Assembly (NCBI RefSeq): GCF_900099835.1
Contig: NZ_FNKP01000001.1
Span: forward strand, 992,001 to 1,056,000
Origin: Paraburkholderia fungorum
Lineage (GTDB): Bacteria > Pseudomonadota > Gammaproteobacteria > Burkholderiales > Burkholderiaceae
Direction of reading: 5' to 3'
Length of the DNA: 64,000 nt
Shown: one piece after another, positions 1-64,000 of the stretch
Layout of the letters: each line of letters begins with the position of its first letter
How positions within the stretch are numbered: the first letter of the stretch is position 1
Position numbers and translations under genes: made by a program
The notes under the pieces: model-generated
What the model was told of the DNA's origin: nothing
Databases searched by the model: none
The model's input: only the letters and a program-made list of their open reading frames with translations

Positions 1-1408
1 GCTTGCCTTGAGACACGCCGAGCGCCGAAGGGAGATCCGCGCGTCCTGTTCCAGGCTGAATGCGGTGCGGCAAATCCGGCATCATCGCGACCGGACGTCC
101 GCGCGGCGCCCTCGGCGTGCGTGAGGAGCGAGCTGGCAGTGCGCGCTGCAAACGGCCGTGGGTGGCGATCATCAGACCCAGCGCAACGCCGAAGATCAGC
201 CCTGAAAAACGCGGCCCCAGCGGATTGCCGCCGATCGTCGTGGCCGGCAACGCAGCGAACAGCATGATCGCGCGTCCGAGCACCGGCAACATGGGCGCGT
301 CGGGTACGACCGTGCGCCAGTATCGATAGGAAAACACGCAGATGCCGAGCGCGGCCAAGGTGGCGAGCGGCATGCTGATGCCGAACAGCAAGCCGCCTGC
401 GAAGAACTGATAGACCCAGAAGTTGTGGCCCGCGGCCCATTCGTTGATCGCATAAAAGTCTTTCTCGCTGAACTGACCGGCGAGGTCCGGCAGATACAGC
501 GGCGAGTAGCGATAGTAGTGACCATAACCTTCGCCGAACAGCAGCGTTTCAGGCGACTGGGTTACCTGGTCATACTGATTACGCATTTCCGCGAGACGGG
601 TGATCGTGGTCGGGTCCTTGCCCGACGCGGTTTCTTCAGACGCGAAGATGCGTTGGGTCCAGTGTTCGGCGACGGTCGGAAACGCGAGCGCCGCGACCCC
701 CGCCATGCCGGCCAGCACGGCGCCGATCAGCAGGCTGCGGGTCATCGCGCGGCCGAGGTGCCGGATCGACGGTGCACTAAGCAATACCGCGAGCAGGAAC
801 AGCAGGACAGTGCCCACCAGCAGGCTGCGGGTCACGCTCAACAGTTCCACGAGGATGGTGCTTGCGAACACCGCGACCGTGAACACGGAGAAGCGTCGCG
901 CCACGACGAATTCATGCAGCAGCACGGCCTGCAATCCGAGCAGCGTGACGGAGATAATGCGAAAGCGCACGTCTTCGAGATCGCCGCCGGTCGCCATCCC
1001 GTAGACGAAAGTGAAACCCGCGCTGATCAGATTCGCGACGAACAGCGCGCGTTCGAACTGCGAGATTCTGTATTCGCTCCACGGGCGGCAGGCGACCAGA
1101 TAACCGAGCATGAACAGCACGAACGGCAGCAGCGTACGCAGATAATTGCCGACGTCGTTATCCTGAACCAGCTGGGCGACGATGCTGCCGAACACGCACA
1201 ACATCATGCTGACGGTGACGACCGTACGCAGCCGCGCGCGTTCGTGAAAGCGCGGCGCGATGAGCAGCAGTGCGAGCCCTGCCGCCATCGACGGAATTAC
1301 CAGCCCGAATTGTGCAAAGTGGCCCGTGGTTGCGTCGGTCGCTTTATAGTCGAACGCGAGCGGGATTAAAAAAATCCATATCCAGGGCGTTGCAAACTGG
1401 TGGCGCAT
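1..1408 (-). CDS. Wzy/WaaL-like O-antigen polymerase or ligase (3' end outside window)
   Basis: Reading the complement from an ATG at 1408 gives 469 open codons that run off the left edge, so the C-terminus is missing. A GGGGAGGA ribosome site lies just upstream of the ATG. The product is a polytopic inner-membrane protein with about 12 hydrophobic segments. A larger polar loop lies around residues 260-320 and contains LLFGEGYGHYY, followed by GHNFWVYQFFAGG. This pattern of late periplasmic loop, 'GxGxG' and 'HNxxxxxxxxxG' is typical of Wzy polymerases and WaaL ligases. The tail after the last membrane helix is Arg/Pro-rich and cytosolic. It is divergent from the acyltransferase at 1692, with 283 bases between them. 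Polymerase and ligase cannot be told apart from sequence alone. Confidence 0.8.
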   Translation of the reverse strand, partial: MRHQFATPWIWIFLIPLAFDYKATDATTGHFAQFGLVIPSMAAGLALLLIAPRFHERARLRTVVTVSMMLCVFGSIVAQLVQDNDVGNYLRTLLPFVLFMLGYLVACRPWSEYRISQFERALFVANLISAGFTFVYGMATGGDLEDVRFRIISVTLLGLQAVLLHEFVVARRFSVFTVAVFASTILVELLSVTRSLLVGTVLLFLLAVLLSAPSIRHLGRAMTRSLLIGAVLAGMAGVAALAFPTVAEHWTQRIFASEETASGKDPTTITRLAEMRNQYDQVTQSPETLLFGEGYGHYYRYSPLYLPDLAGQFSEKDFYAINEWAAGHNFWVYQFFAGGLLFGISMPLATLAALGICVFSYRYWRTVVPDAPMLPVLGRAIMLFAALPATTIGGNPLGPRFSGLIFGVALGLMIATHGRLQRALPARSSRTPRAPRGRPVAMMPDLPHRIQPGTGRADLPSALGVSQGK

Positions 1409-1691
1409 TGCTGATTCCTCCCCGTTGCCATGATGGTGCCGTCGGTCTGGCGCGGACGGTCTCGCAGTGAATCATTGTGCGGAGAATATTTTGGTCCGTT
1501 AGTTACCCTGACCGCATTCGTCGCCGATTACCTGGGTTCTGGCGACGCAGGAAAGGGCATCCTCTGCAAGACGCGCGCACACTTGAGCAGGTTGTCGGTC
1601 AATGCCTTGAAGTTGGCGCGCACGACGGCGTGCTGCCACCGACTATGCGAAAAGGGCCATGCGCCTGCGATAAGCGACAGGGGAGAACAAC

Positions 1692-2855
1692 ATGAAGTTA
1701 TTCGGCGGAACGGGGGCGACTAAAACGCCAAAAATTGCGGGTCGCGCGATCGAACTCGACTTCGTACGCGGTATCGCGATCATCATGGTGATGGGCTATC
1801 ACTTTCACGCGGTTCACACCGGCAACTTCCTTATTCAGATCATTGAATATCCGCTGAAGAGTTTTGGGCGAGAAGGGGTCAACCTGTTCTTCACGCTCAG
1901 CGGTTTTCTGGTGGGTGGCCTGCTGCTTCGACAATACGCCGAAACCGGTCAGGTCGATGCGCGGCGTTTCATCATCCGGCGGATTTTCCGTATCTGGCCC
2001 GCGTATTACGTGCTGATCATCTTCCATATGCTGGCTGGACGGCATCCTTGGAATACGTTTCTTGTGCAGAATCTCACGCACTTGCAGAACTACCTGGGTA
2101 CGTCGATTACGCAGACATGGAGTCTCGCGGTCGAAGAACATTTCTATCTGGTATTGCCCGCGTTGCTGCTGCTGTTCGCGCGCTGGAAATTGGGCGCATG
2201 GACGATCGTCAGCGTGCTCACTGCGATTTGCGCGGTGGTGCTCACGGCGCGCTGCTTCGCGGTGGCGGGCGGTGACCTTGAAGGGACTTTCGCCTACACA
2301 CAATATCGGATCGACAGCCTGCTGGTCGGCGTCATTCTCTCGGCAATCTACTGGATGAAGCCGGGTATCTATCATCGCTTCGCGAGCCGCAAATGGACGC
2401 TGGTCGGCTGCGTCGCGCTGCTGTGTGCGTGGCTCGCGTTCGCGACGCCGCATGTCGCGCTCGATCAGAGCATCGGCTATACGATCCAGGCGCTTGGCTT
2501 CGGCGCGTTGATCGTGTTCGTACTCGAATACTCGGGGTCGTTGCGGACTTCCTGGGTGTATCGCGGAGTCGCATGGATCGGCCTTTATTCGTACGGTATT
2601 TACTTGTGGCATTCGCTGGCGCTCGCACCCGGCGACATGATCATTCGCAAGACGACCGCACTTGGCTTGCCGCCGAGCGTGATCTGGATCGTGGCGCTCT
2701 CCGCGCAATTCGTCATCGCAATCGGGCTTGGGTATGTGACGACGCGCGCGGTTGAATATCCGTTCCTGAAGATGCGCAACGCGCTGTTCCCGGAAAAACG
2801 CAGCAGTTCCGTGCGCAGCGAGGAAGTGCCGGTGGCGGGCGGGCAGCTCTCCTGA
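1692..2855 (+). CDS. Acyltransferase 3 family membrane protein (OafA-like)
   Basis: 387-residue integral membrane acyltransferase that probably transfers acetyl or another short acyl group to a surface sugar. Family signatures are clear: ELDFVRGIAI followed by GYHF near residue 37 (the conserved His), GVNLFFTLSGFL near 62-73, RRIFRIWPAYY near 100, and WSLAVEEHFY near 145. About ten hydrophobic helices follow. The ATG has GGGGAGAAC upstream. It is monocistronic in appearance and ends at a strong bidirectional hairpin shared with the convergent glycosyltransferase. It lacks the extra SGNH periplasmic domain present in longer OafA proteins. The exact acyl group and acceptor are unknown. Confidence 0.9.
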   Translation: MKLFGGTGATKTPKIAGRAIELDFVRGIAIIMVMGYHFHAVHTGNFLIQIIEYPLKSFGREGVNLFFTLSGFLVGGLLLRQYAETGQVDARRFIIRRIFRIWPAYYVLIIFHMLAGRHPWNTFLVQNLTHLQNYLGTSITQTWSLAVEEHFYLVLPALLLLFARWKLGAWTIVSVLTAICAVVLTARCFAVAGGDLEGTFAYTQYRIDSLLVGVILSAIYWMKPGIYHRFASRKWTLVGCVALLCAWLAFATPHVALDQSIGYTIQALGFGALIVFVLEYSGSLRTSWVYRGVAWIGLYSYGIYLWHSLALAPGDMIIRKTTALGLPPSVIWIVALSAQFVIAIGLGYVTTRAVEYPFLKMRNALFPEKRSSSVRSEEVPVAGGQLS

Positions 2856-2871
2856 AATAGAAGGCTCAATA

Positions 2872-2908
2872 AAAACGGCGTCTATCGTGTAACGATGGAC
2901 GCCGTTTT
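2872..2908. terminator. Bidirectional intrinsic terminator between convergent genes
   Basis: Arms 2872-2887 and 2893-2908 pair over 16 positions (one G-T wobble) around a 5-base loop. The A4 and T4 ends supply a T-run on both strands. It sits between the convergent acyltransferase and the glycosyltransferase on the minus strand. Confidence 0.85.
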
Positions 2909-2957
2909 CAATTGGAGCGCAGCAGCATGGTGGGTCACGGAAAACCGCGTTAAGTAC

Positions 2958-4145
2958 CTACGCCATCTGCTGCAGCAAAGTCTGCTTGAACTGCCCCAGC
3001 GTATGCCGTGAAAGAAGGTCTTCTCGCGCAGACGGCACGGTTTGCGGCGCATGCGGCCACGATGTCATGGTCTCGGTAATCGCCTTGCCGATCGACGCCG
3101 AACTGAGGTCGCTCAGGATCGGCCCCAATTCGCAACGCCGGCTGAACCAGCCGATCAAGCCATCTTCGGTTGCGATCACCGGCTTGCCGAAGCGATACGC
3201 CTGCACCAGCACGCCGCTCATTCCGTAATGACCTTTGTAACCCAACCATACCGCGTCGCACGCGGAGAACAGGTCGCGTTCGACATCGTTGGAGATGAAG
3301 TCGTCGAGTACCAGCGGCGCACGCGTGAGACTACGCACGTGGTTGCGCATGTAGTGACGCGTACTGGCATCCTGCTCGCCCGCGACGATTAACGTAGGCG
3401 CATGCTCCATACGCGTGAGTGCATGAACGAGTTCGTAAATACCCTTGCGTTCGGTAATCGAGCCGTACACCAGCAGGTAGCGCTGATCGGGTGAAAGACC
3501 GAGACGCTGGCGGGCGAGTGCCGGGTTTTCCGCTTTCTCATCGGGAAACGGATCGGCCACATAAGCGACGTTCGCGCTGTGTTTCGACGCGTGATGCGCG
3601 GCCCATTCGGGCAGCGTAGGGTCGATGGTCAGCAGCGTGCGCAAACCGGTGGTACGAATTGCGCGCTTGAACAGCAGTGCCTTGATCGCGTTGAGCACAG
3701 GGCGGTCCGGCGCCTTGATGCCGACCTTGTGATGATGAAAGGTCGAGCGCATCGTGATACCGATCCACGGCGTCGCGCCGAACGGCGAGCCGAGAAACGG
3801 CAGGCCGTAGAAGAAGTAATCGGCGTACGGCACGACTACCAGACGGATCGACTGCGTGCGGCTGATGATCGAATACACGCGTTTGAAATACCGGTGAAAA
3901 CGCGCGTACTGGTTATTGCGCAAGCGATTACCGCCCGGTTCTTCGGGATCGACAAAAGCGATCTGCTGATCCGGCAGATTCGCCGCGCTGATCTGCCGCG
4001 CGAGCTTGTGGTCTTCGTTGTCGGGCTCGGTCACGAGCATGCAGGGATAGCCGGCTTCCGCGCAGGCCTGCATGGTCCATTCGACATAGCGCCAGCGATG
4101 CCCGGTCAGGTTGGGTTCAACAATCAGGACGTAGTCTTGTTCCAT
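2958..4145 (-). CDS. GT-B glycosyltransferase, family 1/4-like
   Basis: 395-residue soluble or peripheral glycosyltransferase. The N-terminal half begins with a Rossmann-type strand and loop (YVLIVEPNLTGHRW). The C-terminal half has YLLVYGSITERKG, LIVAGEQD and a late segment 'YGMSGVLVQAYRFGKPVIAT', which corresponds to the nucleotide-sugar binding region of GT4-type enzymes. The classical EX7E motif is not clean, because Gly-Val-Leu-Val-Gln replaces the first Glu region. Donor and acceptor are unknown. It lies between a shared terminator and a 350-base divergent gap, with polysaccharide genes on both sides. Confidence 0.82.
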   Translation of the reverse strand: MEQDYVLIVEPNLTGHRWRYVEWTMQACAEAGYPCMLVTEPDNEDHKLARQISAANLPDQQIAFVDPEEPGGNRLRNNQYARFHRYFKRVYSIISRTQSIRLVVVPYADYFFYGLPFLGSPFGATPWIGITMRSTFHHHKVGIKAPDRPVLNAIKALLFKRAIRTTGLRTLLTIDPTLPEWAAHHASKHSANVAYVADPFPDEKAENPALARQRLGLSPDQRYLLVYGSITERKGIYELVHALTRMEHAPTLIVAGEQDASTRHYMRNHVRSLTRAPLVLDDFISNDVERDLFSACDAVWLGYKGHYGMSGVLVQAYRFGKPVIATEDGLIGWFSRRCELGPILSDLSSASIGKAITETMTSWPHAPQTVPSAREDLLSRHTLGQFKQTLLQQMA

Positions 4146-4494
4146 CGCGTAGGCAGCCGTTTACGTTATGACGTTATGCAGAAAAGCACCCCGGCGCCGG
4201 TCGATTTCCGGCGCTGACGGGGCAACGTTAGCATTGCCAAAGGGCATGGAATCGATAACTTGACCCGCTCTGTGGTTCACCGTACCAGCCCGCCGTGGCT
4301 TCGGCTGAACTGGGCTAGCTGATGGCGGTTGTCGCCGATTCTCTCGCGGTAAGGTCGTGCATGGTGTTCGATGAAAAACCTTGCCAGCTTGCTGGTTCAA
4401 ACTAATTAATTGTGCGCCGGCGGCGTTTGCAGCGATCTGTTAATTCGCTGTGCGTGGCCGACCAGATGGCGCAACGATTCGACGGAGAGACAGC
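4146..4494. other. Divergent intergenic region, no gene seen
   Basis: This region separates the minus-strand glycosyltransferase from the flippase and must hold both their promoters. No convincing -35/-10 pair, operator or hairpin could be singled out by eye. Open frames here lack ribosome sites and recognisable motifs. Confidence 0.5.
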
Positions 4495-5748
4495 TTGCGG
4501 GCGATCAGGCTTCCGGCGTTCTCGATAGCGGGCAGTTTCGGCGCGAGTGCGGCAACATGGGTACTCCTGCAACAGTTCGCCGTGCGTGGACTTGTGGCGA
4601 TCAAGTTTCTTGCTATCGGCCGGATGCTCGGGCCGGCGGCAATCGGCAGTGTCAGCGTGGCGTTGCTCGCAGTGGCGATTGCCGAGGCGCTCTCCGATAC
4701 GGGACTCGCGCAGGCGGTGATTCAGGGTGAGCATCCGCCGACACGGCCGCAACTCGGCGCGGTGTGGACGACGTTGACCGCGCGCGGCGTGCTCATTTCG
4801 TTGCTGCTGGTGGCGCTCGCGCCGCTGTTGAGCAGCCAGTTCCATCTCGACGGGTCGCTGGTGCTGATCCAGCTTGCCGCGTTGCTGCCGCTGTTGCGCG
4901 GGATTGCGTCGCCGGCGTATTACGTCGTGCAGCGCGAACGGCGGTTTCAGCATATTGCGGGCGTCGAAATCGCGGCGTCGTTTCTCGACTGTTCGGCGGG
5001 GTTGCTGCTCGCCTATTTCGGCGCGGGCGCTGCCTCGGTGCTGATCGGCCTCGTCGCCGGTGAAACCCTGAAAAGCACGCTGACCTGGGTGACGATGAAA
5101 CCCCGTCCGCCGATTCGCGCGGTGTGGTCGGGCATTGGTCACTACGTCGGTTTCAGCCGCTGGATCTGGGCCAGCAGTGTGATCAATCTGCTGCTCAATC
5201 AGTTCGACAAGGTGGTGGTTGGCAAACTGCTCGGACCGGCGCAACTCGGTAGCTATCAGATGTCGTCGCGACTCGCGCAGATGCTGCTCGCCGACGCTGC
5301 GATCGCGATGTCGCAATACCTTTTCCCGACATTCGCGGCGCATCATCGGAGGAGTCCGCAGGCCGCCGCGCGGGTCATCAGGATTTACCTGCTGCTGGTT
5401 GCGATCGGACTCGCGGCATTCGTCGTCGTACTCAGGCTGATCGCCGAGCCGCTGTTCTCGCTGATTCTCGGCGCGGCGTGGTTGCCCGCCGTGCCGCTGT
5501 TCCGCATTCTCGTGATCAATATGGCGATTGGCGCGTTGATCGCGGTACTCGTCGCTTATCTGCGCGCGGTCGGCGATGCGAAGGCGACGGTGCATGCGTC
5601 CGCGATTCAGGTGGTCGTGTTGCTGGCAAGCGCGCCTCCCGCCGTGCACTACTGGGGCGTGACCGGCATCGCCTGGTCGATGACGCTGGGTCTCGGCTGC
5701 GCCGCAGCGTGGATGCTGTTCAGGACGCTCACTGCAAGGACGCAATGA
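4495..5748 (+). CDS. Wzx-like oligosaccharide flippase (MOP superfamily)
   Basis: A membrane protein of about 417 residues with 12-14 hydrophobic segments, resembling lipopolysaccharide/polysaccharide flippases of the MOP superfamily. Diagnostic stretches are IKFLAIGRMLGPAAIG near the N-terminus and NQFDKVVVGKLLGPAQLGSYQMS in the middle, a repeated 'GrxLGpaxxGxxxxa' pattern. I chose TTG at 4495 because GGAGAG lies at 4484-4489. The frame stays open up to a GTG at 4450, which has no ribosome site. Its stop overlaps the start of the downstream glycosyltransferase (ATGA), so the two are translationally coupled. It likely moves lipid-linked glycan units across the inner membrane for the Wzy-like protein at 1-1408. 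Confidence 0.88.
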   Translation: MRAIRLPAFSIAGSFGASAATWVLLQQFAVRGLVAIKFLAIGRMLGPAAIGSVSVALLAVAIAEALSDTGLAQAVIQGEHPPTRPQLGAVWTTLTARGVLISLLLVALAPLLSSQFHLDGSLVLIQLAALLPLLRGIASPAYYVVQRERRFQHIAGVEIAASFLDCSAGLLLAYFGAGAASVLIGLVAGETLKSTLTWVTMKPRPPIRAVWSGIGHYVGFSRWIWASSVINLLLNQFDKVVVGKLLGPAQLGSYQMSSRLAQMLLADAAIAMSQYLFPTFAAHHRRSPQAAARVIRIYLLLVAIGLAAFVVVLRLIAEPLFSLILGAAWLPAVPLFRILVINMAIGALIAVLVAYLRAVGDAKATVHASAIQVVVLLASAPPAVHYWGVTGIAWSMTLGLGCAAAWMLFRTLTARTQ

Positions 5749-6821
5749 TGCGGGTTTTTCATCTGGTTCTCGCACCCCGTCTGTCGGGCGCCGAGGTTCT
5801 CGCAAAGGATCTCGCGCTCGATCAATGCGCCGAAGGTATGGCCGTGGGCGTTGCGTCGTTGCTGCCCGCTCATGCCGACTTTGGGGCGTTGCAGGACGAG
5901 TTGCAACGTCACGGCGTGGAGTGCTGGTTTCCACGCCGGCGGCATCGCGCGTTGATCAAGCTGTGGAATCTCTTCGTCGCGGTGCGGCGGTTTCGCCCGG
6001 ACGTGATCTTCGCGCATGCGACCATCCCGTCGTTTTACGCGCGTGCGTTGCCGCTGCGCGTGCCGGTGGTGTACGTGATGCATTCGGCGACCAACGACTT
6101 CGAGCGGCCGTTATTCCGGCGCGTCGAACATATTCTGTCGGGACGCGCGCGGGTCGTGATCGGCGTGTCGGAGCAGGGCGTGACGGATTACGTGCAGGCC
6201 ATCGGCCCGCATCCATCGATGACGGTCGTACCCAACGGCGTCGACCTCGCGCGTTTTTCATTTACCGATGGCAGCGGGCGCGATGGCGCGGCGCCGCAGG
6301 TCGTGCAGATCGGCCGGTATGCAGCGGTGAAGAATCAGTTGCTGACCGTGCGGGCGTTTCGCGAGGTGCTCCGGGAAGTGAGCGACGCGCATCTCGTGTT
6401 GTACGGCGTGGTCGAAGATCCCGACTATCAGCGCGAGGTGATCGCGCTCGCGAAAGAGTTGGGCATTGCGGAGCGCGTCGAAGTGGCCGGTCCGCGTACC
6501 GATGTCGCGACGGTGCTGTCGGAGTCGAACGTATTCGTCATGCCTTCGCGTTCCGAGGCGCACAGTGTCGCGTTTCTGGAGGCGCTGGCGTCGGGCGTGC
6601 CGATCGTCGCGAGCAAGATTCCGGCGTTTGCGTTCGCGAACGGATTCCCCGGTGTGCAACTGGTCGATACCGACAACGTGCAGAGTTATGCCGACGCCGT
6701 TGTCGTCGCACTCGGGCAGGCGCGGGCGCAACGGTCGCTGGCCGGTCTTACGCTCAGGGATACCGCCGACCGCTATCGGGCGATTGCGCGGCAGGTCAGC
6801 CTGGCGATTTCAGCGCGTTAG
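5748..6821 (+). CDS. GT4 family glycosyltransferase
   Basis: About 357 residues, GT-B fold. The N-terminus MRVFHLVLAPRLSGAE is the usual glycine-rich loop of GT4 enzymes. The C-terminal domain contains VVPNGVDLARF, QIGRYAAVKNQ and the EX7E-type catalytic segment SEAHSVAFLEALASGVPIV. Two adjacent ATGs (5745 and 5748) overlap the flippase stop. AAGGA at 5736-5740 is best spaced for 5748. Coupled with the flippase, it probably builds the same repeat unit. Confidence 0.9.
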   Translation: MRVFHLVLAPRLSGAEVLAKDLALDQCAEGMAVGVASLLPAHADFGALQDELQRHGVECWFPRRRHRALIKLWNLFVAVRRFRPDVIFAHATIPSFYARALPLRVPVVYVMHSATNDFERPLFRRVEHILSGRARVVIGVSEQGVTDYVQAIGPHPSMTVVPNGVDLARFSFTDGSGRDGAAPQVVQIGRYAAVKNQLLTVRAFREVLREVSDAHLVLYGVVEDPDYQREVIALAKELGIAERVEVAGPRTDVATVLSESNVFVMPSRSEAHSVAFLEALASGVPIVASKIPAFAFANGFPGVQLVDTDNVQSYADAVVVALGQARAQRSLAGLTLRDTADRYRAIARQVSLAISAR

Positions 6822-6876
6822 CAACGGACTTCTGGTCCGGTCCCGGCTGTCCCTGTCATGAACCCGGGCAGCGACG

Positions 6877-6912
6877 CGCTATCGCGTGGTCTGCGATAGC
6901 GTGCGCCGTTTT
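6877..6912 (+). terminator. Possible weak terminator after the GT4 gene
   Basis: Arms 6877-6885 and 6893-6901 are perfectly complementary (9 bp) around a 7-base loop. A four-T run follows only at 6909-6912, eight bases past the stem, so it is a weak intrinsic terminator at best. Its position between convergent genes supports the call. Confidence 0.4.
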
Positions 6913-6925
6913 CCTGATTGATTCA

Positions 6926-8605
6926 TCAATGATGAGCGAGGATATCGCGCGTATCCGGCTGTGGTTCGGGCTGAGGCTCGACCGTCGGCTGGTCGATGGG
7001 GAAAGCGGTCTCGTGCATCGCGCGCGTGACCAGATGCCGTGCTTCCTTGCTGCCCGAATCGATCTGCAACGCCTCGCCGGCATTGCGCGATACGCACGTC
7101 CACCGCCCGATATATCCACAGCCTCGCGCGAGGCTCAGCAACGCGTCGCGCTCCTCTTCGCGGGTACGGACGGTCGCGCGCAGATTCAGCGCGTCGCGAT
7201 TGCGCGGCTCTGCGGCGATTGCCGCGGCGAGTTGCGACTTTGCCCCCGACAGGTTGTTCGCCTGCAGTTTGGCGCGGGCGGTCTTGAGATAGCGCGAGAT
7301 GTCCGGGCGTGGTTTATCCGGGACGGTGTCGGCGAGGTTCGTGGAGGCGCGTTTCGTGTCGGTTGGTGGTGTCAGCGACACTTTGCGCGAGGTTGGTGCG
7401 GTGGACGCTTTTGAAGCGGGCGTGGGCGCGGAGGTTGGTGCGGACGCCAACGTCGACGCTGGGGTTGACGTTGTTGTCGATTTTGGCGAAGGCGCTGGCA
7501 TGGAGATCGGCTTGGATGCCAGCGTCGAAGCTGCTGTTGAAACCTGCGGCGATGTCGACTTTGCGGACGGCGTGGGTGCTGAAATCGCCGTGGACGCTAA
7601 CGTCGAGGTTGGGGTTGACCTTTCCGCTGGCGCTGGCATGGAAATCGGCCTGGACGCCAGCGTCGAAGCTGCTGTTGAAATCCGCGGTGACGTCGATGTT
7701 GCGGACGGCGCCAACGTGGCGATCGGCGTGGATGCCAACGTCGAAGCCCTGGTTGAAACCTGCGGCGATGTCGACTTTGCGGACAGCGCCAACTCGGAGA
7801 TTGACGTGAACGCTGGCGTCGACATCAAGGTTGAATTTTGCGCAGTCGTTGAATTTGCACGCCGAGGCGGTGCGGATATCGGCTTGGACGCCAGCGTCGA
7901 AGTCGGGGTTGAAATCGGCATTGCTGGAGAGGGCGGCGTCGGCGCGAGGATTGGTGTAGACGCCAACGTCGAGGCCGTCGGCACTGACTTTATTGGCGCC
8001 GCAGCGGCAGTCGTCACAGCCGCCATCGACGCCGACTTCAAACCATCCGCAGGCAGTGAAGCAGCCAGCGTCGTCACCAAAGGCGCACGCGCTGCCGCGG
8101 CCGGTTGCGCCGCGACATCCGCAGCCTTCTGGGCCACATTTGCCGCCGGTTTCCCGGCCACCGCCATCGACGCTTTCCCGTCTTGCGCCTTCGTCACCGC
8201 TCCGGACACCGCGACGGGCTCGCCCACGTTCGACTCGTTGCTATGGATAAACCCAAGATATACCGCCGACGTCACCGCCAGAATCGACGCGCTCAACGCC
8301 ACGGGCATCCGCATTCGCTGATACAGGGTTCTCGTGAGTTGGGCTTCTTCGATGTCTTCATAACGAAGCGCCAGCGAACGCGACAACGGCCGCCATGTGT
8401 TGCGCGCCGGCCTGGTGGCGGGCAGCACCGTCTGGTACGGATTCCCAGGGGCACGCAGGGCAGACGACGCGGCAGTGCGCAGATTCAGCGCCCCGACAGG
8501 ACGCGCATGGCACGCGGGACAAGGCAGGAAGCGGCCTATCAACTGCGCGCCGCAGTGTCCACATAGCCAGGAATCGAAGGATTCGGAAGTGATTTCACTA
8601 GACAT
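6926..8605 (-). CDS. Zinc-ribbon, single-TM, Ser/Thr/Pro/Ala-repeat protein with TPR-like C-terminus; function unknown
   Basis: 559 residues in four parts. Residues 15-32 form a Cys-x2-Cys...Cys-x2-Cys zinc ribbon (CGHC, CPAC). Residues about 100-120 are a single membrane helix. Residues about 205-410 are a degenerate Ser/Thr/Ala/Pro array built on phrases such as STLASTPIS and STSPQVSTAAS. Residues about 433-530 are a helical, TPR-like segment (KTARAKLQANNLSGAKSQLA, AAIAAEPRNRDALNLRA). The ribbon would be cytoplasmic and the repeat plus TPR-like part periplasmic, which is inference from topology only. It converges with the GT4 gene and is followed on the same strand by nothing obvious. I do not recognise the protein. 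Confidence 0.75.
   Translation of the reverse strand: MSSEITSESFDSWLCGHCGAQLIGRFLPCPACHARPVGALNLRTAASSALRAPGNPYQTVLPATRPARNTWRPLSRSLALRYEDIEEAQLTRTLYQRMRMPVALSASILAVTSAVYLGFIHSNESNVGEPVAVSGAVTKAQDGKASMAVAGKPAANVAQKAADVAAQPAAAARAPLVTTLAASLPADGLKSASMAAVTTAAAAPIKSVPTASTLASTPILAPTPPSPAMPISTPTSTLASKPISAPPRRANSTTAQNSTLMSTPAFTSISELALSAKSTSPQVSTRASTLASTPIATLAPSATSTSPRISTAASTLASRPISMPAPAERSTPTSTLASTAISAPTPSAKSTSPQVSTAASTLASKPISMPAPSPKSTTTSTPASTLASAPTSAPTPASKASTAPTSRKVSLTPPTDTKRASTNLADTVPDKPRPDISRYLKTARAKLQANNLSGAKSQLAAAIAAEPRNRDALNLRATVRTREEERDALLSLARGCGYIGRWTCVSRNAGEALQIDSGSKEARHLVTRAMHETAFPIDQPTVEPQPEPQPDTRDILAHH
7376..7993 (-). repeat. Degenerate Ser/Thr/Ala/Pro coding repeats inside the zinc-ribbon protein
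   Basis: Imperfect in-frame repetition encodes alternating STLAS-xPIS and KSTSPQVST-like phrases. At DNA level, similar blocks recur with periods of tens of bases. The array creates long spurious open frames on the opposite strand. Such regions are prone to slippage, so length variation between strains is expected. Confidence 0.75.
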
Positions 8606-8696
8606 GGCGATGTCGCTGACGGACGTCGAATGCCGGCATCCGGGTCAGCCCAGAGTCAAAGGGAACAAGGCACTGCAACGAGGCTCACCGCCTTCG

Positions 8697-9311
8697 TTAC
8701 TGTGTGACGACGTAACCCCGCGCCTGCATGCACGCACCGTAGGCGGCCCAATATTGGGTCATCGGCGGCTCGGGTGCGGGCAGCGGCGGCAGCTTGACGC
8801 TGGACGCCGCGTTCGCCTGCAACGCGCCGCTCGCCGCTGCGTCCGATGCGCTGATGTCCGCGCCGCTTGCCGATGTCGCAGCGGTCGCGGTGGTGCCTGC
8901 GCCGTTGCCCGCAGTCGCCGCGTCCGTTGCTTTTGTCGACGAAGCGCCTGTACCTGCCGCAGCCGTAGCCGTCGTGCCCGTCGCCTGGACCCCCGACGCG
9001 CTCGCGTCAGGCGTGGCGGCCGGCATGCTCGCGCTCATCGGCGCGGCCGAGAAAGTGCTCGGCGGTAACGGCGGCCGAGCTGGAACGCCGGTCGACGAAG
9101 TTTGAGTCGCGGGCGGCTTGCGCGGTGGAATCTGCGATTCGCGCCTGATATCGACCTTGGTCTTTTTGTTCGCCTCCGCGTAGCACATCGCGTTGTCGAT
9201 GCCGCGCTGATAGGCGCTTTGACTTCGGATGGGATAGGTGAGCGGTTGCCATGCATAGGCAGCATTGCTCAACACAATCAACGTTAATGCAGTGTATGTT
9301 TTAAATTCCAT
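8697..9311 (-). CDS. Exported Ala/Thr-rich protein of unknown function
   Basis: 204 residues. The N-terminus MEFKTYTALTLIVLSNAAYA is a good signal peptide with an AYA cleavage site. The mature protein has a short conserved-looking head (YQRGIDNAMCYAEANKK), then about 100 residues of Ala/Thr/Ser/Gly linker, and ends in PPMTQYWAAYGACMQARGYVV. One Cys in the head and one in the tail could form a disulphide. The tail resembles small envelope proteins whose C-terminus reads 'Y..CM..RGY', but I cannot assign a family. It is 91 bases upstream of the zinc-ribbon gene on the same strand, so the two may be co-transcribed. Confidence 0.7.
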   Translation of the reverse strand: MEFKTYTALTLIVLSNAAYAWQPLTYPIRSQSAYQRGIDNAMCYAEANKKTKVDIRRESQIPPRKPPATQTSSTGVPARPPLPPSTFSAAPMSASMPAATPDASASGVQATGTTATAAAGTGASSTKATDAATAGNGAGTTATAATSASGADISASDAAASGALQANAASSVKLPPLPAPEPPMTQYWAAYGACMQARGYVVTQ

Positions 9312-9592
9312 CGCAGTCGCTCCCGCAGCGATGTTTCGCCCATTAGGGCAACGGCCTTTCGCGGTGTTTTCTGTTGATTGCTGAGCGCGCCGTCAATTGG
9401 CGCGCGATGCCGCGAAGGCTCCTTACTTGAGCGTAACACCGGGTATTGGCGGCACAGTCGCCCGGATAGCGGGCGAAAACGCCATCCTGCTGTCAAATCA
9501 GGACAAACGCGCGCGAAATGGCGGAAAACGACGTGAGAGACAGGGCAATCCCTGGAGGGCGTCGGGAGCAGTCAGGCAGTCTGGAGGCGATC

Positions 9593-9991
9593 ATGAGAAA
9601 GAGGCCGTGCTATTGCCGTAGAACGCTCTTGGCGGTGACGTCCGCGTTGTTTCTGTCGGCGATGCTGCCTGTTTCGGGCGCGTTGGGTGCGGAAGCCGCC
9701 GACGCCAAAGCAGAAGCCGCCGGGGAGCGCGCTCATTTTGCCCAGGCGTTCTGCCAGGCGTCGCCCGAACGCGTGGCTGCCTACAAGGCGCGACTGAAAG
9801 ACCGGCTGTCCGATGCCGATGACTTCGACCGGCACTGGCAACTGGGATGGAGCCGCGCTGGCCGGCAAGTCCGGGACATGAGTTCTTTGCGCGACAGCAA
9901 TCCCGAGGAATTCGCGTCGCGAATCAAGGTCAACTGCGAACGGCTCAAGTGGATGGCGGAAAATTCGCTGCGAGCGCGTCCGCAGAAATGA
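9593..9991 (+). CDS. Small exported protein of unknown function
   Basis: 132 residues from ATG 9593, which has GGAGG at 9583-9587. The frame is open further upstream but without a ribosome site. The Arg/Lys-rich N-terminus and a hydrophobic stretch (LLAVTSALFLSAMLP) ending near GALGAEA look like a signal peptide. The mature part has two Cys (FCQASPE and KVNCERL), helical content and a basic C-terminus (ARPQK). No recognisable family. It is divergent from the Ala-rich exported protein. Confidence 0.65.
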   Translation: MRKRPCYCRRTLLAVTSALFLSAMLPVSGALGAEAADAKAEAAGERAHFAQAFCQASPERVAAYKARLKDRLSDADDFDRHWQLGWSRAGRQVRDMSSLRDSNPEEFASRIKVNCERLKWMAENSLRARPQK

Positions 9992-10262
9992 GGGCAGGGG
10001 CGGATTGGGCGGCGGGCATTCTTCATTCGTTTCGACCGGTAATCTGGCGAAACCTGGTGCTTGCCCGGATAAACCGCCTGTTTCCAGGGAGGTCAGGCTA
10101 TTTGCCGCTAATCGGTGTCGGACCGCGGGCTGGCGATTGTGAATCGGTAGATGTTTGTTTTTAAACGAATATTTTTTGAATTCGACGAATTTTCCAGCGC
10201 CGCGAGATGTCTTTTCGAGTAAATCGCACCGTCTATCCCTCCCCCGAACCGCCATCCCCTTC
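9992..10262. other. Intergenic stretch upstream of the groES promoter, no gene seen
   Basis: About 270 bases between the small exported protein and the groES promoter. It becomes T/A-richer from about 10140. I see no open frame with a ribosome site and no clear hairpin. Confidence 0.4.
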
Positions 10263-10291
10263 TTGAATTTGTCACCACCCGTCCATATAAT
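10263..10291 (+). promoter_or_regulatory. groESL promoter (sigma70-type)
   Basis: TTGAAT at 10263-10268 and TATAAT at 10286-10291 are separated by exactly 17 bases. The preceding C makes CTTGAA, the core of a heat-shock sigma32 -35 element. The stretch before TATAAT (CCCGTCCATAT) loosely resembles a sigma32 -10, so overlapping heat-shock recognition is possible. The last T of the -10 is also the first base of the CIRCE operator. Confidence 0.85.
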
Positions 10292-10317
10292 TGGCACTCA
10301 CTGCACGAGAGTGCTAA
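10291..10317 (+). promoter_or_regulatory. CIRCE operator for HrcA
   Basis: TTGGCACTC (10291-10299), 9 bases, GAGTGCTAA (10309-10317). The consensus is TTAGCACTC-N9-GAGTGCTAA, so only the third base of the left arm differs. It lies immediately after the -10 element, where HrcA binding would block transcription of groES-groEL. hrcA itself is not in the window. Confidence 0.95.
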
Positions 10318-10389
10318 CAACATCGCCGGTTGGCTCAGCCAGCCGGGTTTTCTCAGCGTTCTTCAGTCTCAATCAAGAGAGGAGTATGT

Positions 10390-10680
10390 ATGAACCTTCG
10401 TCCTTTGCATGATCGCGTGATCGTCAAACGTCTGGATCAAGAAACCAAGACCGCGTCGGGCATCGTGATCCCCGAAGCCGCAGCAGAAAAGCCGGATCAA
10501 GGCGAAATTCTGGCAGTCGGCCCGGGCAAGCGCGACGACAAGGGTGCACAAATCGCACTCGACGTGAAGGTTGGTGACCGCGTCCTGTTCGGCAAGTACG
10601 CAGGCCAGACCGTCAAGGTCGACGGCAACGAACTGCTCGTGATGCGCGAAGAAGACATCATGGCCGTGGTGCAGAAGTAA
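10390..10680 (+). CDS. groES: Co-chaperonin GroES (Hsp10)
   Basis: 96 residues, the normal GroES length. It starts [14 protein letters not shown] after a GAGAGGAG ribosome site at 10377-10384; the frame opens earlier but only this ATG fits the family. It forms the heptameric lid of the GroEL cage in the cytoplasm. The mobile-loop region ([18 protein letters not shown]) and the roof strand [10 protein letters not shown] are present. It is followed by groEL after 54 bases and controlled by the promoter and CIRCE element at 10263-10317. Confidence 0.98.
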
Positions 10681-10731
10681 GCGCAAAGCCGCTACTTTTC
10701 CCGGTCATATCCCAAGAATTCAAGGAGTTAG

Positions 10732-12375
<1,644 letters not shown>

Positions 12376-12446
12376 TTCTTCCGGGCCCCGGTTTTGGGGC
12401 TTGGTGGAGCGACGTGGGGACGCGTGCCGCAAGGTGCGTTGCCCTG

Positions 12447-12478
12447 AAAAAAACCCGCAGATTCTGCGGGTTTTTTTT
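12447..12478. terminator. groESL intrinsic terminator, bidirectional
   Basis: A7 at 12447-12453, stem CCCGCAG (12454-12460), loop ATT, stem CTGCGGG (12464-12470), then T8 (12471-12478). The match is perfect, with T-runs on both strands. Confidence 0.96.
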
Positions 12479-12844
12479 CGTCCATCCATTCTGAAAATGC
12501 CCCTTTTTATCTCGAGGTCGCAGGAGTTGTGGAGGAATGACCGAAGTTTCTTTCAAAGGTGTAATCAATTGTTACAGTATCGGGCTTTAAGAATCTGCAC
12601 GATCCGAATATCTTCTTATCTTTGATTTTTTCATCATACAGACATGATTTCACGGGTCGACTTCGCCGTTACCTCTTCGGGTGTCGCTGCGGGCGTCGCG
12701 GATTTATTTCCAAGCTTAATTTGTGAAATTTTTTCGAGTGATTTGTATCGGGTGACGAAAGCGTCTTCAGGTTGAAGGCTCAGGCTAGTGCGAGAACTGA
12801 CAGATTCAGTTGCATTGGTTTAGAGAGAGAGTGTAGAGGCCGAT
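12479..12844. other. AT-rich intergenic region, left end of the low-GC insert
   Basis: After the groESL terminator the base composition drops visibly (long T and A runs such as the stretch near 12727). No open frame with a ribosome site is present. It probably carries the promoter of the amidotransferase operon, but I could not choose one credible -35/-10 pair. A GAGG ribosome site sits at 12836-12839. Confidence 0.5.
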
Positions 12845-14374
12845 GTGTGTGGATTAATTTTTTTGCAGCAAAATACAAAACAACTCATTACTCGTGAGCG
12901 GTTTGAAGAATCATTGAGCGCTCAGGCGTGGCGCGGACCGGATGCCCAGCGCGTAGTGGTTTGCGGCGGCGGGCAAGTTCTCCTGGGGCACAACCGGCTA
13001 TCGATTATCGACCCCGGCGCGCGTTCGGATCAGCCGATGCGTTCGGGATGCGGTCGTTACGTCATTGTGTTCAATGGCGAGATCTATAACCATCTTGAAT
13101 TGCGTGAAACGCTTGGCGTCGATTTTAGAACAGCATCGGATACCGAGACGATTATCGAGGGATTCGCCCGGCAAGGCATCGATTTTATTCGCCGCCTCGA
13201 CGGCATGTTTGCGCTCGTCATTTACGACACCGAGCGTAGACACTGGATTGCTGCGCGTGATCCATTCGGCATTAAGCCATTGTTCATTCATCGCTCGGAA
13301 GATTCTGTTGTTGTTGGATCCGAAGCGGCTGTGATTGCAGGACTTGTTCATGCAAGCCCATGCCGCGAGGCGATTCAGGAGTGGCAACTGGTCCGGCGTC
13401 CGATTCCGGGTAGCTCGTTTTTTCGCGGAATCGAAGAAGTGAAGCCGGGAACGGTGATCGACAGTTCGGGCGCGACCATGCAGTATTGGACGCGGACTCC
13501 TTGTCCAGTGCCGTTTTCAAATAGTGAGTTTCAACAGCTTCTGACGGCTTCGGTTCGTGGTCACGAATTCAGCGACGTCTCGAATGTCGCTCTGCTGAGT
13601 GGCGGCCTCGACAGTGCGGTTATCACCGCGCTGTCGTCCGTCAGACGGGCTTATACGGTGGGACTCGATGGAAATAACGAATTCGTCGGCGCAAGCGAAA
13701 CGGCTGGTGCACTGAAGCGCGAATTGACGATTCAAAGCGTATCGTCAGAAGAACTCGTTCAAACTTGGAAGAAGTTGACCCGGCTTCGCGGGGAACCGCT
13801 CTCCGTTCCCAATGAGGGGTTGATCTATCTTGCCTGCAAGTCGATGAGAGACGACGAGAAAGTCGTCCTGACCGGCGAGGGCGCCGATGAATTGCTGTTT
13901 GGGTACGACGGAATATATCGCTGGTCGATGCTTGGCGAGTGGGGGGGAGTGAAGGCGTTTCTCGACAGATATGGCTATTCCGATACGGTCGAACCAACCG
14001 ACCGGCTTATCGAATATATCGAAACGATGCGGGCGGGCAAGACCCTTACCGAATTCGTGGAAGATTTTTTCTACGACTTTCATTTACCTGGGCTACTTCG
14101 GAGAATGGATTTCGCTTGTATGGCGGCTTCGAAGGAAGCTCGCGTTCCGTTCGTTAATAAGTCGCTAATCAATTTCATGTACCGGCGAGCCGCTGATACT
14201 AAAATAAACTCGTCAGGGTCGAAAGTACCATTGAGAGAATTTGCAAAAAAACTGAATTTGACAGGCGCCCTGAGTCGAAGGAAGGTGGGCTTTAGCGCCA
14301 GCTTCAGTGATATCGACAGAAAAAAAGAATATGCCTTTTTCCAGAAGCTCGTGCTTGAGGAGTTGAAATGGTAA
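12845..14374 (+). CDS. Asparagine-synthase-like glutamine amidotransferase
   Basis: 509 residues. The GTG start at 12845 gives MCGLIFLQ, placing Cys2 at the mature N-terminus as the class II glutaminase nucleophile. The out-of-frame ATG two bases earlier stops after four codons. The glutaminase domain has NRLSIID, FNGEIYN, SDTETIIEGF and ARDPFGIKPLF. The synthetase domain has the PP-loop LLSGGLDSAV and TGEGADELLFGYDG. The reaction would be ATP-dependent amide transfer from glutamine to a carboxylate. In glycan clusters such proteins (WbpS-like) amidate uronic acids or other sugar acids, which is inference here. It is shorter than AsnB of E. coli. Its base composition is AT-rich relative to the window, and it overlaps the TagD-like gene by 7 bases. 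Confidence 0.85.
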   Translation: MCGLIFLQQNTKQLITRERFEESLSAQAWRGPDAQRVVVCGGGQVLLGHNRLSIIDPGARSDQPMRSGCGRYVIVFNGEIYNHLELRETLGVDFRTASDTETIIEGFARQGIDFIRRLDGMFALVIYDTERRHWIAARDPFGIKPLFIHRSEDSVVVGSEAAVIAGLVHASPCREAIQEWQLVRRPIPGSSFFRGIEEVKPGTVIDSSGATMQYWTRTPCPVPFSNSEFQQLLTASVRGHEFSDVSNVALLSGGLDSAVITALSSVRRAYTVGLDGNNEFVGASETAGALKRELTIQSVSSEELVQTWKKLTRLRGEPLSVPNEGLIYLACKSMRDDEKVVLTGEGADELLFGYDGIYRWSMLGEWGGVKAFLDRYGYSDTVEPTDRLIEYIETMRAGKTLTEFVEDFFYDFHLPGLLRRMDFACMAASKEARVPFVNKSLINFMYRRAADTKINSSGSKVPLREFAKKLNLTGALSRRKVGFSASFSDIDRKKEYAFFQKLVLEELKW

Positions 14375-14784
14375 TCGGATACACAACAGGCGTATTTGAT
14401 CTGTTTCACGTCGGCCATATTAATTTGCTGCGAAACGCGAAATCTATGTGCGATCGCCTGGTGGTAGGCGTGACCGTTGACGAACTTGTTTCGTACAAAA
14501 ATAAACGGGCCGTCATTTCTTTCGACGAGCGGATCGAAATCGTCAGGGCCTGTCGATACGTGGATCTCGCTGTCCCCCAAGATACGATGGACAAGGTAGA
14601 TGCATTTCATCGATACAAATTTACCATGATGTTCGTGGGCGACGATTGGTATAAAAACGATCGATGGAAAGATTATGAGGCCGATCTTTCAAATCACGGC
14701 GTTGAAGTTATTTATTTTCCATATACAAAGTCGACGTCTTCGACGCTTATTAACGACACGTTGCGAAGACTGAGAGAGCATTGA
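14368..14784 (+). CDS. TagD-like glycerol-3-phosphate cytidylyltransferase family protein
   Basis: 138 residues, close to TagD (about 130). The N-terminus VIGYTTGVFDLFHVGHINLL contains the HxGH nucleotidyl-transfer motif (HVGH). VGVTVDELVSYKNK supplies the conserved Lys region. FVGDDWYKN and the C-terminal TKSTSST correspond to the family's 'GDDW' and 'RTxGISTT' motifs, the latter in altered form. It would make CDP-glycerol or a related CDP-polyol from CTP for the TagF-like gene downstream. It overlaps the upstream amidotransferase, so the two are coupled. Related enzymes use ethanolamine phosphate or ribitol phosphate, so the substrate is not certain. Confidence 0.85.
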   Translation: MVIGYTTGVFDLFHVGHINLLRNAKSMCDRLVVGVTVDELVSYKNKRAVISFDERIEIVRACRYVDLAVPQDTMDKVDAFHRYKFTMMFVGDDWYKNDRWKDYEADLSNHGVEVIYFPYTKSTSSTLINDTLRRLREH

Positions 14785-14791
14785 ACGCGAA

Positions 14792-14814
14792 TGTGCAGAT
14801 CGACTGCACAATTT
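14792..14814 (+). terminator. Possible intercistronic hairpin/terminator
   Basis: Perfect 7-bp stem (14792-14798 with 14804-14810), 5-base loop, followed by ATTT. A second GC-rich hairpin, arms 14818-14828 and 14845-14856 with one bulged base, follows at once without a T-run. Together they could attenuate or process the mRNA between the TagD-like and TagF-like genes. Confidence 0.35.
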
Positions 14815-14917
14815 CATGCGCGGCCGCGTGGCGGAATGTCACTTCGCGGCCCGCGCGAGCTTGAGTCGACGTCTCACCCCAGAACACCAGCAGCAAACAC
14901 ACGTGGATTGCCATCTT

Positions 14918-16360
14918 ATGAAATTTTCAGAGCAGAAATTCGATATTTTCGATGAAGAGCATTATCTGCAGAATAATCCCGATGTGCAGGAAGCCTGGCT
15001 GCGTGGCGAGATTGTGAGTGGGTTGGCGCATTATGCGAAATTTGGAGAAAATGAAGGGCGGAGTGCATCACCGAAGCAGGTTCGATTAAGCCAGATCGTG
15101 GGGGACATGACGCTTCGGAACAAACAGGATGAAATCAGAAAAATCTGTGAGAATTTTTCTTATGTCTCGAAATACAAGAAAAAGAAAAAGACCGTCATTT
15201 TTTATACTCCACGATATTTCGAAGGTAATCTGAAATATACGTTTATGGAAATGATGGCCAGGATCGAGCGTGAGAATCTTGATCTGGCGTGTTTTTTTCT
15301 GACACTGAATCTGGATACTTTCAATCTTCTGAGCGCGTTGGATCTTCCAGTGCTTCTCTGGAAGGGTACAGGCTCGGACATCGCCGGACGCTTACTAGAT
15401 GCAGCAGTCATCGTGGACGATGGTTTTTTTATAGATGGACCGCCAAACCCTCCACTCCTTTACGCTTATCTATCGGGCGCAAAGCGGGTCAATCTTTGGC
15501 ATGGAACTCCATTGCGCAAGATTCTCCTGCAGAAGCTTCAGGGAAATAGAAATATCGACCTTCATTATTCGATCATTTTGAAGGCTGCGGTTAATAACAA
15601 TGTTTTCTGTGGGGCCGCAGCGGGAGATTGCGATCTCTTTGGGGAGGCCATGTCCATCGATGAGTTCTTTGTCACCGGCTATGCGAGAAATGACCTGTTT
15701 TATCGGGAAATCACCAAGCATGATCTCGTTAATGTCGATGAACGTGCGTACGCGATGGTACGTGAGAAAAATGGTGAGAAGGTCGCCTGGTATGCGCCAA
15801 CGTGGCGCGAGGGGCGGCCCGAATGGGTCAGGGAAATCGAGCTAGGCAAGCTTGCTGCGCGGCTAAAGCATCGGGGTATTCGGCTTTTCGTGAATTTGCA
15901 TCCGTTTGAAATGCCCGCGCAGAGGGCATATTTGCAAGGTATCCCGGACCTCACATTGATCGAGGATAATACGGACATTTATCCAGTTCTGAAATACGTG
16001 GATATTATGATCACGGATTATTCATCTATCGTTTTTGATTATCTTCATACTGGTAAGCCGGTTATCTATTTCCGACCTGATCATGAATTGTATTTGTCGG
16101 GTAATAGGGCGTTGATTGCAGAGCGGATAGACCGGATTCCCGTTCCTACCGTGTATGACGCCCAAACCTGCGCAGATACGGTGATCGACGCATTGAGCGA
16201 CGACTCCTATCCCGCAAAGTTGGCGGATGAAGTGAAACGGGCTCATCACTATCAGGACGCCGGTGGGTCGCGCCGATGTGCTTCCGTTGTGCTTAAAACG
16301 GTAGAGGATGTCGTGTCCAGTCAATCGACAAAACGTCCGCTATTCATCGAGACGGCTTGA
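14918..16360 (+). CDS. CDP-glycerol glycerophosphotransferase family protein (TagF/TagB-like) with N-terminal NPDV module
   Basis: 480 residues from ATG 14918. The frame is open from 14816, but that extension is low in motif content, and neither start has a strong ribosome site. Residues 11-48 form a short module (FDEEHYLQNNPDV...HYAKFGENEGR) also found in the methyltransferase at 49584. Residues about 85-460 match the polyol-phosphate polymerase family: VNLWHGTPLRK (conserved HGT), GYARNDLF, YAPTWREG, NLHPFE, DYSSIVFDYLHTGKPVIYF. It would transfer glycerol-phosphate or similar units from the CDP-polyol made by the upstream gene. Classical teichoic-acid polymerases are Gram-positive; relatives occur in Gram-negative capsule loci. 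The gene is AT-rich. Confidence 0.85.
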   Translation: MKFSEQKFDIFDEEHYLQNNPDVQEAWLRGEIVSGLAHYAKFGENEGRSASPKQVRLSQIVGDMTLRNKQDEIRKICENFSYVSKYKKKKKTVIFYTPRYFEGNLKYTFMEMMARIERENLDLACFFLTLNLDTFNLLSALDLPVLLWKGTGSDIAGRLLDAAVIVDDGFFIDGPPNPPLLYAYLSGAKRVNLWHGTPLRKILLQKLQGNRNIDLHYSIILKAAVNNNVFCGAAAGDCDLFGEAMSIDEFFVTGYARNDLFYREITKHDLVNVDERAYAMVREKNGEKVAWYAPTWREGRPEWVREIELGKLAARLKHRGIRLFVNLHPFEMPAQRAYLQGIPDLTLIEDNTDIYPVLKYVDIMITDYSSIVFDYLHTGKPVIYFRPDHELYLSGNRALIAERIDRIPVPTVYDAQTCADTVIDALSDDSYPAKLADEVKRAHHYQDAGGSRRCASVVLKTVEDVVSSQSTKRPLFIETA

Positions 16361-16529
16361 TTGCCAGAAAAGTGGATGCGCGTTGAGGCTGATTTTCGCG
16401 CAGCCAGAGTTTGAAGCTGGCCCGCGTTTGCTTGCCAGCTTACGAACCCTTATTCCAGTATCTCCAAGGAATGGTCAATCGGTCCGTCGGAGCGGATCCC
16501 ATGTCACCAAGCCAGCCAAACGAAACCGC
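16361..16529. other. Convergent intergenic region with a plain hairpin
   Basis: Contains an 8-bp inverted repeat (16414-16421 with 16434-16441) and no T-run, so termination is uncertain. The composition returns to high GC here, marking the right end of the AT-rich insert. Confidence 0.35.
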
Positions 16530-17390
16530 TCAGTGTCGAGCCTCACCCGGCGTCGCATCCTTCCCAGCGCCCAGCGGCGTGTCTTCCTCGCTGCTGCGAG
16601 CCCAGAAAAACCGGTCGGGCATATACGCGCCCATTCCAGGCCGAAACGCGTTGCGCATCGCCTGATACAGATATTCCTGGGCTTCACGAACGGCTTCGGC
16701 GGGATCCTGCCCGTTGGCCAGCAACGCGGCAATCGCGGAGCCAAGCGTGTCGGTCAGGCCCATGATCCGGTGGCTGCCGCGGTCCCACATGTCCTGCCTC
16801 AACTGGCCGTCTTCGCTGAACAGCGTGTTGACGAGGCGGTGCGTGCCCGTTTCCGTCGACAGAATGTATTCGCAGCCCTGTGACAGCAGATGCGAGATCG
16901 CTGCGTCGAGGCTCGGCGCTTCGGCGTCGCCATCCGGCTGCGCGAGCGCGAGCAGCGTGGCCGAATCGGCGACCAGCAGCGTGGTTTGCGGCGCGAGCAG
17001 GTCGGCGATCGCTTCGCGCAATTCGTCGGCGGCAAGAACGTGTTCGTCGTCAAGCGTGAAGTCGGGCGCGAGGATCAGCGGAATGTCGTCGTAGTCGGCG
17101 ACCACTTCGGCGATCGCGCTCACCACTTCGGCGCGCGTGCAGGCGCCGACCTTGAACGCGGCGATAGGCATGTCTTCGAGCAGCATCCGCGCCTGGGTGG
17201 CGACGACTTCGGGGTCGAGCCCGGTGACTTCGTCGCAGCTAGCCGAGTCGCGCACGGTGTAGCCGGTGAGCACGGAAACCCCGTGACAGCCCATGCTGGC
17301 AAGGGTCATCAGGTCGGCTTGAAGGCCGGAGCCGCCGGTGGGATCGGAGAGGCCGAAGGTGAGGACGATCGGAGGCGTGTCGCTGGGCAT
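16530..17390 (-). CDS. thiD: ThiD-like hydroxymethylpyrimidine/phosphomethylpyrimidine kinase
   Basis: 286 residues from ATG 17390; a TTG 12 bases upstream is also in frame and neither has a clear ribosome site. ThiD phosphorylates HMP and HMP-P in thiamine synthesis. Visible features are LTFGLSDPTGGSGLQADL at the start, ASMGCHGVSVLTGYTVRDS, FKVGACTRAEVV and a C-terminal EAQEYLYQAMRNAF. The anion-hole segment reads GLTDTLGSAIAA: the usual ThiD GTGC cysteine is replaced by Asp214, as in ribokinase-type GAGD. Substrate may therefore differ from canonical ThiD. It is divergent from rubA with about 290 bases between, matching the usual genomic neighbourhood in this group. Confidence 0.85.
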   Translation of the reverse strand: MPSDTPPIVLTFGLSDPTGGSGLQADLMTLASMGCHGVSVLTGYTVRDSASCDEVTGLDPEVVATQARMLLEDMPIAAFKVGACTRAEVVSAIAEVVADYDDIPLILAPDFTLDDEHVLAADELREAIADLLAPQTTLLVADSATLLALAQPDGDAEAPSLDAAISHLLSQGCEYILSTETGTHRLVNTLFSEDGQLRQDMWDRGSHRIMGLTDTLGSAIAALLANGQDPAEAVREAQEYLYQAMRNAFRPGMGAYMPDRFFWARSSEEDTPLGAGKDATPGEARH

Positions 17391-17678
17391 GAAGGTTGAC
17401 AAAAAGGAGCAGGATTTTGGCGCAGACAGTGCGCAATCGACTCAATTATGCGGCCTAAACCGTCGCCAGGGCGTTTTTTCATACACTTTGCCGCCTGGCA
17501 GCAAACAGCCGGCCGCCCGCGCGGTGCGCGGTGCGGTCAACCGATGCCAGCCGACGCAGATCGCATCGCCGAACGCCATGCCCTCGGCGGTTGCACCATT
17601 CTGATTGCTAGGCATTGGGGCGGCAACACGGTACCATCATGGCTCCCGTTTCCACGGACTCTACGACGCGACACAAGA

Positions 17679-17849
17679 ATGGAATATCAAAGCTGGATGT
17701 GCCTGATTTGCGGCTGGATTTACGACGAAGAAGCCGGTTTGCCGGACGAAGGCATTGCGCCGGGCACGCGTTGGGAAGACGTTCCCATTAACTGGACTTG
17801 CCCGGAGTGTGGTGCGCGCAAGGAAGACTTCGAGATGGTCCAGATCTGA
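17679..17849 (+). CDS. rubA: Rubredoxin
   Basis: 56 residues from ATG 17679 (MEYQSWMCLICGWIYDEEAG). Four Cys in two C-x2-C pairs (CLIC and CPEC) bind one iron. The signatures GLPDEGIAPGTRWEDVP and WTCPEC fit rubredoxin exactly. Small cytoplasmic electron carrier; the partner oxidoreductase is not in the window. The frame is open upstream, but only this start matches family length. Confidence 0.96.
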   Translation: MEYQSWMCLICGWIYDEEAGLPDEGIAPGTRWEDVPINWTCPECGARKEDFEMVQI

Positions 17850-18184
17850 AGTCGGTCGCTTGCCGGGCATTTGCCGGCCGGTGTCGTCGTTCGCGTCTAT
17901 AGCGCGCGGCTGCGGCAGCGACCGGTCCGGTGATGTGTGCTGCGAGCGGGCCCGGAAGTCGATCGGCAACGCTCGTGAGTGCGGCGGCCACGCCCGGAAA
18001 TTCTCCCCGATGCGTTCGTCCAGCGCGCCATCCGCCGTGCAGTTTCAGAATGCGGTGCGGAACATCGTCGGTTGCGCCGTGTCGCAACGGTAGTCTGTCA
18101 TTGTCCTGTCGCCGGTTCGCGCGTTAGCCGATCAGTCTGCGCGCGGCGCGAGGCGACGGCCCGTCAGCTTCGTGTCGCCTGCCC
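17850..18184. other. Intergenic region, no gene seen
   Basis: 335 GC-rich bases between rubA and the Hpt-like gene. All long frames here are typical high-GC shadows with no ribosome site. No terminator with a T-run was found after rubA. Confidence 0.4.
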
Positions 18185-19606
18185 ATGACCTCTCGATCCG
18201 CTGCACCCGTTTCCTTCGATGCCCTTCCAAATCCGCGCGGCGGCTCCGTCCGTCCGGCGGAGCTTGCGCTGGCGGAGGCATTGCTGGCGTTCGAACAGCA
18301 ACACGAGAGCACGTCGGCGCTGCTGCGCGCGTCTCATGCATTACGTGGTGCCGGCTGGCTGAGCGCACAGCGTTTCGCCGACGCGCTGGTGCGGCTTTCG
18401 CCGCTAGCAGCGGGCGATCCCGCCGATGCGCAGCCCGTGCGCCCGGTGTTCGGCGCGGCGCTGCGCGATTTCCGTGCGGCGCTCGAACGTCACAATTTGC
18501 GCGAGCTGTCCTGCTCGCCCACGCTGTTCGACCACTACCGGTCGCTGGGCGTGCATCTTTCCGAGCACACGCCCGGTTCCGCCGTCGCTTTCGAAGACCT
18601 CGCGCTGACCGCTCGCCCGGTGCCTCCGGTGTCGTTTCACGCCCAATCCGCCGATCAGCTGGCTCATTTGCGGGCCCGCTACGAACGCGCGCTGCTGCCC
18701 GTGCTGCGTTCGCAAGCCGGCACGGGGAGTGCGGTTGCGCTGGCCGTCACGAATGCCGCGCTCGACGAACTGGACGTGGTCTTCACCGACCTCTCCGGCC
18801 CGGACCCCTACGATTTCTGGCGTCTCGCGAAAGCCTGCGCAACCGCGCTCCGGGTGAGCGGCCGTGCAACCGGCGACACCGACGCGCGACGTTTCTACGC
18901 CCGCTGCAATCTGGCGCTGGCCGATCATGCGCGCGGCATGGAGCGCGCGCCGCGTTCGCTGGTTCGGGCGACGCTCGCGCTACTGTGGCGCGACTATGCG
19001 CTGTTCGGCGCGGCCGCTGAAGACGCCGACCAGGTCGAGGTGCTGCACGACTATGGTTTGACGGTCGACTGGCACGTCGCGGGTACGCAATCGTCGGAAA
19101 TGCTGTGGGAGGCGGGCGCGCTCGAAGCGCAGTCGATCAGCGCCGCGCGCACTTCATTGACGCGCGATCTGGGCGTGCTGACGGTGAACGCGAACGCCTA
19201 CGAGGACTTCCTGCAAACCGCCGACGCTGCGATCGCCGCGCTTGCCGAGCACGCCCGTGCGGCCGATCAGCCGGAAAAGGCCGACCCGAGCGAGGCGCTG
19301 CAAGCGGGCGACGCCGCTTACCGGCTCGGCTCGGCCGCGTGCGCGTTGGGCCTGGGTCACGTGGCGCTGCTGGCCGACGCGCTGGGGTTGGCATGGCGCC
19401 GCCGGGCGCATGCCGGCGTTTCGACCCCGGCCGTGCGCGCGCATGTGATCGTCGAAGCGCCGGCCGCGAGTGCGCTCGAGCAGGCCGCCGAGGCGTTGCG
19501 CGCAATGCTGCACAAGGTCGCCGCAGGCGTGGCTCCGCCTGCCGGCGGCGTCACTCAGGCCGCGATGACCACGCTGACACGGGCGATCGAACAGGGCGGC
19601 GCGTGA
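18185..19606 (+). CDS. Ala-rich helical protein with two Hpt-like motifs (FimL/ChpA N-terminus-like?)
   Basis: 473 residues, no signal or membrane segment, very Ala-rich and probably all-helical. Two segments resemble the histidine-phosphotransfer box 'xHxLKGxAxxxG'. The first, ASHALRGAGWLSAQRFAD, keeps a His at residue 51. The second, AYRLGSAACALGLGHVALLAD, has Tyr379 where the phospho-accepting His would be. Pseudo-Hpt architecture of this kind is known in FimL and the N-terminus of ChpA, which act in type IV pilus signalling; this link is inference. No CheY, CheW or pil genes lie next to it. No good ribosome site is visible at ATG 18185. Confidence 0.65.
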   Translation: MTSRSAAPVSFDALPNPRGGSVRPAELALAEALLAFEQQHESTSALLRASHALRGAGWLSAQRFADALVRLSPLAAGDPADAQPVRPVFGAALRDFRAALERHNLRELSCSPTLFDHYRSLGVHLSEHTPGSAVAFEDLALTARPVPPVSFHAQSADQLAHLRARYERALLPVLRSQAGTGSAVALAVTNAALDELDVVFTDLSGPDPYDFWRLAKACATALRVSGRATGDTDARRFYARCNLALADHARGMERAPRSLVRATLALLWRDYALFGAAAEDADQVEVLHDYGLTVDWHVAGTQSSEMLWEAGALEAQSISAARTSLTRDLGVLTVNANAYEDFLQTADAAIAALAEHARAADQPEKADPSEALQAGDAAYRLGSAACALGLGHVALLADALGLAWRRRAHAGVSTPAVRAHVIVEAPAASALEQAAEALRAMLHKVAAGVAPPAGGVTQAAMTTLTRAIEQGGA

Positions 19607-19837
19607 GCGATCGCCGTGCGGCACGGTGCGCTGCTTCTGCGCTCGACAGGAATGCGCCCGTAGCCCATATCGGCGGAGGCGCCGCAACTCCTCGCCCGTG
19701 CCTTAGCCACGGCCCTCGTGCGTGATAAAGTGCAACCTGATTGGCCGTCGATGGCTCGCGGTACGCTTCATGGCACACATCGCGGTTCCACGCTCAAAGC
19801 CCCGCCATCCTGCATCGTCTTTGCTAAAATCCGAACT

Positions 19838-20416
19838 ATGTCCAAGAGTACCGATCGCATCAATCTGACCAACCAGTTCCTGATCGCCATGCCGAACATG
19901 GCCGATCCGACGTTTTCAGGAACGGTGGTCTACCTTTGCGATCACAGTGAGCGCGGCGCGCTCGGCCTCGTGATCAACCGGCCGACCGACATCGACCTGC
20001 AAGCGCTCTTCAGTCGCATCGACCTCAAGCTCGAAATCGAACCCCTTCTCCATGTGCCCGTGTATTTCGGCGGCCCGGTGCAAACCGAGCGCGGCTTCGT
20101 GCTGCACGACCCGAAAAGCGGCGATCCGTACACGTCGTCCATGTCGGTGCCTGGCGGTCTGGAAATGACCACCTCGAAAGACGTGCTCGAAGCCGTCGCG
20201 AGCGGCACCGGTCCCGAACGCTTCCTGCTCACGCTCGGCCACGCCGGCTGGGGTGCGGGTCAGCTCGAAGAAGAGATTTCGAAGAACGGCTGGCTCACGG
20301 TTGAAGCCGACCCGAAAATCATCTTCGACGTACCCGCTGAAGAGCGTCTCGAAGCCGCGCTCGCGCTGCTCGGCATCAACCTGTCGATGCTGTCGGGCGA
20401 AGCGGGTCACGCATGA
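19838..20416 (+). CDS. YqgE/AlgH family protein (UPF0301)
   Basis: 192 residues from ATG 19838, the usual family length. The N-terminus [20 protein letters not shown] and the segments [35 protein letters not shown] and [18 protein letters not shown] are textbook YqgE/AlgH. The biochemical role is unsettled; in Pseudomonas AlgH influences alginate regulation. Its stop overlaps the ruvX start (ATGA), an arrangement conserved widely. TAAAAT at 19825-19830 looks like a -10 but sits too close to the ATG for an ordinary leader and lacks a -35. Confidence 0.95.
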
Positions 20417-20853
20417 GCCTGTCGGCCGGACGTGAGGCGACGCTGCTTGCGTTCGACTACGGTGAAAAACGCATCGGCGTGGCGGTCGGCAATTCGCTCA
20501 CGCGCAGCGCGCGGCCGCTCGTCATCGTGCAGAACCGCAGCCGCGAATACCGCTTCGAAGAGGTCGGCAAACTGATCGCCGAATGGAAGCCGGACGCGCT
20601 GGTGGTCGGCTTGCCGATGCACCCGGACGGTACGCCGCACGAAATGACCCAACTGGCGAAACGCTTCGGCAATCAGCTGAACGGACGCTTCAATCTGCCT
20701 GTCACGTGGATCGACGAACGTTATTCGTCGGTCGAGGCGAAGGCGGAGATTCGCGCCGGCAACGGCCGCGCCGACATGCTCGACGCCGAAGCCGCCAGCA
20801 TCATCCTCCAGCAATATCTTGACGGACTTTCCGACGATCATGAGTTCTCTTGA
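20413..20853 (+). CDS. ruvX: RuvX/YqgF putative pre-16S rRNA nuclease / Holliday junction resolvase
   Basis: 146 residues, normal for the family. RNase H-like fold: [17 protein letters not shown] carries the first catalytic Asp, [16 protein letters not shown] the middle strand, and [12 protein letters not shown] the E/R-Y-S/T motif. The late acidic residue lies in [12 protein letters not shown]. The E. coli counterpart acts in 16S rRNA 5' maturation. It overlaps yqgE by 4 bases and pyrR by 14 bases, so this is one translationally coupled operon. Confidence 0.95.
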
Positions 20854-21367
20854 CGCCGAAGCGCTTTATCGCGCGTTGCTCGATCAGATTCGCACGGTGT
20901 ACGGCGATCAGCCCGCCACGCAAGGCATTGTGCTCGCCGGCATTCACAGCGGCGGCGCGTGGCTCGCCGCGCGGCTCGCGCACGACCTGCAGTTGCCGGA
21001 TTTCGGCGTGGTGAACGTTGCGCTGCATCGCGACGACTACGCGAAAAAAGGTTTGCATTCGCAGGCCAGCCCGACCTCGCTGCCGTTTTCCGTAGACGGC
21101 GCACGCATCGTGCTGGTCGACGACGTGCTGTACACCGGCCGCACGATTCGCGCGGCGCTCAACGAGCTGTATGACTATGGCCGTCCGGCATCGGTCGAAC
21201 TGGCCGTGCTCGCCGATCGTGGCGGCCGCGAGTTGCCGGTGGCGGCGCGCTTTGTCGGCGGCTCGGTGAATGTGCCGGCTGACGCCACGCTCGTGCTGGC
21301 CCGCGAAGAGGGCAGTGCGCAAGGTGACGCGCGTTTCACGTTTCATACCGAAGCACGCGTCGACTGA
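20840..21367 (+). CDS. pyrR: PyrR bifunctional pyrimidine operon regulator / uracil phosphoribosyltransferase
   Basis: 175 residues from ATG 20840, whose start lies inside the ruvX 3' end; a TTG at 20819 is also open. The PRPP-binding motif [17 protein letters not shown] and the hood and loop segments [13 protein letters not shown] and DRGGRELP define the family. In Bacillus PyrR binds pyr mRNA; in proteobacteria its regulatory role is less clear and it may act mainly in uracil salvage. It lies directly upstream of pyrB, separated by 252 bases in which I found no convincing attenuator. Confidence 0.95.
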
Positions 21368-21619
21368 GCGGCGTGCGTCCTGCGCACTGCGCTAGTCACG
21401 CCAACGCCGCGCGCCGGAATCGCACAAACATTCGCAGAAAAATTGCATAAAAGCCGCGAGAGAAGGCCGCAAGGCACTCGCGCGACACAGCAACAGCATC
21501 AAAGCCGACCCCCGCGTTCCACGCAAAGGCCGGCGCAAAATCGCCACACCTCGTCACACGCAGTCAGCATCCGCATCGACATCGATCACGTTGAAGCCCG
21601 TATTTGAAGCAGGTACACC

Positions 21620-22645
21620 ATGAACACCGCCACCCAGGCTCCCAGCGATTCCGCCGATAGCGCCACCGAGCGCTTCCGTTACGGCTTCCTGAAGGGCAAC
21701 CCGCAGCTCACGAAAAACGGCGAGCTGAAACATCTTTTGTCGATCGAGGGCTTGCCCAAGGCGATCGTCAATCACATTCTCGATACCGCCGACCAGTTCG
21801 TCAGCGTGACCGACCGGGAAGTGAAGAAGGTGCCGCTGTTGCGCGGCAAGTCGGTGTTCAACCTGTTCTTCGAGAACTCGACGCGCACCCGCACCACCTT
21901 CGAAATCGCCGCAACGCGTCTTTCCGCCGACGTGCTGAATCTGAACATCAACGCGTCGTCGACCAGCAAGGGTGAGTCGCTGCTCGACACGATCAACAAC
22001 CTGTCGGCGATGCATGCCGATATGTTCGTCGTGCGTCACGCGTCGAGCGGCGCGCCGTACCTGATCGCGCAGCATTGCGCGCCGCACGTGCACGTGATCA
22101 ACGCGGGCGACGGCCGTCATGCGCACCCCACGCAGGGGCTGCTCGACATGTACACGATCCGTCACTACAAGAAGGATTTCACGAAGCTGCGGGTGGCAAT
22201 CGTCGGCGACATTCTGCATTCGCGGGTCGCGCGCTCGGACATTCACGCGCTGACCACGCTTGGCGTGCCGGAAGTGCGCGCGATCGGGCCGCGCACGTTG
22301 CTGCCGGGCGGTCTCGAACAGATGGGCGTGCGGGTGTTCCACAATCTCGACGAAGGTCTGAAGGACGTCGACGTGATCATCATGCTGCGTCTGCAGAACG
22401 AGCGGATGAGCGGCGCGTTGCTGCCGTCGGCGCAGGAGTACTTCAAGAGCTGGGGTTTGACGCCGGAGCGCCTTGCGCTCGCCGCGCCCGACGCCATCGT
22501 GATGCACCCGGGCCCGATGAATCGCGGCGTCGAAATCGACTCGCAGGTCGCGGACGGTCCGCAATCGGTGATCCTGAATCAGGTCACGTTCGGTATCGCG
22601 GTGCGGATGGCGGTGATGGGCATTGTCGCGGGCAATCACGACTGA
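21620..22645 (+). CDS. pyrB: Aspartate carbamoyltransferase catalytic subunit
   Basis: 341 residues. Catalyses carbamoyl phosphate + aspartate to carbamoyl aspartate, the second step of pyrimidine synthesis. Carbamoyl-phosphate site [12 protein letters not shown] and SSTSKGES loop are intact, as are [23 protein letters not shown] and [12 protein letters not shown]. The extra N-terminal 30 residues before [15 protein letters not shown] are typical of the class A ATCases that associate with an inactive dihydroorotase, and such a gene follows at 22852. AGG lies upstream of the ATG. Confidence 0.97.
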
Positions 22646-22851
22646 TTGCGGTGAAAAAGCGTGAACCGTTGCGATGCAGCGCGATGCAACAAGCAGGGCA
22701 GCAGCACGCTTCGTCACGCATACCGTCACGGCAAAAGCAGCAACAACGCCGACGGACACGCGGCACATAACACGTAACACGTAACGCAAAAACTTGGTTG
22801 AACGCCGGGTGAAAACCCAGGCTGAACAGCAGCTAATCAACAAGGCAGCGC

Positions 22852-24132
22852 ATGAAGATTCATATTCAAGGCGGCACGCTGATCGATCCGGCAGCGGGCA
22901 CCGAACAGCAGCAGGACATTTTTATCGCGGCAGGCAAGATCGTCGCGCTCGGCCAGGCGCCGGCCGACTTCCACGCAGCGAAGACGATCGACGCCACGGG
23001 CTTGCACATCGCGCCGGGTCTGGTCGACCTGTCCGCGCGCTTGCGCGAGCCGGGCTACGAACACAAGGCGACGCTCGAATCCGAAATGGCGGCCGCGCTC
23101 GCGGGCGGCGTGACGAGCCTCGTGTGTCCGCCGGACACCGATCCGACGCTCGATGAACCGGGCCTCGTCGAGATGCTCAAGTTCCGCGCGCGCAATCTGA
23201 ACCAGGCGCACGTGTATCCGCTCGGCGCATTGACGGTTGGTCTCAAAGGCCAGGTCATCACCGAGATGGTCGAGTTGACCGAAGCCGGCTGCATCGGCTT
23301 CTCGCAGGCCGACGTGCCCGTAGTTGACACGCAGGTGCTGATGCGCGCGCTGCAATACGCGAAAACTTACGGCTACACCGTGTGGCTGCGTCCCGTGGAC
23401 GCGTATCTCGGCAAGGGCGGCGTCGCCGCAAGCGGCCCGCTGGCTTCGCGGATGGGCCTGTCGGGCGTGCCGGTGTCGGCGGAAACGATCGCGCTGCACA
23501 CCATCTTCGAACTCGTGCGCGTGACTGGCGCGCGCGTGCATCTGTCGCATGTGTCGTCGGCGGCGGGCATCGAGTTGATGCGCGCGGCCAAGGCCGAGGG
23601 CTTGCCGGTTTCGTGCGATGTCACCGTGAACCACGTGCATCTGATCGACCTCGACATCGGTTATTTCGATGCGCAGTTCCGGCTCGATCCGCCGCTGCGT
23701 CAGCAGCGCGATCGCGAAGCGATCCGCGCAGGTCTCGTCGACGGCACGATCGACGCAATCTGCTCCGATCACACGCCGGTCGACGACGACGAAAAGCTGC
23801 TGCCGTTCGCCGAAGCCACGCCGGGCGCGACTGGTCTGGAGCTGTTCCTGTCGCTGACGGTGAAGTGGGCCGACGAAGCGGGCGTGCCGCTCGCGAAGGC
23901 GCTGAACCGCATCACCGCGTCACCGGCAGACGTGCTGAATCTGAACGCGGCCGGCCGCATCGCAGTGGGCAGCGTCGCCGACCTCTGCGTATTCGACCGC
24001 AACGCGCATTGGCGCGTCGAGCCGCGTGCATTGAAGAGCCAGGGGCACAACACGCCGTTCCTCGGTTACGAATTGCCGGCGCGGGTGCGCGCGACCATCG
24101 TGTCGGGTCACGTCGCGTTCGAGCAGCGCTGA
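22852..24132 (+). CDS. pyrC': Dihydroorotase-like protein lacking the HxH metal ligands (PyrC'/PyrX)
   Basis: 426 residues, amidohydrolase fold of the type I dihydroorotase family. The metal-site motif DxHxHxREPG reads GLVDLSARLREPG here: Ser61 and Arg63 replace the two His. Other elements remain (VHLSHVSSAAG, VTVNHVHL, SDHTPVDDDE). This matches the pseudo-dihydroorotases known from Pseudomonas, which are structural partners needed for PyrB assembly and not catalysts. AAGGC precedes the ATG and pyrB lies 206 bases upstream. A true catalytic dihydroorotase should be encoded elsewhere in the genome. Confidence 0.93.
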   Translation: MKIHIQGGTLIDPAAGTEQQQDIFIAAGKIVALGQAPADFHAAKTIDATGLHIAPGLVDLSARLREPGYEHKATLESEMAAALAGGVTSLVCPPDTDPTLDEPGLVEMLKFRARNLNQAHVYPLGALTVGLKGQVITEMVELTEAGCIGFSQADVPVVDTQVLMRALQYAKTYGYTVWLRPVDAYLGKGGVAASGPLASRMGLSGVPVSAETIALHTIFELVRVTGARVHLSHVSSAAGIELMRAAKAEGLPVSCDVTVNHVHLIDLDIGYFDAQFRLDPPLRQQRDREAIRAGLVDGTIDAICSDHTPVDDDEKLLPFAEATPGATGLELFLSLTVKWADEAGVPLAKALNRITASPADVLNLNAAGRIAVGSVADLCVFDRNAHWRVEPRALKSQGHNTPFLGYELPARVRATIVSGHVAFEQR

Positions 24133-24193
24133 TATCCGCGGCCTTGCACTCACTCTCACTCCGCTCATCGGCTAGTTACGGAAAGCTCCAACA

Positions 24194-24973
24194 ATGAAGC
24201 TAGCGTTACGCAAGGTCCGTCTCGTCACGCATCTGCTGCACGGCATGTGGGTCGTGGCGACGCGCTTTCCGAAGGCCTCCGCTGAACAGCGTCACGCGCT
24301 CAACCGCGCGTGGTCGCTGAAAATGCTGCGGCTGTGCGGCATGCAACTCGTCGTGCATAACGACAGCGCGCGGCTCGACCGTGGCGCGCTGGTCGTCGCC
24401 AATCACATCTCGTGGATCGACATCTACGTGATCAACGCGTGGCGGCCGACGCCGTTCGTCTCGAAGGCCGAGATCCGGCAATGGCCGGTGGTCGGCTGGC
24501 TCGCGCAGCAGCTGGACACCGTGTTCATTCAGCGCGAAAAACGCAGTGATGCGAAACGGATCATGCACGAGTTGTCCGACCGGCTGGCAGCGGGCGAGTT
24601 GATGTGTGTGTTTCCCGAAGGCACGACGTCCAGCGGACTCGCGCTGTTGCCGTTTCACGCGAATATGTTCCAGGCGGCCGTGTCGGCGGCGGCGCCGGTG
24701 CAGCCCGTCTGCATCATGTATGAAGACGCGCAGGGCCGGCAGTCCACCGCGCCGGCGTATATCGACGACCTGTCGCTCGCCGATTCGTTGAATCTTCTGC
24801 TGCAGGGCGGCCCGCTGACCGCGCACGTCTACGTGTGCGAGCCGCTTGCGCCTGGCGCCGACCGGCGCACGCTGGCTGCGCAATCGGAAGAAATGATAGG
24901 TGCCGCACTTTCGACGCTGCAAAATCGACGCACTATCGCACCACAGGGCCGCGCTGCGGCCACTCTTGTCTGA
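24194..24973 (+). CDS. 1-acyl-sn-glycerol-3-phosphate acyltransferase (PlsC-like)
   Basis: 259 residues, membrane-associated. The catalytic HX4D box is NHISWID (His71, Asp76), followed by FVSKAEIRQWPVVG and the substrate-binding CVFPEGTTSSGLALLPF. It acylates lysophosphatidic acid or a related lysolipid. The N-terminal amphipathic/hydrophobic segment (LVTHLLHGMWVVATRF) anchors it. It follows pyrC' after 61 bases and precedes the oxygenase by 36, so it may be in the same transcript. A paralogue role in ornithine-lipid synthesis (OlsA-like) is possible, but no olsB is nearby. Confidence 0.9.
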   Translation: MKLALRKVRLVTHLLHGMWVVATRFPKASAEQRHALNRAWSLKMLRLCGMQLVVHNDSARLDRGALVVANHISWIDIYVINAWRPTPFVSKAEIRQWPVVGWLAQQLDTVFIQREKRSDAKRIMHELSDRLAAGELMCVFPEGTTSSGLALLPFHANMFQAAVSAAAPVQPVCIMYEDAQGRQSTAPAYIDDLSLADSLNLLLQGGPLTAHVYVCEPLAPGADRRTLAAQSEEMIGAALSTLQNRRTIAPQGRAAATLV

Positions 24974-25009
24974 TGAAAAAGTATCTTCACGTCAGCCTAA
25001 AGGTGCGAA

Positions 25010-25846
25010 ATGGATGCAATGAAATTGCAGCGGACCGACATTGGCCAATTCATCGCCGCTCGACTACGCGACAATCTGGATGCCGCGTGCCAGCAATGGC
25101 AGGATAGCGCGCCCGTCAATCATTTCTTCATCGACGACATTCTCCCGGAAGAGCTGGCTACGACGATCCGGCGCGGTTTCCCCGACGCCTCGACGATGAT
25201 GCTGCGCAAAAGCCTGCGCGAACTGAAATACGTGTCGGCGCAAATGAACGAGCATGCGCCGATTCTCGAAGAAGTGATCTTTGCGTTTCAGGAGCCGGAA
25301 GTGGTGGATCTCGTCACGCAGATCACCCGCCTCAACTCGCTCTACCCGGACGAGCATCTGTACGCAGGCGGTATTTCGATGATGGGGCGCGGGCACTTCC
25401 TGAATCCGCATCTCGACAATTCGCACGACAAGGATCGCCAGCGTTATCGCGTGCTGAATCTGCTGTATTACGTGTCGCCGAACTGGCGCGCGGAGAACGG
25501 CGGCAATCTCGAAGTGTGGCCGCAGGGTCCGAAGGCCGAGCCGGTCACGATCGTCGCGAAATTCAACCGGCTCGCGGTGATGGTGACGAACCAGCATTCA
25601 TGGCACTCTGTCTCGCCGAACGTGAGCGACGAGCCGCGCTGCTGCGTGTCGAACTATTACTTCTCCGACCACCCGGCAGGCGACGCCGACTACTTTCACC
25701 CCACCTCGTTTCGCGGACGCCCCGAGCAGCCGGTTCGCGACGTCATGCTACGAGCCGACGCGACCGCGCGCGGCCTCGTGCGCAAGGTGTTCCCGAAGGG
25801 CGTTGTCGAGAACAAGCACGTGTACCACAAGGAAGGCAAGGAGTAA
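25010..25846 (+). CDS. Fe(II)/2-oxoglutarate-dependent oxygenase family protein
   Basis: 278 residues. The iron-binding triad is visible as His134-x-Asp136 (NPHLDNSHD) and His199 (HSWHSVSPN), with Arg210 (EPRCCVSNYYF) to bind 2-oxoglutarate. Segments NLLYYVSPNW and GGNLEVWPQG fit the prolyl-4-hydroxylase-like double-stranded helix. The substrate is unknown; its place after a PlsC-like gene recalls lipid hydroxylases, and similar proteins also occur beside glycan genes. ATG 25010 has AAAGGTG upstream; ATG 25019 is also in frame. It converges with apaH. Confidence 0.85.
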   Translation: MDAMKLQRTDIGQFIAARLRDNLDAACQQWQDSAPVNHFFIDDILPEELATTIRRGFPDASTMMLRKSLRELKYVSAQMNEHAPILEEVIFAFQEPEVVDLVTQITRLNSLYPDEHLYAGGISMMGRGHFLNPHLDNSHDKDRQRYRVLNLLYYVSPNWRAENGGNLEVWPQGPKAEPVTIVAKFNRLAVMVTNQHSWHSVSPNVSDEPRCCVSNYYFSDHPAGDADYFHPTSFRGRPEQPVRDVMLRADATARGLVRKVFPKGVVENKHVYHKEGKE

Positions 25847-25893
25847 GCGGGCAGAAACGCCGCTGTTTGCAGAGGCGCATAACGGAGCCGCGT

Positions 25894-26769
25894 TTATTCC
25901 TCCGACGCCCCCGGTATCCGGCAACTGACGCAGTCGACCTGCGTCAGCGTGCGTTCCGCGGGATTCTTCGTCAGCGTCACAGCCGACAATTTCTCACCCC
26001 AAACGCAGCCTGAATCTAGTCCGATCAGGTTGTCGCGCAACGTCAAACCCAGCGCGGCCCAGTGGCCGAACACGACCGTGATGTCTGCGGTCTTGCGCGA
26101 CGGCACGTCGAACCACGGCATGCAACCCGCCGGCGCCGAATTGAGGCTGCCGCTGCTGCTGAAATCCATGGCGCCGTCTGCGTTGCAGAAGCGCACGCGC
26201 GTCAACGCGCTGCACGTTACACGCAGCCGGTCGATGCCTTTCAGGCTCGACTTCCACCGGTTCGGCTCGTTGCCGTACAACCCCGCCAGCGTTTCCTTCC
26301 AGTTCGGCGCGCGTAGCGCCCGCTGCAGATCTTCGGCGAGTTCCATCGTCAGATTCGCGTCCCATTGCGGCAACACGCCCGCATGCACCATCAGCATGCC
26401 GTTCTCGAAGTGCGCAAGCGGCCGGTGACGAACCCACTCAAGCAGATCGGCGGCATCGGGCGCGGCGAGAATTTCGTCGATCGTGTCGCCTTTCTTCGAC
26501 TTGCGAATGCCCGCCGACACCGACAGCAGATGCAGATCGTGATTACCCAGTACCGGCACTGCGCGCTCACCCAACGCGATCACGTCGCGTAACGTGGCGA
26601 GCGATTCGGAACCACGGTTGATCAGATCGCCCGCGAACCACAGTGGCGTGCCTTCGGGCGGCGCGGCCTTGGCCAGCAATTGCTGGAACGGCTGGCGGCA
26701 GCCTTGCAGATCGCCGAACGCAAGCGGGACCAGAGGGGAGGGGGCGCTGGAAGTGGAGGAGGGTGTCAT
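25894..26769 (-). CDS. apaH: Symmetrical bis(5'-nucleosyl)-tetraphosphatase (ApaH)
   Basis: 291 residues from ATG 26769; a GTG 39 bases upstream is also in frame. Hydrolyses Ap4A to two ADP. Calcineurin-like metallophosphatase motifs occur in order: FGDLQGC, AGDLINRG, LGNHDLHLL, VHAGVLPQW, FGHWAALG and GLDSGCVWG. Length is normal. It is divergent from the Rmd-like gene, about 200 bases away. Confidence 0.96.
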   Translation of the reverse strand: MTPSSTSSAPSPLVPLAFGDLQGCRQPFQQLLAKAAPPEGTPLWFAGDLINRGSESLATLRDVIALGERAVPVLGNHDLHLLSVSAGIRKSKKGDTIDEILAAPDAADLLEWVRHRPLAHFENGMLMVHAGVLPQWDANLTMELAEDLQRALRAPNWKETLAGLYGNEPNRWKSSLKGIDRLRVTCSALTRVRFCNADGAMDFSSSGSLNSAPAGCMPWFDVPSRKTADITVVFGHWAALGLTLRDNLIGLDSGCVWGEKLSAVTLTKNPAERTLTQVDCVSCRIPGASEE

Positions 26770-26972
26770 CAGGTGAGTCGGAGCAGTTCGATACTCGCGG
26801 TGACGCACGAGGCGTGCCGCATTGGGCGGTGCAACATGCTAGCGTGACATAATAGCTGGTTTGAAGGACCGATATCGCGCCACGCGGCCCCCGGGGCTGC
26901 AAGCGGGCAGAAGAACGCGGACCACGCGCGATATTGCACTACAACAGGATGACATCCGTGAAAAAGGAAAAC

Positions 26973-27884
26973 ATGTCTGCGCCGGCATCGACGCAACCTG
27001 TTCGCACGCTCGTCACCGGTGCGAACGGTTTCACTGGCCGCTATCTGGTCGACAAGCTGCTGGGCCGCGGCCACACCGTCATCGAGACGGTGGGCGGCCG
27101 CAACGAGCCCGAAACGCCCACCCGAATGCGGCTCGACATCACGTCGCCGGATGATTGCCGGCGCGTGATCGAAACCGTGCGGCCCGACTACATCGTGCAT
27201 CTGGCCGCGATCAGTTTCGTGGGCCACAACGACCCGCTCGACTTCTATCGCGTGAACGTGATCGGCACGCTGAATCTCCTGGAAGCGTGTGCATCGGTCG
27301 GCCATACGCCGCGCAAGCTGCTGATTGCGAGCAGTGCGAACGTGTACGGCAACGTGACGAGCGACGCGATCGACGAAAGCTTCCCGGTCACGCCGGTCAA
27401 TCACTACGCGGCCAGCAAGGCGGCCATGGAAACGATGGTGCGCACCTGGTTCGACCGGTTGCCCATCCTGATCGTACGACCGTTCAATTACACCGGCCGC
27501 GGCCAGGCGTCGAACTTCCTTGTGCCGAAGATCGTCGAGCATTTCGCGCGACGTGAGCCGTCCATCGAACTGGGCAACATCGACGTCGCACGCGATTTTT
27601 CGGACGTGCGCTACGTGGCCGATGCGTACGAAGCGCTGCTCGATTCCGAAGCGGCTGCCGAGACCGTGAATGTATGCACCGGCACGCCTTATACCTTGCG
27701 CGACATTCTCGCCAAGGCGAGCGATCTGACGGGCCATGAACTGGAAGTTCGCGTGAACCCGGCATTCGTCCGACAAACCGATGTGAAAATGCTCGCTGGA
27801 TCGCCGGCCAAGCTGCGCTCGCTGGTGCCCGCCGTCGAGGCCATCCCGTTCGAGGACACGCTGCGCTGGATGCTCGTGGCCTGA
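26973..27884 (+). CDS. NAD(P)-dependent sugar reductase, Rmd-like (GDP-4-keto-6-deoxy-D-mannose reductase)
   Basis: 303 residues from ATG 26973, which has AAGGA four to five bases upstream; ATG 26949 and TTG 26934 are also open. Extended SDR: TLVTGANGFTGRYL cofactor loop, HLAAISFVGHNDP, SSANVYG and YAASK catalytic pair, then RPFNYTGRGQ and ARDFSDVRYVADAY. The last phrase and length match Rmd, which makes GDP-D-rhamnose. Rmd's usual partner Gmd is absent from the window, so the substrate could also come from elsewhere. It opens the glycan locus, 437 bases before rfbB. Confidence 0.8.
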   Translation: MSAPASTQPVRTLVTGANGFTGRYLVDKLLGRGHTVIETVGGRNEPETPTRMRLDITSPDDCRRVIETVRPDYIVHLAAISFVGHNDPLDFYRVNVIGTLNLLEACASVGHTPRKLLIASSANVYGNVTSDAIDESFPVTPVNHYAASKAAMETMVRTWFDRLPILIVRPFNYTGRGQASNFLVPKIVEHFARREPSIELGNIDVARDFSDVRYVADAYEALLDSEAAAETVNVCTGTPYTLRDILAKASDLTGHELEVRVNPAFVRQTDVKMLAGSPAKLRSLVPAVEAIPFEDTLRWMLVA

Positions 27885-28321
27885 CAGGGCGCGGGCAGTC
27901 AATTGGACCTGCGTTTCCCTGCTTTTCAGCCCTCCGCGATGCGCCTGTTCATGCGGCGCATGCGCGCGGGCGGCTTTCTACTCCTTTTGCACATTGCGTT
28001 TGCGAGCACCCCGCAGACCCGTTAATGAATCGGCGGCCCCGTCTCTGTGCGCCCTCCCACCCGTAAAGGCAATTGTCAGAAAAAGCCGCCGGGTTGGTTC
28101 GATACCAAACTTGTCAAGCTGTTTCAAGTTGTTAGGGTTATGGTTTTTAATCCGGGCCGCTTTATAATCGGGGCATCATAAGATAGGCGTCTGGGCGTCC
28201 GCGTGCAATGCGTGCGGCGCCCCGACTACGCACAGGAATCGGACTCCGGACCGGCGCAGCGCGGGGTAGGCAGATCGGTGAATCGATTCCACACCCGCCA
28301 CTCACATCACAAGGGAATTTC
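27885..28321. other. Intergenic region upstream of the rfb operon
   Basis: No gene seen. The right half (28080-28170) is AT-richer and contains a plausible promoter (separate entry). A 7-bp inverted repeat at 27939-27945/27955-27961 has no T-run. Confidence 0.45.
28138..28168 (+). promoter_or_regulatory. Candidate rfbBACD promoter
   Basis: A perfect TATAAT at 28163-28168 lies 154 bases before rfbB. The only -35-like hexamer nearby is TTATGG at 28138-28143 with a long 19-base spacer, so activator dependence is possible. TTTCAA-N18-TTTAAT at 28122-28151 is an alternative. Confidence 0.4.
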
Positions 28322-29383
28322 ATGATCCTGGTAACGGGCGGTGCCGGCTTTATCGGCGCTAATTTCGTGCTCGACTGGCTCAATGCCTCGGACGAAGCGG
28401 TGCTGAATGTAGACAAGCTGACCTATGCCGGCAACCTGGGTACGCTCAAGTCGCAACAGGCCAATCCCAAACACATTTTTGTCCGCGCAGATATCTGCGA
28501 CCGCGCCGCGCTCGACGCACTGTTCGCCGAGCACAAGCCGCGCGCGGTGCTGCACTTCGCGGCCGAGAGTCACGTCGACCGCTCCATTCACGGCCCGGCC
28601 GATTTCGTGCAGACCAACGTGGTCGGCACTTTCACGCTGCTCGAAGCGACCCGCAATTACTGGAACGCGCTGGGCGACGCCGACAAGGCCGCGTTCCGCT
28701 TCCTGCACGTGTCGACCGACGAAGTGTTCGGCTCGCTGTCCGCTACCGATCCGCAGTTCTCCGAAACCACGCCGTATGCGCCGAACAGTCCTTACTCGGC
28801 GACCAAGGCGGGTTCCGATCATCTGGTGCGCGCGTACCATCACACGTACGGCCTGCCGGTACTCACCACGAACTGCTCGAACAACTACGGTCCGTACCAG
28901 TTCCCCGAAAAGCTGATCCCGCTGATGATCGCCAACGCGCTCGCGGGCAAGCCGCTGCCGGTATACGGCGACGGTCAGAACGTGCGCGACTGGCTGTATG
29001 TCGGCGACCATTGCAGTGCGATCCGCGAAGTGCTCGCGCGTGGCACGCCGGGCGAGACGTACAACGTGGGCGGCTGGAACGAGAAGAAGAATCTCGACGT
29101 CGTGCATACGCTGTGCGACCTGCTCGACCAGTTGCGCCCGAAGGCGAATGCGTCGTACCGCGACCAGATCACGTACGTGAAGGATCGTCCGGGCCACGAC
29201 CGCCGCTACGCCATCGACGCACGCAAGCTCGAACGCGAACTCGGCTGGCTGCCAGCGGAAACGTTCGAGACGGGTCTCGCGAAGACGGTCCAGTGGTACC
29301 TGGACAATCAGGCATGGTCCGACGAAGTGGCTTCGGGTGACTATCGGAAGTGGGTTGAGACCAACTACGCGCAGCGCGCGTAA
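28322..29383 (+). CDS. rfbB: dTDP-glucose 4,6-dehydratase
   Basis: 353 residues from ATG 28322 with AAGGGAA upstream. Second enzyme of dTDP-L-rhamnose synthesis. NAD loop [33 protein letters not shown], catalytic [24 protein letters not shown] and [16 protein letters not shown] are all present. The order rfbB-A-C-D with small gaps or overlaps makes a complete dTDP-L-rhamnose operon. Confidence 0.98.
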
Positions 29384-29393
29384 AGGCACGGTA

Positions 29394-30287
29394 ATGGCGC
29401 GCAAAGGCATCATTCTCGCGGGCGGGTCGGGCACCCGTCTGTATCCGATCACGCATGTCGTCTCCAAGCAGTTGCTGCCGGTGTACGACAAGCCGATGAT
29501 TTACTACCCGCTGTCCACATTGATGGTGGCAGGTATTCGCGACGTGCTGATCATCTCCACGCCGCAGGACACGCCGCGTTTCGAGGCGATGCTCGGCGAC
29601 GGCAGCCAGTGGGGCATGAACATCCAGTACGCCGTTCAGCCTTCGCCGGACGGGCTCGCGCAGGCGTTCATCATCGGTCGCGAATTTGTCGGCAATGATC
29701 CGTCGGCGCTGATTCTCGGCGACAACATTTTCTACGGCCACGATCTCGCGAAGCAGCTCGAGCATGCAAGCGCGCAACCCGAAGGCGCCACCGTGTTCGC
29801 GTATCACGTGCACGATCCGGAGCGTTACGGTGTGGTCGAATTCGACAAGCAGTTCCGCGCGTTGTCGATTGAAGAGAAGCCGGTCAAGCCGCGTTCGAAT
29901 TACGCGGTTACGGGTCTCTACTTCTACGACAAGCAGGTGTGCGATATCGCGGCGGACATCAAGCCGTCGCCGCGCGGCGAACTCGAAATTACCGATGTCA
30001 ACTCGCGTTATCTCGCGGATGCGGCGCTCAATGTCGAGATCATGGGGCGCGGCTATGCGTGGCTCGATACCGGCACGCACGATTCGCTGATCGAAGCGGC
30101 CACCTTCATCGCGACGCTGCAGAAGCGTCAGGGTCTGGTCGTCGCGTGTCCGGAAGAGATCGCGTACCGGCAAAGCTGGATCGACGGCGAGCAACTGCTG
30201 GCGCTGGCCAAGCCGCTCGCGAAGAATGCCTACGGGCAGTACCTCCAAAACATTCTGACGGATCACGTTGCATGGCCATCCAAGTAA
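29394..30287 (+). CDS. rfbA: Glucose-1-phosphate thymidylyltransferase
   Basis: 297 residues from ATG 29394 with AAAGG upstream. Makes dTDP-glucose from dTTP and glucose-1-phosphate. [12 protein letters not shown] (nucleotide loop), [21 protein letters not shown] (metal Asp), [20 protein letters not shown] and [12 protein letters not shown] are typical. It overlaps the rfbC start by 16 bases. Confidence 0.98.
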
Positions 30288-30823
30288 CCGCTACGGCGCT
30301 GCCGGAAGTCAAGATCATCGAGCCGAAGGTGTTCGGCGACGCGCGCGGCTTTTTCTTCGAGAGCTTTAACGCGGCCGAGTTTGCCGAGAAGGTCGAGCCG
30401 GGCGTCGAGTTCCTGCAGGACAACCATTCGCGTTCGGCGAAAGGCGTGCTGCGCGGTCTGCATTATCAGATCCAGCATGCGCAGGGCAAGCTGGTGCGCG
30501 TGGTCGAAGGCGACGTGTTCGACGTGGCAGTGGATATCCGCAAAAGCTCGCCGAATTTCGGCAAGTGGGTGGGTGTGCATCTGTCGGTCGAGAATCATCG
30601 GCAACTGTGGGTGCCGCCTGGTTTTGCACACGGATTCGTCGTGTTGTCGGAGTCCGCACAGTTTCTGTACAAGACCACCGACTACTGGTTTCCCGAGCAC
30701 GAGCGCAGCATCGTCTGGAACGATCCCGCCATCGGTATCGAATGGCCGATCGACTTCGAGCCGTTGCTGGCCGCGAAGGATGCGGCGGGCAAGCTGCTCG
30801 CCGATGCTGAAGTCTTCGCATAA
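30272..30823 (+). CDS. rfbC: dTDP-4-dehydrorhamnose 3,5-epimerase
   Basis: 183 residues from ATG 30272. Cupin-fold epimerase: [29 protein letters not shown] (catalytic His), [13 protein letters not shown] and [12 protein letters not shown] are conserved. The start lies inside the rfbA 3' end. Third enzyme of the rhamnose pathway. Confidence 0.98.
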
Positions 30824-30835
30824 GGAGCGGGCCGT

Positions 30836-31762
30836 ATGAGCGTACGTGAAGCCACGCAGACGATTCTCGTCACCGGTGTGAACGGTCAGGTGGGCTATGA
30901 ACTTGCGCGCACGCTGCAAGGGCTCGGCAACGTGGTCGCAGTGGATCGGTCGGTGATGGATCTCTCGGATCTGGATCAGGTCCGGGCGGTGGTCCGCGAC
31001 GTGCGTCCCACGCTGATCGTCAATCCCGCTGCTTACACCGCGGTCGACAAGGCCGAACAGGAAAGCGATCTCGCCATGCGCATCAACGGCGAAGCGCCGG
31101 GCGTCCTCGCCGAAGAGGGGAAGAAGCTGGGCGCGGCGTTGATCCACTATTCGACCGACTACGTGTTCAACGGCGAGAAAGAAGGGGCGTACGTCGAAGA
31201 CGATCGCACTGATCCGCAAAACGTCTACGGCCGCAGCAAGCTGGCGGGCGAGCAGGCGATTGCGGCGAGCGGCGCGAATCATCTGGTGCTGCGTACCAGC
31301 TGGGTGTACGGCACGCGCGGCAAGAATTTTCTGCTCACCATGCTGCGGCTCGGCGCCGACCGGCCCGAGTTGAAAGTCGTCGCCGACCAGTTCGGCGCGC
31401 CCACCTGGTGCAATACGATCGCCACGCTCACCGCGCATCTGGCCGCCCAATCTTTTGCCGCCGAAGACAGCGCCAAATGGTGGAGCGAGCGTTCGGGCGT
31501 CTATCACCTGTGCGCCGGCGATGCGACCTCCTGGCACGGTTTCGCGTCGGCGATTTTCGAACTCGCCGATCTGCAGAACAAGCCGAACGCGCTGCCCATT
31601 CCGGCGTCCGACTATCCGACGCCGGCCAAACGCCCGTCCAACTCCAGGATGTCGAACGACAAACTGGCGCGGGTATTCGGGCTCGCCGCACCGCACTGGC
31701 GCGATGCGTTGAAGCTGTGTCTGACGGACGGCTTTCCGAAGTCGCCGGCTGCGCGCCCCTGA
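30836..31762 (+). CDS. rfbD: dTDP-4-dehydrorhamnose reductase
   Basis: 308 residues. Last enzyme of dTDP-L-rhamnose synthesis. ILVTGVNGQVGYEL binds NAD(P)H; NPAAYTAVDKAE, STDYVFNG and YGRSKLAGE (Tyr/Lys pair) are diagnostic. AAGGAG precedes ATG 30836, 12 bases after rfbC. The C-terminal SDYPTPAKRPSNSRM segment is standard. Confidence 0.98.
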   Translation: MSVREATQTILVTGVNGQVGYELARTLQGLGNVVAVDRSVMDLSDLDQVRAVVRDVRPTLIVNPAAYTAVDKAEQESDLAMRINGEAPGVLAEEGKKLGAALIHYSTDYVFNGEKEGAYVEDDRTDPQNVYGRSKLAGEQAIAASGANHLVLRTSWVYGTRGKNFLLTMLRLGADRPELKVVADQFGAPTWCNTIATLTAHLAAQSFAAEDSAKWWSERSGVYHLCAGDATSWHGFASAIFELADLQNKPNALPIPASDYPTPAKRPSNSRMSNDKLARVFGLAAPHWRDALKLCLTDGFPKSPAARP

Positions 31763-32073
31763 AACCGCATGTCGACGGGCGGCGCTTATCGGAAGTCGAT
31801 AACTGCTGCGTGCTTCTCACCACCTTTGCCATGGCGTTTCGCGGCCTTAACTGCCTGACGGGAGTGAAAGGGGGTAGAGGTAGAATATCGTCGAAGGCAA
31901 CGACGCGCCGGCCCATTCATCGGGTGCGGCGCGTTAGCGTTCAGCACGCGCACATGGCCGTACGGCCTGCTGTTTTGTTGAGTCATGCCGAACATCAACG
32001 TGTACGCGGCGACGTCGATTGGCATCGAGGTAACGTCGATGTGGCGTAATAAATACCGTACCGAGGGGACTCT
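31763..32073. other. Intergenic region before manC, no gene seen
   Basis: About 310 bases. A short palindrome GGCCGTACGGCC (31956-31967) is followed by a T-rich tail but has only a 4-bp stem. TAGAAT at 31881-31886 resembles a -10 without a -35. Nothing firm can be called. Confidence 0.35.
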
Positions 32074-33489
32074 GTGAGTTTGTTACCGATCATCCTGTGT
32101 GGCGGCGCTGGGTCAAGACTCTGGCCCGTCTCGCGCGAGTTGCACCCGAAGCCGTTCATCCGACTCGCGGATGGCGAAAGCCTGCTGCAAAAGGCTTTCC
32201 TGCGCGCGGTGGCGTTGCCCGGCGTGAAGGAAGTGCTGACGGTAACCAATCGCGATCTGTTCTTCAAAACCGAAGACGATTTCCGCGAAGTGAATGCGAA
32301 AGGCCATCGCACTTCGTTCATCCTCGAACCGTTCGGCCGCAACACCGCCGCGGCGGTAGCGACGTCGGCCTTGCATACGGCGAAAGTGCACGGCGACGAT
32401 ACGGTCATGCTGGTGCTCGCCGCCGATCATCTGATCGCCGACCAGCAGGCTTTCGCCACAGCGGTCGAAGCCGCGACGAAGCTCGCGCAGGCAGGTAAGG
32501 TCGTGACTTTCGGCGTGCATCCCGAAACGCCTGAAACGGGCTACGGCTACATCGAGGCCGACGGCGACAAGGTCGTGCGCTTCGTCGAAAAACCTTCGCT
32601 CGACAAGGCTCGCGAATATCTCGCATCGGGCCGCTTCGTGTGGAATTCGGGCATGTTCTGCTTCACGGCGGGCACGATCCTGAAGGAAATGCGGCAGCAC
32701 TGCCCGGAGATTCTCGACGCCGCCTCAGTGTGCATGGAGAAGTCCCCCTCCGCCGAAGGGAAGGACGGCGCGCAGGTGCGTCTCGAACCCGGCTGTTTCG
32801 GCGCGGTGCCGGAACTCTCGTTCGATTACGCGGTGATGGAGAAGTGCCAGCAGGCGGCCGTGGTGCGCTGCGATATCGGCTGGACCGATGTGGGCTCGTG
32901 GACCGCGCTCAGCGATCTCTCGCCGGCCGACGCGAGCGGCAACCGCGTGGAAGGCGAGGCGCTGCTGGTCGACGTGAACAACTGCTACCTGCGTGGCGGC
33001 TCGCGAATGATCGGCGCAGTGGGCATCGACAACCTGATCGTGATCGACACGCCCGACGCGTTGCTCGTCGCGAACAAGGACCGGGCGCAGGACGTGAAGC
33101 AGATCTTTGCCGAACTGAAGTTGCGCGGTCACGATACCTACAAGGTGCATCGCACGGTGCATCGGCCGTGGGGCACGTATTCGGTGCTCGAAGAAGGTCC
33201 GCGCTTCAAGATCAAGCGCATCGAGGTCAAGCCGGGTGGGAGCCTCAGCCTGCAGATGCATCATCACCGGAACGAGCATTGGGTGGTGGTCAGCGGCATG
33301 GCGAAGGTCGTCAACGGCGAACAGGAATTCTTCGTGTCAACCAATCAGTCGACCTATATTCCTGCAGGTCACAAACACCGCCTCGAAAATCCGGGTGTAG
33401 TCGAGCTTGTGATGATCGAAGTGCAGAGCGGCGAGTATCTGGGCGAAGACGATATCGTCCGCTTTGAAGACATTTACGGACGTACTTGA
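32074..33489 (+). CDS. manC: Mannose-1-phosphate guanylyltransferase / mannose-6-phosphate isomerase
   Basis: 471 residues, bifunctional type. GTG start at 32074 after GAGGGGA. The guanylyltransferase domain has LCGGAGSRLWPVSRE, AADHLIAD and VEKPSLDKA. The C-terminal cupin isomerase domain has HRPWGTYSVLEEG, KIKRIEVKPGGSLSLQMH and HWVVVSGMAKV. It supplies GDP-D-mannose, precursor for mannose or, via Gmd and Rmd, D-rhamnose. It is followed by the ABC exporter after one base, which suggests a mannose- or rhamnose-containing polymer is the exported glycan. Confidence 0.96.
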   Translation: MSLLPIILCGGAGSRLWPVSRELHPKPFIRLADGESLLQKAFLRAVALPGVKEVLTVTNRDLFFKTEDDFREVNAKGHRTSFILEPFGRNTAAAVATSALHTAKVHGDDTVMLVLAADHLIADQQAFATAVEAATKLAQAGKVVTFGVHPETPETGYGYIEADGDKVVRFVEKPSLDKAREYLASGRFVWNSGMFCFTAGTILKEMRQHCPEILDAASVCMEKSPSAEGKDGAQVRLEPGCFGAVPELSFDYAVMEKCQQAAVVRCDIGWTDVGSWTALSDLSPADASGNRVEGEALLVDVNNCYLRGGSRMIGAVGIDNLIVIDTPDALLVANKDRAQDVKQIFAELKLRGHDTYKVHRTVHRPWGTYSVLEEGPRFKIKRIEVKPGGSLSLQMHHHRNEHWVVVSGMAKVVNGEQEFFVSTNQSTYIPAGHKHRLENPGVVELVMIEVQSGEYLGEDDIVRFEDIYGRT

Positions 33490-33490
33490 G

Positions 33491-34309
33491 ATGGATATCA
33501 GTTTTACCAACAATACCGAAGACCTGACGCGTCACACCGAGAAAGACGACCTGATCGTCGGTATGAAGTCGGTGCGGGTCTGGGGCACGCTCGGCTGGCA
33601 CGACATCCGTCAGCGCTATCGCCGGTCGGTGCTCGGGCCGTTCTGGTTCACGCTGAGCACGATCATCATGGTCGCCGTGCTCGGCGCGTTGTACTCCACA
33701 TTGCTACATCAGGAAATCTCCGACTACCTGCCGTATCTCGCGGTAGGTCTGGTCGTGTGGGCGTACCTGGCATCGGTCGCCAATGAAGGATGCATGGCGT
33801 TTATCGGCGCGGCCTATCTGATCAAACAGATCCGTCTGCCGCTCACCGTGCATGTCTGCCGGATCGCGTGGCGCAACTTCGTGATCCTGCTGCACAGCCT
33901 GCCGGTGGTCGTGGTGCTGCTGCTCGCCTTCGGACATTGGCCGGGCTGGGAGTTTGTGCTGGTGCCGTTCGCGCTGTTCATCCTGCTGCTGCACGGCGTG
34001 TGGCTCGGCGTCACGCTCGGCGTGCTGTGCGCGCGTTTTCGCGACATTCCGCCGATCGTCACCAATCTGATCCAGGTCGTGTTCTTCTTCACGCCGGTCA
34101 TGTGGTCGCCGGAAATTCTGAAAGACCGCGCGTGGGTTGCCGAATACAACCCGCTGTATCACCTGATCGAAACGGTGCGCGCGCCGCTCACAGGCCGTCC
34201 GACTCATTGGGAGTCGTGGGCCTGGTCGATCGGCTTGTTGATCGTCGGTTTTGCGTTCTCGCAATTCCTGATGAAACGTTTCCGTAATCGCGTTCCTTAC
34301 TGGCTTTGA
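33491..34309 (+). CDS. wzm: Polysaccharide ABC transporter permease (Wzm)
   Basis: 272 residues, six hydrophobic helices, ABC-2 type. IRQRYRRSVLGPFWFTLS near the N-terminus and the late FFFTPVMWSPEILKDR and YNPLYHLIETVRAPL are hallmarks of O-antigen/capsule export permeases (Wzm, KpsM, RfbA-type). It starts one base after manC. It moves completed lipid-linked polymer across the inner membrane with the downstream ATPase. Confidence 0.95.
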   Translation: MDISFTNNTEDLTRHTEKDDLIVGMKSVRVWGTLGWHDIRQRYRRSVLGPFWFTLSTIIMVAVLGALYSTLLHQEISDYLPYLAVGLVVWAYLASVANEGCMAFIGAAYLIKQIRLPLTVHVCRIAWRNFVILLHSLPVVVVLLLAFGHWPGWEFVLVPFALFILLLHGVWLGVTLGVLCARFRDIPPIVTNLIQVVFFFTPVMWSPEILKDRAWVAEYNPLYHLIETVRAPLTGRPTHWESWAWSIGLLIVGFAFSQFLMKRFRNRVPYWL

Positions 34310-34313
34310 TATT

Positions 34314-35090
34314 GTGAGTTCTTCATCGATTGTCGCTCGTAACATCTCCGTCGAATTTCCGATTTACGAGAACTCCCACCGCTCGCTGAAAAAGGCGGTG
34401 CTCAATCTCACGACGGGTGGCCGGATCGGCCAGGACGCGGGTCGCCATGCGATCGTCAAGGCGATCGACGACCTCAGCTTCAGCTTTACCGAAGGCGAAC
34501 GCATCGGTCTGATCGGCCATAACGGTTCGGGCAAGACCACGTTGCTGCGCACGCTGTCGGGCGTGTACGCGCCGGTGCGCGGCGAGCTGAAGGTGCAGGG
34601 CAAGATCGCGTCGCTGCTCGACGTGTCGATGGGTCTCGACCCCGACGCCACCGGCTTCGAAAACATCTATCTGCGCGGCATTCTCGACGGTTTGAAGCCG
34701 GCGCGAATCCGCAGCAAGATCGACGAAATCGCCGATTTCAGCGAACTCGGCGATTACCTGAATCTGCCGGTCCGCACGTATTCGAGCGGGATGATGCTGC
34801 GCCTCGCGTTCGCGATTTCGACCAGCGTCGAAGCCGATATCCTGATCATGGACGAATGGCTGAGCGTCGGCGACGCGGAGTTCGCCGTGAAGGCGGCCAA
34901 GCGTCTCGAAGGGCTGGTCGGCAAGGCGGCATTGCTGGTGGTGGCGTCGCACGATCCGAAGCTGGTGGCGCGCGTGTGCACCCGCAAGATTTCGATGGAA
35001 CACGGCAAAGTGGTGGCGGACGAGCCCGTGAGCCCGCCGGAGAAGAACGACGAGCCGCTGATCAGCCGCGGCGCGGGATTGCCGCATTGA
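34314..35090 (+). CDS. wzt: Polysaccharide ABC transporter ATPase (Wzt), short form
   Basis: 258 residues, GTG start 4 bases after wzm. Walker A is GHNGSGKTT, signature YSSGMMLRL, Walker B ILIMDEW, and the H-loop is in VVASHDPKLV. The N-terminal segment VEFPIYENSHRSLKKAVL is typical of Wzt/KpsT. It lacks the C-terminal carbohydrate-binding domain of about 150-180 residues found in Wzt proteins that recognise a terminal cap, so export should not depend on such a cap. Confidence 0.95.
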   Translation: MSSSSIVARNISVEFPIYENSHRSLKKAVLNLTTGGRIGQDAGRHAIVKAIDDLSFSFTEGERIGLIGHNGSGKTTLLRTLSGVYAPVRGELKVQGKIASLLDVSMGLDPDATGFENIYLRGILDGLKPARIRSKIDEIADFSELGDYLNLPVRTYSSGMMLRLAFAISTSVEADILIMDEWLSVGDAEFAVKAAKRLEGLVGKAALLVVASHDPKLVARVCTRKISMEHGKVVADEPVSPPEKNDEPLISRGAGLPH

Positions 35091-35117
35091 GATCGCGTCT
35101 GCGGCCTGGTGGGCGCG

Positions 35118-35140
35118 AGGGCACGCTGGCAGCGTGCCTC
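35118..35140. other. Hairpin downstream of wzt
   Basis: A roughly 10-bp stem with one bulged G (left arm 35117-35127, right arm 35131-35140) and a 3-base loop. No T-run follows, so it is not a standard terminator; it may stabilise the 3' end of the wzm-wzt mRNA. Confidence 0.3.
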
Positions 35141-35378
35141 GATGCGTAAGCTGCGCCCCGCGCGGTCTTCATCCCAGGCACGCGTCGGCACGTGCCGCGC
35201 ACGTATCGACACTCACCGGTGTTTCGTGGGACGTGAGGCCCAGCACCATCGTACCGCCGCGGCGCTCGCGAAAGCCGTCGCGGCGCAACCGGCAAAAACC
35301 GGACAGACATAACCCACAAGCGCACTTCAGAAGCGCGGCATAGAGGCGCAAACCAACGCGCAACAAGGTTCGAATTTC

Positions 35379-36761
35379 ATGCGAGCAAATCACCCCTTTC
35401 TTCGATACTCCGAATCCGTGCTGGTGCGTCAGCCGTTTCGCACCTTAAAGGGATTCGCCGGCGGCTATATCGCCTATCCGATTGCGGAGAGCCGGGAAAA
35501 GCGCATTGTGCGTCCGAAGATTCGAGAGCTGCGCGAGCACTACACGCTGCCTGTGCCGCACCGCAAACGCATTGCGCGGGAGCGGCTCGCGGGCATGCTC
35601 GAGTTCGCCGGTGCAAACGTGCCTTATTACCGCGATCTTTTTCAGGCGCGGCAGTTCGATCCTTCAAAGGTCAGGCAGGACCCGCGTTACCTCGAAGAAC
35701 TGCCGTATCTGACCAAGGACATCATCCGCGAACAGGGGCCGCGTCTGCTGTCGGTGCCGCTCGAGGCGGCCCCGCATCACGCGTGCAAGACCGGCGGCTC
35801 GACGGGTCTGTCCACCACGATTTACTACGACCAGGAAGGCGCGGATTACTCGTCGGCGGTGACCAGCTACTGTCGTGAGCGGATCGGCAAGCTGCGGCAT
35901 CGTTCGGAGCTTCACTTTGCGTGCCGTTTCCCGGATCAGGCGATTCCGCAGTGGCCGTCGCGCGAAGACTTCAAATGCTTTGCGATGAACCGCAGCAACA
36001 TTTTCTTCGACCGGATCGACGATCAGGGTCTCGAGGAAATGTGGCGCACGTTGAAGCGCCGCAAGCCGTATCTCGCGCACTCGCATCCGTCCACCATGTA
36101 CGCGCTCGCGTGCTACGTGCAGCGCAAGTACGGCGGCGGCAAGGCGTTCCAGGTGTTCGAATCGAGCGGCGAACTGCTCGAGCCGCATGCACGCGAAATG
36201 ATCGCGTCGGCACTGCGCTGCCGCGTGATCGACCGTTACGGCCTCGCCGAACTCGGCGTGATGGCCTATGAACTCGACGGTCACGAAGGCGGTTTCCAGA
36301 TTCTCGAATCCGAGGGCTGGCCGGAAAGCCGCGTGTCGGAGAATCATGCCGACGGCGCGCACGAACTCGTCTTCACCGGTTTCCGCAACCGGCTGATGCC
36401 GCTGATCCGCTACGCAACGGGCGACCTCGCGCGCGTGCAGGAAACGCTGAAGGGCTTCTTCCTGACCGACGTGGTCGGGCGCATTCACGATGTCGTGCCG
36501 ATCAACGGCGTCGCGCATCCTACGCACCATATCCAGGACATGCTGGATCATCGCGTCGGTGGCATTCAGGAATTCCAGATCGATTTGCGGACGTCGCCGC
36601 CTACCTTGCGGATCGTGCTGGAGCCTGCCGCCAGCGCTGAAGAGACAACCGCGAAGCTGCGCCATTTCTGGCAGGACGCGTTCACGATCGCGTATGTCGG
36701 ACATGACGACTTCGTGCGGGTCGGCAGCCGGGCAAAATTTAGACATGTGGTGACGGCATGA
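35379..36761 (+). CDS. PaaK/CapK-like adenylate-forming family protein
   Basis: 460 residues of the phenylacetate-CoA ligase/CapK branch of adenylate-forming enzymes. The ATP loop reads CKTGGSTGLSTTIYYD. DRYGLAELG and the later RYATGDLARV correspond to core motifs A5 and A7. The N-terminal 60 residues are basic and lack a signal. CapK-type proteins are common in capsule and O-antigen loci but their chemistry is mostly unproven; activation of a carboxylate for transfer to the glycan is a reasonable guess. It overlaps the NodB-like gene by 4 bases. Confidence 0.8.
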   Translation: MRANHPFLRYSESVLVRQPFRTLKGFAGGYIAYPIAESREKRIVRPKIRELREHYTLPVPHRKRIARERLAGMLEFAGANVPYYRDLFQARQFDPSKVRQDPRYLEELPYLTKDIIREQGPRLLSVPLEAAPHHACKTGGSTGLSTTIYYDQEGADYSSAVTSYCRERIGKLRHRSELHFACRFPDQAIPQWPSREDFKCFAMNRSNIFFDRIDDQGLEEMWRTLKRRKPYLAHSHPSTMYALACYVQRKYGGGKAFQVFESSGELLEPHAREMIASALRCRVIDRYGLAELGVMAYELDGHEGGFQILESEGWPESRVSENHADGAHELVFTGFRNRLMPLIRYATGDLARVQETLKGFFLTDVVGRIHDVVPINGVAHPTHHIQDMLDHRVGGIQEFQIDLRTSPPTLRIVLEPAASAEETTAKLRHFWQDAFTIAYVGHDDFVRVGSRAKFRHVVTA

Positions 36762-38341
36762 TTGGTGTTCTGTATCCCGATACGTCGGCTGAGGCCGCAC
36801 AATATGTGCTCGCGGCCGTTCAACGCTCGGTCAGCGCAACCCAGGCGCAGCCGGTTTCGCGCAGCATGCTGCGCTCGCATGCGCCTGACGTGATCGTCGC
36901 GGTCAACGTGCCCGACGGTTGGAGCGCGGACCTGATCGCATGGCTCGACGGCGGCCCGCGCAAGCTGGTGGTCTTCGGGCCCATGCCGCGCGCGCTTGCG
37001 AGCCATTTGGGTTATCAGCCGGAGTACGCCGAACTGCCGCCAGCGCTGGTCGCGGCGAGCCGAAGCGCGGCGGCGCCGTCGTACGAATCGCGCGGGAGCG
37101 CGGCGGTGGTTCATTACGGCGAACTGGCGCGCACGCTCGGCGGCCAGCCATGGCAACGTCCGTTCGAACGTTTCGATTTCACCGACGAATGGAACAACCT
37201 CGGCTACGGCGCGATTCGTTGCGACGGCTCGATCTGGTCGATCGGGCAAGTGGCGCAGGTGCCCGCCGAAGCGGAGCTAGCGTCGGTCGTCGTGAATGGC
37301 GAGCGGCAATTCGCCTACGCCGCGTTGTGGGACGTCGACGCGCTGAGCGTGCTGTGGTTCAACCGTGCAGTTGGACCCTGCGATTCGTTCGAATGGCGCC
37401 TTGTCGAGCAATTCCTGTCGGGATATCGCGCCGACGCGATGCCGTGCCAACCGGTGCTGAGCGAATTGCCCTGGGGTTACGACGCGGCGATCACGTCGCG
37501 GCTCGATTGCGACGAAGATATCGAATCGGCGCGGCCGTTGTGGCAAACGTATCAACGGCTGGGCGTGCCGTTCACGCTCGCGGTTCACACGCAGAACCTG
37601 AATCGCGCCGATCAGCACAGCATCTTGCGCGAACTGCTGGCTGACCGGCAACAGGGCGCGGTGCTGTCGCACACGGCCACGCATGCGCCGAACTGGGGTG
37701 GCAGCTACGACAACGCGTTCGCGGAAGGGCGCCAGTCGGCGGAACTGCTCGAGGCGGTGACGGGCGTGCCGGTGCGCTATGCGGTGTCGCCGTTTCACCA
37801 GTCGCCGTCGTACGCCATGCGCGGTCTCGCAGATGGTGGTTACCTCGGTTGCGTCGGCGGAATCATCCGTAACGATCCCGAGTTTCTGACCGCGCGTGGC
37901 GGCGCGCTGGCGGGCCTGCCCGCAGGCTTCGTCGGACATAGTCAGCAGTGCATGTTGCATGGCGAATGCATGCTTGCCGAAGGCGATCCGCTTGCCGTTT
38001 TCAAGCAGGCCTTCGACTACGCGTACGCGACCAACACGCTGTTCGGCTATCTCGATCATCCGTTCTCGGAGCGCTACGCGTACGGCTGGAAAGACGAAGC
38101 GTCGCGGATCGACGCGCACGAGCAGTTCATCGCGTATATCCGCAGCCGGGCGCAAAAGCCGCTCTTCATGCACGAAGACGCCGCGCTCGATTTCATCAGA
38201 TTCAGATCGCTCACGCAGATCGTCGAACAGGACGGCGCGTTCCGCGTCCTGACGCCGTCTGGCGAAGCGAAGCCGCTCACGCTCGGCGTCGAATTCCGTG
38301 GCGCTCACATGCAGGTCGAAGCGGGGAAACCGTTGCAATGA
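36758..38341 (+). CDS. Two-part protein with C-terminal polysaccharide-deacetylase (NodB)-like domain
   Basis: 527 residues without signal peptide. The first 210 residues are unrecognised. From about 230 a NodB-like barrel appears: TSRLDCDEDIE supplies the Asp pair, and LSHTATHAPNWGG the H-x3-H metal motif. Later FGYLDHPFSERY may give the distal His. A cytoplasmic location implies action on a lipid-linked or nucleotide sugar rather than on finished polymer. Start and stop overlap neighbours by 4 bases (ATGA) on both sides, so it is tightly coupled to the CapK-like gene and wecB. Confidence 0.75.
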   Translation: MIGVLYPDTSAEAAQYVLAAVQRSVSATQAQPVSRSMLRSHAPDVIVAVNVPDGWSADLIAWLDGGPRKLVVFGPMPRALASHLGYQPEYAELPPALVAASRSAAAPSYESRGSAAVVHYGELARTLGGQPWQRPFERFDFTDEWNNLGYGAIRCDGSIWSIGQVAQVPAEAELASVVVNGERQFAYAALWDVDALSVLWFNRAVGPCDSFEWRLVEQFLSGYRADAMPCQPVLSELPWGYDAAITSRLDCDEDIESARPLWQTYQRLGVPFTLAVHTQNLNRADQHSILRELLADRQQGAVLSHTATHAPNWGGSYDNAFAEGRQSAELLEAVTGVPVRYAVSPFHQSPSYAMRGLADGGYLGCVGGIIRNDPEFLTARGGALAGLPAGFVGHSQQCMLHGECMLAEGDPLAVFKQAFDYAYATNTLFGYLDHPFSERYAYGWKDEASRIDAHEQFIAYIRSRAQKPLFMHEDAALDFIRFRSLTQIVEQDGAFRVLTPSGEAKPLTLGVEFRGAHMQVEAGKPLQ

Positions 38342-39459
38342 AAGTCATGGTGGTGATGGGCACGCGGCCCGAGGTGATCAAGCTGGCGCCGGTGGTGCGG
38401 GCCTTGCGCGCCGAATTCGACACGGTCGTTTGCGCGAGCGGGCAGCACAAGGACATGGCTGCGCAGGCGCTCGAATTCTTCGGCATCGAACCGGATATCA
38501 CGCTCGAAACGATGAGCGCGGGGCAATCGCTGAATGCGTTGTCGTCGCGCCTGATCGCCGCGCTCGATCACGCGATGGACGACGTGCGTCCCGACTGGGT
38601 GATCGTGCAGGGCGACACGACCACCGCGTTTTGCGCGGGTCTCGCGGCGTTTCATCGGGGTATTCGCGTAGGCCATGTTGAAGCGGGTCTGCGTACCGGC
38701 GACCTCGCCAGTCCGTTTCCTGAAGAGGCGAATCGCAGCCTGCTGAGCCGCATTACGACGCTGCATTTCGCGCCGACCGAACTGGCGCGCTGCAATCTGC
38801 TGAGCGAAGGCGTGGCAGCGGACAAGATCGTCGTGACCGGCAACACGGTGGTGGATGCCATTGCCGCAGTACGCGAAAGCTGGCACGCGAATCCGCCGAA
38901 AAGTCCGTTGCCCGAATGGCATGGCGCGCAGAAGGAGCATGTGCTCGTCACCTGCCATCGGCGTGAAAATTTCGGCGACGTCTTGCAGGACATTTGCCGC
39001 GTACTCCGCGATTTGTGTCAGCGTTACAGCGATTATCGCTGGGTGTTTCCGGTGCATCTGAATCCGGCCGTGCGCGCGCCGGTGCATCGTGAACTCGATG
39101 GCATCGCCAATCTTTCGCTGATCGAGCCGGTCGACTATCCGACCAGTCTCTATCTGATCAGCGGCAGCGCCGTGGTGGTCAGCGATTCGGGCGGCATTCA
39201 GGAAGAAGCGCCGACCTTCGGCGTGCCGGTCGTCGTGATGCGCAATCACACGGAACGCCGCGAAGGCGTCGACGCCGGTTTCGCGACACTCGCGGGCCAG
39301 GCGGCGGCGAATATCGAAAGCGCGGTCAGCGGCTGGCTCGACGATCCGGCGCGTCGCGCGGCATTGCGCAATCGCGCGAATCCGTACGGCGACGGCCTGG
39401 CTTCGCAACGTATCGTCGAGAGCCTCGCAGGCCGCCCGGTCGAGGTGTTCATTGGTTGA
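38338..39459 (+). CDS. wecB: UDP-N-acetylglucosamine 2-epimerase (non-hydrolysing)
   Basis: 373 residues from ATG 38338. Converts UDP-GlcNAc to UDP-ManNAc. MGTRPEVIKLAPVVRAL, GDTTTAFCAGLAAF, GHVEAGLRTGDLASPFPEE, TCHRRENFG and SDSGGIQEEAPTFGVPV are all diagnostic. No wecC dehydrogenase is in the window, so ManNAc or a product made elsewhere would be used. Confidence 0.96.
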   Translation: MKVMVVMGTRPEVIKLAPVVRALRAEFDTVVCASGQHKDMAAQALEFFGIEPDITLETMSAGQSLNALSSRLIAALDHAMDDVRPDWVIVQGDTTTAFCAGLAAFHRGIRVGHVEAGLRTGDLASPFPEEANRSLLSRITTLHFAPTELARCNLLSEGVAADKIVVTGNTVVDAIAAVRESWHANPPKSPLPEWHGAQKEHVLVTCHRRENFGDVLQDICRVLRDLCQRYSDYRWVFPVHLNPAVRAPVHRELDGIANLSLIEPVDYPTSLYLISGSAVVVSDSGGIQEEAPTFGVPVVVMRNHTERREGVDAGFATLAGQAAANIESAVSGWLDDPARRAALRNRANPYGDGLASQRIVESLAGRPVEVFIG

Positions 39460-40729
39460 TGCGCAAGTTGATGCACAGGCGAAGAGCGCTGTGCTGGCCG
39501 CGCAAGACTGCGTGCTGTTCTCGACCGCCGACTGGGACGAGCCGTACTGGACCAACAAGCAACACACCGCGAGTATCCTGGCCGCGCGCGGCTGGCGCGT
39601 CCTGTACGTGGAGAGCGTCGGTTTCCGCTCGCCGAAAGTGGGCAGCGGACGCGACTGGAAGCGCCTGTGGCGTCGCCTGTGGCGCGGCGTTCAGTCGCTC
39701 GTGCTGGGGCCGCCGCGTCGCGCGGACAACATCTGGGTGCTGTCGCCGCTAATGGTGCCCGCCGGGCATCATCTGCCGTTCGTCAGCGCGTTGAACCAGG
39801 CGCTGCTGCGCTTTTCGGTGACGCGCTTCGCGAGGTCGCAGCGCTTTAACAAGCCGGTGGTCTGGACTTATCACCCGTACATGCTCGATTCGATTGCAAC
39901 GCTGCCGCGCGGGCCGCTCGTGTATCACTGCGTCGACGATATCGCCGAGATTCCGGGCGTCGACGTGGTGGCGTTTCGCACCGCGCAACAGGCGTTGGTC
40001 GAGCGCTGCGAAGCCGTGTTCACGACTGCGATGTCGCTGAAGGACGTGTGCTTGCCGTTCAACCCCAATACGCATTTCTTCGGCAACGTCGTCGACGATA
40101 CGCACTTCGGCCTCGCGCATACGGGAGACACCGCCGCCGCGCTGCCCGCCGAACTCGCCGCGATTCCCGAGCCGCGGCTCGTCTATCACGGCGTGCTGTC
40201 GGACTTCAAGGTCGATTTCCCGCTGCTGTTGCAGACAGCGAAGGCACGGCCGCACTGGCAATGGGTGATCATCGGCGAGGAGCGTGAAGGGCAGCGCAGC
40301 GAACTGTTTGCAGAACTGTCGCGCTTGCCGAATGTGCATCGGCTGGGCTATCGCCCTTACGAGGTTTTGCCGCAGTATTTGCGCGGCATGCAGGTCGGCG
40401 TATTGCCGACTTTGCTGAACGACTACACCCGCTCGATGTTTCCGATGAAGTTCTATGAATACCTCGCGGCCGGCCTGCCGGTCGTGGCGACGCCGCTCGA
40501 CTTCGCGAAAGAACCGCGCGCGGGTCTCGAAGTGGGCGGCGACGCCGGCGCGTTCATCGCGGCGATCGAAAAGCAGCTGGCCCGCGGCAAGCTGAGCGCG
40601 GACGAAGCGCGCGACGCCGTCGGCGAAAACACGTGGGAGGCGCGGCTCGACAAGATGCTGGCGATCACCTTCCGTCGCACCGATCCGGGCGGGACCGGCA
40701 AGCCGGCCTCGCTGGACGCACTGGCCTGA
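39452..40729 (+). CDS. GT-B glycosyltransferase
   Basis: 425 residues; TTG start at 39452 overlapping the wecB stop. The N-terminal VLFSTADWDEPYWTNKQH is typical of a GT1/GT4-like subgroup found in exopolysaccharide loci (relatives of TuaH/GumH-like proteins). The C-terminal domain has LVYHGVLSDFKVD, WQWVIIGEE and SMFPMKFYEYLAAGLPVVAT, which carries the donor-binding E. Donor and acceptor unknown. Confidence 0.88.
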   Translation: MVDAQVDAQAKSAVLAAQDCVLFSTADWDEPYWTNKQHTASILAARGWRVLYVESVGFRSPKVGSGRDWKRLWRRLWRGVQSLVLGPPRRADNIWVLSPLMVPAGHHLPFVSALNQALLRFSVTRFARSQRFNKPVVWTYHPYMLDSIATLPRGPLVYHCVDDIAEIPGVDVVAFRTAQQALVERCEAVFTTAMSLKDVCLPFNPNTHFFGNVVDDTHFGLAHTGDTAAALPAELAAIPEPRLVYHGVLSDFKVDFPLLLQTAKARPHWQWVIIGEEREGQRSELFAELSRLPNVHRLGYRPYEVLPQYLRGMQVGVLPTLLNDYTRSMFPMKFYEYLAAGLPVVATPLDFAKEPRAGLEVGGDAGAFIAAIEKQLARGKLSADEARDAVGENTWEARLDKMLAITFRRTDPGGTGKPASLDALA

Positions 40730-40739
40730 GCGCTGACGC

Positions 40740-41870
40740 ATGAAAGTTCTTCACGTTTATCGAACCTATTTCCCCGACCCGCCCGGTGGGCTGCAGGAAG
40801 CCATCCGGCAGATCAGCCTGTCCACGCGGGCATGCGGCGTCGATCCGCGAATCTTCACGTTGTCGCCCAATCCGGCGCCGCGCGATGTGCGCTACCCGGA
40901 GGGTGTCGTCACGCGCTCGCGCTCGTGGGCCGCGCCGGCTTCGTGCGACCTCGGCGGCTTCGAGTCGCTGCGGCATTACCGCGCCGAGGCCGAACAGGCC
41001 GACGTGCTGCATTTTCACTTTCCATGGCCGTTCGCAGACGTATTGCATCTGCTTGGCCGGGTGAAAAAGCCGGCAGTGATGACCTATCACTCCGATGTAG
41101 TGCGTCAGCGTGCGCTCGGCTACGTTTACGGCCCGTTGATGCGTGCTACCTTGCGTTCGATGTCGGCGGTGGTCGCGACTTCGGGTGTCTATGCACAAAG
41201 CAGCACCGTGCTTGCGAATGTCGTCGATCCGCAGCGACTGAAATCGATTCCGCTGGGCATCATCGACTACCGGGACGATCCGCAACTTGGCCATGCGGCG
41301 CCGGGCTGCCTGGATCGCCTGAAGCTCGACGGCAAGCCCTATGTGCTGGCGCTCGGCGTGCTGAGGTACTACAAGGGGCTGCATACGCTGATCGAGGCGG
41401 CGCCGTCGATTGCATCGACGATCGTCATCGCGGGCTCGGGCCCGGAAATGGAACGTCTGACCGAACTGGCGAAGACCGTCGGCGCGACAAATGTCGTGTT
41501 CGCGGGCCAGGTGTCGCACGAGGAAAAAATCGCGTTGCTGCGCGGCTGCCGCGCGCTGGTGATGCCTTCGCACTTGCGCTCGGAAGCGTTCGGCATGGTG
41601 CTGGTCGAAGCGGAAATGTTCGGCAAGCCGATGGTCTGCTGCGAGATGGGCTCGGGCACTTCGTATGTCAACGAACACGGCGTGACCGGCTTCGTGGTGC
41701 CGCCTGAATCGCCGGTGCAGTTCGCGGCGGCGGTCAACCAGCTTGTCCAGAATGAGCCGCTTGCACTGAAAATGGGCGCGGCGGCGCGCGAGCGCTATGA
41801 GCGGCTTTTTTCCGGGCCGGCGCTGGGCAATGCGTACCGGCGGCTTTACGAAGAGGTGTTGGCGGGCTAA
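40740..41870 (+). CDS. GT4 family glycosyltransferase
   Basis: 376 residues, GT-B fold. N-terminus MKVLHVYRTYFPDPPGGLQE has the Gly-Gly loop; HFHFPWPFADV and TYHSDVVRQ are acceptor-side motifs typical of mannosyl/rhamnosyl transferases. C-terminal LALGVLRYYKGLHTLIEA, IAGSGPEMERL and SEAFGMVLVEAEMFGKPMV (EX7E) are intact. It starts 10 bases after the previous gene. The sugar is probably GDP-mannose- or GDP-rhamnose-derived given manC nearby, which is inference. Confidence 0.93.
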   Translation: MKVLHVYRTYFPDPPGGLQEAIRQISLSTRACGVDPRIFTLSPNPAPRDVRYPEGVVTRSRSWAAPASCDLGGFESLRHYRAEAEQADVLHFHFPWPFADVLHLLGRVKKPAVMTYHSDVVRQRALGYVYGPLMRATLRSMSAVVATSGVYAQSSTVLANVVDPQRLKSIPLGIIDYRDDPQLGHAAPGCLDRLKLDGKPYVLALGVLRYYKGLHTLIEAAPSIASTIVIAGSGPEMERLTELAKTVGATNVVFAGQVSHEEKIALLRGCRALVMPSHLRSEAFGMVLVEAEMFGKPMVCCEMGSGTSYVNEHGVTGFVVPPESPVQFAAAVNQLVQNEPLALKMGAAARERYERLFSGPALGNAYRRLYEEVLAG

Positions 41871-42156
41871 AGGATCGGCTGCGGATGTGGGGTTGCGCCC
41901 ATTTTGGCGTGCCCATGTGCTGGTACCATCTTGGCAAACGCATCGATTCGGTTGTGCCGGAAGTGCGTCTGACTCGTGGTACTTCGGCGAGTTGTCAGGA
42001 TTTTTCCCGAAATAATAAAGAGCAGCGTCGGAATCACCCGTGACGTGAGAGCGTTGCGGAGCGTGGTCGCCTATTCGCCCGTGCCAGACTTTGTCGGAAA
42101 TATTACACGGCTACGATCCATAATTTCCTCATTTCCTCATTTCCACGGCTACGTGA

Positions 42157-43581
42157 ATGTTCAGTAGACCCCTCGTTGTCGACCTGGATGGAACGCTCAT
42201 TCGCTCGGATGTTCTGATCGAGTGTGGGTTCGCGTTCGTCAAATCCGCGCCGCATCGCTTTTACGAGCCCTTGCTGTGGCTGGCACAAGGCGGCAAGCCC
42301 AACCTCAAGGCGCGTCTCGCCGACGCGACCCAGATCGACGTGAGCGCGTTGCCGTATGACGCCGCCGTGCTCGAATGGCTGAAAGAGGAGCGCACGGCGG
42401 GACGCAGCCTGGTCCTCGCGACCGCAACGCATGAGCGCTATGCGAACGCGATTTCGGAGCACCTCGGGCTGTTCGACCAGACCTTCGCGACGCATAGCGA
42501 TGTCAATTTGTCCGCGCATCGCAAGCGCGACAAGCTGGTCGCGGAATTCGGCGAGAAAGGCTTCGATTACGCGGGCAATTCCCACGACGACGTCGCGGTC
42601 TGGGCCGCGGCCGATCGCGCCTATGTGGTCAACCCATCGGCGGGCGTAGAGCGGGCGGCGCGCAAGCAGGGTAACGTCGAGCGCGTCATCGATGCGCGTC
42701 CGGCCTGGGCGCGCACCTGGGCCAAGTCGCTACGGCTGCATCAGTGGCTGAAGAACCTGCTGATCTTCCTGCCGCTGCTGGCCGCGCATCAGGCGTCGGA
42801 CCCGGCGCTGGTGCTGGCGGCGCTGGTGGCGTTTCTGTCGTTCGGCATGTGTGCGTCGAGCGTGTATCTGCTGAACGATCTGCTCGATCTCGAAGACGAC
42901 CGGCATCATCCGACAAAACGGCGCCGTCCGCTCGCGTCCGGCGCGTTGCCGTTGCTGTGGGGCACCGCGCTATTTCCCGTATTGCTCGTGCTGGGACTCG
43001 TGTTGGGTTGGGTATTCCTGCCGCCGCCGTTCACGGTGGTGCTGCTCGGATACTACGCACTCACGCTCGCGTATTCGATGTATCTGAAGCGGCGCGTGAT
43101 GATCGACGTGGTGGTGCTCGCGCTGCTGTACACCACGCGTATCGTCGCGGGGAGCGCCGCGATCGACGCGCGGCTGACCTTCTGGCTGCTCGCGTTCTCG
43201 ATGTTCATCTTCCTGAGTCTCGCGTTCGTCAAACGCTATGCGGAACTGCATTCGTTGCAGGCGCGCGGGCAGGTCAAGACGCGCGGCCGGGGCTATGTAT
43301 CGAGCGATCTGCCGTTGATCTCGTCACTCGGCGCGGCGTCGGGCTACCTCTCCGTGCTGGTGCTCGCGCTGTACATTCAGGACGGCAACACGACGAGTCT
43401 GTACCGCCATCCGCAATTGATCTGGATTGCGTGTCCGCTGCTGCTGTACTGGGTGAGCCGCACGTGGCTGATCGCGCATCGCGGCGCGATGCACGACGAC
43501 CCGATTATCTTCGCCGCGAAAGACCGGAGTAGCTGGCTGGTCATCGCGCTGTGCGGCCTGGTGTTCTGGGCGGCGATCTAG
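42157..43581 (+). CDS. HAD phosphatase-UbiA prenyltransferase fusion (decaprenyl-phosphate phosphoribosyltransferase-like)
   Basis: 474 residues in two domains. Residues 1-180 are a HAD hydrolase: motif I DLDGT at 9-13 and motif IV in GNSHDDVAVW near 140. Residues about 185-474 are an eight- to nine-helix UbiA domain with the prenyl-diphosphate/PRPP motif NDLLDLEDDRHHPTKRRRP at 240-258 and FVKRYAEL later. The 'HPTKRxRP' and 'KRYAEL' phrases are what I recall from mycobacterial DPPR synthase (Rv3806c), which joins PRPP to polyprenyl phosphate; the HAD domain would then remove the 5'-phosphate (the Rv3807c step). Both steps in one polypeptide is notable. DprE1- and DprE2-like genes follow. Confidence 0.88.
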   Translation: MFSRPLVVDLDGTLIRSDVLIECGFAFVKSAPHRFYEPLLWLAQGGKPNLKARLADATQIDVSALPYDAAVLEWLKEERTAGRSLVLATATHERYANAISEHLGLFDQTFATHSDVNLSAHRKRDKLVAEFGEKGFDYAGNSHDDVAVWAAADRAYVVNPSAGVERAARKQGNVERVIDARPAWARTWAKSLRLHQWLKNLLIFLPLLAAHQASDPALVLAALVAFLSFGMCASSVYLLNDLLDLEDDRHHPTKRRRPLASGALPLLWGTALFPVLLVLGLVLGWVFLPPPFTVVLLGYYALTLAYSMYLKRRVMIDVVVLALLYTTRIVAGSAAIDARLTFWLLAFSMFIFLSLAFVKRYAELHSLQARGQVKTRGRGYVSSDLPLISSLGAASGYLSVLVLALYIQDGNTTSLYRHPQLIWIACPLLLYWVSRTWLIAHRGAMHDDPIIFAAKDRSSWLVIALCGLVFWAAI

Positions 43582-43584
43582 GCG

Positions 43585-44901
43585 ATGGCGACAGTTCAGT
43601 CCTGGGGGCGTTACCCTTATTTTCCGCAAGACGCGCATCCGGTTGCGTGGCGCGATTCGGCCGCCGACGTCTGGCGTCGCGCGATCGGCGACGCGCAGAC
43701 GACGCTCGCATTCGGCAACGGACGCAGCTATGGCGACAGTTGTCTTGCGGCATCGGGGAGCGTCGTGCAGATGCTGCCGCTGGACCGCTTCATGTCGTTC
43801 GACGGACAAACCGGCGTGTTGCGCGCGGAGGCGGGTGTCACGCTCGGCCAGATTCTCGACCTTGCGATTCCACGCGGCTGGATGTTGCCGGTCACGCCAG
43901 GAACGAAGTACGCCACGCTGGCCGGCGCTATCGCCAACGACGTGCATGGCAAGAACCATCACGTACGCGGTACGTTCGGGCGTCACGTGCGCCGGTTTTC
44001 CCTGACGCGCAGCGACGGCACGCAATTCGAATGCACGCCGGATTCGCAACCCGAGTTCTTCGCCGCGACGATCGGCGGCCTGGGTTTGACCGGACTGATC
44101 ACGTGGGCCGAGATTCAGCTGATGCCGGTCCGATCGAGTTCGCTCGATGTAACCAGTATTCGCTTTGCCAACCTCGACGAGTTCTTTACGCTGTCCGAAC
44201 AGTTCGACGCTCAACATGAGTACAGCGTCGCATGGGTCGACTGTTCGAGCCGGGGTGCGTCGTTGGGTCGTGGCGTCTTCATGGTGGGCGATCACGCGAA
44301 CGACGATCAGTTGAACGTTGCGCGCCGCAAGAAGCGCACGGTGCCGTTCACACTGCCGATTCCGGTGTTCAACCGGCTGACTTTGCGTGCTTTCAACGAA
44401 CTGTATTATCGGCGCCAGACGCAGCGGGAAGTTCGCACGAAGGTCGACTGCGAATCGTACTTTTATCCGCTCGACGCCCTGCTCGAATGGAACCGTATTT
44501 ACGGACGCAACGGCTTCCAGCAATACCAGTGCGTGATACCGCCAGCGGCGGCCTACGACGCAACGCGTGAGATTCTCGACACGATTTCGCGTAGCGGCAC
44601 CGGGTCGATTCTTGCGGTGTTGAAGCGCTGCGGCGATATCCAGTCGCCGGGGCTGATGTCTTTTCCGCGCGAGGGCACGTCGCTCGCGCTTGATTTTCCC
44701 CAGCGCGACGCATCGAACCGCTCGCTGTTCTCGCGGCTCGATGCCATCGTGCGCGGGGGCGGCGGCCGCCTTTATCCGGCCAAAGACGCCCATATGTCCG
44801 GCGCGGATTTCCGTGCCGCGTATCCGCAATGGGAACAGATTGAAGCACTGCGCGATCCGGCCATGCTGTCGCGCTTTTGGGAACGAACCACTCGAGTATG
44901 A
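43585..44901 (+). CDS. DprE1-like FAD-dependent decaprenylphosphoryl-ribose 2'-oxidase
   Basis: 438 residues, VAO/PCMH flavoprotein. FAD-domain motifs GNGRSYGDSCL, VTPGTKYATLAGAIANDVHGK and NHHVRGTFGRHV closely follow mycobacterial DprE1. The catalytic Lys aligns with Lys400 (RLYPAKD). At the position of DprE1 Cys387 the sequence reads TSLALDFP, i.e. Ala368. The enzyme would oxidise polyprenylphosphoryl-ribose at C2', the first half of epimerisation to arabinose. It starts 3 bases after the UbiA fusion and overlaps the DprE2-like gene by 4 bases. Confidence 0.9.
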   Translation: MATVQSWGRYPYFPQDAHPVAWRDSAADVWRRAIGDAQTTLAFGNGRSYGDSCLAASGSVVQMLPLDRFMSFDGQTGVLRAEAGVTLGQILDLAIPRGWMLPVTPGTKYATLAGAIANDVHGKNHHVRGTFGRHVRRFSLTRSDGTQFECTPDSQPEFFAATIGGLGLTGLITWAEIQLMPVRSSSLDVTSIRFANLDEFFTLSEQFDAQHEYSVAWVDCSSRGASLGRGVFMVGDHANDDQLNVARRKKRTVPFTLPIPVFNRLTLRAFNELYYRRQTQREVRTKVDCESYFYPLDALLEWNRIYGRNGFQQYQCVIPPAAAYDATREILDTISRSGTGSILAVLKRCGDIQSPGLMSFPREGTSLALDFPQRDASNRSLFSRLDAIVRGGGGRLYPAKDAHMSGADFRAAYPQWEQIEALRDPAMLSRFWERTTRV

Positions 44902-45638
44902 AAAACATCGTTATCGTCGGCGCCACATCGGCCATCGCCATCGCTTGCGCGCGTCAGTGGGCTACTCAGGGGGCGCGACTTTTTCTGATTGCGCGGAATC
45001 AGGACCGCCTGGAACAGGTGGCCGCCGATCTGGTCGCGCGCGGCGCTGCCGCTGTGCTGTGCCAGCAACTCGACGTCGACCGGCTCGACGAACACGAAGC
45101 CGTCGTGCAGCGTTGCTCGGCCGAGTTGGGCGCACTGGATATCGTGCTCGTCGCGCCCGGCACGTTGCCGGACCAGCAGGTATGTCAGGACGACGTGAGC
45201 GTCGCCGTGCGCGAGTTCAATACCAACGCAGTGTCGATCATCGCGTTGCTGACGCGCTTTGCGAATATCGTCGAGCAGCAGCGGAGCGGCACGATCGCGG
45301 TGATTTCGTCGGTGGCGGGCGACCGTGGGCGTCAGTCGAATTATCTGTATGGCAGTGCGAAGGCCGCGCTGTCCACGTTCTGCGACGGCTTGCGTGCACG
45401 TCTGTTCAAGGTCGGCGCGCATGTCGTGACGATCAAGCCCGGCTTTGTCGCCACGCCGATGACCGCCGGATTGCCGCTTCCTGGCCCGCTGGTGGCGACG
45501 CCCGACAAGGTGGGCGGCGACATCGTGCGGGCGGTCGAGAAGGGCAAGGATGTGATTTATACGCCGTGGTTCTGGTGGGGCATCATGCTGATCATCCGCT
45601 CGATTCCCGGCCGCGTGTTCAAACGGCTTTCGTTGTAA
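44898..45638 (+). CDS. DprE2-like short-chain reductase
   Basis: 246 residues from ATG 44898, overlapping the DprE1-like stop. Classical SDR: NIVIVGATSAIAIACA cofactor loop, APGTLPDQ, ISSVAGDRGRQSN, catalytic YGSAKAAL, IKPGFVATPM. The C-terminal GKDVIYTPWFWW...IRSIPGRVFKRL closely follows DprE2, which reduces the 2'-keto intermediate to polyprenylphosphoryl-arabinose. Together with the upstream gene it forms the epimerase pair. Confidence 0.92.
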   Translation: MKNIVIVGATSAIAIACARQWATQGARLFLIARNQDRLEQVAADLVARGAAAVLCQQLDVDRLDEHEAVVQRCSAELGALDIVLVAPGTLPDQQVCQDDVSVAVREFNTNAVSIIALLTRFANIVEQQRSGTIAVISSVAGDRGRQSNYLYGSAKAALSTFCDGLRARLFKVGAHVVTIKPGFVATPMTAGLPLPGPLVATPDKVGGDIVRAVEKGKDVIYTPWFWWGIMLIIRSIPGRVFKRLSL

Positions 45639-45780
45639 GCGCTGGAATGGACCCGCACGCGTTGGCATCCGGTCCTTAGTCCCTGGTGCCGGTCCCGTTG
45701 CCGCACTGTGAACCGTTCTAGCCGTCTGCCGCAGACAATGTGCGCGGGCGATTCCTCTCACTGACTACGGTGCTTCATTT

Positions 45781-46200
45781 GTGAACTCCCCCGCAACGCC
45801 TTTGAGTTCGACCCGTCTCGTTACTCTCTACACCCTTTTTGCCGGGATCTCGATTCTTGCGAACATCGGACTTCAGAAGCTGTTCCTGATCGTGTATGCG
45901 GGACCGTACGGTGTGCCGTTGTCGGTGTTCGTCGGGACGGGCGGCGGCCTCGTGGTGAAATTCCTGCTCGACAAGATCTGGATCTTCCGATACCAGCATC
46001 GGGACCTGTCGCACGGAATCCAGAGCTTCATGCTTTATACCGTGATGGGCCTGGCCACGACCGTGATTTTCTGGGGCTTCGAGTTTGGTGCCGACGCAAT
46101 TTTCCATTCGGAAGCTGCACGCTTTACCGGCGGCGCGATTGGGCTTGCGATTGGTTATGTGGTCAAGTACCGGCTGGACAAGAAATTCGTGTTTGCCTGA
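45781..46200 (+). CDS. GtrA family membrane protein
   Basis: 139 residues, four hydrophobic helices, GTG start 142 bases after the DprE2-like gene. GVPLSVFVGTGGGLVVKFLLDKIWIF and the terminal YRLDKKFVF are GtrA/DPMS-associated signatures. GtrA-family proteins are proposed to flip polyprenyl-phosphate sugars or to anchor partner enzymes; the mycobacterial Rv3789 next to dprE1 belongs here. Context suggests handling of lipid-linked arabinose. Confidence 0.88.
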   Translation: MNSPATPLSSTRLVTLYTLFAGISILANIGLQKLFLIVYAGPYGVPLSVFVGTGGGLVVKFLLDKIWIFRYQHRDLSHGIQSFMLYTVMGLATTVIFWGFEFGADAIFHSEAARFTGGAIGLAIGYVVKYRLDKKFVFA

Positions 46201-46435
46201 TTCGGGCGAATACGCAGAGAGCCAGGGCGTCATCACAGTACTTTTCAGAGAACGCACTGCTACGCGTTCGCGTAAATCCGCCGAGTGAAAGCGTCGTTTT
46301 CACGGATATGCTTTGAGTTTCGCCGGCTACCCATGGTGAAAAAAGAGCGACGCCACGGGCACAGGTCCATCTCGGACGAGCTTGCCGAATGACCGATAAG
46401 TCAGATCCGGTTTGAAAAGATGAGTGAACTGATCA

Positions 46436-47614
46436 ATGAATCGCGAAAATCGTTATTTATTTCCGCTGCTGATTTTTGTTTGTGCGCTATTGCTCTTGTG
46501 GTATCGGGCACCGACGCGCATCGAGCATGGCTACCTCTGGGCGGAAGATGCCGCCATATTCATCACCCAGGCCTACGATGCCGGGCGCCATTCGTTCTTT
46601 CTGTCTTATTCCGGGTACTGGCATTTCGTCCCCCGGCTCGTCGCGTGGCTTCAGATGAGGACCACGCCTCTCACGGCGGCACCCTATTTTTTCGTGTGGG
46701 CGTGCGTACTGATTACTGCGCTCACCAGTGCCTATATCGCTTACGCATTCCGCCGTTTCTCGCGTCCGGTAGCCGGGCTTTTCGCCCTTGCTCCACTACT
46801 CGTGCCGCAGACCGGCGAATGTTTGCTGAACGTCACGAATATTCAATGGATACTGTTTCCCGCACTACTGGTTTTGCTGTGGGAGAACCTGTTCAATCCA
46901 CCTGAATCGGGATACATCATTCGCGGGCTCGCTGCAGCCGCAATTTCGCTCACCGGGCCTTTTGGCATCATTGCGCTGGGCCCCGTCACTATAGCGGGCG
47001 CTTATGCATTGCGCAGCGGACGTTTGTCACGTCGCCAGTTTGGATTCTTTCTGCTCTATCTGCTTGGCGTTCTTGGGCAAATCTACGCGGTGAAAACGAG
47101 CGCGGCGCCCCCGCTCGAATTTGGCGCTCGTCCCTATCTGTTGCGTTACAGCGCGCGCCTGCTGCGCGAGGTATTCACCGATCTTCTGCCTTTGCCCGAT
47201 AGCGTTCCTACCATTGCCGGTCTGATTCTGGCTATTCCGCTGGTATTCGTGGTGGCCAGATCGCGTGCGCGCGGCACCTGTCTGCTGCTTGCATCGATGG
47301 CGGGCCTCATCTGGCTGTTAGGCGCCGGCCGATCGAATCCTTACCTCGACCATATGATGTGGTACGGCTTTGGTGCCCGTTATATTTATCCGGCGCTAAT
47401 GTTCTTCTTCTGGGCAGCGCTGCTTTCGTTCGAGACAGCGACCTCGACAACGTCGCGCTATGTAGCCGGCGGATTGATCGTGGTGATCTTGCTGTCGAGC
47501 GCTGCGCGATTTCAGGCGCAGGAGTGGCCGAGAACGGAAATCACACGTAGCAGCACCGGCTATGTGATGAAGGTGGCGCCGAACTGGACGGCGCAGATTC
47601 CGGACCGACATTGA
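46436..47614 (+). CDS. Polytopic GT-C-like membrane protein, candidate polyprenyl-phosphate-sugar transferase
   Basis: 392 residues, about ten hydrophobic helices. An acidic pair in the first loop (WAEDAAIF, Glu37-Asp38) is in the place where GT-C glycosyltransferases carry their catalytic Asp/Glu, and HFVPRL follows at 63-68. The last 50 residues form a short extracytoplasmic tail. I do not recognise a named family. Directly downstream of the DPA-like genes and GtrA, it is a reasonable candidate for the enzyme that uses the lipid-linked sugar. The ribosome site is weak. It converges with the related protein at 47663. Confidence 0.7.
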   Translation: MNRENRYLFPLLIFVCALLLLWYRAPTRIEHGYLWAEDAAIFITQAYDAGRHSFFLSYSGYWHFVPRLVAWLQMRTTPLTAAPYFFVWACVLITALTSAYIAYAFRRFSRPVAGLFALAPLLVPQTGECLLNVTNIQWILFPALLVLLWENLFNPPESGYIIRGLAAAAISLTGPFGIIALGPVTIAGAYALRSGRLSRRQFGFFLLYLLGVLGQIYAVKTSAAPPLEFGARPYLLRYSARLLREVFTDLLPLPDSVPTIAGLILAIPLVFVVARSRARGTCLLLASMAGLIWLLGAGRSNPYLDHMMWYGFGARYIYPALMFFFWAALLSFETATSTTSRYVAGGLIVVILLSSAARFQAQEWPRTEITRSSTGYVMKVAPNWTAQIPDRH

Positions 47615-47662
47615 GGTTCTGCTTAGTGCCCGAAAAATAGAGGCCACGCATGATTAATGAAA

Positions 47663-49303
47663 TCACTGCGTGAAATCCGGGACCTTTGCGAGCAGGCAGA
47701 ATTTGCCATCCAGATAGGCATATGCCGGACCGAAATCCGCTTTACCCGTAAAGCCGGACCAACCTGCGTCGAGTGGCGCGCCCGCAATATGTTGCGCCAC
47801 ATCCGCGCGACTCATGCCCGAGACGCCATAACCGATCGTGCGTCCTGACGAATCGGTCACCACGACAAGCACGGCGTCTTGTCGGGACTTTTTCGGGGCA
47901 ACCCAGCCGAATACCTGATGACCCGATTCGGCCTGGATCGCGCTCTCGAAAGTACCGCTGCACAGCGAGTCGTCCCGTCGCAACGGGTCGTACCTCACGA
48001 CGCCGGCGTCGTGCAGCCAGCCAGCCGAATAAGGTCCAATGTTTTCGGTGCTCGCGTACCTGGTGAACTCCATATAAAGCGTATGCATGGATGTCGGATA
48101 GACATAGTTATCGAAATTCGGCTGATCGAGTTCGATCTTCGGCCCGAGAACAGCCAGCCTCGCGTTGAACAGATTGGGCTTGAACGCGGCTTCACGTTGC
48201 ACCGGAGCAAAGATGAGCAGCAGCACAAGCGGCGCGTACCCGATAAAGCGCAGCGATGTTTTCTCCTTCACCAGATCGACGATCAGCAGAACCGTGAACA
48301 GATAGTAGAGAAGCGGCAGAATCACGTAACGTCCGCTGAACGCGCTAGCGAGTCCCAATACCCAGCGGCCGTTCGCGGCCGCGAGGATGGATACGACGCA
48401 AAACGCGGCGCCTCCAATCAGGAAAGCGCGATAACGGGTGACCTCCTGTCCAAACACTGTTCTGGCGCACGCGCCAATCCCGGCAATCAGTGCGAGCGCC
48501 CCGACCACTTCGCACGCATTGAAATCGTTGACGACTCGAATGAAGGGTGAGCCGGCTAGCAGTAGCGCGAATCGAAGACTTGCGAATCGGATCTGCGCAA
48601 CCTCCGGATCGACGGGATACACGGGCATCACATACTTGTACATATAGGCCGCGACCGCGATTGCACCGACGACCACAACCGTCACGATCTCTTTGCGCGG
48701 CCTGCGCAGAATCAACGCTTGAAGTACGAGCACGGGGAATACGAAGACGCCGTTTGCTGCGCAAAGCTCGGCGAGTACGGCGAGCAATAGCGCGGTGCGG
48801 ACCCGAGCAGACCGGTTGCCCGCGCGCGTGAATTCCGCGCTTGCCCAAATCGCGAACAGAATGACACCCGTGTTCTGAACGTTGAACGGGAAGGTGTAGT
48901 TGTCGCCGTTGCACCACGAAAACACCATGCCGACAGTCGCTGCGGCAGCGACCACCCAACGTGCTCCGGAAAGCTCGATTCGCGCAGCAATGACAACGGT
49001 AGTGAGGGCAGCGAAGCACAGACCGACGACCGTCGTGAAGATACTCCAGCCGCCGAACCATCTGATGTCAGCCAGGAAAATCAGACGCGGGATCACGATG
49101 CGGTGGTTGACGTGAAGCTCCCAGAAAACCTTCCAGTCACCGCGACGAATGCTCTGGTCAAATCCGATGACCCCGTCCCATTGATCCTGCGTGGGAATGG
49201 ACAGGAAATGATTGAATACACCCACGAGGGTCGTGACGCAGATATAGACCGCTAAAGCGACCGCAACGATAGCCGGAATGGCCGAACCCGCTCTGATTTT
49301 CAT
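47663..49303 (-). CDS. Polytopic GT-C-like membrane protein, function unknown
   Basis: 546 residues from ATG 49303 (an upstream extension to 49399 has no motif support). About eleven helices in the first 410 residues, then a soluble tail of about 130 residues containing HQVFGWVAPKKSRQ. The first loop has an Asp pair (TQDQWDGVI, Asp40 and Asp43) followed by HRIVIPRL at 67-74, the same layout as the protein at 46436. This suggests both are GT-C fold transferases acting from the periplasmic side. The C-terminal tail may bind acceptor. It is transcribed toward 46436-47614 with only 48 bases between and no terminator visible. Confidence 0.7.
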   Translation of the reverse strand: MKIRAGSAIPAIVAVALAVYICVTTLVGVFNHFLSIPTQDQWDGVIGFDQSIRRGDWKVFWELHVNHRIVIPRLIFLADIRWFGGWSIFTTVVGLCFAALTTVVIAARIELSGARWVVAAAATVGMVFSWCNGDNYTFPFNVQNTGVILFAIWASAEFTRAGNRSARVRTALLLAVLAELCAANGVFVFPVLVLQALILRRPRKEIVTVVVVGAIAVAAYMYKYVMPVYPVDPEVAQIRFASLRFALLLAGSPFIRVVNDFNACEVVGALALIAGIGACARTVFGQEVTRYRAFLIGGAAFCVVSILAAANGRWVLGLASAFSGRYVILPLLYYLFTVLLIVDLVKEKTSLRFIGYAPLVLLLIFAPVQREAAFKPNLFNARLAVLGPKIELDQPNFDNYVYPTSMHTLYMEFTRYASTENIGPYSAGWLHDAGVVRYDPLRRDDSLCSGTFESAIQAESGHQVFGWVAPKKSRQDAVLVVVTDSSGRTIGYGVSGMSRADVAQHIAGAPLDAGWSGFTGKADFGPAYAYLDGKFCLLAKVPDFTQ

Positions 49304-49583
49304 TTTTCCGACGCGTCGATAGTTGTGCCCATCGCTCCATCGACAGGCCGCATTACTATGCCAGCATCTTTTGACGGCGGTCAAACGCAGTGCCGTCAAG
49401 CTTCGCGCTAGTTGGCTCTACGTATCACTGCGATGAGAATCAACGCGGCGTTGCCTGATGCTGACTGTTGCGATCGCGCGCCGACCTGGGCTGCGTGTAT
49501 CCCGGACTCGCGTTAGAGTTTTTCGGTGGATCATACCGAGCGCGACGTAAGGGAAAGTGCGTGCCGGTACGCGCGCGTTGCTC

Positions 49584-50771
49584 TCACTTCGATTCGGCAA
49601 CAACGGTGCGATCGGGCGAGGGTGTTGGCGAGGGCGTCGTCGTCGTCGTTGTCGCGGTCGAAGGACGAATCTGCCGCCCTTCACGCCACCCGTAGTGCCG
49701 GTAGTGACTTACCGGGTCCACCTCCGCCTCGCGTACATCGGGGTTGGCGGCAAGATAATCGACCGGGTCGAAATCTGGCGGGAACGCGATCGGCTCCAGC
49801 GCATCCAGATCGTATTTCTGTCCGGATACGCGCGTGGCAGGTGCTGTTCCGGTTGCCTCGGCGGTCATCTCTTTGAGTTTGCGATGCACCCGCCAGAAGG
49901 GTACGCCGGGGGCTGCATCGTGCGCCGCTTCCTCCATGCGCCGCCAGCTCTCGGCGATGTATTCCCGATCGCGTGAACGTCGCAGCACCACGGAAAATTC
50001 GATTTCGTTTCGCGCTGTGTCGCGGAACCCCTCGCACGCGTAGTCGAGCAGATTCATCCCGCACAGATCCTTGATGAGCCTGGCGAACGTCCGCGGTGTA
50101 AAAACCCAGCAATGCACATCGTGGTAAGTGCCGTTCTCGAACGAATCGCGCGCAAGATGCAGCGCGCCTTCCCAGGTGTGATGCAGTCTGCAGGGCGTGG
50201 TGCCGATGCGCCTTTGCCATGCGTCGAGCGCATTGACATCGACCGCGTTCAGGCAGAAGTCGAGAATGGAATAGGGATGAGGAACCCGCGCGCGTTCGAT
50301 ATAGCTCGCCAGAACTTCGGGCAAGCCGCTCTCGCGGCGGAAATAGTCGAACGTAAAACGGCGGTCGGGCACCACGAGCCGGACTTCGCCGGTCGGCTTG
50401 AGCACGGCGGCGAGTTCGCGCAGCCAGGTGACGAGATCGGGAACATGCTCGACCACGTGTGACGCAACCACATAATCGACGTACCGGCCATTAATCGCCT
50501 CGTGCAGAGAGTTTTGGCCCCAGATCGCATCGACGTCGACGATTTCGTTCACCGCGACATTAGGATCGTCTTTATATTTTTGCTGGAGATGCGGGGTATC
50601 GGCATGATCGACGTAGATGATCGAACCGCCATCACTTCGTCTAACAAGCGGCCAGCAGAGCGCGCCAATTTCAACGCCTACGCTGTTCTGAATATTCAAT
50701 CCGCGCAACAAGCGGTATCGACGCTTGTCCCGATAGCTGAGTGCTTCGAGACCATCGTCTTCGTTCCTCAT
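49584..50771 (-). CDS. SAM-dependent methyltransferase-like protein with C-terminal NPDV module
   Basis: 395 residues from ATG 50771, chosen for GGGAGGCAAT immediately upstream. Residues about 30-140 form a class I methyltransferase fold: VGVEIGALCWPLV (motif I, degenerate), IIYVDHAD, ASHVVEHVPDL and LKPTGEVRLVVPDRR. Residues 334-366 are a separate module (FDPVDYLAANPDV...HYRHYGWREGR) shared with the TagF-like protein at 14918. The tail is Thr/Pro-rich and probably disordered. Likely modifies a sugar or chain end. It lies 280 bases upstream of the GT-C-like gene on the same strand. Confidence 0.82.
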   Translation of the reverse strand: MRNEDDGLEALSYRDKRRYRLLRGLNIQNSVGVEIGALCWPLVRRSDGGSIIYVDHADTPHLQQKYKDDPNVAVNEIVDVDAIWGQNSLHEAINGRYVDYVVASHVVEHVPDLVTWLRELAAVLKPTGEVRLVVPDRRFTFDYFRRESGLPEVLASYIERARVPHPYSILDFCLNAVDVNALDAWQRRIGTTPCRLHHTWEGALHLARDSFENGTYHDVHCWVFTPRTFARLIKDLCGMNLLDYACEGFRDTARNEIEFSVVLRRSRDREYIAESWRRMEEAAHDAAPGVPFWRVHRKLKEMTAEATGTAPATRVSGQKYDLDALEPIAFPPDFDPVDYLAANPDVREAEVDPVSHYRHYGWREGRQIRPSTATTTTTTPSPTPSPDRTVVAESK

Positions 50772-51280
50772 ATTGCCTCCCAAGGTAATGTGAATCCTTT
50801 GGTCGCGCTCTCAGAGCGGACTGAGTGCGCATCGGCTGGCCAATTTATTGATTTGTCTCTTCTGTGCGGATAGCCGCTAAGTCGCGCCACTTTTTGGCGC
50901 GCGACGAATAGGGCTCGGGCACTAGATCACATACTGCGCAGAACGCGGATGTTCTGTTTTTTCCGATCACCTGAAACACCTGACGCGCGTTAGCGGATGA
51001 ACAAAAACAGGCTTCACCTTAGCATTAATGGCGTGGCGCTGTTAATCGTCTGCCGCATTTTGCTGCATGGAAATCAGGAGTCTGGAAACTAATCGGCATT
51101 CGAATTTATTAATCAGACAATTACAGTTCACATACCAAGTTGAATAAAATCGCAATTCGTGTAATTAAATGCATGGTGCGAACTTCAATTGCGTCGAAAT
51201 ACGGTTTCATTCAAATGCGGATGTGTCCGAGCGCGTTGCGCTCGAAGTCCGCCAGGTATAACGCGAATGTCTGAAGTGGC
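50772..51280. other. AT-rich intergenic region, no gene seen
   Basis: About 510 bases between two minus-strand genes. The stretch 51050-51180 is markedly AT-rich for this genome and is a plausible regulatory region for the methyltransferase. A 7-bp GC stem (51228-51234/51238-51244) just past the end of the eight-gene operon lacks a T-run on the minus strand, so termination there is unproven. Confidence 0.45.
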
Positions 51281-52159
51281 TCAATCCAGCCGGACAGGCT
51301 GACCGGTATGCGGGTGCGGCCGCGACGCATAGAAGTCGAAGAAATGCTTCTGCCATAGCGCGCAAACCATATCCATCTGCTCGATCAGCAAGGGCGAGAA
51401 GGTTGCCGAAGCGTCGGCTTCATCGACTTTGGTCCGCATACGATCGAACAGGAGTTTCTCGAAGTCGTTGATGCAGTAGTCCCGCCGCTCCTGGTCATCG
51501 AATGGGTACGCAGCGCATGCCAGATCCGCGCGCTGCGAAATATACGTGCTAAACAGCCGCTCGATAATGAACGGCAGAAACGGCGCCGGATCGGTATGGG
51601 TCGTGTCGGTCATCACCGCGACCGCCGCTGCGTGGGCGGGATTGGCGTCGAGAAAGTCGGCAATGGGAAGTAACACGCCCCCCACATAGTCTTGCCAGAA
51701 GCGCCGCGAGCCGACCCAGAAATTGCAGTAGAGCAACGACTGCGGGCCATTTCTCGCGGCGTGCTGAATCGACAGGTCGACGCCGCTAGCATCCAGCAGC
51801 GCCTGCGCCGCTTTCTTCAAGCCAGGGTGCGCGTGCTCGCCCTGCATCCAGACGTTGTACGACCAATAGGCCAGTTGCGGAAACGGATTGATGAAGCAAA
51901 CATCCGCATTCGAATGACGTTGCACGAATTCGAGGAACCGTGCTCCCGACATCTTGGCCTTGAGCGTGAACTTCGGCGAGAAGAGTCCGGTGAAGTTGTG
52001 TTGCAGATGATCGCCGTTGCGATACATATCAACCAGTATCTTGAACTCGCGCCACTGCGGCCGCGAATTGTCAGCCATCACCCACGGCAGAAATTCCGTA
52101 CATGTGAGGGTCTGATCTGCCGCGTAGATCGGCTCGTATATCGCAACGGTTTTACTCAT
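51281..52159 (-). CDS. Unknown protein of the glycan operon
   Basis: 292 residues from ATG 52159, whose start overlaps the stop of the histidine-phosphatase gene. No signal peptide or membrane segment. Conserved-looking phrases are SKTVAIYEPIYAAD, ADVCFINPFPQLAYWSYNVWMQGEHAHPG and LLYCNFWVGSRRFWQDYV. It is rich in aromatic residues. The phrase NFWVGSRRFW followed by later acidic clusters recalls sugar-chain-modifying proteins, but I cannot assign a family. Last gene of the minus-strand operon; its coupling to a phosphatase and glycosyltransferases suggests a role in the same glycan. Confidence 0.75.
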   Translation of the reverse strand: MSKTVAIYEPIYAADQTLTCTEFLPWVMADNSRPQWREFKILVDMYRNGDHLQHNFTGLFSPKFTLKAKMSGARFLEFVQRHSNADVCFINPFPQLAYWSYNVWMQGEHAHPGLKKAAQALLDASGVDLSIQHAARNGPQSLLYCNFWVGSRRFWQDYVGGVLLPIADFLDANPAHAAAVAVMTDTTHTDPAPFLPFIIERLFSTYISQRADLACAAYPFDDQERRDYCINDFEKLLFDRMRTKVDEADASATFSPLLIEQMDMVCALWQKHFFDFYASRPHPHTGQPVRLD

Positions 52160-52749
52160 ACGTGACCTGCGCGTTCCATGCAGTAGCGGTTCAGGTCGGC
52201 ACGCCACGTCAGATACGTGAACGAAGCGTTCGGGACGGTAAAGCTCGGGTAGTGCGTTTCGATAGGTACGCCGAGAAGGTGTTGCAGCATGACGCTGATC
52301 GGGCCGCCATGTGCAACCACGGTGAGCAACCCTGCGTTCGCGCTTTGAGGCCGGATCTCGCTGTCGACCCATTGCTGTACCCGGTGTGCCATGTCCAGGT
52401 GCGACTCGCCTTCTTCATACCGATTGCGGATGTCGCGGTTGAAGTCGGGAAACGCCGCGTTGAAATCGGCTTCGAGCCAGGAGCCGTAGATGCCCGGATG
52501 TGTTTCGGCCAGTCTCGCGTCGAACTTGATGGGTTGCGTGTCGCCGAAAACCAGTTCGGCGGTTTGCCGCGCTCGCGCCCACGGACTGCAATAAATCTGC
52601 GAAGGCCTGAACGCAAAACGTTCGAGCGTAGCGGCGAGATTGACCGATTGAGTTTTGCCCAACTCGGTCAGGCCGTCTTTGTCGGTTGAAATCAGCAGGC
52701 GCTTTTCATTGGCGACTGATTGCCCGTGTCTGATCAGTAGGAGATCCAT
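52156..52749 (-). CDS. Histidine phosphatase family protein (phosphoglycerate-mutase-like)
   Basis: 197 residues. LLLIRHGQSVANEK carries the phospho-accepting His8 in the RHG motif. SPWARARQTAELV supplies the second Arg, and VVAHGGPISVML the second catalytic His. Likely a small-molecule phosphatase, for example of a sugar phosphate. Such enzymes in heptose pathways are usually HAD type, so the role in this operon is open. It starts 15 bases after the preceding glycosyltransferase and overlaps the unknown gene downstream by 4 bases. Confidence 0.9.
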   Translation of the reverse strand: MDLLLIRHGQSVANEKRLLISTDKDGLTELGKTQSVNLAATLERFAFRPSQIYCSPWARARQTAELVFGDTQPIKFDARLAETHPGIYGSWLEADFNAAFPDFNRDIRNRYEEGESHLDMAHRVQQWVDSEIRPQSANAGLLTVVAHGGPISVMLQHLLGVPIETHYPSFTVPNASFTYLTWRADLNRYCMERAGHV

Positions 52750-52764
52750 ATCGGTATATCCGCT

Positions 52765-53820
52765 TTAGCTTTCGTTGTTGCCGGTGATGAGTTCGAGGAA
52801 CGTTTGCGCCGGTTCCGCGAGGCCGAATCGCCGATGCGTGTCCGCATGCGCCTCGAGCCGCAACGTATTGCGCAACTGCGCATCCTGATAAAGCCGTTCC
52901 ATGGCATTGGCCCAGTCTTCGGTCGTGTTGTTGACCAGCAGACCGGTCTTGCCGTCAGTCACCGCCTCTTCGTACACCGGCGACTGCGAGTAGATGCCCG
53001 GAATGCCCAGGCTGCCGTAGTCGATGTACTTGATGCACGATTTGCAACTGTTGAAGAACAGCGCATCGGGATCTTCACGGCCGCCGAGCGGCACGATCGA
53101 AAACATATAGCCTTCGTCGCGAATCGCCGCTTTATAAGCAGAGTTCTCGAGAAAACCTTTGGAAACCAGACGCGGAATTCGCGTCATTTCCGGGAACCCG
53201 TCGCCCCAGAATTCGAGCACGACTTCCTGATGGCGTTCGAGGAACTCGACCACGACCTTGAAGAACTCCTTTCGGAACTGGACGAGCTTGATGCCGTCCG
53301 TGTTGGAGAACAGGACCTTGGGCGGCGTTGCTTCGCGCCAGTCTTCCGGAGCGGAGGGAACCGACTGATGATCGAAGCCGTTCGGAATCACGACCACCGA
53401 CGGCCTGAGGCGCCGCAATCTGTTCTGCAGCGTCTGATTCGAAACCGTCGCGATCGACGCCTGCCGGATCAGCCACGTGATATTGGCCAGCAAGTCGTCG
53501 TTCAGATCGGTGACGCTGTACATCGGCAGATCGATGATCCAGTCGTCCATGTCGTAAATCGTGCGCAGGCCCAGGTCATTGGCCATGCGCATGACGTCGG
53601 TGGCACGATTGGACGTGTGCTTGTTGAAGAGCACGGCATCGAAGCGGCGCAGCTGCCCGACGGTCACGTCGCTTTCGACAATCTGCTCCCATTCGAGCAT
53701 CCCGTTGTGTGCCATGTAGTTCAGCAACGGGCCAAAGCGGGCCGCGATCGAGCGCGACATCAAGCGGTCATGCGATAGCGAAATTCGCTGGACAACAAGT
53801 AGACGGGGAGGCTTCCGCAT
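52765..53820 (-). CDS. Glycosyltransferase (GT4-like)
   Basis: 351 residues from ATG 53820, one base past the preceding stop. RLLVVQRISLSHDRLMSR begins the N-terminal domain. FNKHTSNRATDVMRMA and YDMDDWIIDLP are a pattern seen in GT4-like proteins that share 'DD.ID'. VIPNGFD, VLFSTNTDG-type strand and FEFWGDG precede a degenerate EX7E region, NSCKSCIKYIDYGSLGIPGIYS. Donor unknown. Confidence 0.85.
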   Translation of the reverse strand: MRKPPRLLVVQRISLSHDRLMSRSIAARFGPLLNYMAHNGMLEWEQIVESDVTVGQLRRFDAVLFNKHTSNRATDVMRMANDLGLRTIYDMDDWIIDLPMYSVTDLNDDLLANITWLIRQASIATVSNQTLQNRLRRLRPSVVVIPNGFDHQSVPSAPEDWREATPPKVLFSNTDGIKLVQFRKEFFKVVVEFLERHQEVVLEFWGDGFPEMTRIPRLVSKGFLENSAYKAAIRDEGYMFSIVPLGGREDPDALFFNSCKSCIKYIDYGSLGIPGIYSQSPVYEEAVTDGKTGLLVNNTTEDWANAMERLYQDAQLRNTLRLEAHADTHRRFGLAEPAQTFLELITGNNES

Positions 53821-53821
53821 G

Positions 53822-54805
53822 TCAGAGACTTTCCCGTGCAAGAAGGGCGGCGATCTGAGGTCCAATGATGGATGCTGAGTGTTGTGACATCACGCGTTCG
53901 TAAGTTGCTGCTATTTTCGCGTCGCGGTCGGCGTCGGTGAGCGCGTGCCTGATTGCCGAGGCCAGTTCGCTGACCGAGTCGGTCGGCGCGTACCAGACGT
54001 CGCTGGCGAAGTGTTCCCGCTGCCATGCGCCGTCCGACATGACGAGCGGCTTCTGCATGATCGCGGCCTCCAGGCTCGACCGGCCGGGCGGGTCGATGCT
54101 CGGTTCGACCATCACGCTGCAGTTGGCGATGATCGAGCGCAGCAGCGCGCTACACGGCTGCACGAACGGAAGAAACGTGATGCCGGGATGCGCTTCGGCA
54201 ACGCATTGCCGGAAGTAGTCGTCGTCGCGCGCGCCTCCGACGAACAAACCGTCCACGCCGATCTCATTCAGCGCGCGGATGGTTTGCAGCTGATTCTTGA
54301 TCGGCTCGATCAACCCGAGACCGAGTGCGAATTCCGTGCTGTTCGACACGGTTGACAGCAGATCGAGATCGGGCTGCGCGAGGAAGCGGTTCGAGACGCA
54401 GGTGGGCAACACCTCGATTTTGTCCTCGGGTACCTGAATGTATTGCGTGAAATTCTCGAGTTCGGCGCGCGACTTGAACAGCAGCTTGTGCGCGATCCGC
54501 GTCATTTCCTGGATTCGCTCGACTTCGCTGGCCGGCACCGGGCCGAGCCACCAAACGTTCGGCCAGAGGAAGATGCGCTTGTTCCTGACGGCTGCTTCGC
54601 GCAGGATCGCGTGTCCGTCCGAGTTGACGGAAAAATGGATCACGCCGTCGTAAAAATTCAGCGGGCGACTGCCGATTCCGTAGATGTCGATATGCACGCC
54701 CGACGCTTTCAGGATTTCCGCCACCTGTACCAGCTCCGACTCGCCGCCGCCGCTGACGGCAAACGCGGTGCTGTACGTGGTGAGAATGAATTTAAGCCCG
54801 GACAT
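53822..54805 (-). CDS. GT4-like glycosyltransferase
   Basis: 327 residues from ATG 54805, for which GGAGA lies 6 bases upstream; a second ATG at 54811 sits directly on that site and is unlikely. N-terminus FILTTYSTAFAVSGGGESEL has the Gly-rich loop. VLPTCVSNRFL, ALGLGLIEPIKNQLQTI and DPPGRSSLEAAIMQKPLV (EX7E-like) define the C-terminal domain. It overlaps the upstream glycosyltransferase by 14 bases. Confidence 0.87.
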   Translation of the reverse strand: MSGLKFILTTYSTAFAVSGGGESELVQVAEILKASGVHIDIYGIGSRPLNFYDGVIHFSVNSDGHAILREAAVRNKRIFLWPNVWWLGPVPASEVERIQEMTRIAHKLLFKSRAELENFTQYIQVPEDKIEVLPTCVSNRFLAQPDLDLLSTVSNSTEFALGLGLIEPIKNQLQTIRALNEIGVDGLFVGGARDDDYFRQCVAEAHPGITFLPFVQPCSALLRSIIANCSVMVEPSIDPPGRSSLEAAIMQKPLVMSDGAWQREHFASDVWYAPTDSVSELASAIRHALTDADRDAKIAATYERVMSQHSASIIGPQIAALLARESL

Positions 54806-55865
54806 GCACATCTCCACTGGGTACTCTTTCCAAAACGCTTTGCCAGATGCTGTCCCTCGTACGTTGGAGGATCTCATCGGCTTTCTCTACATACCGGTTG
54901 TTCGACGGATTCGTCCTCTCGAGCTCGTCGAGTCTCGCGCAAATGACGTCGGCCCAGGCGGCGGCGTCTGCTTCGGCGGCAAGCACGCTGTCCGGCGGGC
55001 AAATCTCCTCGGTTGCCGTGCCGCCGCGCACGAAGACCGGCATGCCGACATGCATTGCTTCCAGCGCCGGCACACAGAACCCTTCATGCCGGCTCAGCGA
55101 CAACAGCGCGCTGGCTCGGTCGAATGCAGCGGACAGATCCGCGTCGTCGACCATGCCGGTAAAGTCGATACGCTCCAGCACGCCGAGTGCCCGGGCCCGG
55201 TTGAGAAGGAATTTCGTGTAGTCGTAGTTCGGCACGCTGCCAACGACCGACAGCGATACGTTGATATCGCGCTTGACCAGATTCGCCAGCACGTCGATCG
55301 CGTCTTCGATGCGCTTGTGCGGCACCACGCGTCCCACCATCAGCAGATTGATGTCGCGGCTCGCACACGCTGCCTGCGTTTGCCCTTCGGCGAACGCAGG
55401 CATGTCGGCGAAGACGGGAGGGATGACCACGACCGACGTCGTGCTCACTCCGGCCGGCAGGCAGTTCGCGCTAAAGCGCGAATTGGCGACGACCGTGTCG
55501 AACGCTGCGAGCCTGGGCAATTGCCCGATAGCCTGTTCGCAGAGGTCCGCCGTGCGCGGCTCGAACTCGCGTAACAGTTCAGGCGACGTAATGCCGTGGA
55601 AATAGCAGACCTTGCGGCAACGCAGCGCGAGCAGTGTATCGAGATTCGGATCGAAAATCGAATAGCTCAGGAGCAGCGTGTCCTCTTCGCGCAGGTCGGC
55701 GTACAACGCCTCGATATCGTTGATGGCTCGACTTGCCACGTCGAAATGCCGTGCGTAGATCTGGACTTCCCAGCCGAGACGTTCGGCCATTCGTGCGATG
55801 CCGAGGCAGTGGTTGCCCACTGCGTCGCCGGAGAAAATATCCGGAGCGCAAATTCGCAATGTCAT
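54792..55865 (-). CDS. GT4 family glycosyltransferase
   Basis: 357 residues from ATG 55865, overlapping the repeat-GT stop (ATGA). N-terminus MTLRICAPDIFSGDAVGNH. VCYFHGITSPEL and VANSRFSANCL are typical of mannosyl/rhamnosyl-type GT4 enzymes. LLMVGRVVPHKRIEDAID and SRHEGFCVPALEAMHVGMPVF (EX7E) are intact. It is similar in layout to the C-terminal half of the protein at 55862, suggesting a paralogous origin. Confidence 0.92.
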   Translation of the reverse strand: MTLRICAPDIFSGDAVGNHCLGIARMAERLGWEVQIYARHFDVASRAINDIEALYADLREEDTLLLSYSIFDPNLDTLLALRCRKVCYFHGITSPELLREFEPRTADLCEQAIGQLPRLAAFDTVVANSRFSANCLPAGVSTTSVVVIPPVFADMPAFAEGQTQAACASRDINLLMVGRVVPHKRIEDAIDVLANLVKRDINVSLSVVGSVPNYDYTKFLLNRARALGVLERIDFTGMVDDADLSAAFDRASALLSLSRHEGFCVPALEAMHVGMPVFVRGGTATEEICPPDSVLAAEADAAAWADVICARLDELERTNPSNNRYVEKADEILQRTRDSIWQSVLERVPSGDVHVRA

Positions 55866-58800
55866 GTGGATGGCACCCCTGTAATTTCCGAGAGGCGCCG
55901 CTGATACGCGCGGGCAACGGCCTCGACGGAGTAATCGCGCTGGATGCGCGCGTTGCCTGCTTGCGCGATCTGTTTGCGCGCCGGTGTGTCTTCTATCATG
56001 CGTTTGAGTTGTTGCGCCGCGATCGACACGTCCGGATCGCACCAGTACTGGCCTTCCGAAAACAGGTAGTCGCCGGGGCGTAGCGGCACGAGTTCGCCGT
56101 CCACCAGGAACGCGGTGTCCGGATCGCAGAAATCGACGTTGCCGGAGAAGTTGGTCGCGACGACCGGCTGCCCGAGCGCCATGGCTTCAGCGATCACGCG
56201 CCCAAACCCTTCACTGCGATGCAGCGAAATGTACGCGTCGCAGCAGGCCATGAAGTCGATCGTGTCCTGGCGGCTCAGCCGTTCCGACACGATGTGCATG
56301 CGGCTGTCGTTCGACGCGAGGGAGAGTACTTCGCGCCACACCGGGTCTTCGTCGCGCACGTTCATCGCCTTGATGACAAGGCCGACGCCAGACGAGCTTT
56401 CGCCGAACGCTTCCTTGAACGCGCGCACGCCGGCGAGCGGATTCTTCCGGCTCAGCCACGAGTTGCCGTCGAACATCAGATAGAACAGGAACTCGCCGGA
56501 CGGCAGCCCGAAACGCGCACGTTCGGGATTCTGCGGCGCGGGCACTTCCACCGCCATTGGCATGTGATGCACCGGCGTGTCGCCCAGTCGCCGGTACACG
56601 CTCTGCACGAATCTGCTCTGCGCCCAGATCTCGTCGACCATCTCATGCACCTTGCCGAACGCGCTGGGCCAGTGAGGCAATTCCCACGGCCATGCGCCGA
56701 TCTTGTGAGTGGGCGCGTCGATCAGCTTGCGGCCGCCTTCCAGCGCGAGTCGCACCATTTCCGGCGCGGGCAGGCAGATGAGACTGATGCCGTATTTGAG
56801 GTCGTCGCTCAGCAGATGGTCGACGGAGTTGTCCAGCTTTGCCGGTCCGGACATTGGCGCGGTGATCAGCACGACCGGAGTCGACGTAAGCTGGAACACG
56901 CGCGCGGCCATCCGAGCGTCTTCGCCGAGGCCGAGCACGCCCTGCGGGAAGCCGATCACGTTCACGCCGAACTCGTACCCATGTTCGACATTGGCGTGAT
57001 AGCAGGCCGGCGCGGATACATTCGATCCTGCGGCGCTGTCCTCGCGTTGCACCCTGAGCTTGCCGAGCAGCGGATATTCGTGGTTGCCGAACACGTTCCA
57101 CCATTTCGCGAGTTCTTCACGGCCGGTGTCGGTCGCGAGGTCGAATGCGACGTGCAGATCGGGGCGGTCGTTCGCGATCAGCGTGAGGAACAGCGGCAGT
57201 GGCGACGCGTGGTCGGGCCGGTCGTCGTCGAGGGTGGCCAGTTCGTCGGCGAGGCTCCTGGCCGACCACTTGACCGCGTGATAAGCGTTCTGGCCAGTAT
57301 CTTCCCACCACTGCAGATAACTCACGCGCGCGCTGAAGTTGTCGAGATCGAACGCCGCCTGCAGACCGGGTTGTTCGTTGTGGATCAACGTCAGGAAACG
57401 CGGGAGGCGCGGCAGCTTGCCGTCCTTGCCGGGTTCCGTGTCGAAGAGGGCGGCAGGCAATGCCGCAGTCACCCAATGGATAGTCGGGTATTGGGGCTGC
57501 CCATGTTCGACCCACCACGACAGAAGGTTGAGGCGGCCGATAAAGCTGTTTTGCGGACAAAGCGCCTGCAAATCCGGCCGCTCGTCGAGGATCGCCTGAA
57601 GAAAACGCGGCACGGGCAGCCAGTCGGGGTGCGTGCCCCAGTCCATCTCGAACAGCGGTCCGGGCACACCCGCCGGTACCCACTTGATTGCGGGGTAGTC
57701 GTGCTTGCCGTGTTCGTCCCACCAGCGCAGATAGCCGAGGCGCGTGCCGAAGCAGTTCATGTCGTACGCGGCCTGAAGGTCAGGGCGTTCGTCCCAGATC
57801 AGACGCAGGAAGCAGGGCAGGAGCGGCAGTTCGCAGCGCTCACCCGGTTCCATTTCGAAAAGATCGGCGGGCAGCGGCGTGGCTTCCCAACGGATAGCCG
57901 GATACTGCTGCTGCCCATGCTCGATCCACCAGGACAGGGCATTCAGGCGGCCGATGAAGTTTTCCCCGGCGCCGGCGGCACGCAAGTCGTCGCGCTCGTT
58001 CAGGATCAGCCCGAGGAAACGCGGTATGGGCAGCCGGTTTGGGCGCGCGGCCCATTCCATCTCGAACAGCGACGCCGGCGGGACCGGCGGCACCCATTTT
58101 ATCGCCCGATACTGCTGTTGGCCGTGCTCCAGCCACCAAGACAGGCAGCCCAACCGTCCGGTGAAGCTGTCCAGCACGAACGCACTTTGCAGATCGGGCC
58201 GCTCGGCAATAAGCAGCGCGATGAAGTGCGGAATGTACGGGCGATCTTCACGGAGCTCACCCTCCGGCTCGAGCATCGCTCCGCTGACCGGCGGCGGCGA
58301 CCAGACGAAACGCGTATATTCGCGATAACCGTGCTCTTGCCACCAGCTCAGGCAGGCGAGGCGTCCGATAAATGAATTCAGGTCAAACGCGCTGCGCAGA
58401 TCGGGCCGCTCGGTTGCAATGAGGGCGAGAAAACGCGGAAACGGCAACGCCCCCGCGTCGACCGGCTCCAGCAGCCTCGGCGGCACGACGGGCGGTATCC
58501 ATGCCACGCGTGGACACGCTTCCTGGCCGTGCACTTCCCACCAGTCGACGCAGTTCAGATAGCCCGTCAGCGTGCCGAGGTCGAACGCCCGCGAAAGATC
58601 GTCGCGACTGCCGACGATCATCTTGATCAGCCACGGCAATTGCAAATCGGCCTCTTCGAGCACTGTTTGCATGTCGAGCAGCGTTTCCGTCAGATGCCGC
58701 GTGTCGAGCACGCTCGGCGCGGTGGAACCGAGCCAGAAGGTCAATGCGCGCGGATGCCGCGCGATCAGCGACTCGTTATCCAGTTGATGCAGATATTCGA

Positions 58801-59065
58801 GGTCCTGCGGACGCAACCCCCAGAAAAAGTCCGGGTACGTTTCGCGGGCGGTCATCTCCCACCAGAAGTACAGCGTGATCCGGTCGTCGAGCACGCGCGA
58901 GTCGAAGCGCGCGAGATCGGCTCTGAATTTCATCAGAAAGTAGATCGCGCTTGGCAAGCTGAAAAGCTCGCCCGGCGACGGGTGGCGGTACTCAGCCAGC
59001 CACTCTGTTTTTTTCGTCTCCAACACCAGATTAACCAAGGTCTGCAATCCTCGAAGGCCATGCAA
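55862..59065 (-). CDS. Large repeat-containing GT4 glycosyltransferase (nine WW/EHG-type repeats + GT4)
   Basis: 1,067 residues if read from TTG 59065; TTG 59038 is better placed behind AGGA. Residues about 35-85 are a degenerate first repeat and 141-672 contain eight more. The repeats share ERPDLQxAFDL, SFIGRL, LSWWxEHG, YPAIKW and LFEMEP. Their Trp-Trp pairs fall at residues 68, 175, 241, 310, 379, 448, 517, 586 and 655: six successive intervals of exactly 69 follow the 241 pair. Residues about 695-1060 are a GT4 domain (GVLGLGEDARMA, GAWPWELPHWP, LMFDGNSWLSRKNPL, SEGFGRVIAEAMALGQPVV). I do not recognise the repeat; helical, aromatic-rich carbohydrate-binding or scaffold repeats are plausible. 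Overlaps genes on both sides. Confidence 0.85.
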   Translation of the reverse strand: MHGLRGLQTLVNLVLETKKTEWLAEYRHPSPGELFSLPSAIYFLMKFRADLARFDSRVLDDRITLYFWWEMTARETYPDFFWGLRPQDLEYLHQLDNESLIARHPRALTFWLGSTAPSVLDTRHLTETLLDMQTVLEEADLQLPWLIKMIVGSRDDLSRAFDLGTLTGYLNCVDWWEVHGQEACPRVAWIPPVVPPRLLEPVDAGALPFPRFLALIATERPDLRSAFDLNSFIGRLACLSWWQEHGYREYTRFVWSPPPVSGAMLEPEGELREDRPYIPHFIALLIAERPDLQSAFVLDSFTGRLGCLSWWLEHGQQQYRAIKWVPPVPPASLFEMEWAARPNRLPIPRFLGLILNERDDLRAAGAGENFIGRLNALSWWIEHGQQQYPAIRWEATPLPADLFEMEPGERCELPLLPCFLRLIWDERPDLQAAYDMNCFGTRLGYLRWWDEHGKHDYPAIKWVPAGVPGPLFEMDWGTHPDWLPVPRFLQAILDERPDLQALCPQNSFIGRLNLLSWWVEHGQPQYPTIHWVTAALPAALFDTEPGKDGKLPRLPRFLTLIHNEQPGLQAAFDLDNFSARVSYLQWWEDTGQNAYHAVKWSARSLADELATLDDDRPDHASPLPLFLTLIANDRPDLHVAFDLATDTGREELAKWWNVFGNHEYPLLGKLRVQREDSAAGSNVSAPACYHANVEHGYEFGVNVIGFPQGVLGLGEDARMAARVFQLTSTPVVLITAPMSGPAKLDNSVDHLLSDDLKYGISLICLPAPEMVRLALEGGRKLIDAPTHKIGAWPWELPHWPSAFGKVHEMVDEIWAQSRFVQSVYRRLGDTPVHHMPMAVEVPAPQNPERARFGLPSGEFLFYLMFDGNSWLSRKNPLAGVRAFKEAFGESSSGVGLVIKAMNVRDEDPVWREVLSLASNDSRMHIVSERLSRQDTIDFMACCDAYISLHRSEGFGRVIAEAMALGQPVVATNFSGNVDFCDPDTAFLVDGELVPLRPGDYLFSEGQYWCDPDVSIAAQQLKRMIEDTPARKQIAQAGNARIQRDYSVEAVARAYQRRLSEITGVPST
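57050..58645 (-). repeat. Tandem 207-bp coding repeats (69-residue units)
   Basis: Eight diverged in-frame copies code for residues 141-672 of the repeat glycosyltransferase. The copies conserve protein motifs (ERPDL, WWxEHG, YPxIxW) more than exact DNA, so the array is old rather than a recent slippage expansion. Spacing of the Trp-Trp codons is 198 bases once, then 207 bases six times. Confidence 0.88.
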
Positions 59066-61199
59066 AAGAGAAGTCGTCGGCGGTCAGCGTCAGGTTAGGC
59101 GAGTAGTACGGATCGTTCATGATCAGCTCGCCCCAACGTTGCCTGACCAGCTCGGACTCGCGGTTGAAACGCTCGATTTTCTCGGGCGTGTCTTCCGCGC
59201 CGCGCGTGGCCGACTCATGGTGATAAAGCTCCGCATACGGGGTCCATACGTTGCGGTAGCCTGCCTGGCGCACGCGCAGGCAAAAATCGATGTCGTTATA
59301 CGCGACGTGCAGTTGCTCGTCGAGACCGCCGACCTGTTTGTAGATGGATTGACGGATCAGCAGGCATGCGGCCGTTACCGCACTCATCGTGTTGCGCAGG
59401 CGCGCGCGCGCGAAATAGCCCGCCACGGTGTTCGGGAAGTGCTTGTGCGCGTGGCTCGCAATGCCGCCGACACCCAGCACGACCCCGCCGTGCTGGATCG
59501 TGTCGTCGGGATACAGCAGCTTCGCGCCCACCGCGCCGACCTTGGGCTGCAGCGCCACCGAAACCATTTCTTCGAGCCAGTCTGCAGTGATGACTTCGAT
59601 GTCGTTGTTCAGCAGACAGACGAAATCGGCGGTGCTCACGAGCGCGACCCGGTTGTTCAGCGCTGAAAAATTGAACGGCGAGTCGTCGCGCACGACCGTG
59701 ATGCGCCCGTCGTCTTGCAGGCGCGCGAACAGATCGAGCGTTTCCTGCCGGATCGAGCCGTTGTCGATAATCGTGATGCGGAAATTCGGGTAGCTCGATT
59801 TCTTGCGGATCGACTCGACGCATTGTTCGACGAGGTCCGCCGAGTCGCGCGTCGGGATAATGATCTCAACCGACGGCAATACGTCCGGCAACGCGTACAC
59901 GACCTTGTTGAACGCGTCGGTGCCTGGAGCATGGACCGTGTGCGCGTGGATGTTGTTGCGCTGCAAGTGTTCGTCGAGCGCGCGCAGCGCGGCGATATGT
60001 GCGTAGGGCTTGGCGTCGTGACCGGCGGCGGTGCTCGCGGGAATCATGCGCCAGTGATACAGCGCGCGCGGCACGTGATGGACCGTATGCTGCTCGGCAC
60101 GGTCGATCACGCGCAGCGCGAGGTCATAGTCTTGCGAGCCTTCGAAGCCCTTGCGGAAGCCGCCGACCTCTCTCATGACCGAGGTCCTGTAGACCCCGAG
60201 GTGCGAGATCATGTTCTGGCCGAGGAACAGGTCATAGTTGAAGTCGCACTTGAAGTACGGGGCGGAGCGCTCGCCTTTTTCCGAAATCTTGTCTTCGTCG
60301 CTGTAGATCAGCGCCGCATCCGGGTGATGGTTGATCACCTCGACCACGCAGTAGAGCGCGAGCGGGTGCAATTCGTCGTCGTGATCGAGCAGGCCGACGA
60401 ATTCGCCCGCCGCCAGTTCCAGCGCCGTGTTGCTCGACTCGCTGATGTGTCCGTTCGTGGTCCGGTAAGCCACCTTGATGCGCGGGTCTTTCGCGACGTA
60501 GCTGTCCAGCACGGCCTTGACTTCGCTTTTTTTCGAGCAGTCATCGGCAATGCAGAGTTCCCAGTTCTCGTAGACCTGGTCCATCACCGAGCCGATCACC
60601 TTGTGCAGCCATTTCTCCGGCGTGTTGAAGGTCGGCATGACAATGCTGACGAGCGGCTGGTGCTGCCACGTTTTCGAGCGCTTGCGCAATTGCGGATAAA
60701 GCGACGCCGGCGGTTCGTGCGAGTCGATCCATTCCTGGTAGCTCTGGCCGACCGTGGGGGCGGCCGCCGGTTGTGCGCCGCCGCGCCACGCCGCCATGCG
60801 GCGCGCGCGTTCGAGCAACTCCGGCGGGCACTCGCCGTCGGCGAGCACGTCGATCTTCAGATTGCTGATCGAGAACAGGCCCGGGCGCGCGATCGGGTCG
60901 AGCCTCAACCGACCGACGAGTTTCGGGAACGCCACCACCTGATCGACCTTGCCGCTGCTGTCGACCGCAAGGCCGATGGTCGTGTGCTCGGACATGCCCG
61001 CGCCCGCGTCGAAATAGATCATGCAGGGCGACGCCGGCATGTCCTCCTTCGACAGCTCGAACGAAATGCGCGCGGCGTGGCCGGACAGCGCCTCCCAACC
61101 CACCAGTTCGAACTGGGGGTCGCTGTTCATCGCCTTCCACATAAAGGCGAGATTCGATGAAGGCTCGACGTTATTCAGAGGGCGAAGATCGAAGGTCAT
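59031..61199 (-). CDS. Two-domain GT2 glycosyltransferase
   Basis: 722 residues from ATG 61199, overlapping the upstream gene by 4 bases. An N-terminal domain of about 140 residues (unknown, beta-rich) is followed by two GT-A fold GT2 domains. The first starts LVSIVMPTFNTPEKW, with LLDHDDELHP (DXD-like) and GSQDYDLALRV. The second starts VEIIIPTRDSADLV, with LLNNDIEVI and AYNDIDFCLRVRQAGYRNV. Tandem GT2 proteins of this sort often add two sugars or extend rhamnan chains. Cytoplasmic. The stop lies within the start region of the repeat-GT gene. Confidence 0.93.
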   Translation of the reverse strand: MTFDLRPLNNVEPSSNLAFMWKAMNSDPQFELVGWEALSGHAARISFELSKEDMPASPCMIYFDAGAGMSEHTTIGLAVDSSGKVDQVVAFPKLVGRLRLDPIARPGLFSISNLKIDVLADGECPPELLERARRMAAWRGGAQPAAAPTVGQSYQEWIDSHEPPASLYPQLRKRSKTWQHQPLVSIVMPTFNTPEKWLHKVIGSVMDQVYENWELCIADDCSKKSEVKAVLDSYVAKDPRIKVAYRTTNGHISESSNTALELAAGEFVGLLDHDDELHPLALYCVVEVINHHPDAALIYSDEDKISEKGERSAPYFKCDFNYDLFLGQNMISHLGVYRTSVMREVGGFRKGFEGSQDYDLALRVIDRAEQHTVHHVPRALYHWRMIPASTAAGHDAKPYAHIAALRALDEHLQRNNIHAHTVHAPGTDAFNKVVYALPDVLPSVEIIIPTRDSADLVEQCVESIRKKSSYPNFRITIIDNGSIRQETLDLFARLQDDGRITVVRDDSPFNFSALNNRVALVSTADFVCLLNNDIEVITADWLEEMVSVALQPKVGAVGAKLLYPDDTIQHGGVVLGVGGIASHAHKHFPNTVAGYFARARLRNTMSAVTAACLLIRQSIYKQVGGLDEQLHVAYNDIDFCLRVRQAGYRNVWTPYAELYHHESATRGAEDTPEKIERFNRESELVRQRWGELIMNDPYYSPNLTLTADDFSFAWPSRIADLG

Positions 61200-62179
61200 T
61201 TTGTCAGCAGGGCATCGTAGAGGTCTTTCAGAGGTGACAGAACGGATTGCCATGTGAGGTCGCGTGCCGTGCTCGCCGACGTGCCTGCGGACGCGGCACG
61301 CGGTTGTGCGAGGGCGTCGCGAATCGACTGAACAATGCTGTCGACGTCAAACGGGTCCAGGTAGGCAACATGCTGCGCGAAATATTCTTCGGTAGAGCCA
61401 ACTTTCGTTACCGCGATGCGCGCGCCGGCCGCATGCGCTTCGAGCGCGGCAAGGCCCGGTGTTTCGAGCGTGCTGGGCAGAACGAACGCTTCGCAGGCTG
61501 CGTAGGCGGAACGAAGCGCCAGCGAGTCGTGCGCGAGCGTTCCCGCGTAGATCAACTGGTCGCCGCCTTCGGCGAAACACGCCTGCGCGTATTCCGGGTC
61601 GCGTTGATGGCCGATCAGCACGAGCTTGAGCCCGGGGAACCACTTCATTGCCCGGATCAGCGCCAGCTGGTTCTTGCGCGGCTCGATATTGCCTACGTTG
61701 AGGACGAAGCGATCCTGAATGCCGGATTCGTCGCGGAACAGTTCGGGCGCGACTGGTTCATAAAAGCTCTGTTCGACGCCGTTGAGCACGCTGACGAACT
61801 TCGCGCGCGGCAGGTCGAAGATGCGCGCGAGCGTGTCGCACTCGATCTCCGAATTCGCCACCACCCGGTCGGCCAGCGAGAACTGATGGTGGATCTCGCC
61901 GATCGGATAAAGGTGCTTCGTTTCCTCCGTCACCCAGAGACTAGACGAAACGACCAGCGGCAAGCCTAACTGTTTAACAAAGTTACAGAAGTGCACCGAG
62001 CCGCCGACGCAGGAAAAGAAGTGAACCACGTCGTGTTCGAGGAATCGTGGATTCCACTGATCGAACAGTGTGACGTCCACGCCATGCGCGGGCAGATGCT
62101 TGCGATAGGCAAGCAGCTGGATTTCTCCACCGCCGGGGGTGTGGAAGGCCATGGGGTAGGTGGCGAACAGCACTTTCAT
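61196..62179 (-). CDS. GT4 family glycosyltransferase (first gene of the minus-strand operon)
   Basis: 327 residues. N-terminus KVLFATYPMAFHTPGGGEIQ (Gly-Gly-Gly loop), VVHFFSCVGG, VVANSEIECDTLA, VLNVGNIEPRKNQLALI and PSTLETPGLAALEAHAAGARI (EX7E) are clear. It overlaps the GT2 gene by 4 bases and begins a run of eight minus-strand genes with overlaps or gaps of 15 bases or fewer. Confidence 0.93.
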   Translation of the reverse strand: MKVLFATYPMAFHTPGGGEIQLLAYRKHLPAHGVDVTLFDQWNPRFLEHDVVHFFSCVGGSVHFCNFVKQLGLPLVVSSSLWVTEETKHLYPIGEIHHQFSLADRVVANSEIECDTLARIFDLPRAKFVSVLNGVEQSFYEPVAPELFRDESGIQDRFVLNVGNIEPRKNQLALIRAMKWFPGLKLVLIGHQRDPEYAQACFAEGGDQLIYAGTLAHDSLALRSAYAACEAFVLPSTLETPGLAALEAHAAGARIAVTKVGSTEEYFAQHVAYLDPFDVDSIVQSIRDALAQPRAASAGTSASTARDLTWQSVLSPLKDLYDALLTK

Positions 62180-62858
62180 GGGTGTGGGCTCTCATTGCTC
62201 AAACGTTTCTTTTCTTCAGATCAACGCGTCTTTCGTTGCGCGCCGCTTAGGGATGACGCCGCCGACGGCGCCAACCGACCGGCTCAAACTATGCGGGACG
62301 GCAAACCATGAGAGGCGCAAGCGCGCCGGGACCACCAGGTTTCGGGAGATTCGCCCGGGATCCGACCCCGAAGGGGCGCGGCGGGCGTCGCGCGGTCAGG
62401 CCGGCTTGCCCGAGCGCGGACCGCGAGGGGCTTGCGCCGTTCAGGGCCGGACAGGCGTGTGCTGTTGTCGAGCACGTCGGATCGAAACCGCGAGTTCCAC
62501 ATGCGCGAATATGTTTGAAATGTTACGAAGTGTACGGACTGCGCGCCAGCGACGCCCGTCCGTTTTATCATCACGGCCCGAGGCCGCTGCCGCGCTTTGA
62601 GTTCCGCTTTCGTTCTGCTAGACGCCAAACTATTCTAGCGCCTAACCATAACGGGTAGTGGGCCGTAGTGGAAGCGCCCCGCATACAATAGGTTCCCCGT
62701 CATACTTCCTGAAAAGCACCGTCGATGCCAGATTGTATCGTGTCTCATCCGCCTTTCCTGTCACGTTCAGGCAGGGAAAGTTCTGACGGCGCGTGCTCGT
62801 TCTTCGCGTCCCGGAAAGCAGGTGCGCGCCTGGCCGCAAGCCTCGCCGGAGTGCGTTC
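62180..62858. other. Long divergent intergenic region, no supported gene
   Basis: About 680 bases between the minus-strand operon and the epimerase gene. It must contain both promoters. Open frames exist on both strands, but none has a ribosome site or recognisable motif. No JUMPstart/ops element (GGCGGTAG) was found. Candidate -10 TACAAT at 62684-62689 lacks a matching -35. A small perfect palindrome CCCCGAAGGGG lies near 62363. Confidence 0.4.
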
Positions 62859-63818
62859 ATGACCCTGCGCGTGCTGGTCACGGGTGCGAACGGCTTCGTC
62901 GGCAGGGCGGTGTCGAGGGTTTTGCTGCAGCGCGGCGACAGCGTGGTCGGCGCTGTGCGCCATGCGCAAACCGCCGCTGACGGCGTGCGCGAATGGCTGC
63001 TCGACGTCGACGACTTCAAGGGCATCGAACAACGCTGGCCGGTCGCCATGCAATGCGACGCGGTGATCCACTGCGCGGCCCGTGTTCACCTGATGAATGA
63101 CACCTCGGCCGACCCGCTCGCGGCCTATCGCGGCACCAATGTCGAAGGTGCATTGCGAGTCGCCGCTGCGGCCCGCCGGGTTGGCGCGCGCCGGTTCGTT
63201 TTCGTGAGCAGCATCAAGGCGGTGGGCGAAAGCAGCGCGGGCGCGCCCATCAAGGAAACGGATGTGGCCGGGCCGACCGATCCCTATGGAATTTCCAAGC
63301 TTGAAGCCGAGCGCGCGTTGCTCGCCTACGGCCGCGAGTCGGGGCTGGAGATCGTGATCGTCCGGCCGCCTCTGGTCTACGGGCCGGGCGTGCGCGCCAA
63401 CTTTCTGCAACTGATGAGCGCCATTGCCAAAGGCGTGCCGCTGCCGCTCGGCGCGATTTCGGCGCGCCGCAGTCTCGTCTTCGTCGATAACCTCGCGGAC
63501 GCGCTGGTGCATTGCACCACCGACCCGCGCGCCGTCGGCCAGACCTTCCACGTGACCGACGGCCGCGACCTGAGCGTCGCCGAACTGGCGCGAGCGCTAG
63601 CCCGGCAGCTGCATGTGCCCGCGCGCCTGATCCCCGTGCCGGTGGGCATGCTGCGCCTCGCTGGCCGCGTGACCGGCCGTTCGGCGCAAGTCGACCGCCT
63701 GATCGGCGAGTTGCGCCTCGATTCGTCCCATCTATGCGAATGTCTTGGCTGGTATCCGCCTCATACGGTCGAACATGGCCTGCTCGAGACCGCCGCCTGG
63801 TATCGTTCCACGCATTGA
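62859..63818 (+). CDS. NAD-dependent epimerase/dehydratase (WbpV/UDP-sugar reductase-like)
   Basis: 319 residues from ATG 62859. Extended SDR with LRVLVTGANGFVGRAVSR loop, HCAARVHLMND, VSSIKAVGE and YGISKLEAE (Tyr/Lys pair), VRPPLVYGPGVRANF and SLVFVDNLADAL. This is the subgroup next to WecA/WbpL-type transferases, for example WbpV in UDP-N-acetylquinovosamine synthesis or a GalE-like epimerase. It is followed after 41 bases by such a transferase, which supports supply of the first sugar of the repeat unit. Confidence 0.85.
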   Translation: MTLRVLVTGANGFVGRAVSRVLLQRGDSVVGAVRHAQTAADGVREWLLDVDDFKGIEQRWPVAMQCDAVIHCAARVHLMNDTSADPLAAYRGTNVEGALRVAAAARRVGARRFVFVSSIKAVGESSAGAPIKETDVAGPTDPYGISKLEAERALLAYGRESGLEIVIVRPPLVYGPGVRANFLQLMSAIAKGVPLPLGAISARRSLVFVDNLADALVHCTTDPRAVGQTFHVTDGRDLSVAELARALARQLHVPARLIPVPVGMLRLAGRVTGRSAQVDRLIGELRLDSSHLCECLGWYPPHTVEHGLLETAAWYRSTH

Positions 63819-63859
63819 CGCCATTGATCTCTCACTGAACCGCACAGAAACTGCCATCG

Positions 63860-64000
63860 ATGCCGATTGCGTCACTCCTTGCCTATCCCGCTGTTCATCT
63901 GCTCCTGTGGGGCGCTGTCGCGCTGGTCGCGTGCGCGGCGATTCTGTGGGCGCTGCTCCGCAGCGGTCTTGCGTGGCGCCTCGCCACCGACATCCCCAAC
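63860..64000 (+). CDS. WecA/WbpL-type undecaprenyl-phosphate sugar-1-phosphate transferase (5' part only)
   Basis: The first 47 codons are inside the window. A hydrophobic helix (AVHLLLWGAVALVACAAILWALL) is followed by LATDIPN, the start of the 'DxPNxRSxH' motif of the MraY/WecA/WbpL family. It would start glycan assembly by moving a HexNAc-1-phosphate onto undecaprenyl phosphate. It lies directly after the epimerase. Confidence 0.8.
   Translation, partial: MPIASLLAYPAVHLLLWGAVALVACAAILWALLRSGLAWRLATDIPN

Follow-up and report, generated by a model that had tools for sequence, protein, structure and literature searches.

A predicted helical module, tandemly repeated in variable number, precedes the catalytic part of a GT4 glycosyltransferase from Paraburkholderia fungorum

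Introduction

The window analysed here is a 64,000-nucleotide stretch of the Paraburkholderia fungorum genome (contig NZ_FNKP01000001.1, positions 992,001 to 1,056,000), and within it lies a gene whose product combines a GT4 glycosyltransferase with a long array of regularly spaced Trp-Trp pairs. The locus raises the question of what the repeated unit is, how its copies arose and what they might do for the enzyme. The reading put forward below, which we hold to have an even chance of being right, is that the array is a length-variable, non-catalytic solenoid that serves as spacer or dock and places the GT4 domain in a surface-polysaccharide assembly complex.

The array gene and its catalytic part

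The open frame runs on the minus strand (55862-59065) over 1067 codons, from a TTG at 59065 to the stop at 55862. The first Met of the homologue P0009 aligns by eye to Leu10, which corresponds to TTG 59038 and lies beside the stop codon of the upstream gene; on these two grounds, TTG 59038 is probably the natural start, giving a protein of about 1058 amino acids. The principal features are as follows.

55862..59038, minus strand: repeat-array GT4 glycosyltransferase gene (longest frame from TTG 59065; start placed by homologue P0009)
57020..58969, minus strand: nine-unit module array (residues 33-682), an alpha-solenoid by prediction (pLDDT 83.8 for the model of residues 1-690)
58817..58969, minus strand: unit 1, residues 33-83, WW68, diverged first unit (profile)
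58460..58657, minus strand: unit 2, residues 137-202, WW175 (profile)
58262..58459, minus strand: unit 3, residues 203-268, WW241 (profile; part of two-unit model)
58052..58255, minus strand: unit 4, residues 271-338, WW310 (profile; part of two-unit model)
57845..58048, minus strand: unit 5, residues 340-407, WW379, most similar to unit 7 (profile, unit comparison)
57638..57841, minus strand: unit 6, residues 409-476, WW448 (profile)
57434..57634, minus strand: unit 7, residues 478-544, WW517, most similar to unit 5 (profile, unit comparison)
57224..57427, minus strand: unit 8, residues 547-614, WW586 (profile)
57020..57220, minus strand: unit 9, residues 616-682, WW655, adjoining the catalytic part (profile)
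55865..56983, minus strand: GT4 (GT-B) catalytic part, residues 695-1067 (Pfam PF00534, invariant columns)

The original prediction had placed nine Trp-Trp pairs at residues 68, 175, 241, 310, 379, 448, 517, 586 and 655, and all are present in frame, with intervals of 107, 66 and then exactly 69 residues six times. Shuffling of residues 1-690 (10,000 rounds) rules out chance or low complexity as the origin of the array: the shuffled sequences held 1.5 pairs on average (maximum 7) against the nine observed, and their longest chain of pairs at a spacing of 69 was two against seven. A profile of the unit recovers nine copies, including the diverged first one, which still scores 37 bits with profile A1. 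The motifs originally quoted do not recur exactly in every unit: EHG follows one residue after the Trp pair in five of the nine (241, 310, 379, 448 and 517). The array had been estimated at half of the protein and in fact occupies about 61%. At the DNA level, Tandem Repeats Finder detected no 207- or 414-base repeat, and the unit copies have therefore diverged; its sole output was a 20-base row with a period of 9 bases, and a DNA satellite was rejected.

The remainder of the protein is a GT4 enzyme, as had been supposed. The C-terminal part matches PF00534 (Glycos_transf_1) with 41.5 bits, above the gathering cut-off of 26.4 (E 1.3e-10), and E952-x7-E960, which we take to be the E-x7-E motif of GT4 (GT-B) glycosyltransferases, is invariant among 36 aligned relatives. 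The alignments (A2 and A3) comprise 36 of the 39 proteins P0001-P0039, with P0002, P0021 and P0026 left out and, in A2, a fragment from the window standing in for P0001. The score for PF20706 (GT4-conflict) fell below threshold (24.1 bits, gathering cut-off 26); the anti-phage or conflict role at which it hints was set aside on account of that score and of the lack of a PADLOC match for three proteins.

Predicted fold of the unit

Residues 1-690 were modelled with AlphaFold2 from 36 sequences (mean pLDDT 83.8, pTM 0.61), and a two-unit piece (residues 203-341) from 23 sequences (pLDDT 88.3, pTM 0.78). Most regular units are predicted to consist of a helix of about 9 residues, a helix of about 6, a helix of 18 and a connector that includes a short helix or bridge, so that the regular unit is predicted with good confidence to have three main helices in a repeated helical fold. 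The model thus agrees with regular helical units, which may stack into a superhelix as originally proposed.

The original view that no named repeat has this pattern is supported: Pfam, NCBIfam, PDB sequences and PDB folds returned no match that explains the unit. Foldseek returned nothing at E <= 0.001 among 350,542 PDB chains for either model; a known fold was likewise sought in viral libraries and with VIA, where no convincing match appeared, which does not in itself prove a new fold. The unit profile found no relative among PDB sequences (best E 0.19). When 28 units were scanned singly against Pfam, no named repeat family (TPR, Sel1, HEAT, ARM or other) was matched at E <= 1; four unrelated families matched one unit each, the best being DUF7496 with E 0.066, and a 14-residue match of the whole protein to LRV_2 (E 0.25) was taken as chance. 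No plausible family was found for 30 modules in NCBIfam, where a helicase matched one module (E 0.0045). A full-text literature search, which covered few subscription papers and no bioRxiv preprints, yielded no recognised description of the repeat; a paper on the P. phymatum O-antigen concerns, in the part available, a GT2 gene; it was not linked to the array locus and was discarded as a candidate. The module and its expansion therefore appear undescribed in the libraries searched. The claim of an undescribed module stands to that extent, although the module is not peculiar to the window protein and its core also occurs in single copy.

The module outside the array family

With profile A1, built from 28 units, the order yielded matches at E <= 0.001 in five of 200 genomes and the phylum in 11 of 398, both counts including the source genome; the broader profile A6 raised the latter to 13 of 398. 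For all these tallies, part of the candidates was scored in most genomes, and they include a few probable chance matches, because L054 (presumably LysR-like), L164 (unclear) and L166 (presumably RseP-like) were set aside as module matches. Weak matches also occur in two short frames, L056 (79 codons) and L057 (26 codons). At E <= 0.01, matches came from 35 of the 144 genus genomes.

Most matches outside the array family were inspected individually, and they place the module in several contexts. As a single copy it lies close to the C-terminal end of frames of about 360 to 500 codons with a YLDPD-type motif (L029, L049, L050, L052, L055 and L162), in similar frames without that motif (L163, L165) and inside a 770-codon frame of the YLDPD kind (L048/L167). 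Elsewhere the module stands between a YLDPD-type part and a GT4 domain (L030, L051/L160, L058) or ahead of a GT4-like motif in a 1132-codon frame (L161), and two to five copies precede GT4 in L053/L066 and L027/L067. At L067 a 1027-codon frame (5950-9030, minus strand), which adjoins a five-unit array GT4, matches the double-GT2 neighbour as well as sequence of the array GT4. Of 382 candidates in a protein search with a tandem pair, four were relatives; each has GT4 Pfam domains, and Aquibaculum and Azospirillum are among them.

Of the 7997 candidates scored in a protein search with L049, 3952 were relatives at E <= 0.001. Members of this family have about 430 residues and, where they bear a name, mostly go as hypothetical protein, a few as group 1 glycosyl transferase. 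No Pfam domain was found in any of the 120 relatives listed (P0040-P0159), nor any Pfam family in the YLDPD-type proteins L048, L049, L050 and L052, and the nearest PDB sequence to the L049 family, a GT8 enzyme, is not significant (E 0.076). The YLDPD-type proteins are probable GT-A-like glycosyltransferases, judging from the motif, which we take as a glycosyltransferase sign, from some of the source names and from the fusion to GT4. The array profile matches all 120 listed single-module proteins, the single-module profile matches 39 of 39 array proteins (and, weakly, three of 195 shuffled sequences), and hhalign relates the two with a probability of 97.5 (E 6e-12). At the level of sequence profiles, the array unit and the single-copy module are thereby shown to be homologous; the L049/P0040 proteins differ in that their single copy sits towards the C-terminal end of a different catalytic part, for which Pfam has no family.

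A second type of array has three copies in L028/L068, eight to nine in L010/L069/L103 and at least seven in L104, behind a different N-terminal part. Three of the frames are:

L069 5982-10334, plus strand: second-type array of 8 to 9 units before GT4, 1451-codon frame
L104: second-type array of at least 7 units before GT4, 1495-codon frame
L068 5131-7962, plus strand: second-type array of 3 units before GT4, 944-codon frame

Where P0001-type arrays have Pro, these mostly have Thr, and for this reason they are read as a separate expansion.

Conserved residues and a possible glycan track

Residues were compared across 259 array modules, 21 second-type modules and 125 single modules. A core of R15-x-D17-L18, L24, G29-R30, W36 and G41 is common to the three groups, and F22 is shared by two of them. 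Since this core persists without any array, it most plausibly reflects how the module folds. Position 37, the second Trp of the pair, is Trp in 100% of the array modules, 86% of the second type and 4% of the single modules, in which it is Phe in 88%. The Trp-Trp pair, originally taken as the defining feature, is consequently not one, and the aromatics look more like elements of fold and packing than a binding ladder. The second Trp goes with membership of an array, where it may help adjacent units to pack against each other; a role in binding a ligand is possible.

The same residues bear on a reading in which the aromatic face of the array would bind the nascent polysaccharide, giving processivity or direct chain-length counting. 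The protein has 33 Trp in residues 1-690 and seven in the rest, the spacing is regular, the unit number differs between species, the gene belongs to a polysaccharide locus, and the near-constant second Trp of both array types could have an array-specific role. However, the core is unchanged in single-copy modules, which have no track, fold and unit packing would explain the conservation, and no carbohydrate-binding family in Pfam matches the array. We regard such a track as doubtful.

Unit number and the evolution of the array

Counting and comparison of repeats in relatives brought out a variability, and a step of two units, that the original prediction had missed. In 28 loci of the P0001 type there are five units (five loci), six (four), seven (ten), nine (seven, including the window) or ten (two); these comprise the window and 27 of the 30 loci (L076-L105) retrieved out of 40 genomes with a match, the other three (L103, L104 and L105) being of a different type. 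No eight-unit array was seen in the 28 loci or in the 39 proteins. Two proteins count four units, P0032 because it starts late and P0037 because it lies on a 3555-base contig. Among named species, which overlap in part with those of the 28 loci, ten units are found in Paraburkholderia susongensis and P. ultramafica, nine in P. ribeironis and P. tuberum, seven in P. graminis and P. rhynchosiae, six in P. fynbosensis, P. antibiotica and P. lacunae, and five in P. aspalathi, P. sediminicola and P. polaris. In other genera, Rouxiella aceris has six, Rahnella laticis six (one weak) and Hydrogenophaga four.

The Enterobacterales loci L155 and L159 (Rahnella, Rouxiella) encode the same kind of array GT4, about 41% identical over the best segment, which suggests that it was transferred across classes. 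In Polynucleobacter (L157, approximately 6001-8002), array and GT4 fall in two different reading frames, representing either a broken gene or a sequencing slip.

Units 5 and 7 form the closest pair in all 13 nine-unit records, and units 6 and 8 the second-closest in nine of them; these records count the window protein twice (win_P0001 and P0002), include P0005 and L133 with identical scores and leave out P0028. Within the window array the 5-7 pair stands out and the 6-8 pair does not; the counterpart of unit 6 is closest to unit 8 in several nine-unit relatives, which is not clearly so in the window protein. Mean similarity within arrays is slightly higher at a distance of two units (165) than of one (155). 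The pairing of 5 with 7 and 6 with 8 points to duplication of a two-unit, 138-residue block, and these unit comparisons show that the nine-unit form arose mainly in this way, long ago in the lineage of the window. The gap between units 6 and 7 is 83 to 89 residues in some nine-unit arrays and about 70 in others, making at least two events likely, and the existence of six- and ten-unit arrays implies that single-unit changes happen too.

On a tree of the GT4 domain with 44 rows, unit number requires at least 16 changes, against a mean of 24.8 when shuffled (as low in 0 of 200), and is thus clustered but labile. The tree has some very long branches and near-duplicate records of one species (L140 = P0011), omits L155 (motif pattern unmatched) and L157 (two frames), and includes 17 protein matches chosen beside the window protein. 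Among the 25 closest pairs listed, unit number differs even where the GT4 parts are 91 to 100% identical. P0010 (seven units) and P0030 (five), both named Paraburkholderia sp. MM5384-R2, share an identical end of 551 residues, from about residue 377 of P0010, ahead of which their arrays differ; P0009 (nine) and P0029 (five), both from P. youngii, have 95.7% identity in GT4. Such identical or near-identical ends behind different arrays suggest that gene conversion or recombination took place within the array. In close relatives the first, the second to fourth and the last units match their own positions, and it is the middle number that varies. The source genome also encodes a five-unit paralogue (G000:C1:187188-189590; L065 9183-11576, minus strand) with 73% identity in the catalytic part, adjoining a GT2-methyltransferase fusion, an RgpF-GT2 fusion and an acyltransferase; among the 144 genus genomes, a second P0001-type array locus was seen in the source genome only, with at most seven candidates scored per genome.

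This lability would suit neutral elongation, in which folding or docking would require a single unit or a few, while the others would be gained and lost, with no effect, through recombination between similar units: differing arrays sit before nearly identical GT4 parts, and block duplication is mechanistically easy. Yet L157 alone of the arrays examined is not in one open frame, units keep a position-specific identity between close species, and single-unit neutral steps should have given some eight-unit arrays. Neutral elongation is accordingly judged unlikely.

The polysaccharide locus

The neighbourhood of the array gene is rich in glycosyltransferases and contains genes for sugar nucleotides (RmlC-like, RmlD-like, a PF16363 dehydratase, ManC-like and UDP-GlcNAc 2-epimerase), of which the dehydratase may, we presume, be RmlB rather than a GDP-mannose enzyme. 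Three further features are relevant.

59031..61253, minus strand: conserved upstream neighbour, a protein with two GT2 stretches (Pfam, synteny)
52765..55865, minus strand: three genes of GT4 type next to the array gene (retained in two of the three related loci compared, a single one of them in the remaining locus)
33464..35090, plus strand: ABC exporter pair (one Wzm-like; one Wzt-like, 258 residues), at a distance of about 21 kb from the array gene

The double GT2, the array GT4, the GT4s, the gene at 51281-52372 and a methyltransferase are wholly or largely kept in stretches of three other genomes, where the array has ten (G032), six (G029) and seven units (G030). No strong match to two of the GT4s was found in the G030 stretch, and no methyltransferase match was seen in that of G029. 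The exporter pair was unmatched in the stretches around the paralogue L065 and the syntenic L070, L071 and L072; this, together with its distance, weakens the tie of the array gene to an ABC pathway, which on gene content is a loose one. The single-module loci L073, L074 and L075 contain Wzt-like genes.

Some Wzt proteins have a C-terminal carbohydrate-binding domain. The Wzt-like ATPase of the window (34314-35090, plus strand) has only 258 residues, and owing to this length the domain is probably missing. Further along, 42157-45638 (plus strand) encodes in a row a UbiA-HAD fusion, an FAD_binding_4 protein and a short-chain dehydrogenase, assigned by Pfam only, and these genes resemble, as we take it, the polyprenyl-phosphate arabinose (DprE1/DprE2-like) pathway. 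No Pfam family was found at E <= 0.001 for 46436-47614 (plus), 47663-49399 (minus) or 51281-52372 (minus). The first two products have about eight membrane-like stretches each by a simple hydropathy count, and matches to the third lie next to the array gene in relatives.

The combination of a glycosyltransferase with a helical solenoid is of a kind already known: O-GlcNAc transferase (GT41) has a TPR alpha-solenoid, with units of 34 residues, N-terminal to its GT-B part, whereas the unit described here has 69 residues, three main helices and no TPR match in Pfam. That the solenoid would similarly capture protein substrates for the GT4 domain is very improbable, for all the shared layout of a helical solenoid before a GT-B domain, as the neighbours are genes of polysaccharide synthesis and export.

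A proposed spacer or dock for the GT4 domain

We prefer the spacer or dock outlined at the outset because the module is general to glycosyltransferases, the end units keep their identity among close relatives while the middle number changes, and identical catalytic ends stand behind different arrays. In such an arrangement nine three-helix modules, each with a core of about 48 residues and a connector (69 in all), would form a solenoid over the N-terminal 60% of the protein. The array itself would be non-catalytic, its end units would dock to partner enzymes or a membrane complex, and the number of middle units would set the distance or reach from the dock to the GT4 active site, much as the coiled-coil spacers of WbdD-type enzymes act. 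Against this, neutral drift could account for the copy number, whose variation does not by itself prove that length matters.

The closest parallels known are described, in the parts of the sources available, for polysaccharide assembly enzymes. The length of the WbdD coiled coil helps to set O-polysaccharide size (PMC11231755), and terminators of the WbdD/WbbB type resemble the window protein in joining an extended helical spacer of variable length to a catalytic domain (PMC11231755, PMC3482155). As far as those texts go, their spacer, a coiled coil, stands between the terminating enzyme and the polymerising one, whereas the window protein has a tandem-repeat solenoid on GT4. With a home-made, uncalibrated heptad score, the best value was 0.63 for the window protein and at most 0.68 for 24 window genes, against 1.02 for a coil-like stretch in L160. 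Klebsiella O4 ORF7 (GT137) likewise has a helical-repeat-like part, a TPR-like bundle, in an ABC-pathway glycosyltransferase; by its description in the accessible text it is set apart by another catalytic family and by a bundle that precedes a coiled coil (PMC11231755). PglH is also a glycosyltransferase with an added helical element that counts sugars, but in the available portion of the source this is one amphipathic ruler helix limiting addition to three residues, with no repeat array (PMC5792488).

Ruling of chain length by the array is possible. As a tentative extension, the array may represent a new class of ruler, in which a tandem-repeat solenoid that varies mostly by two units at a time, and is recombined onto a common catalytic end, would set the chain length or geometry of a surface polysaccharide through its unit number. 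If so, a ruler solenoid would do the work of the coiled coils in known ABC-pathway systems.

The arrays of this family constitute a natural series of enzymes with similar, in places identical, catalytic domains behind five to ten modules, which makes a link of protein length to polysaccharide length or complex geometry directly testable. More broadly, the comparisons define an accessory module of glycosyltransferases that is common, yet without a convincing match in the copies of Pfam and NCBIfam searched.
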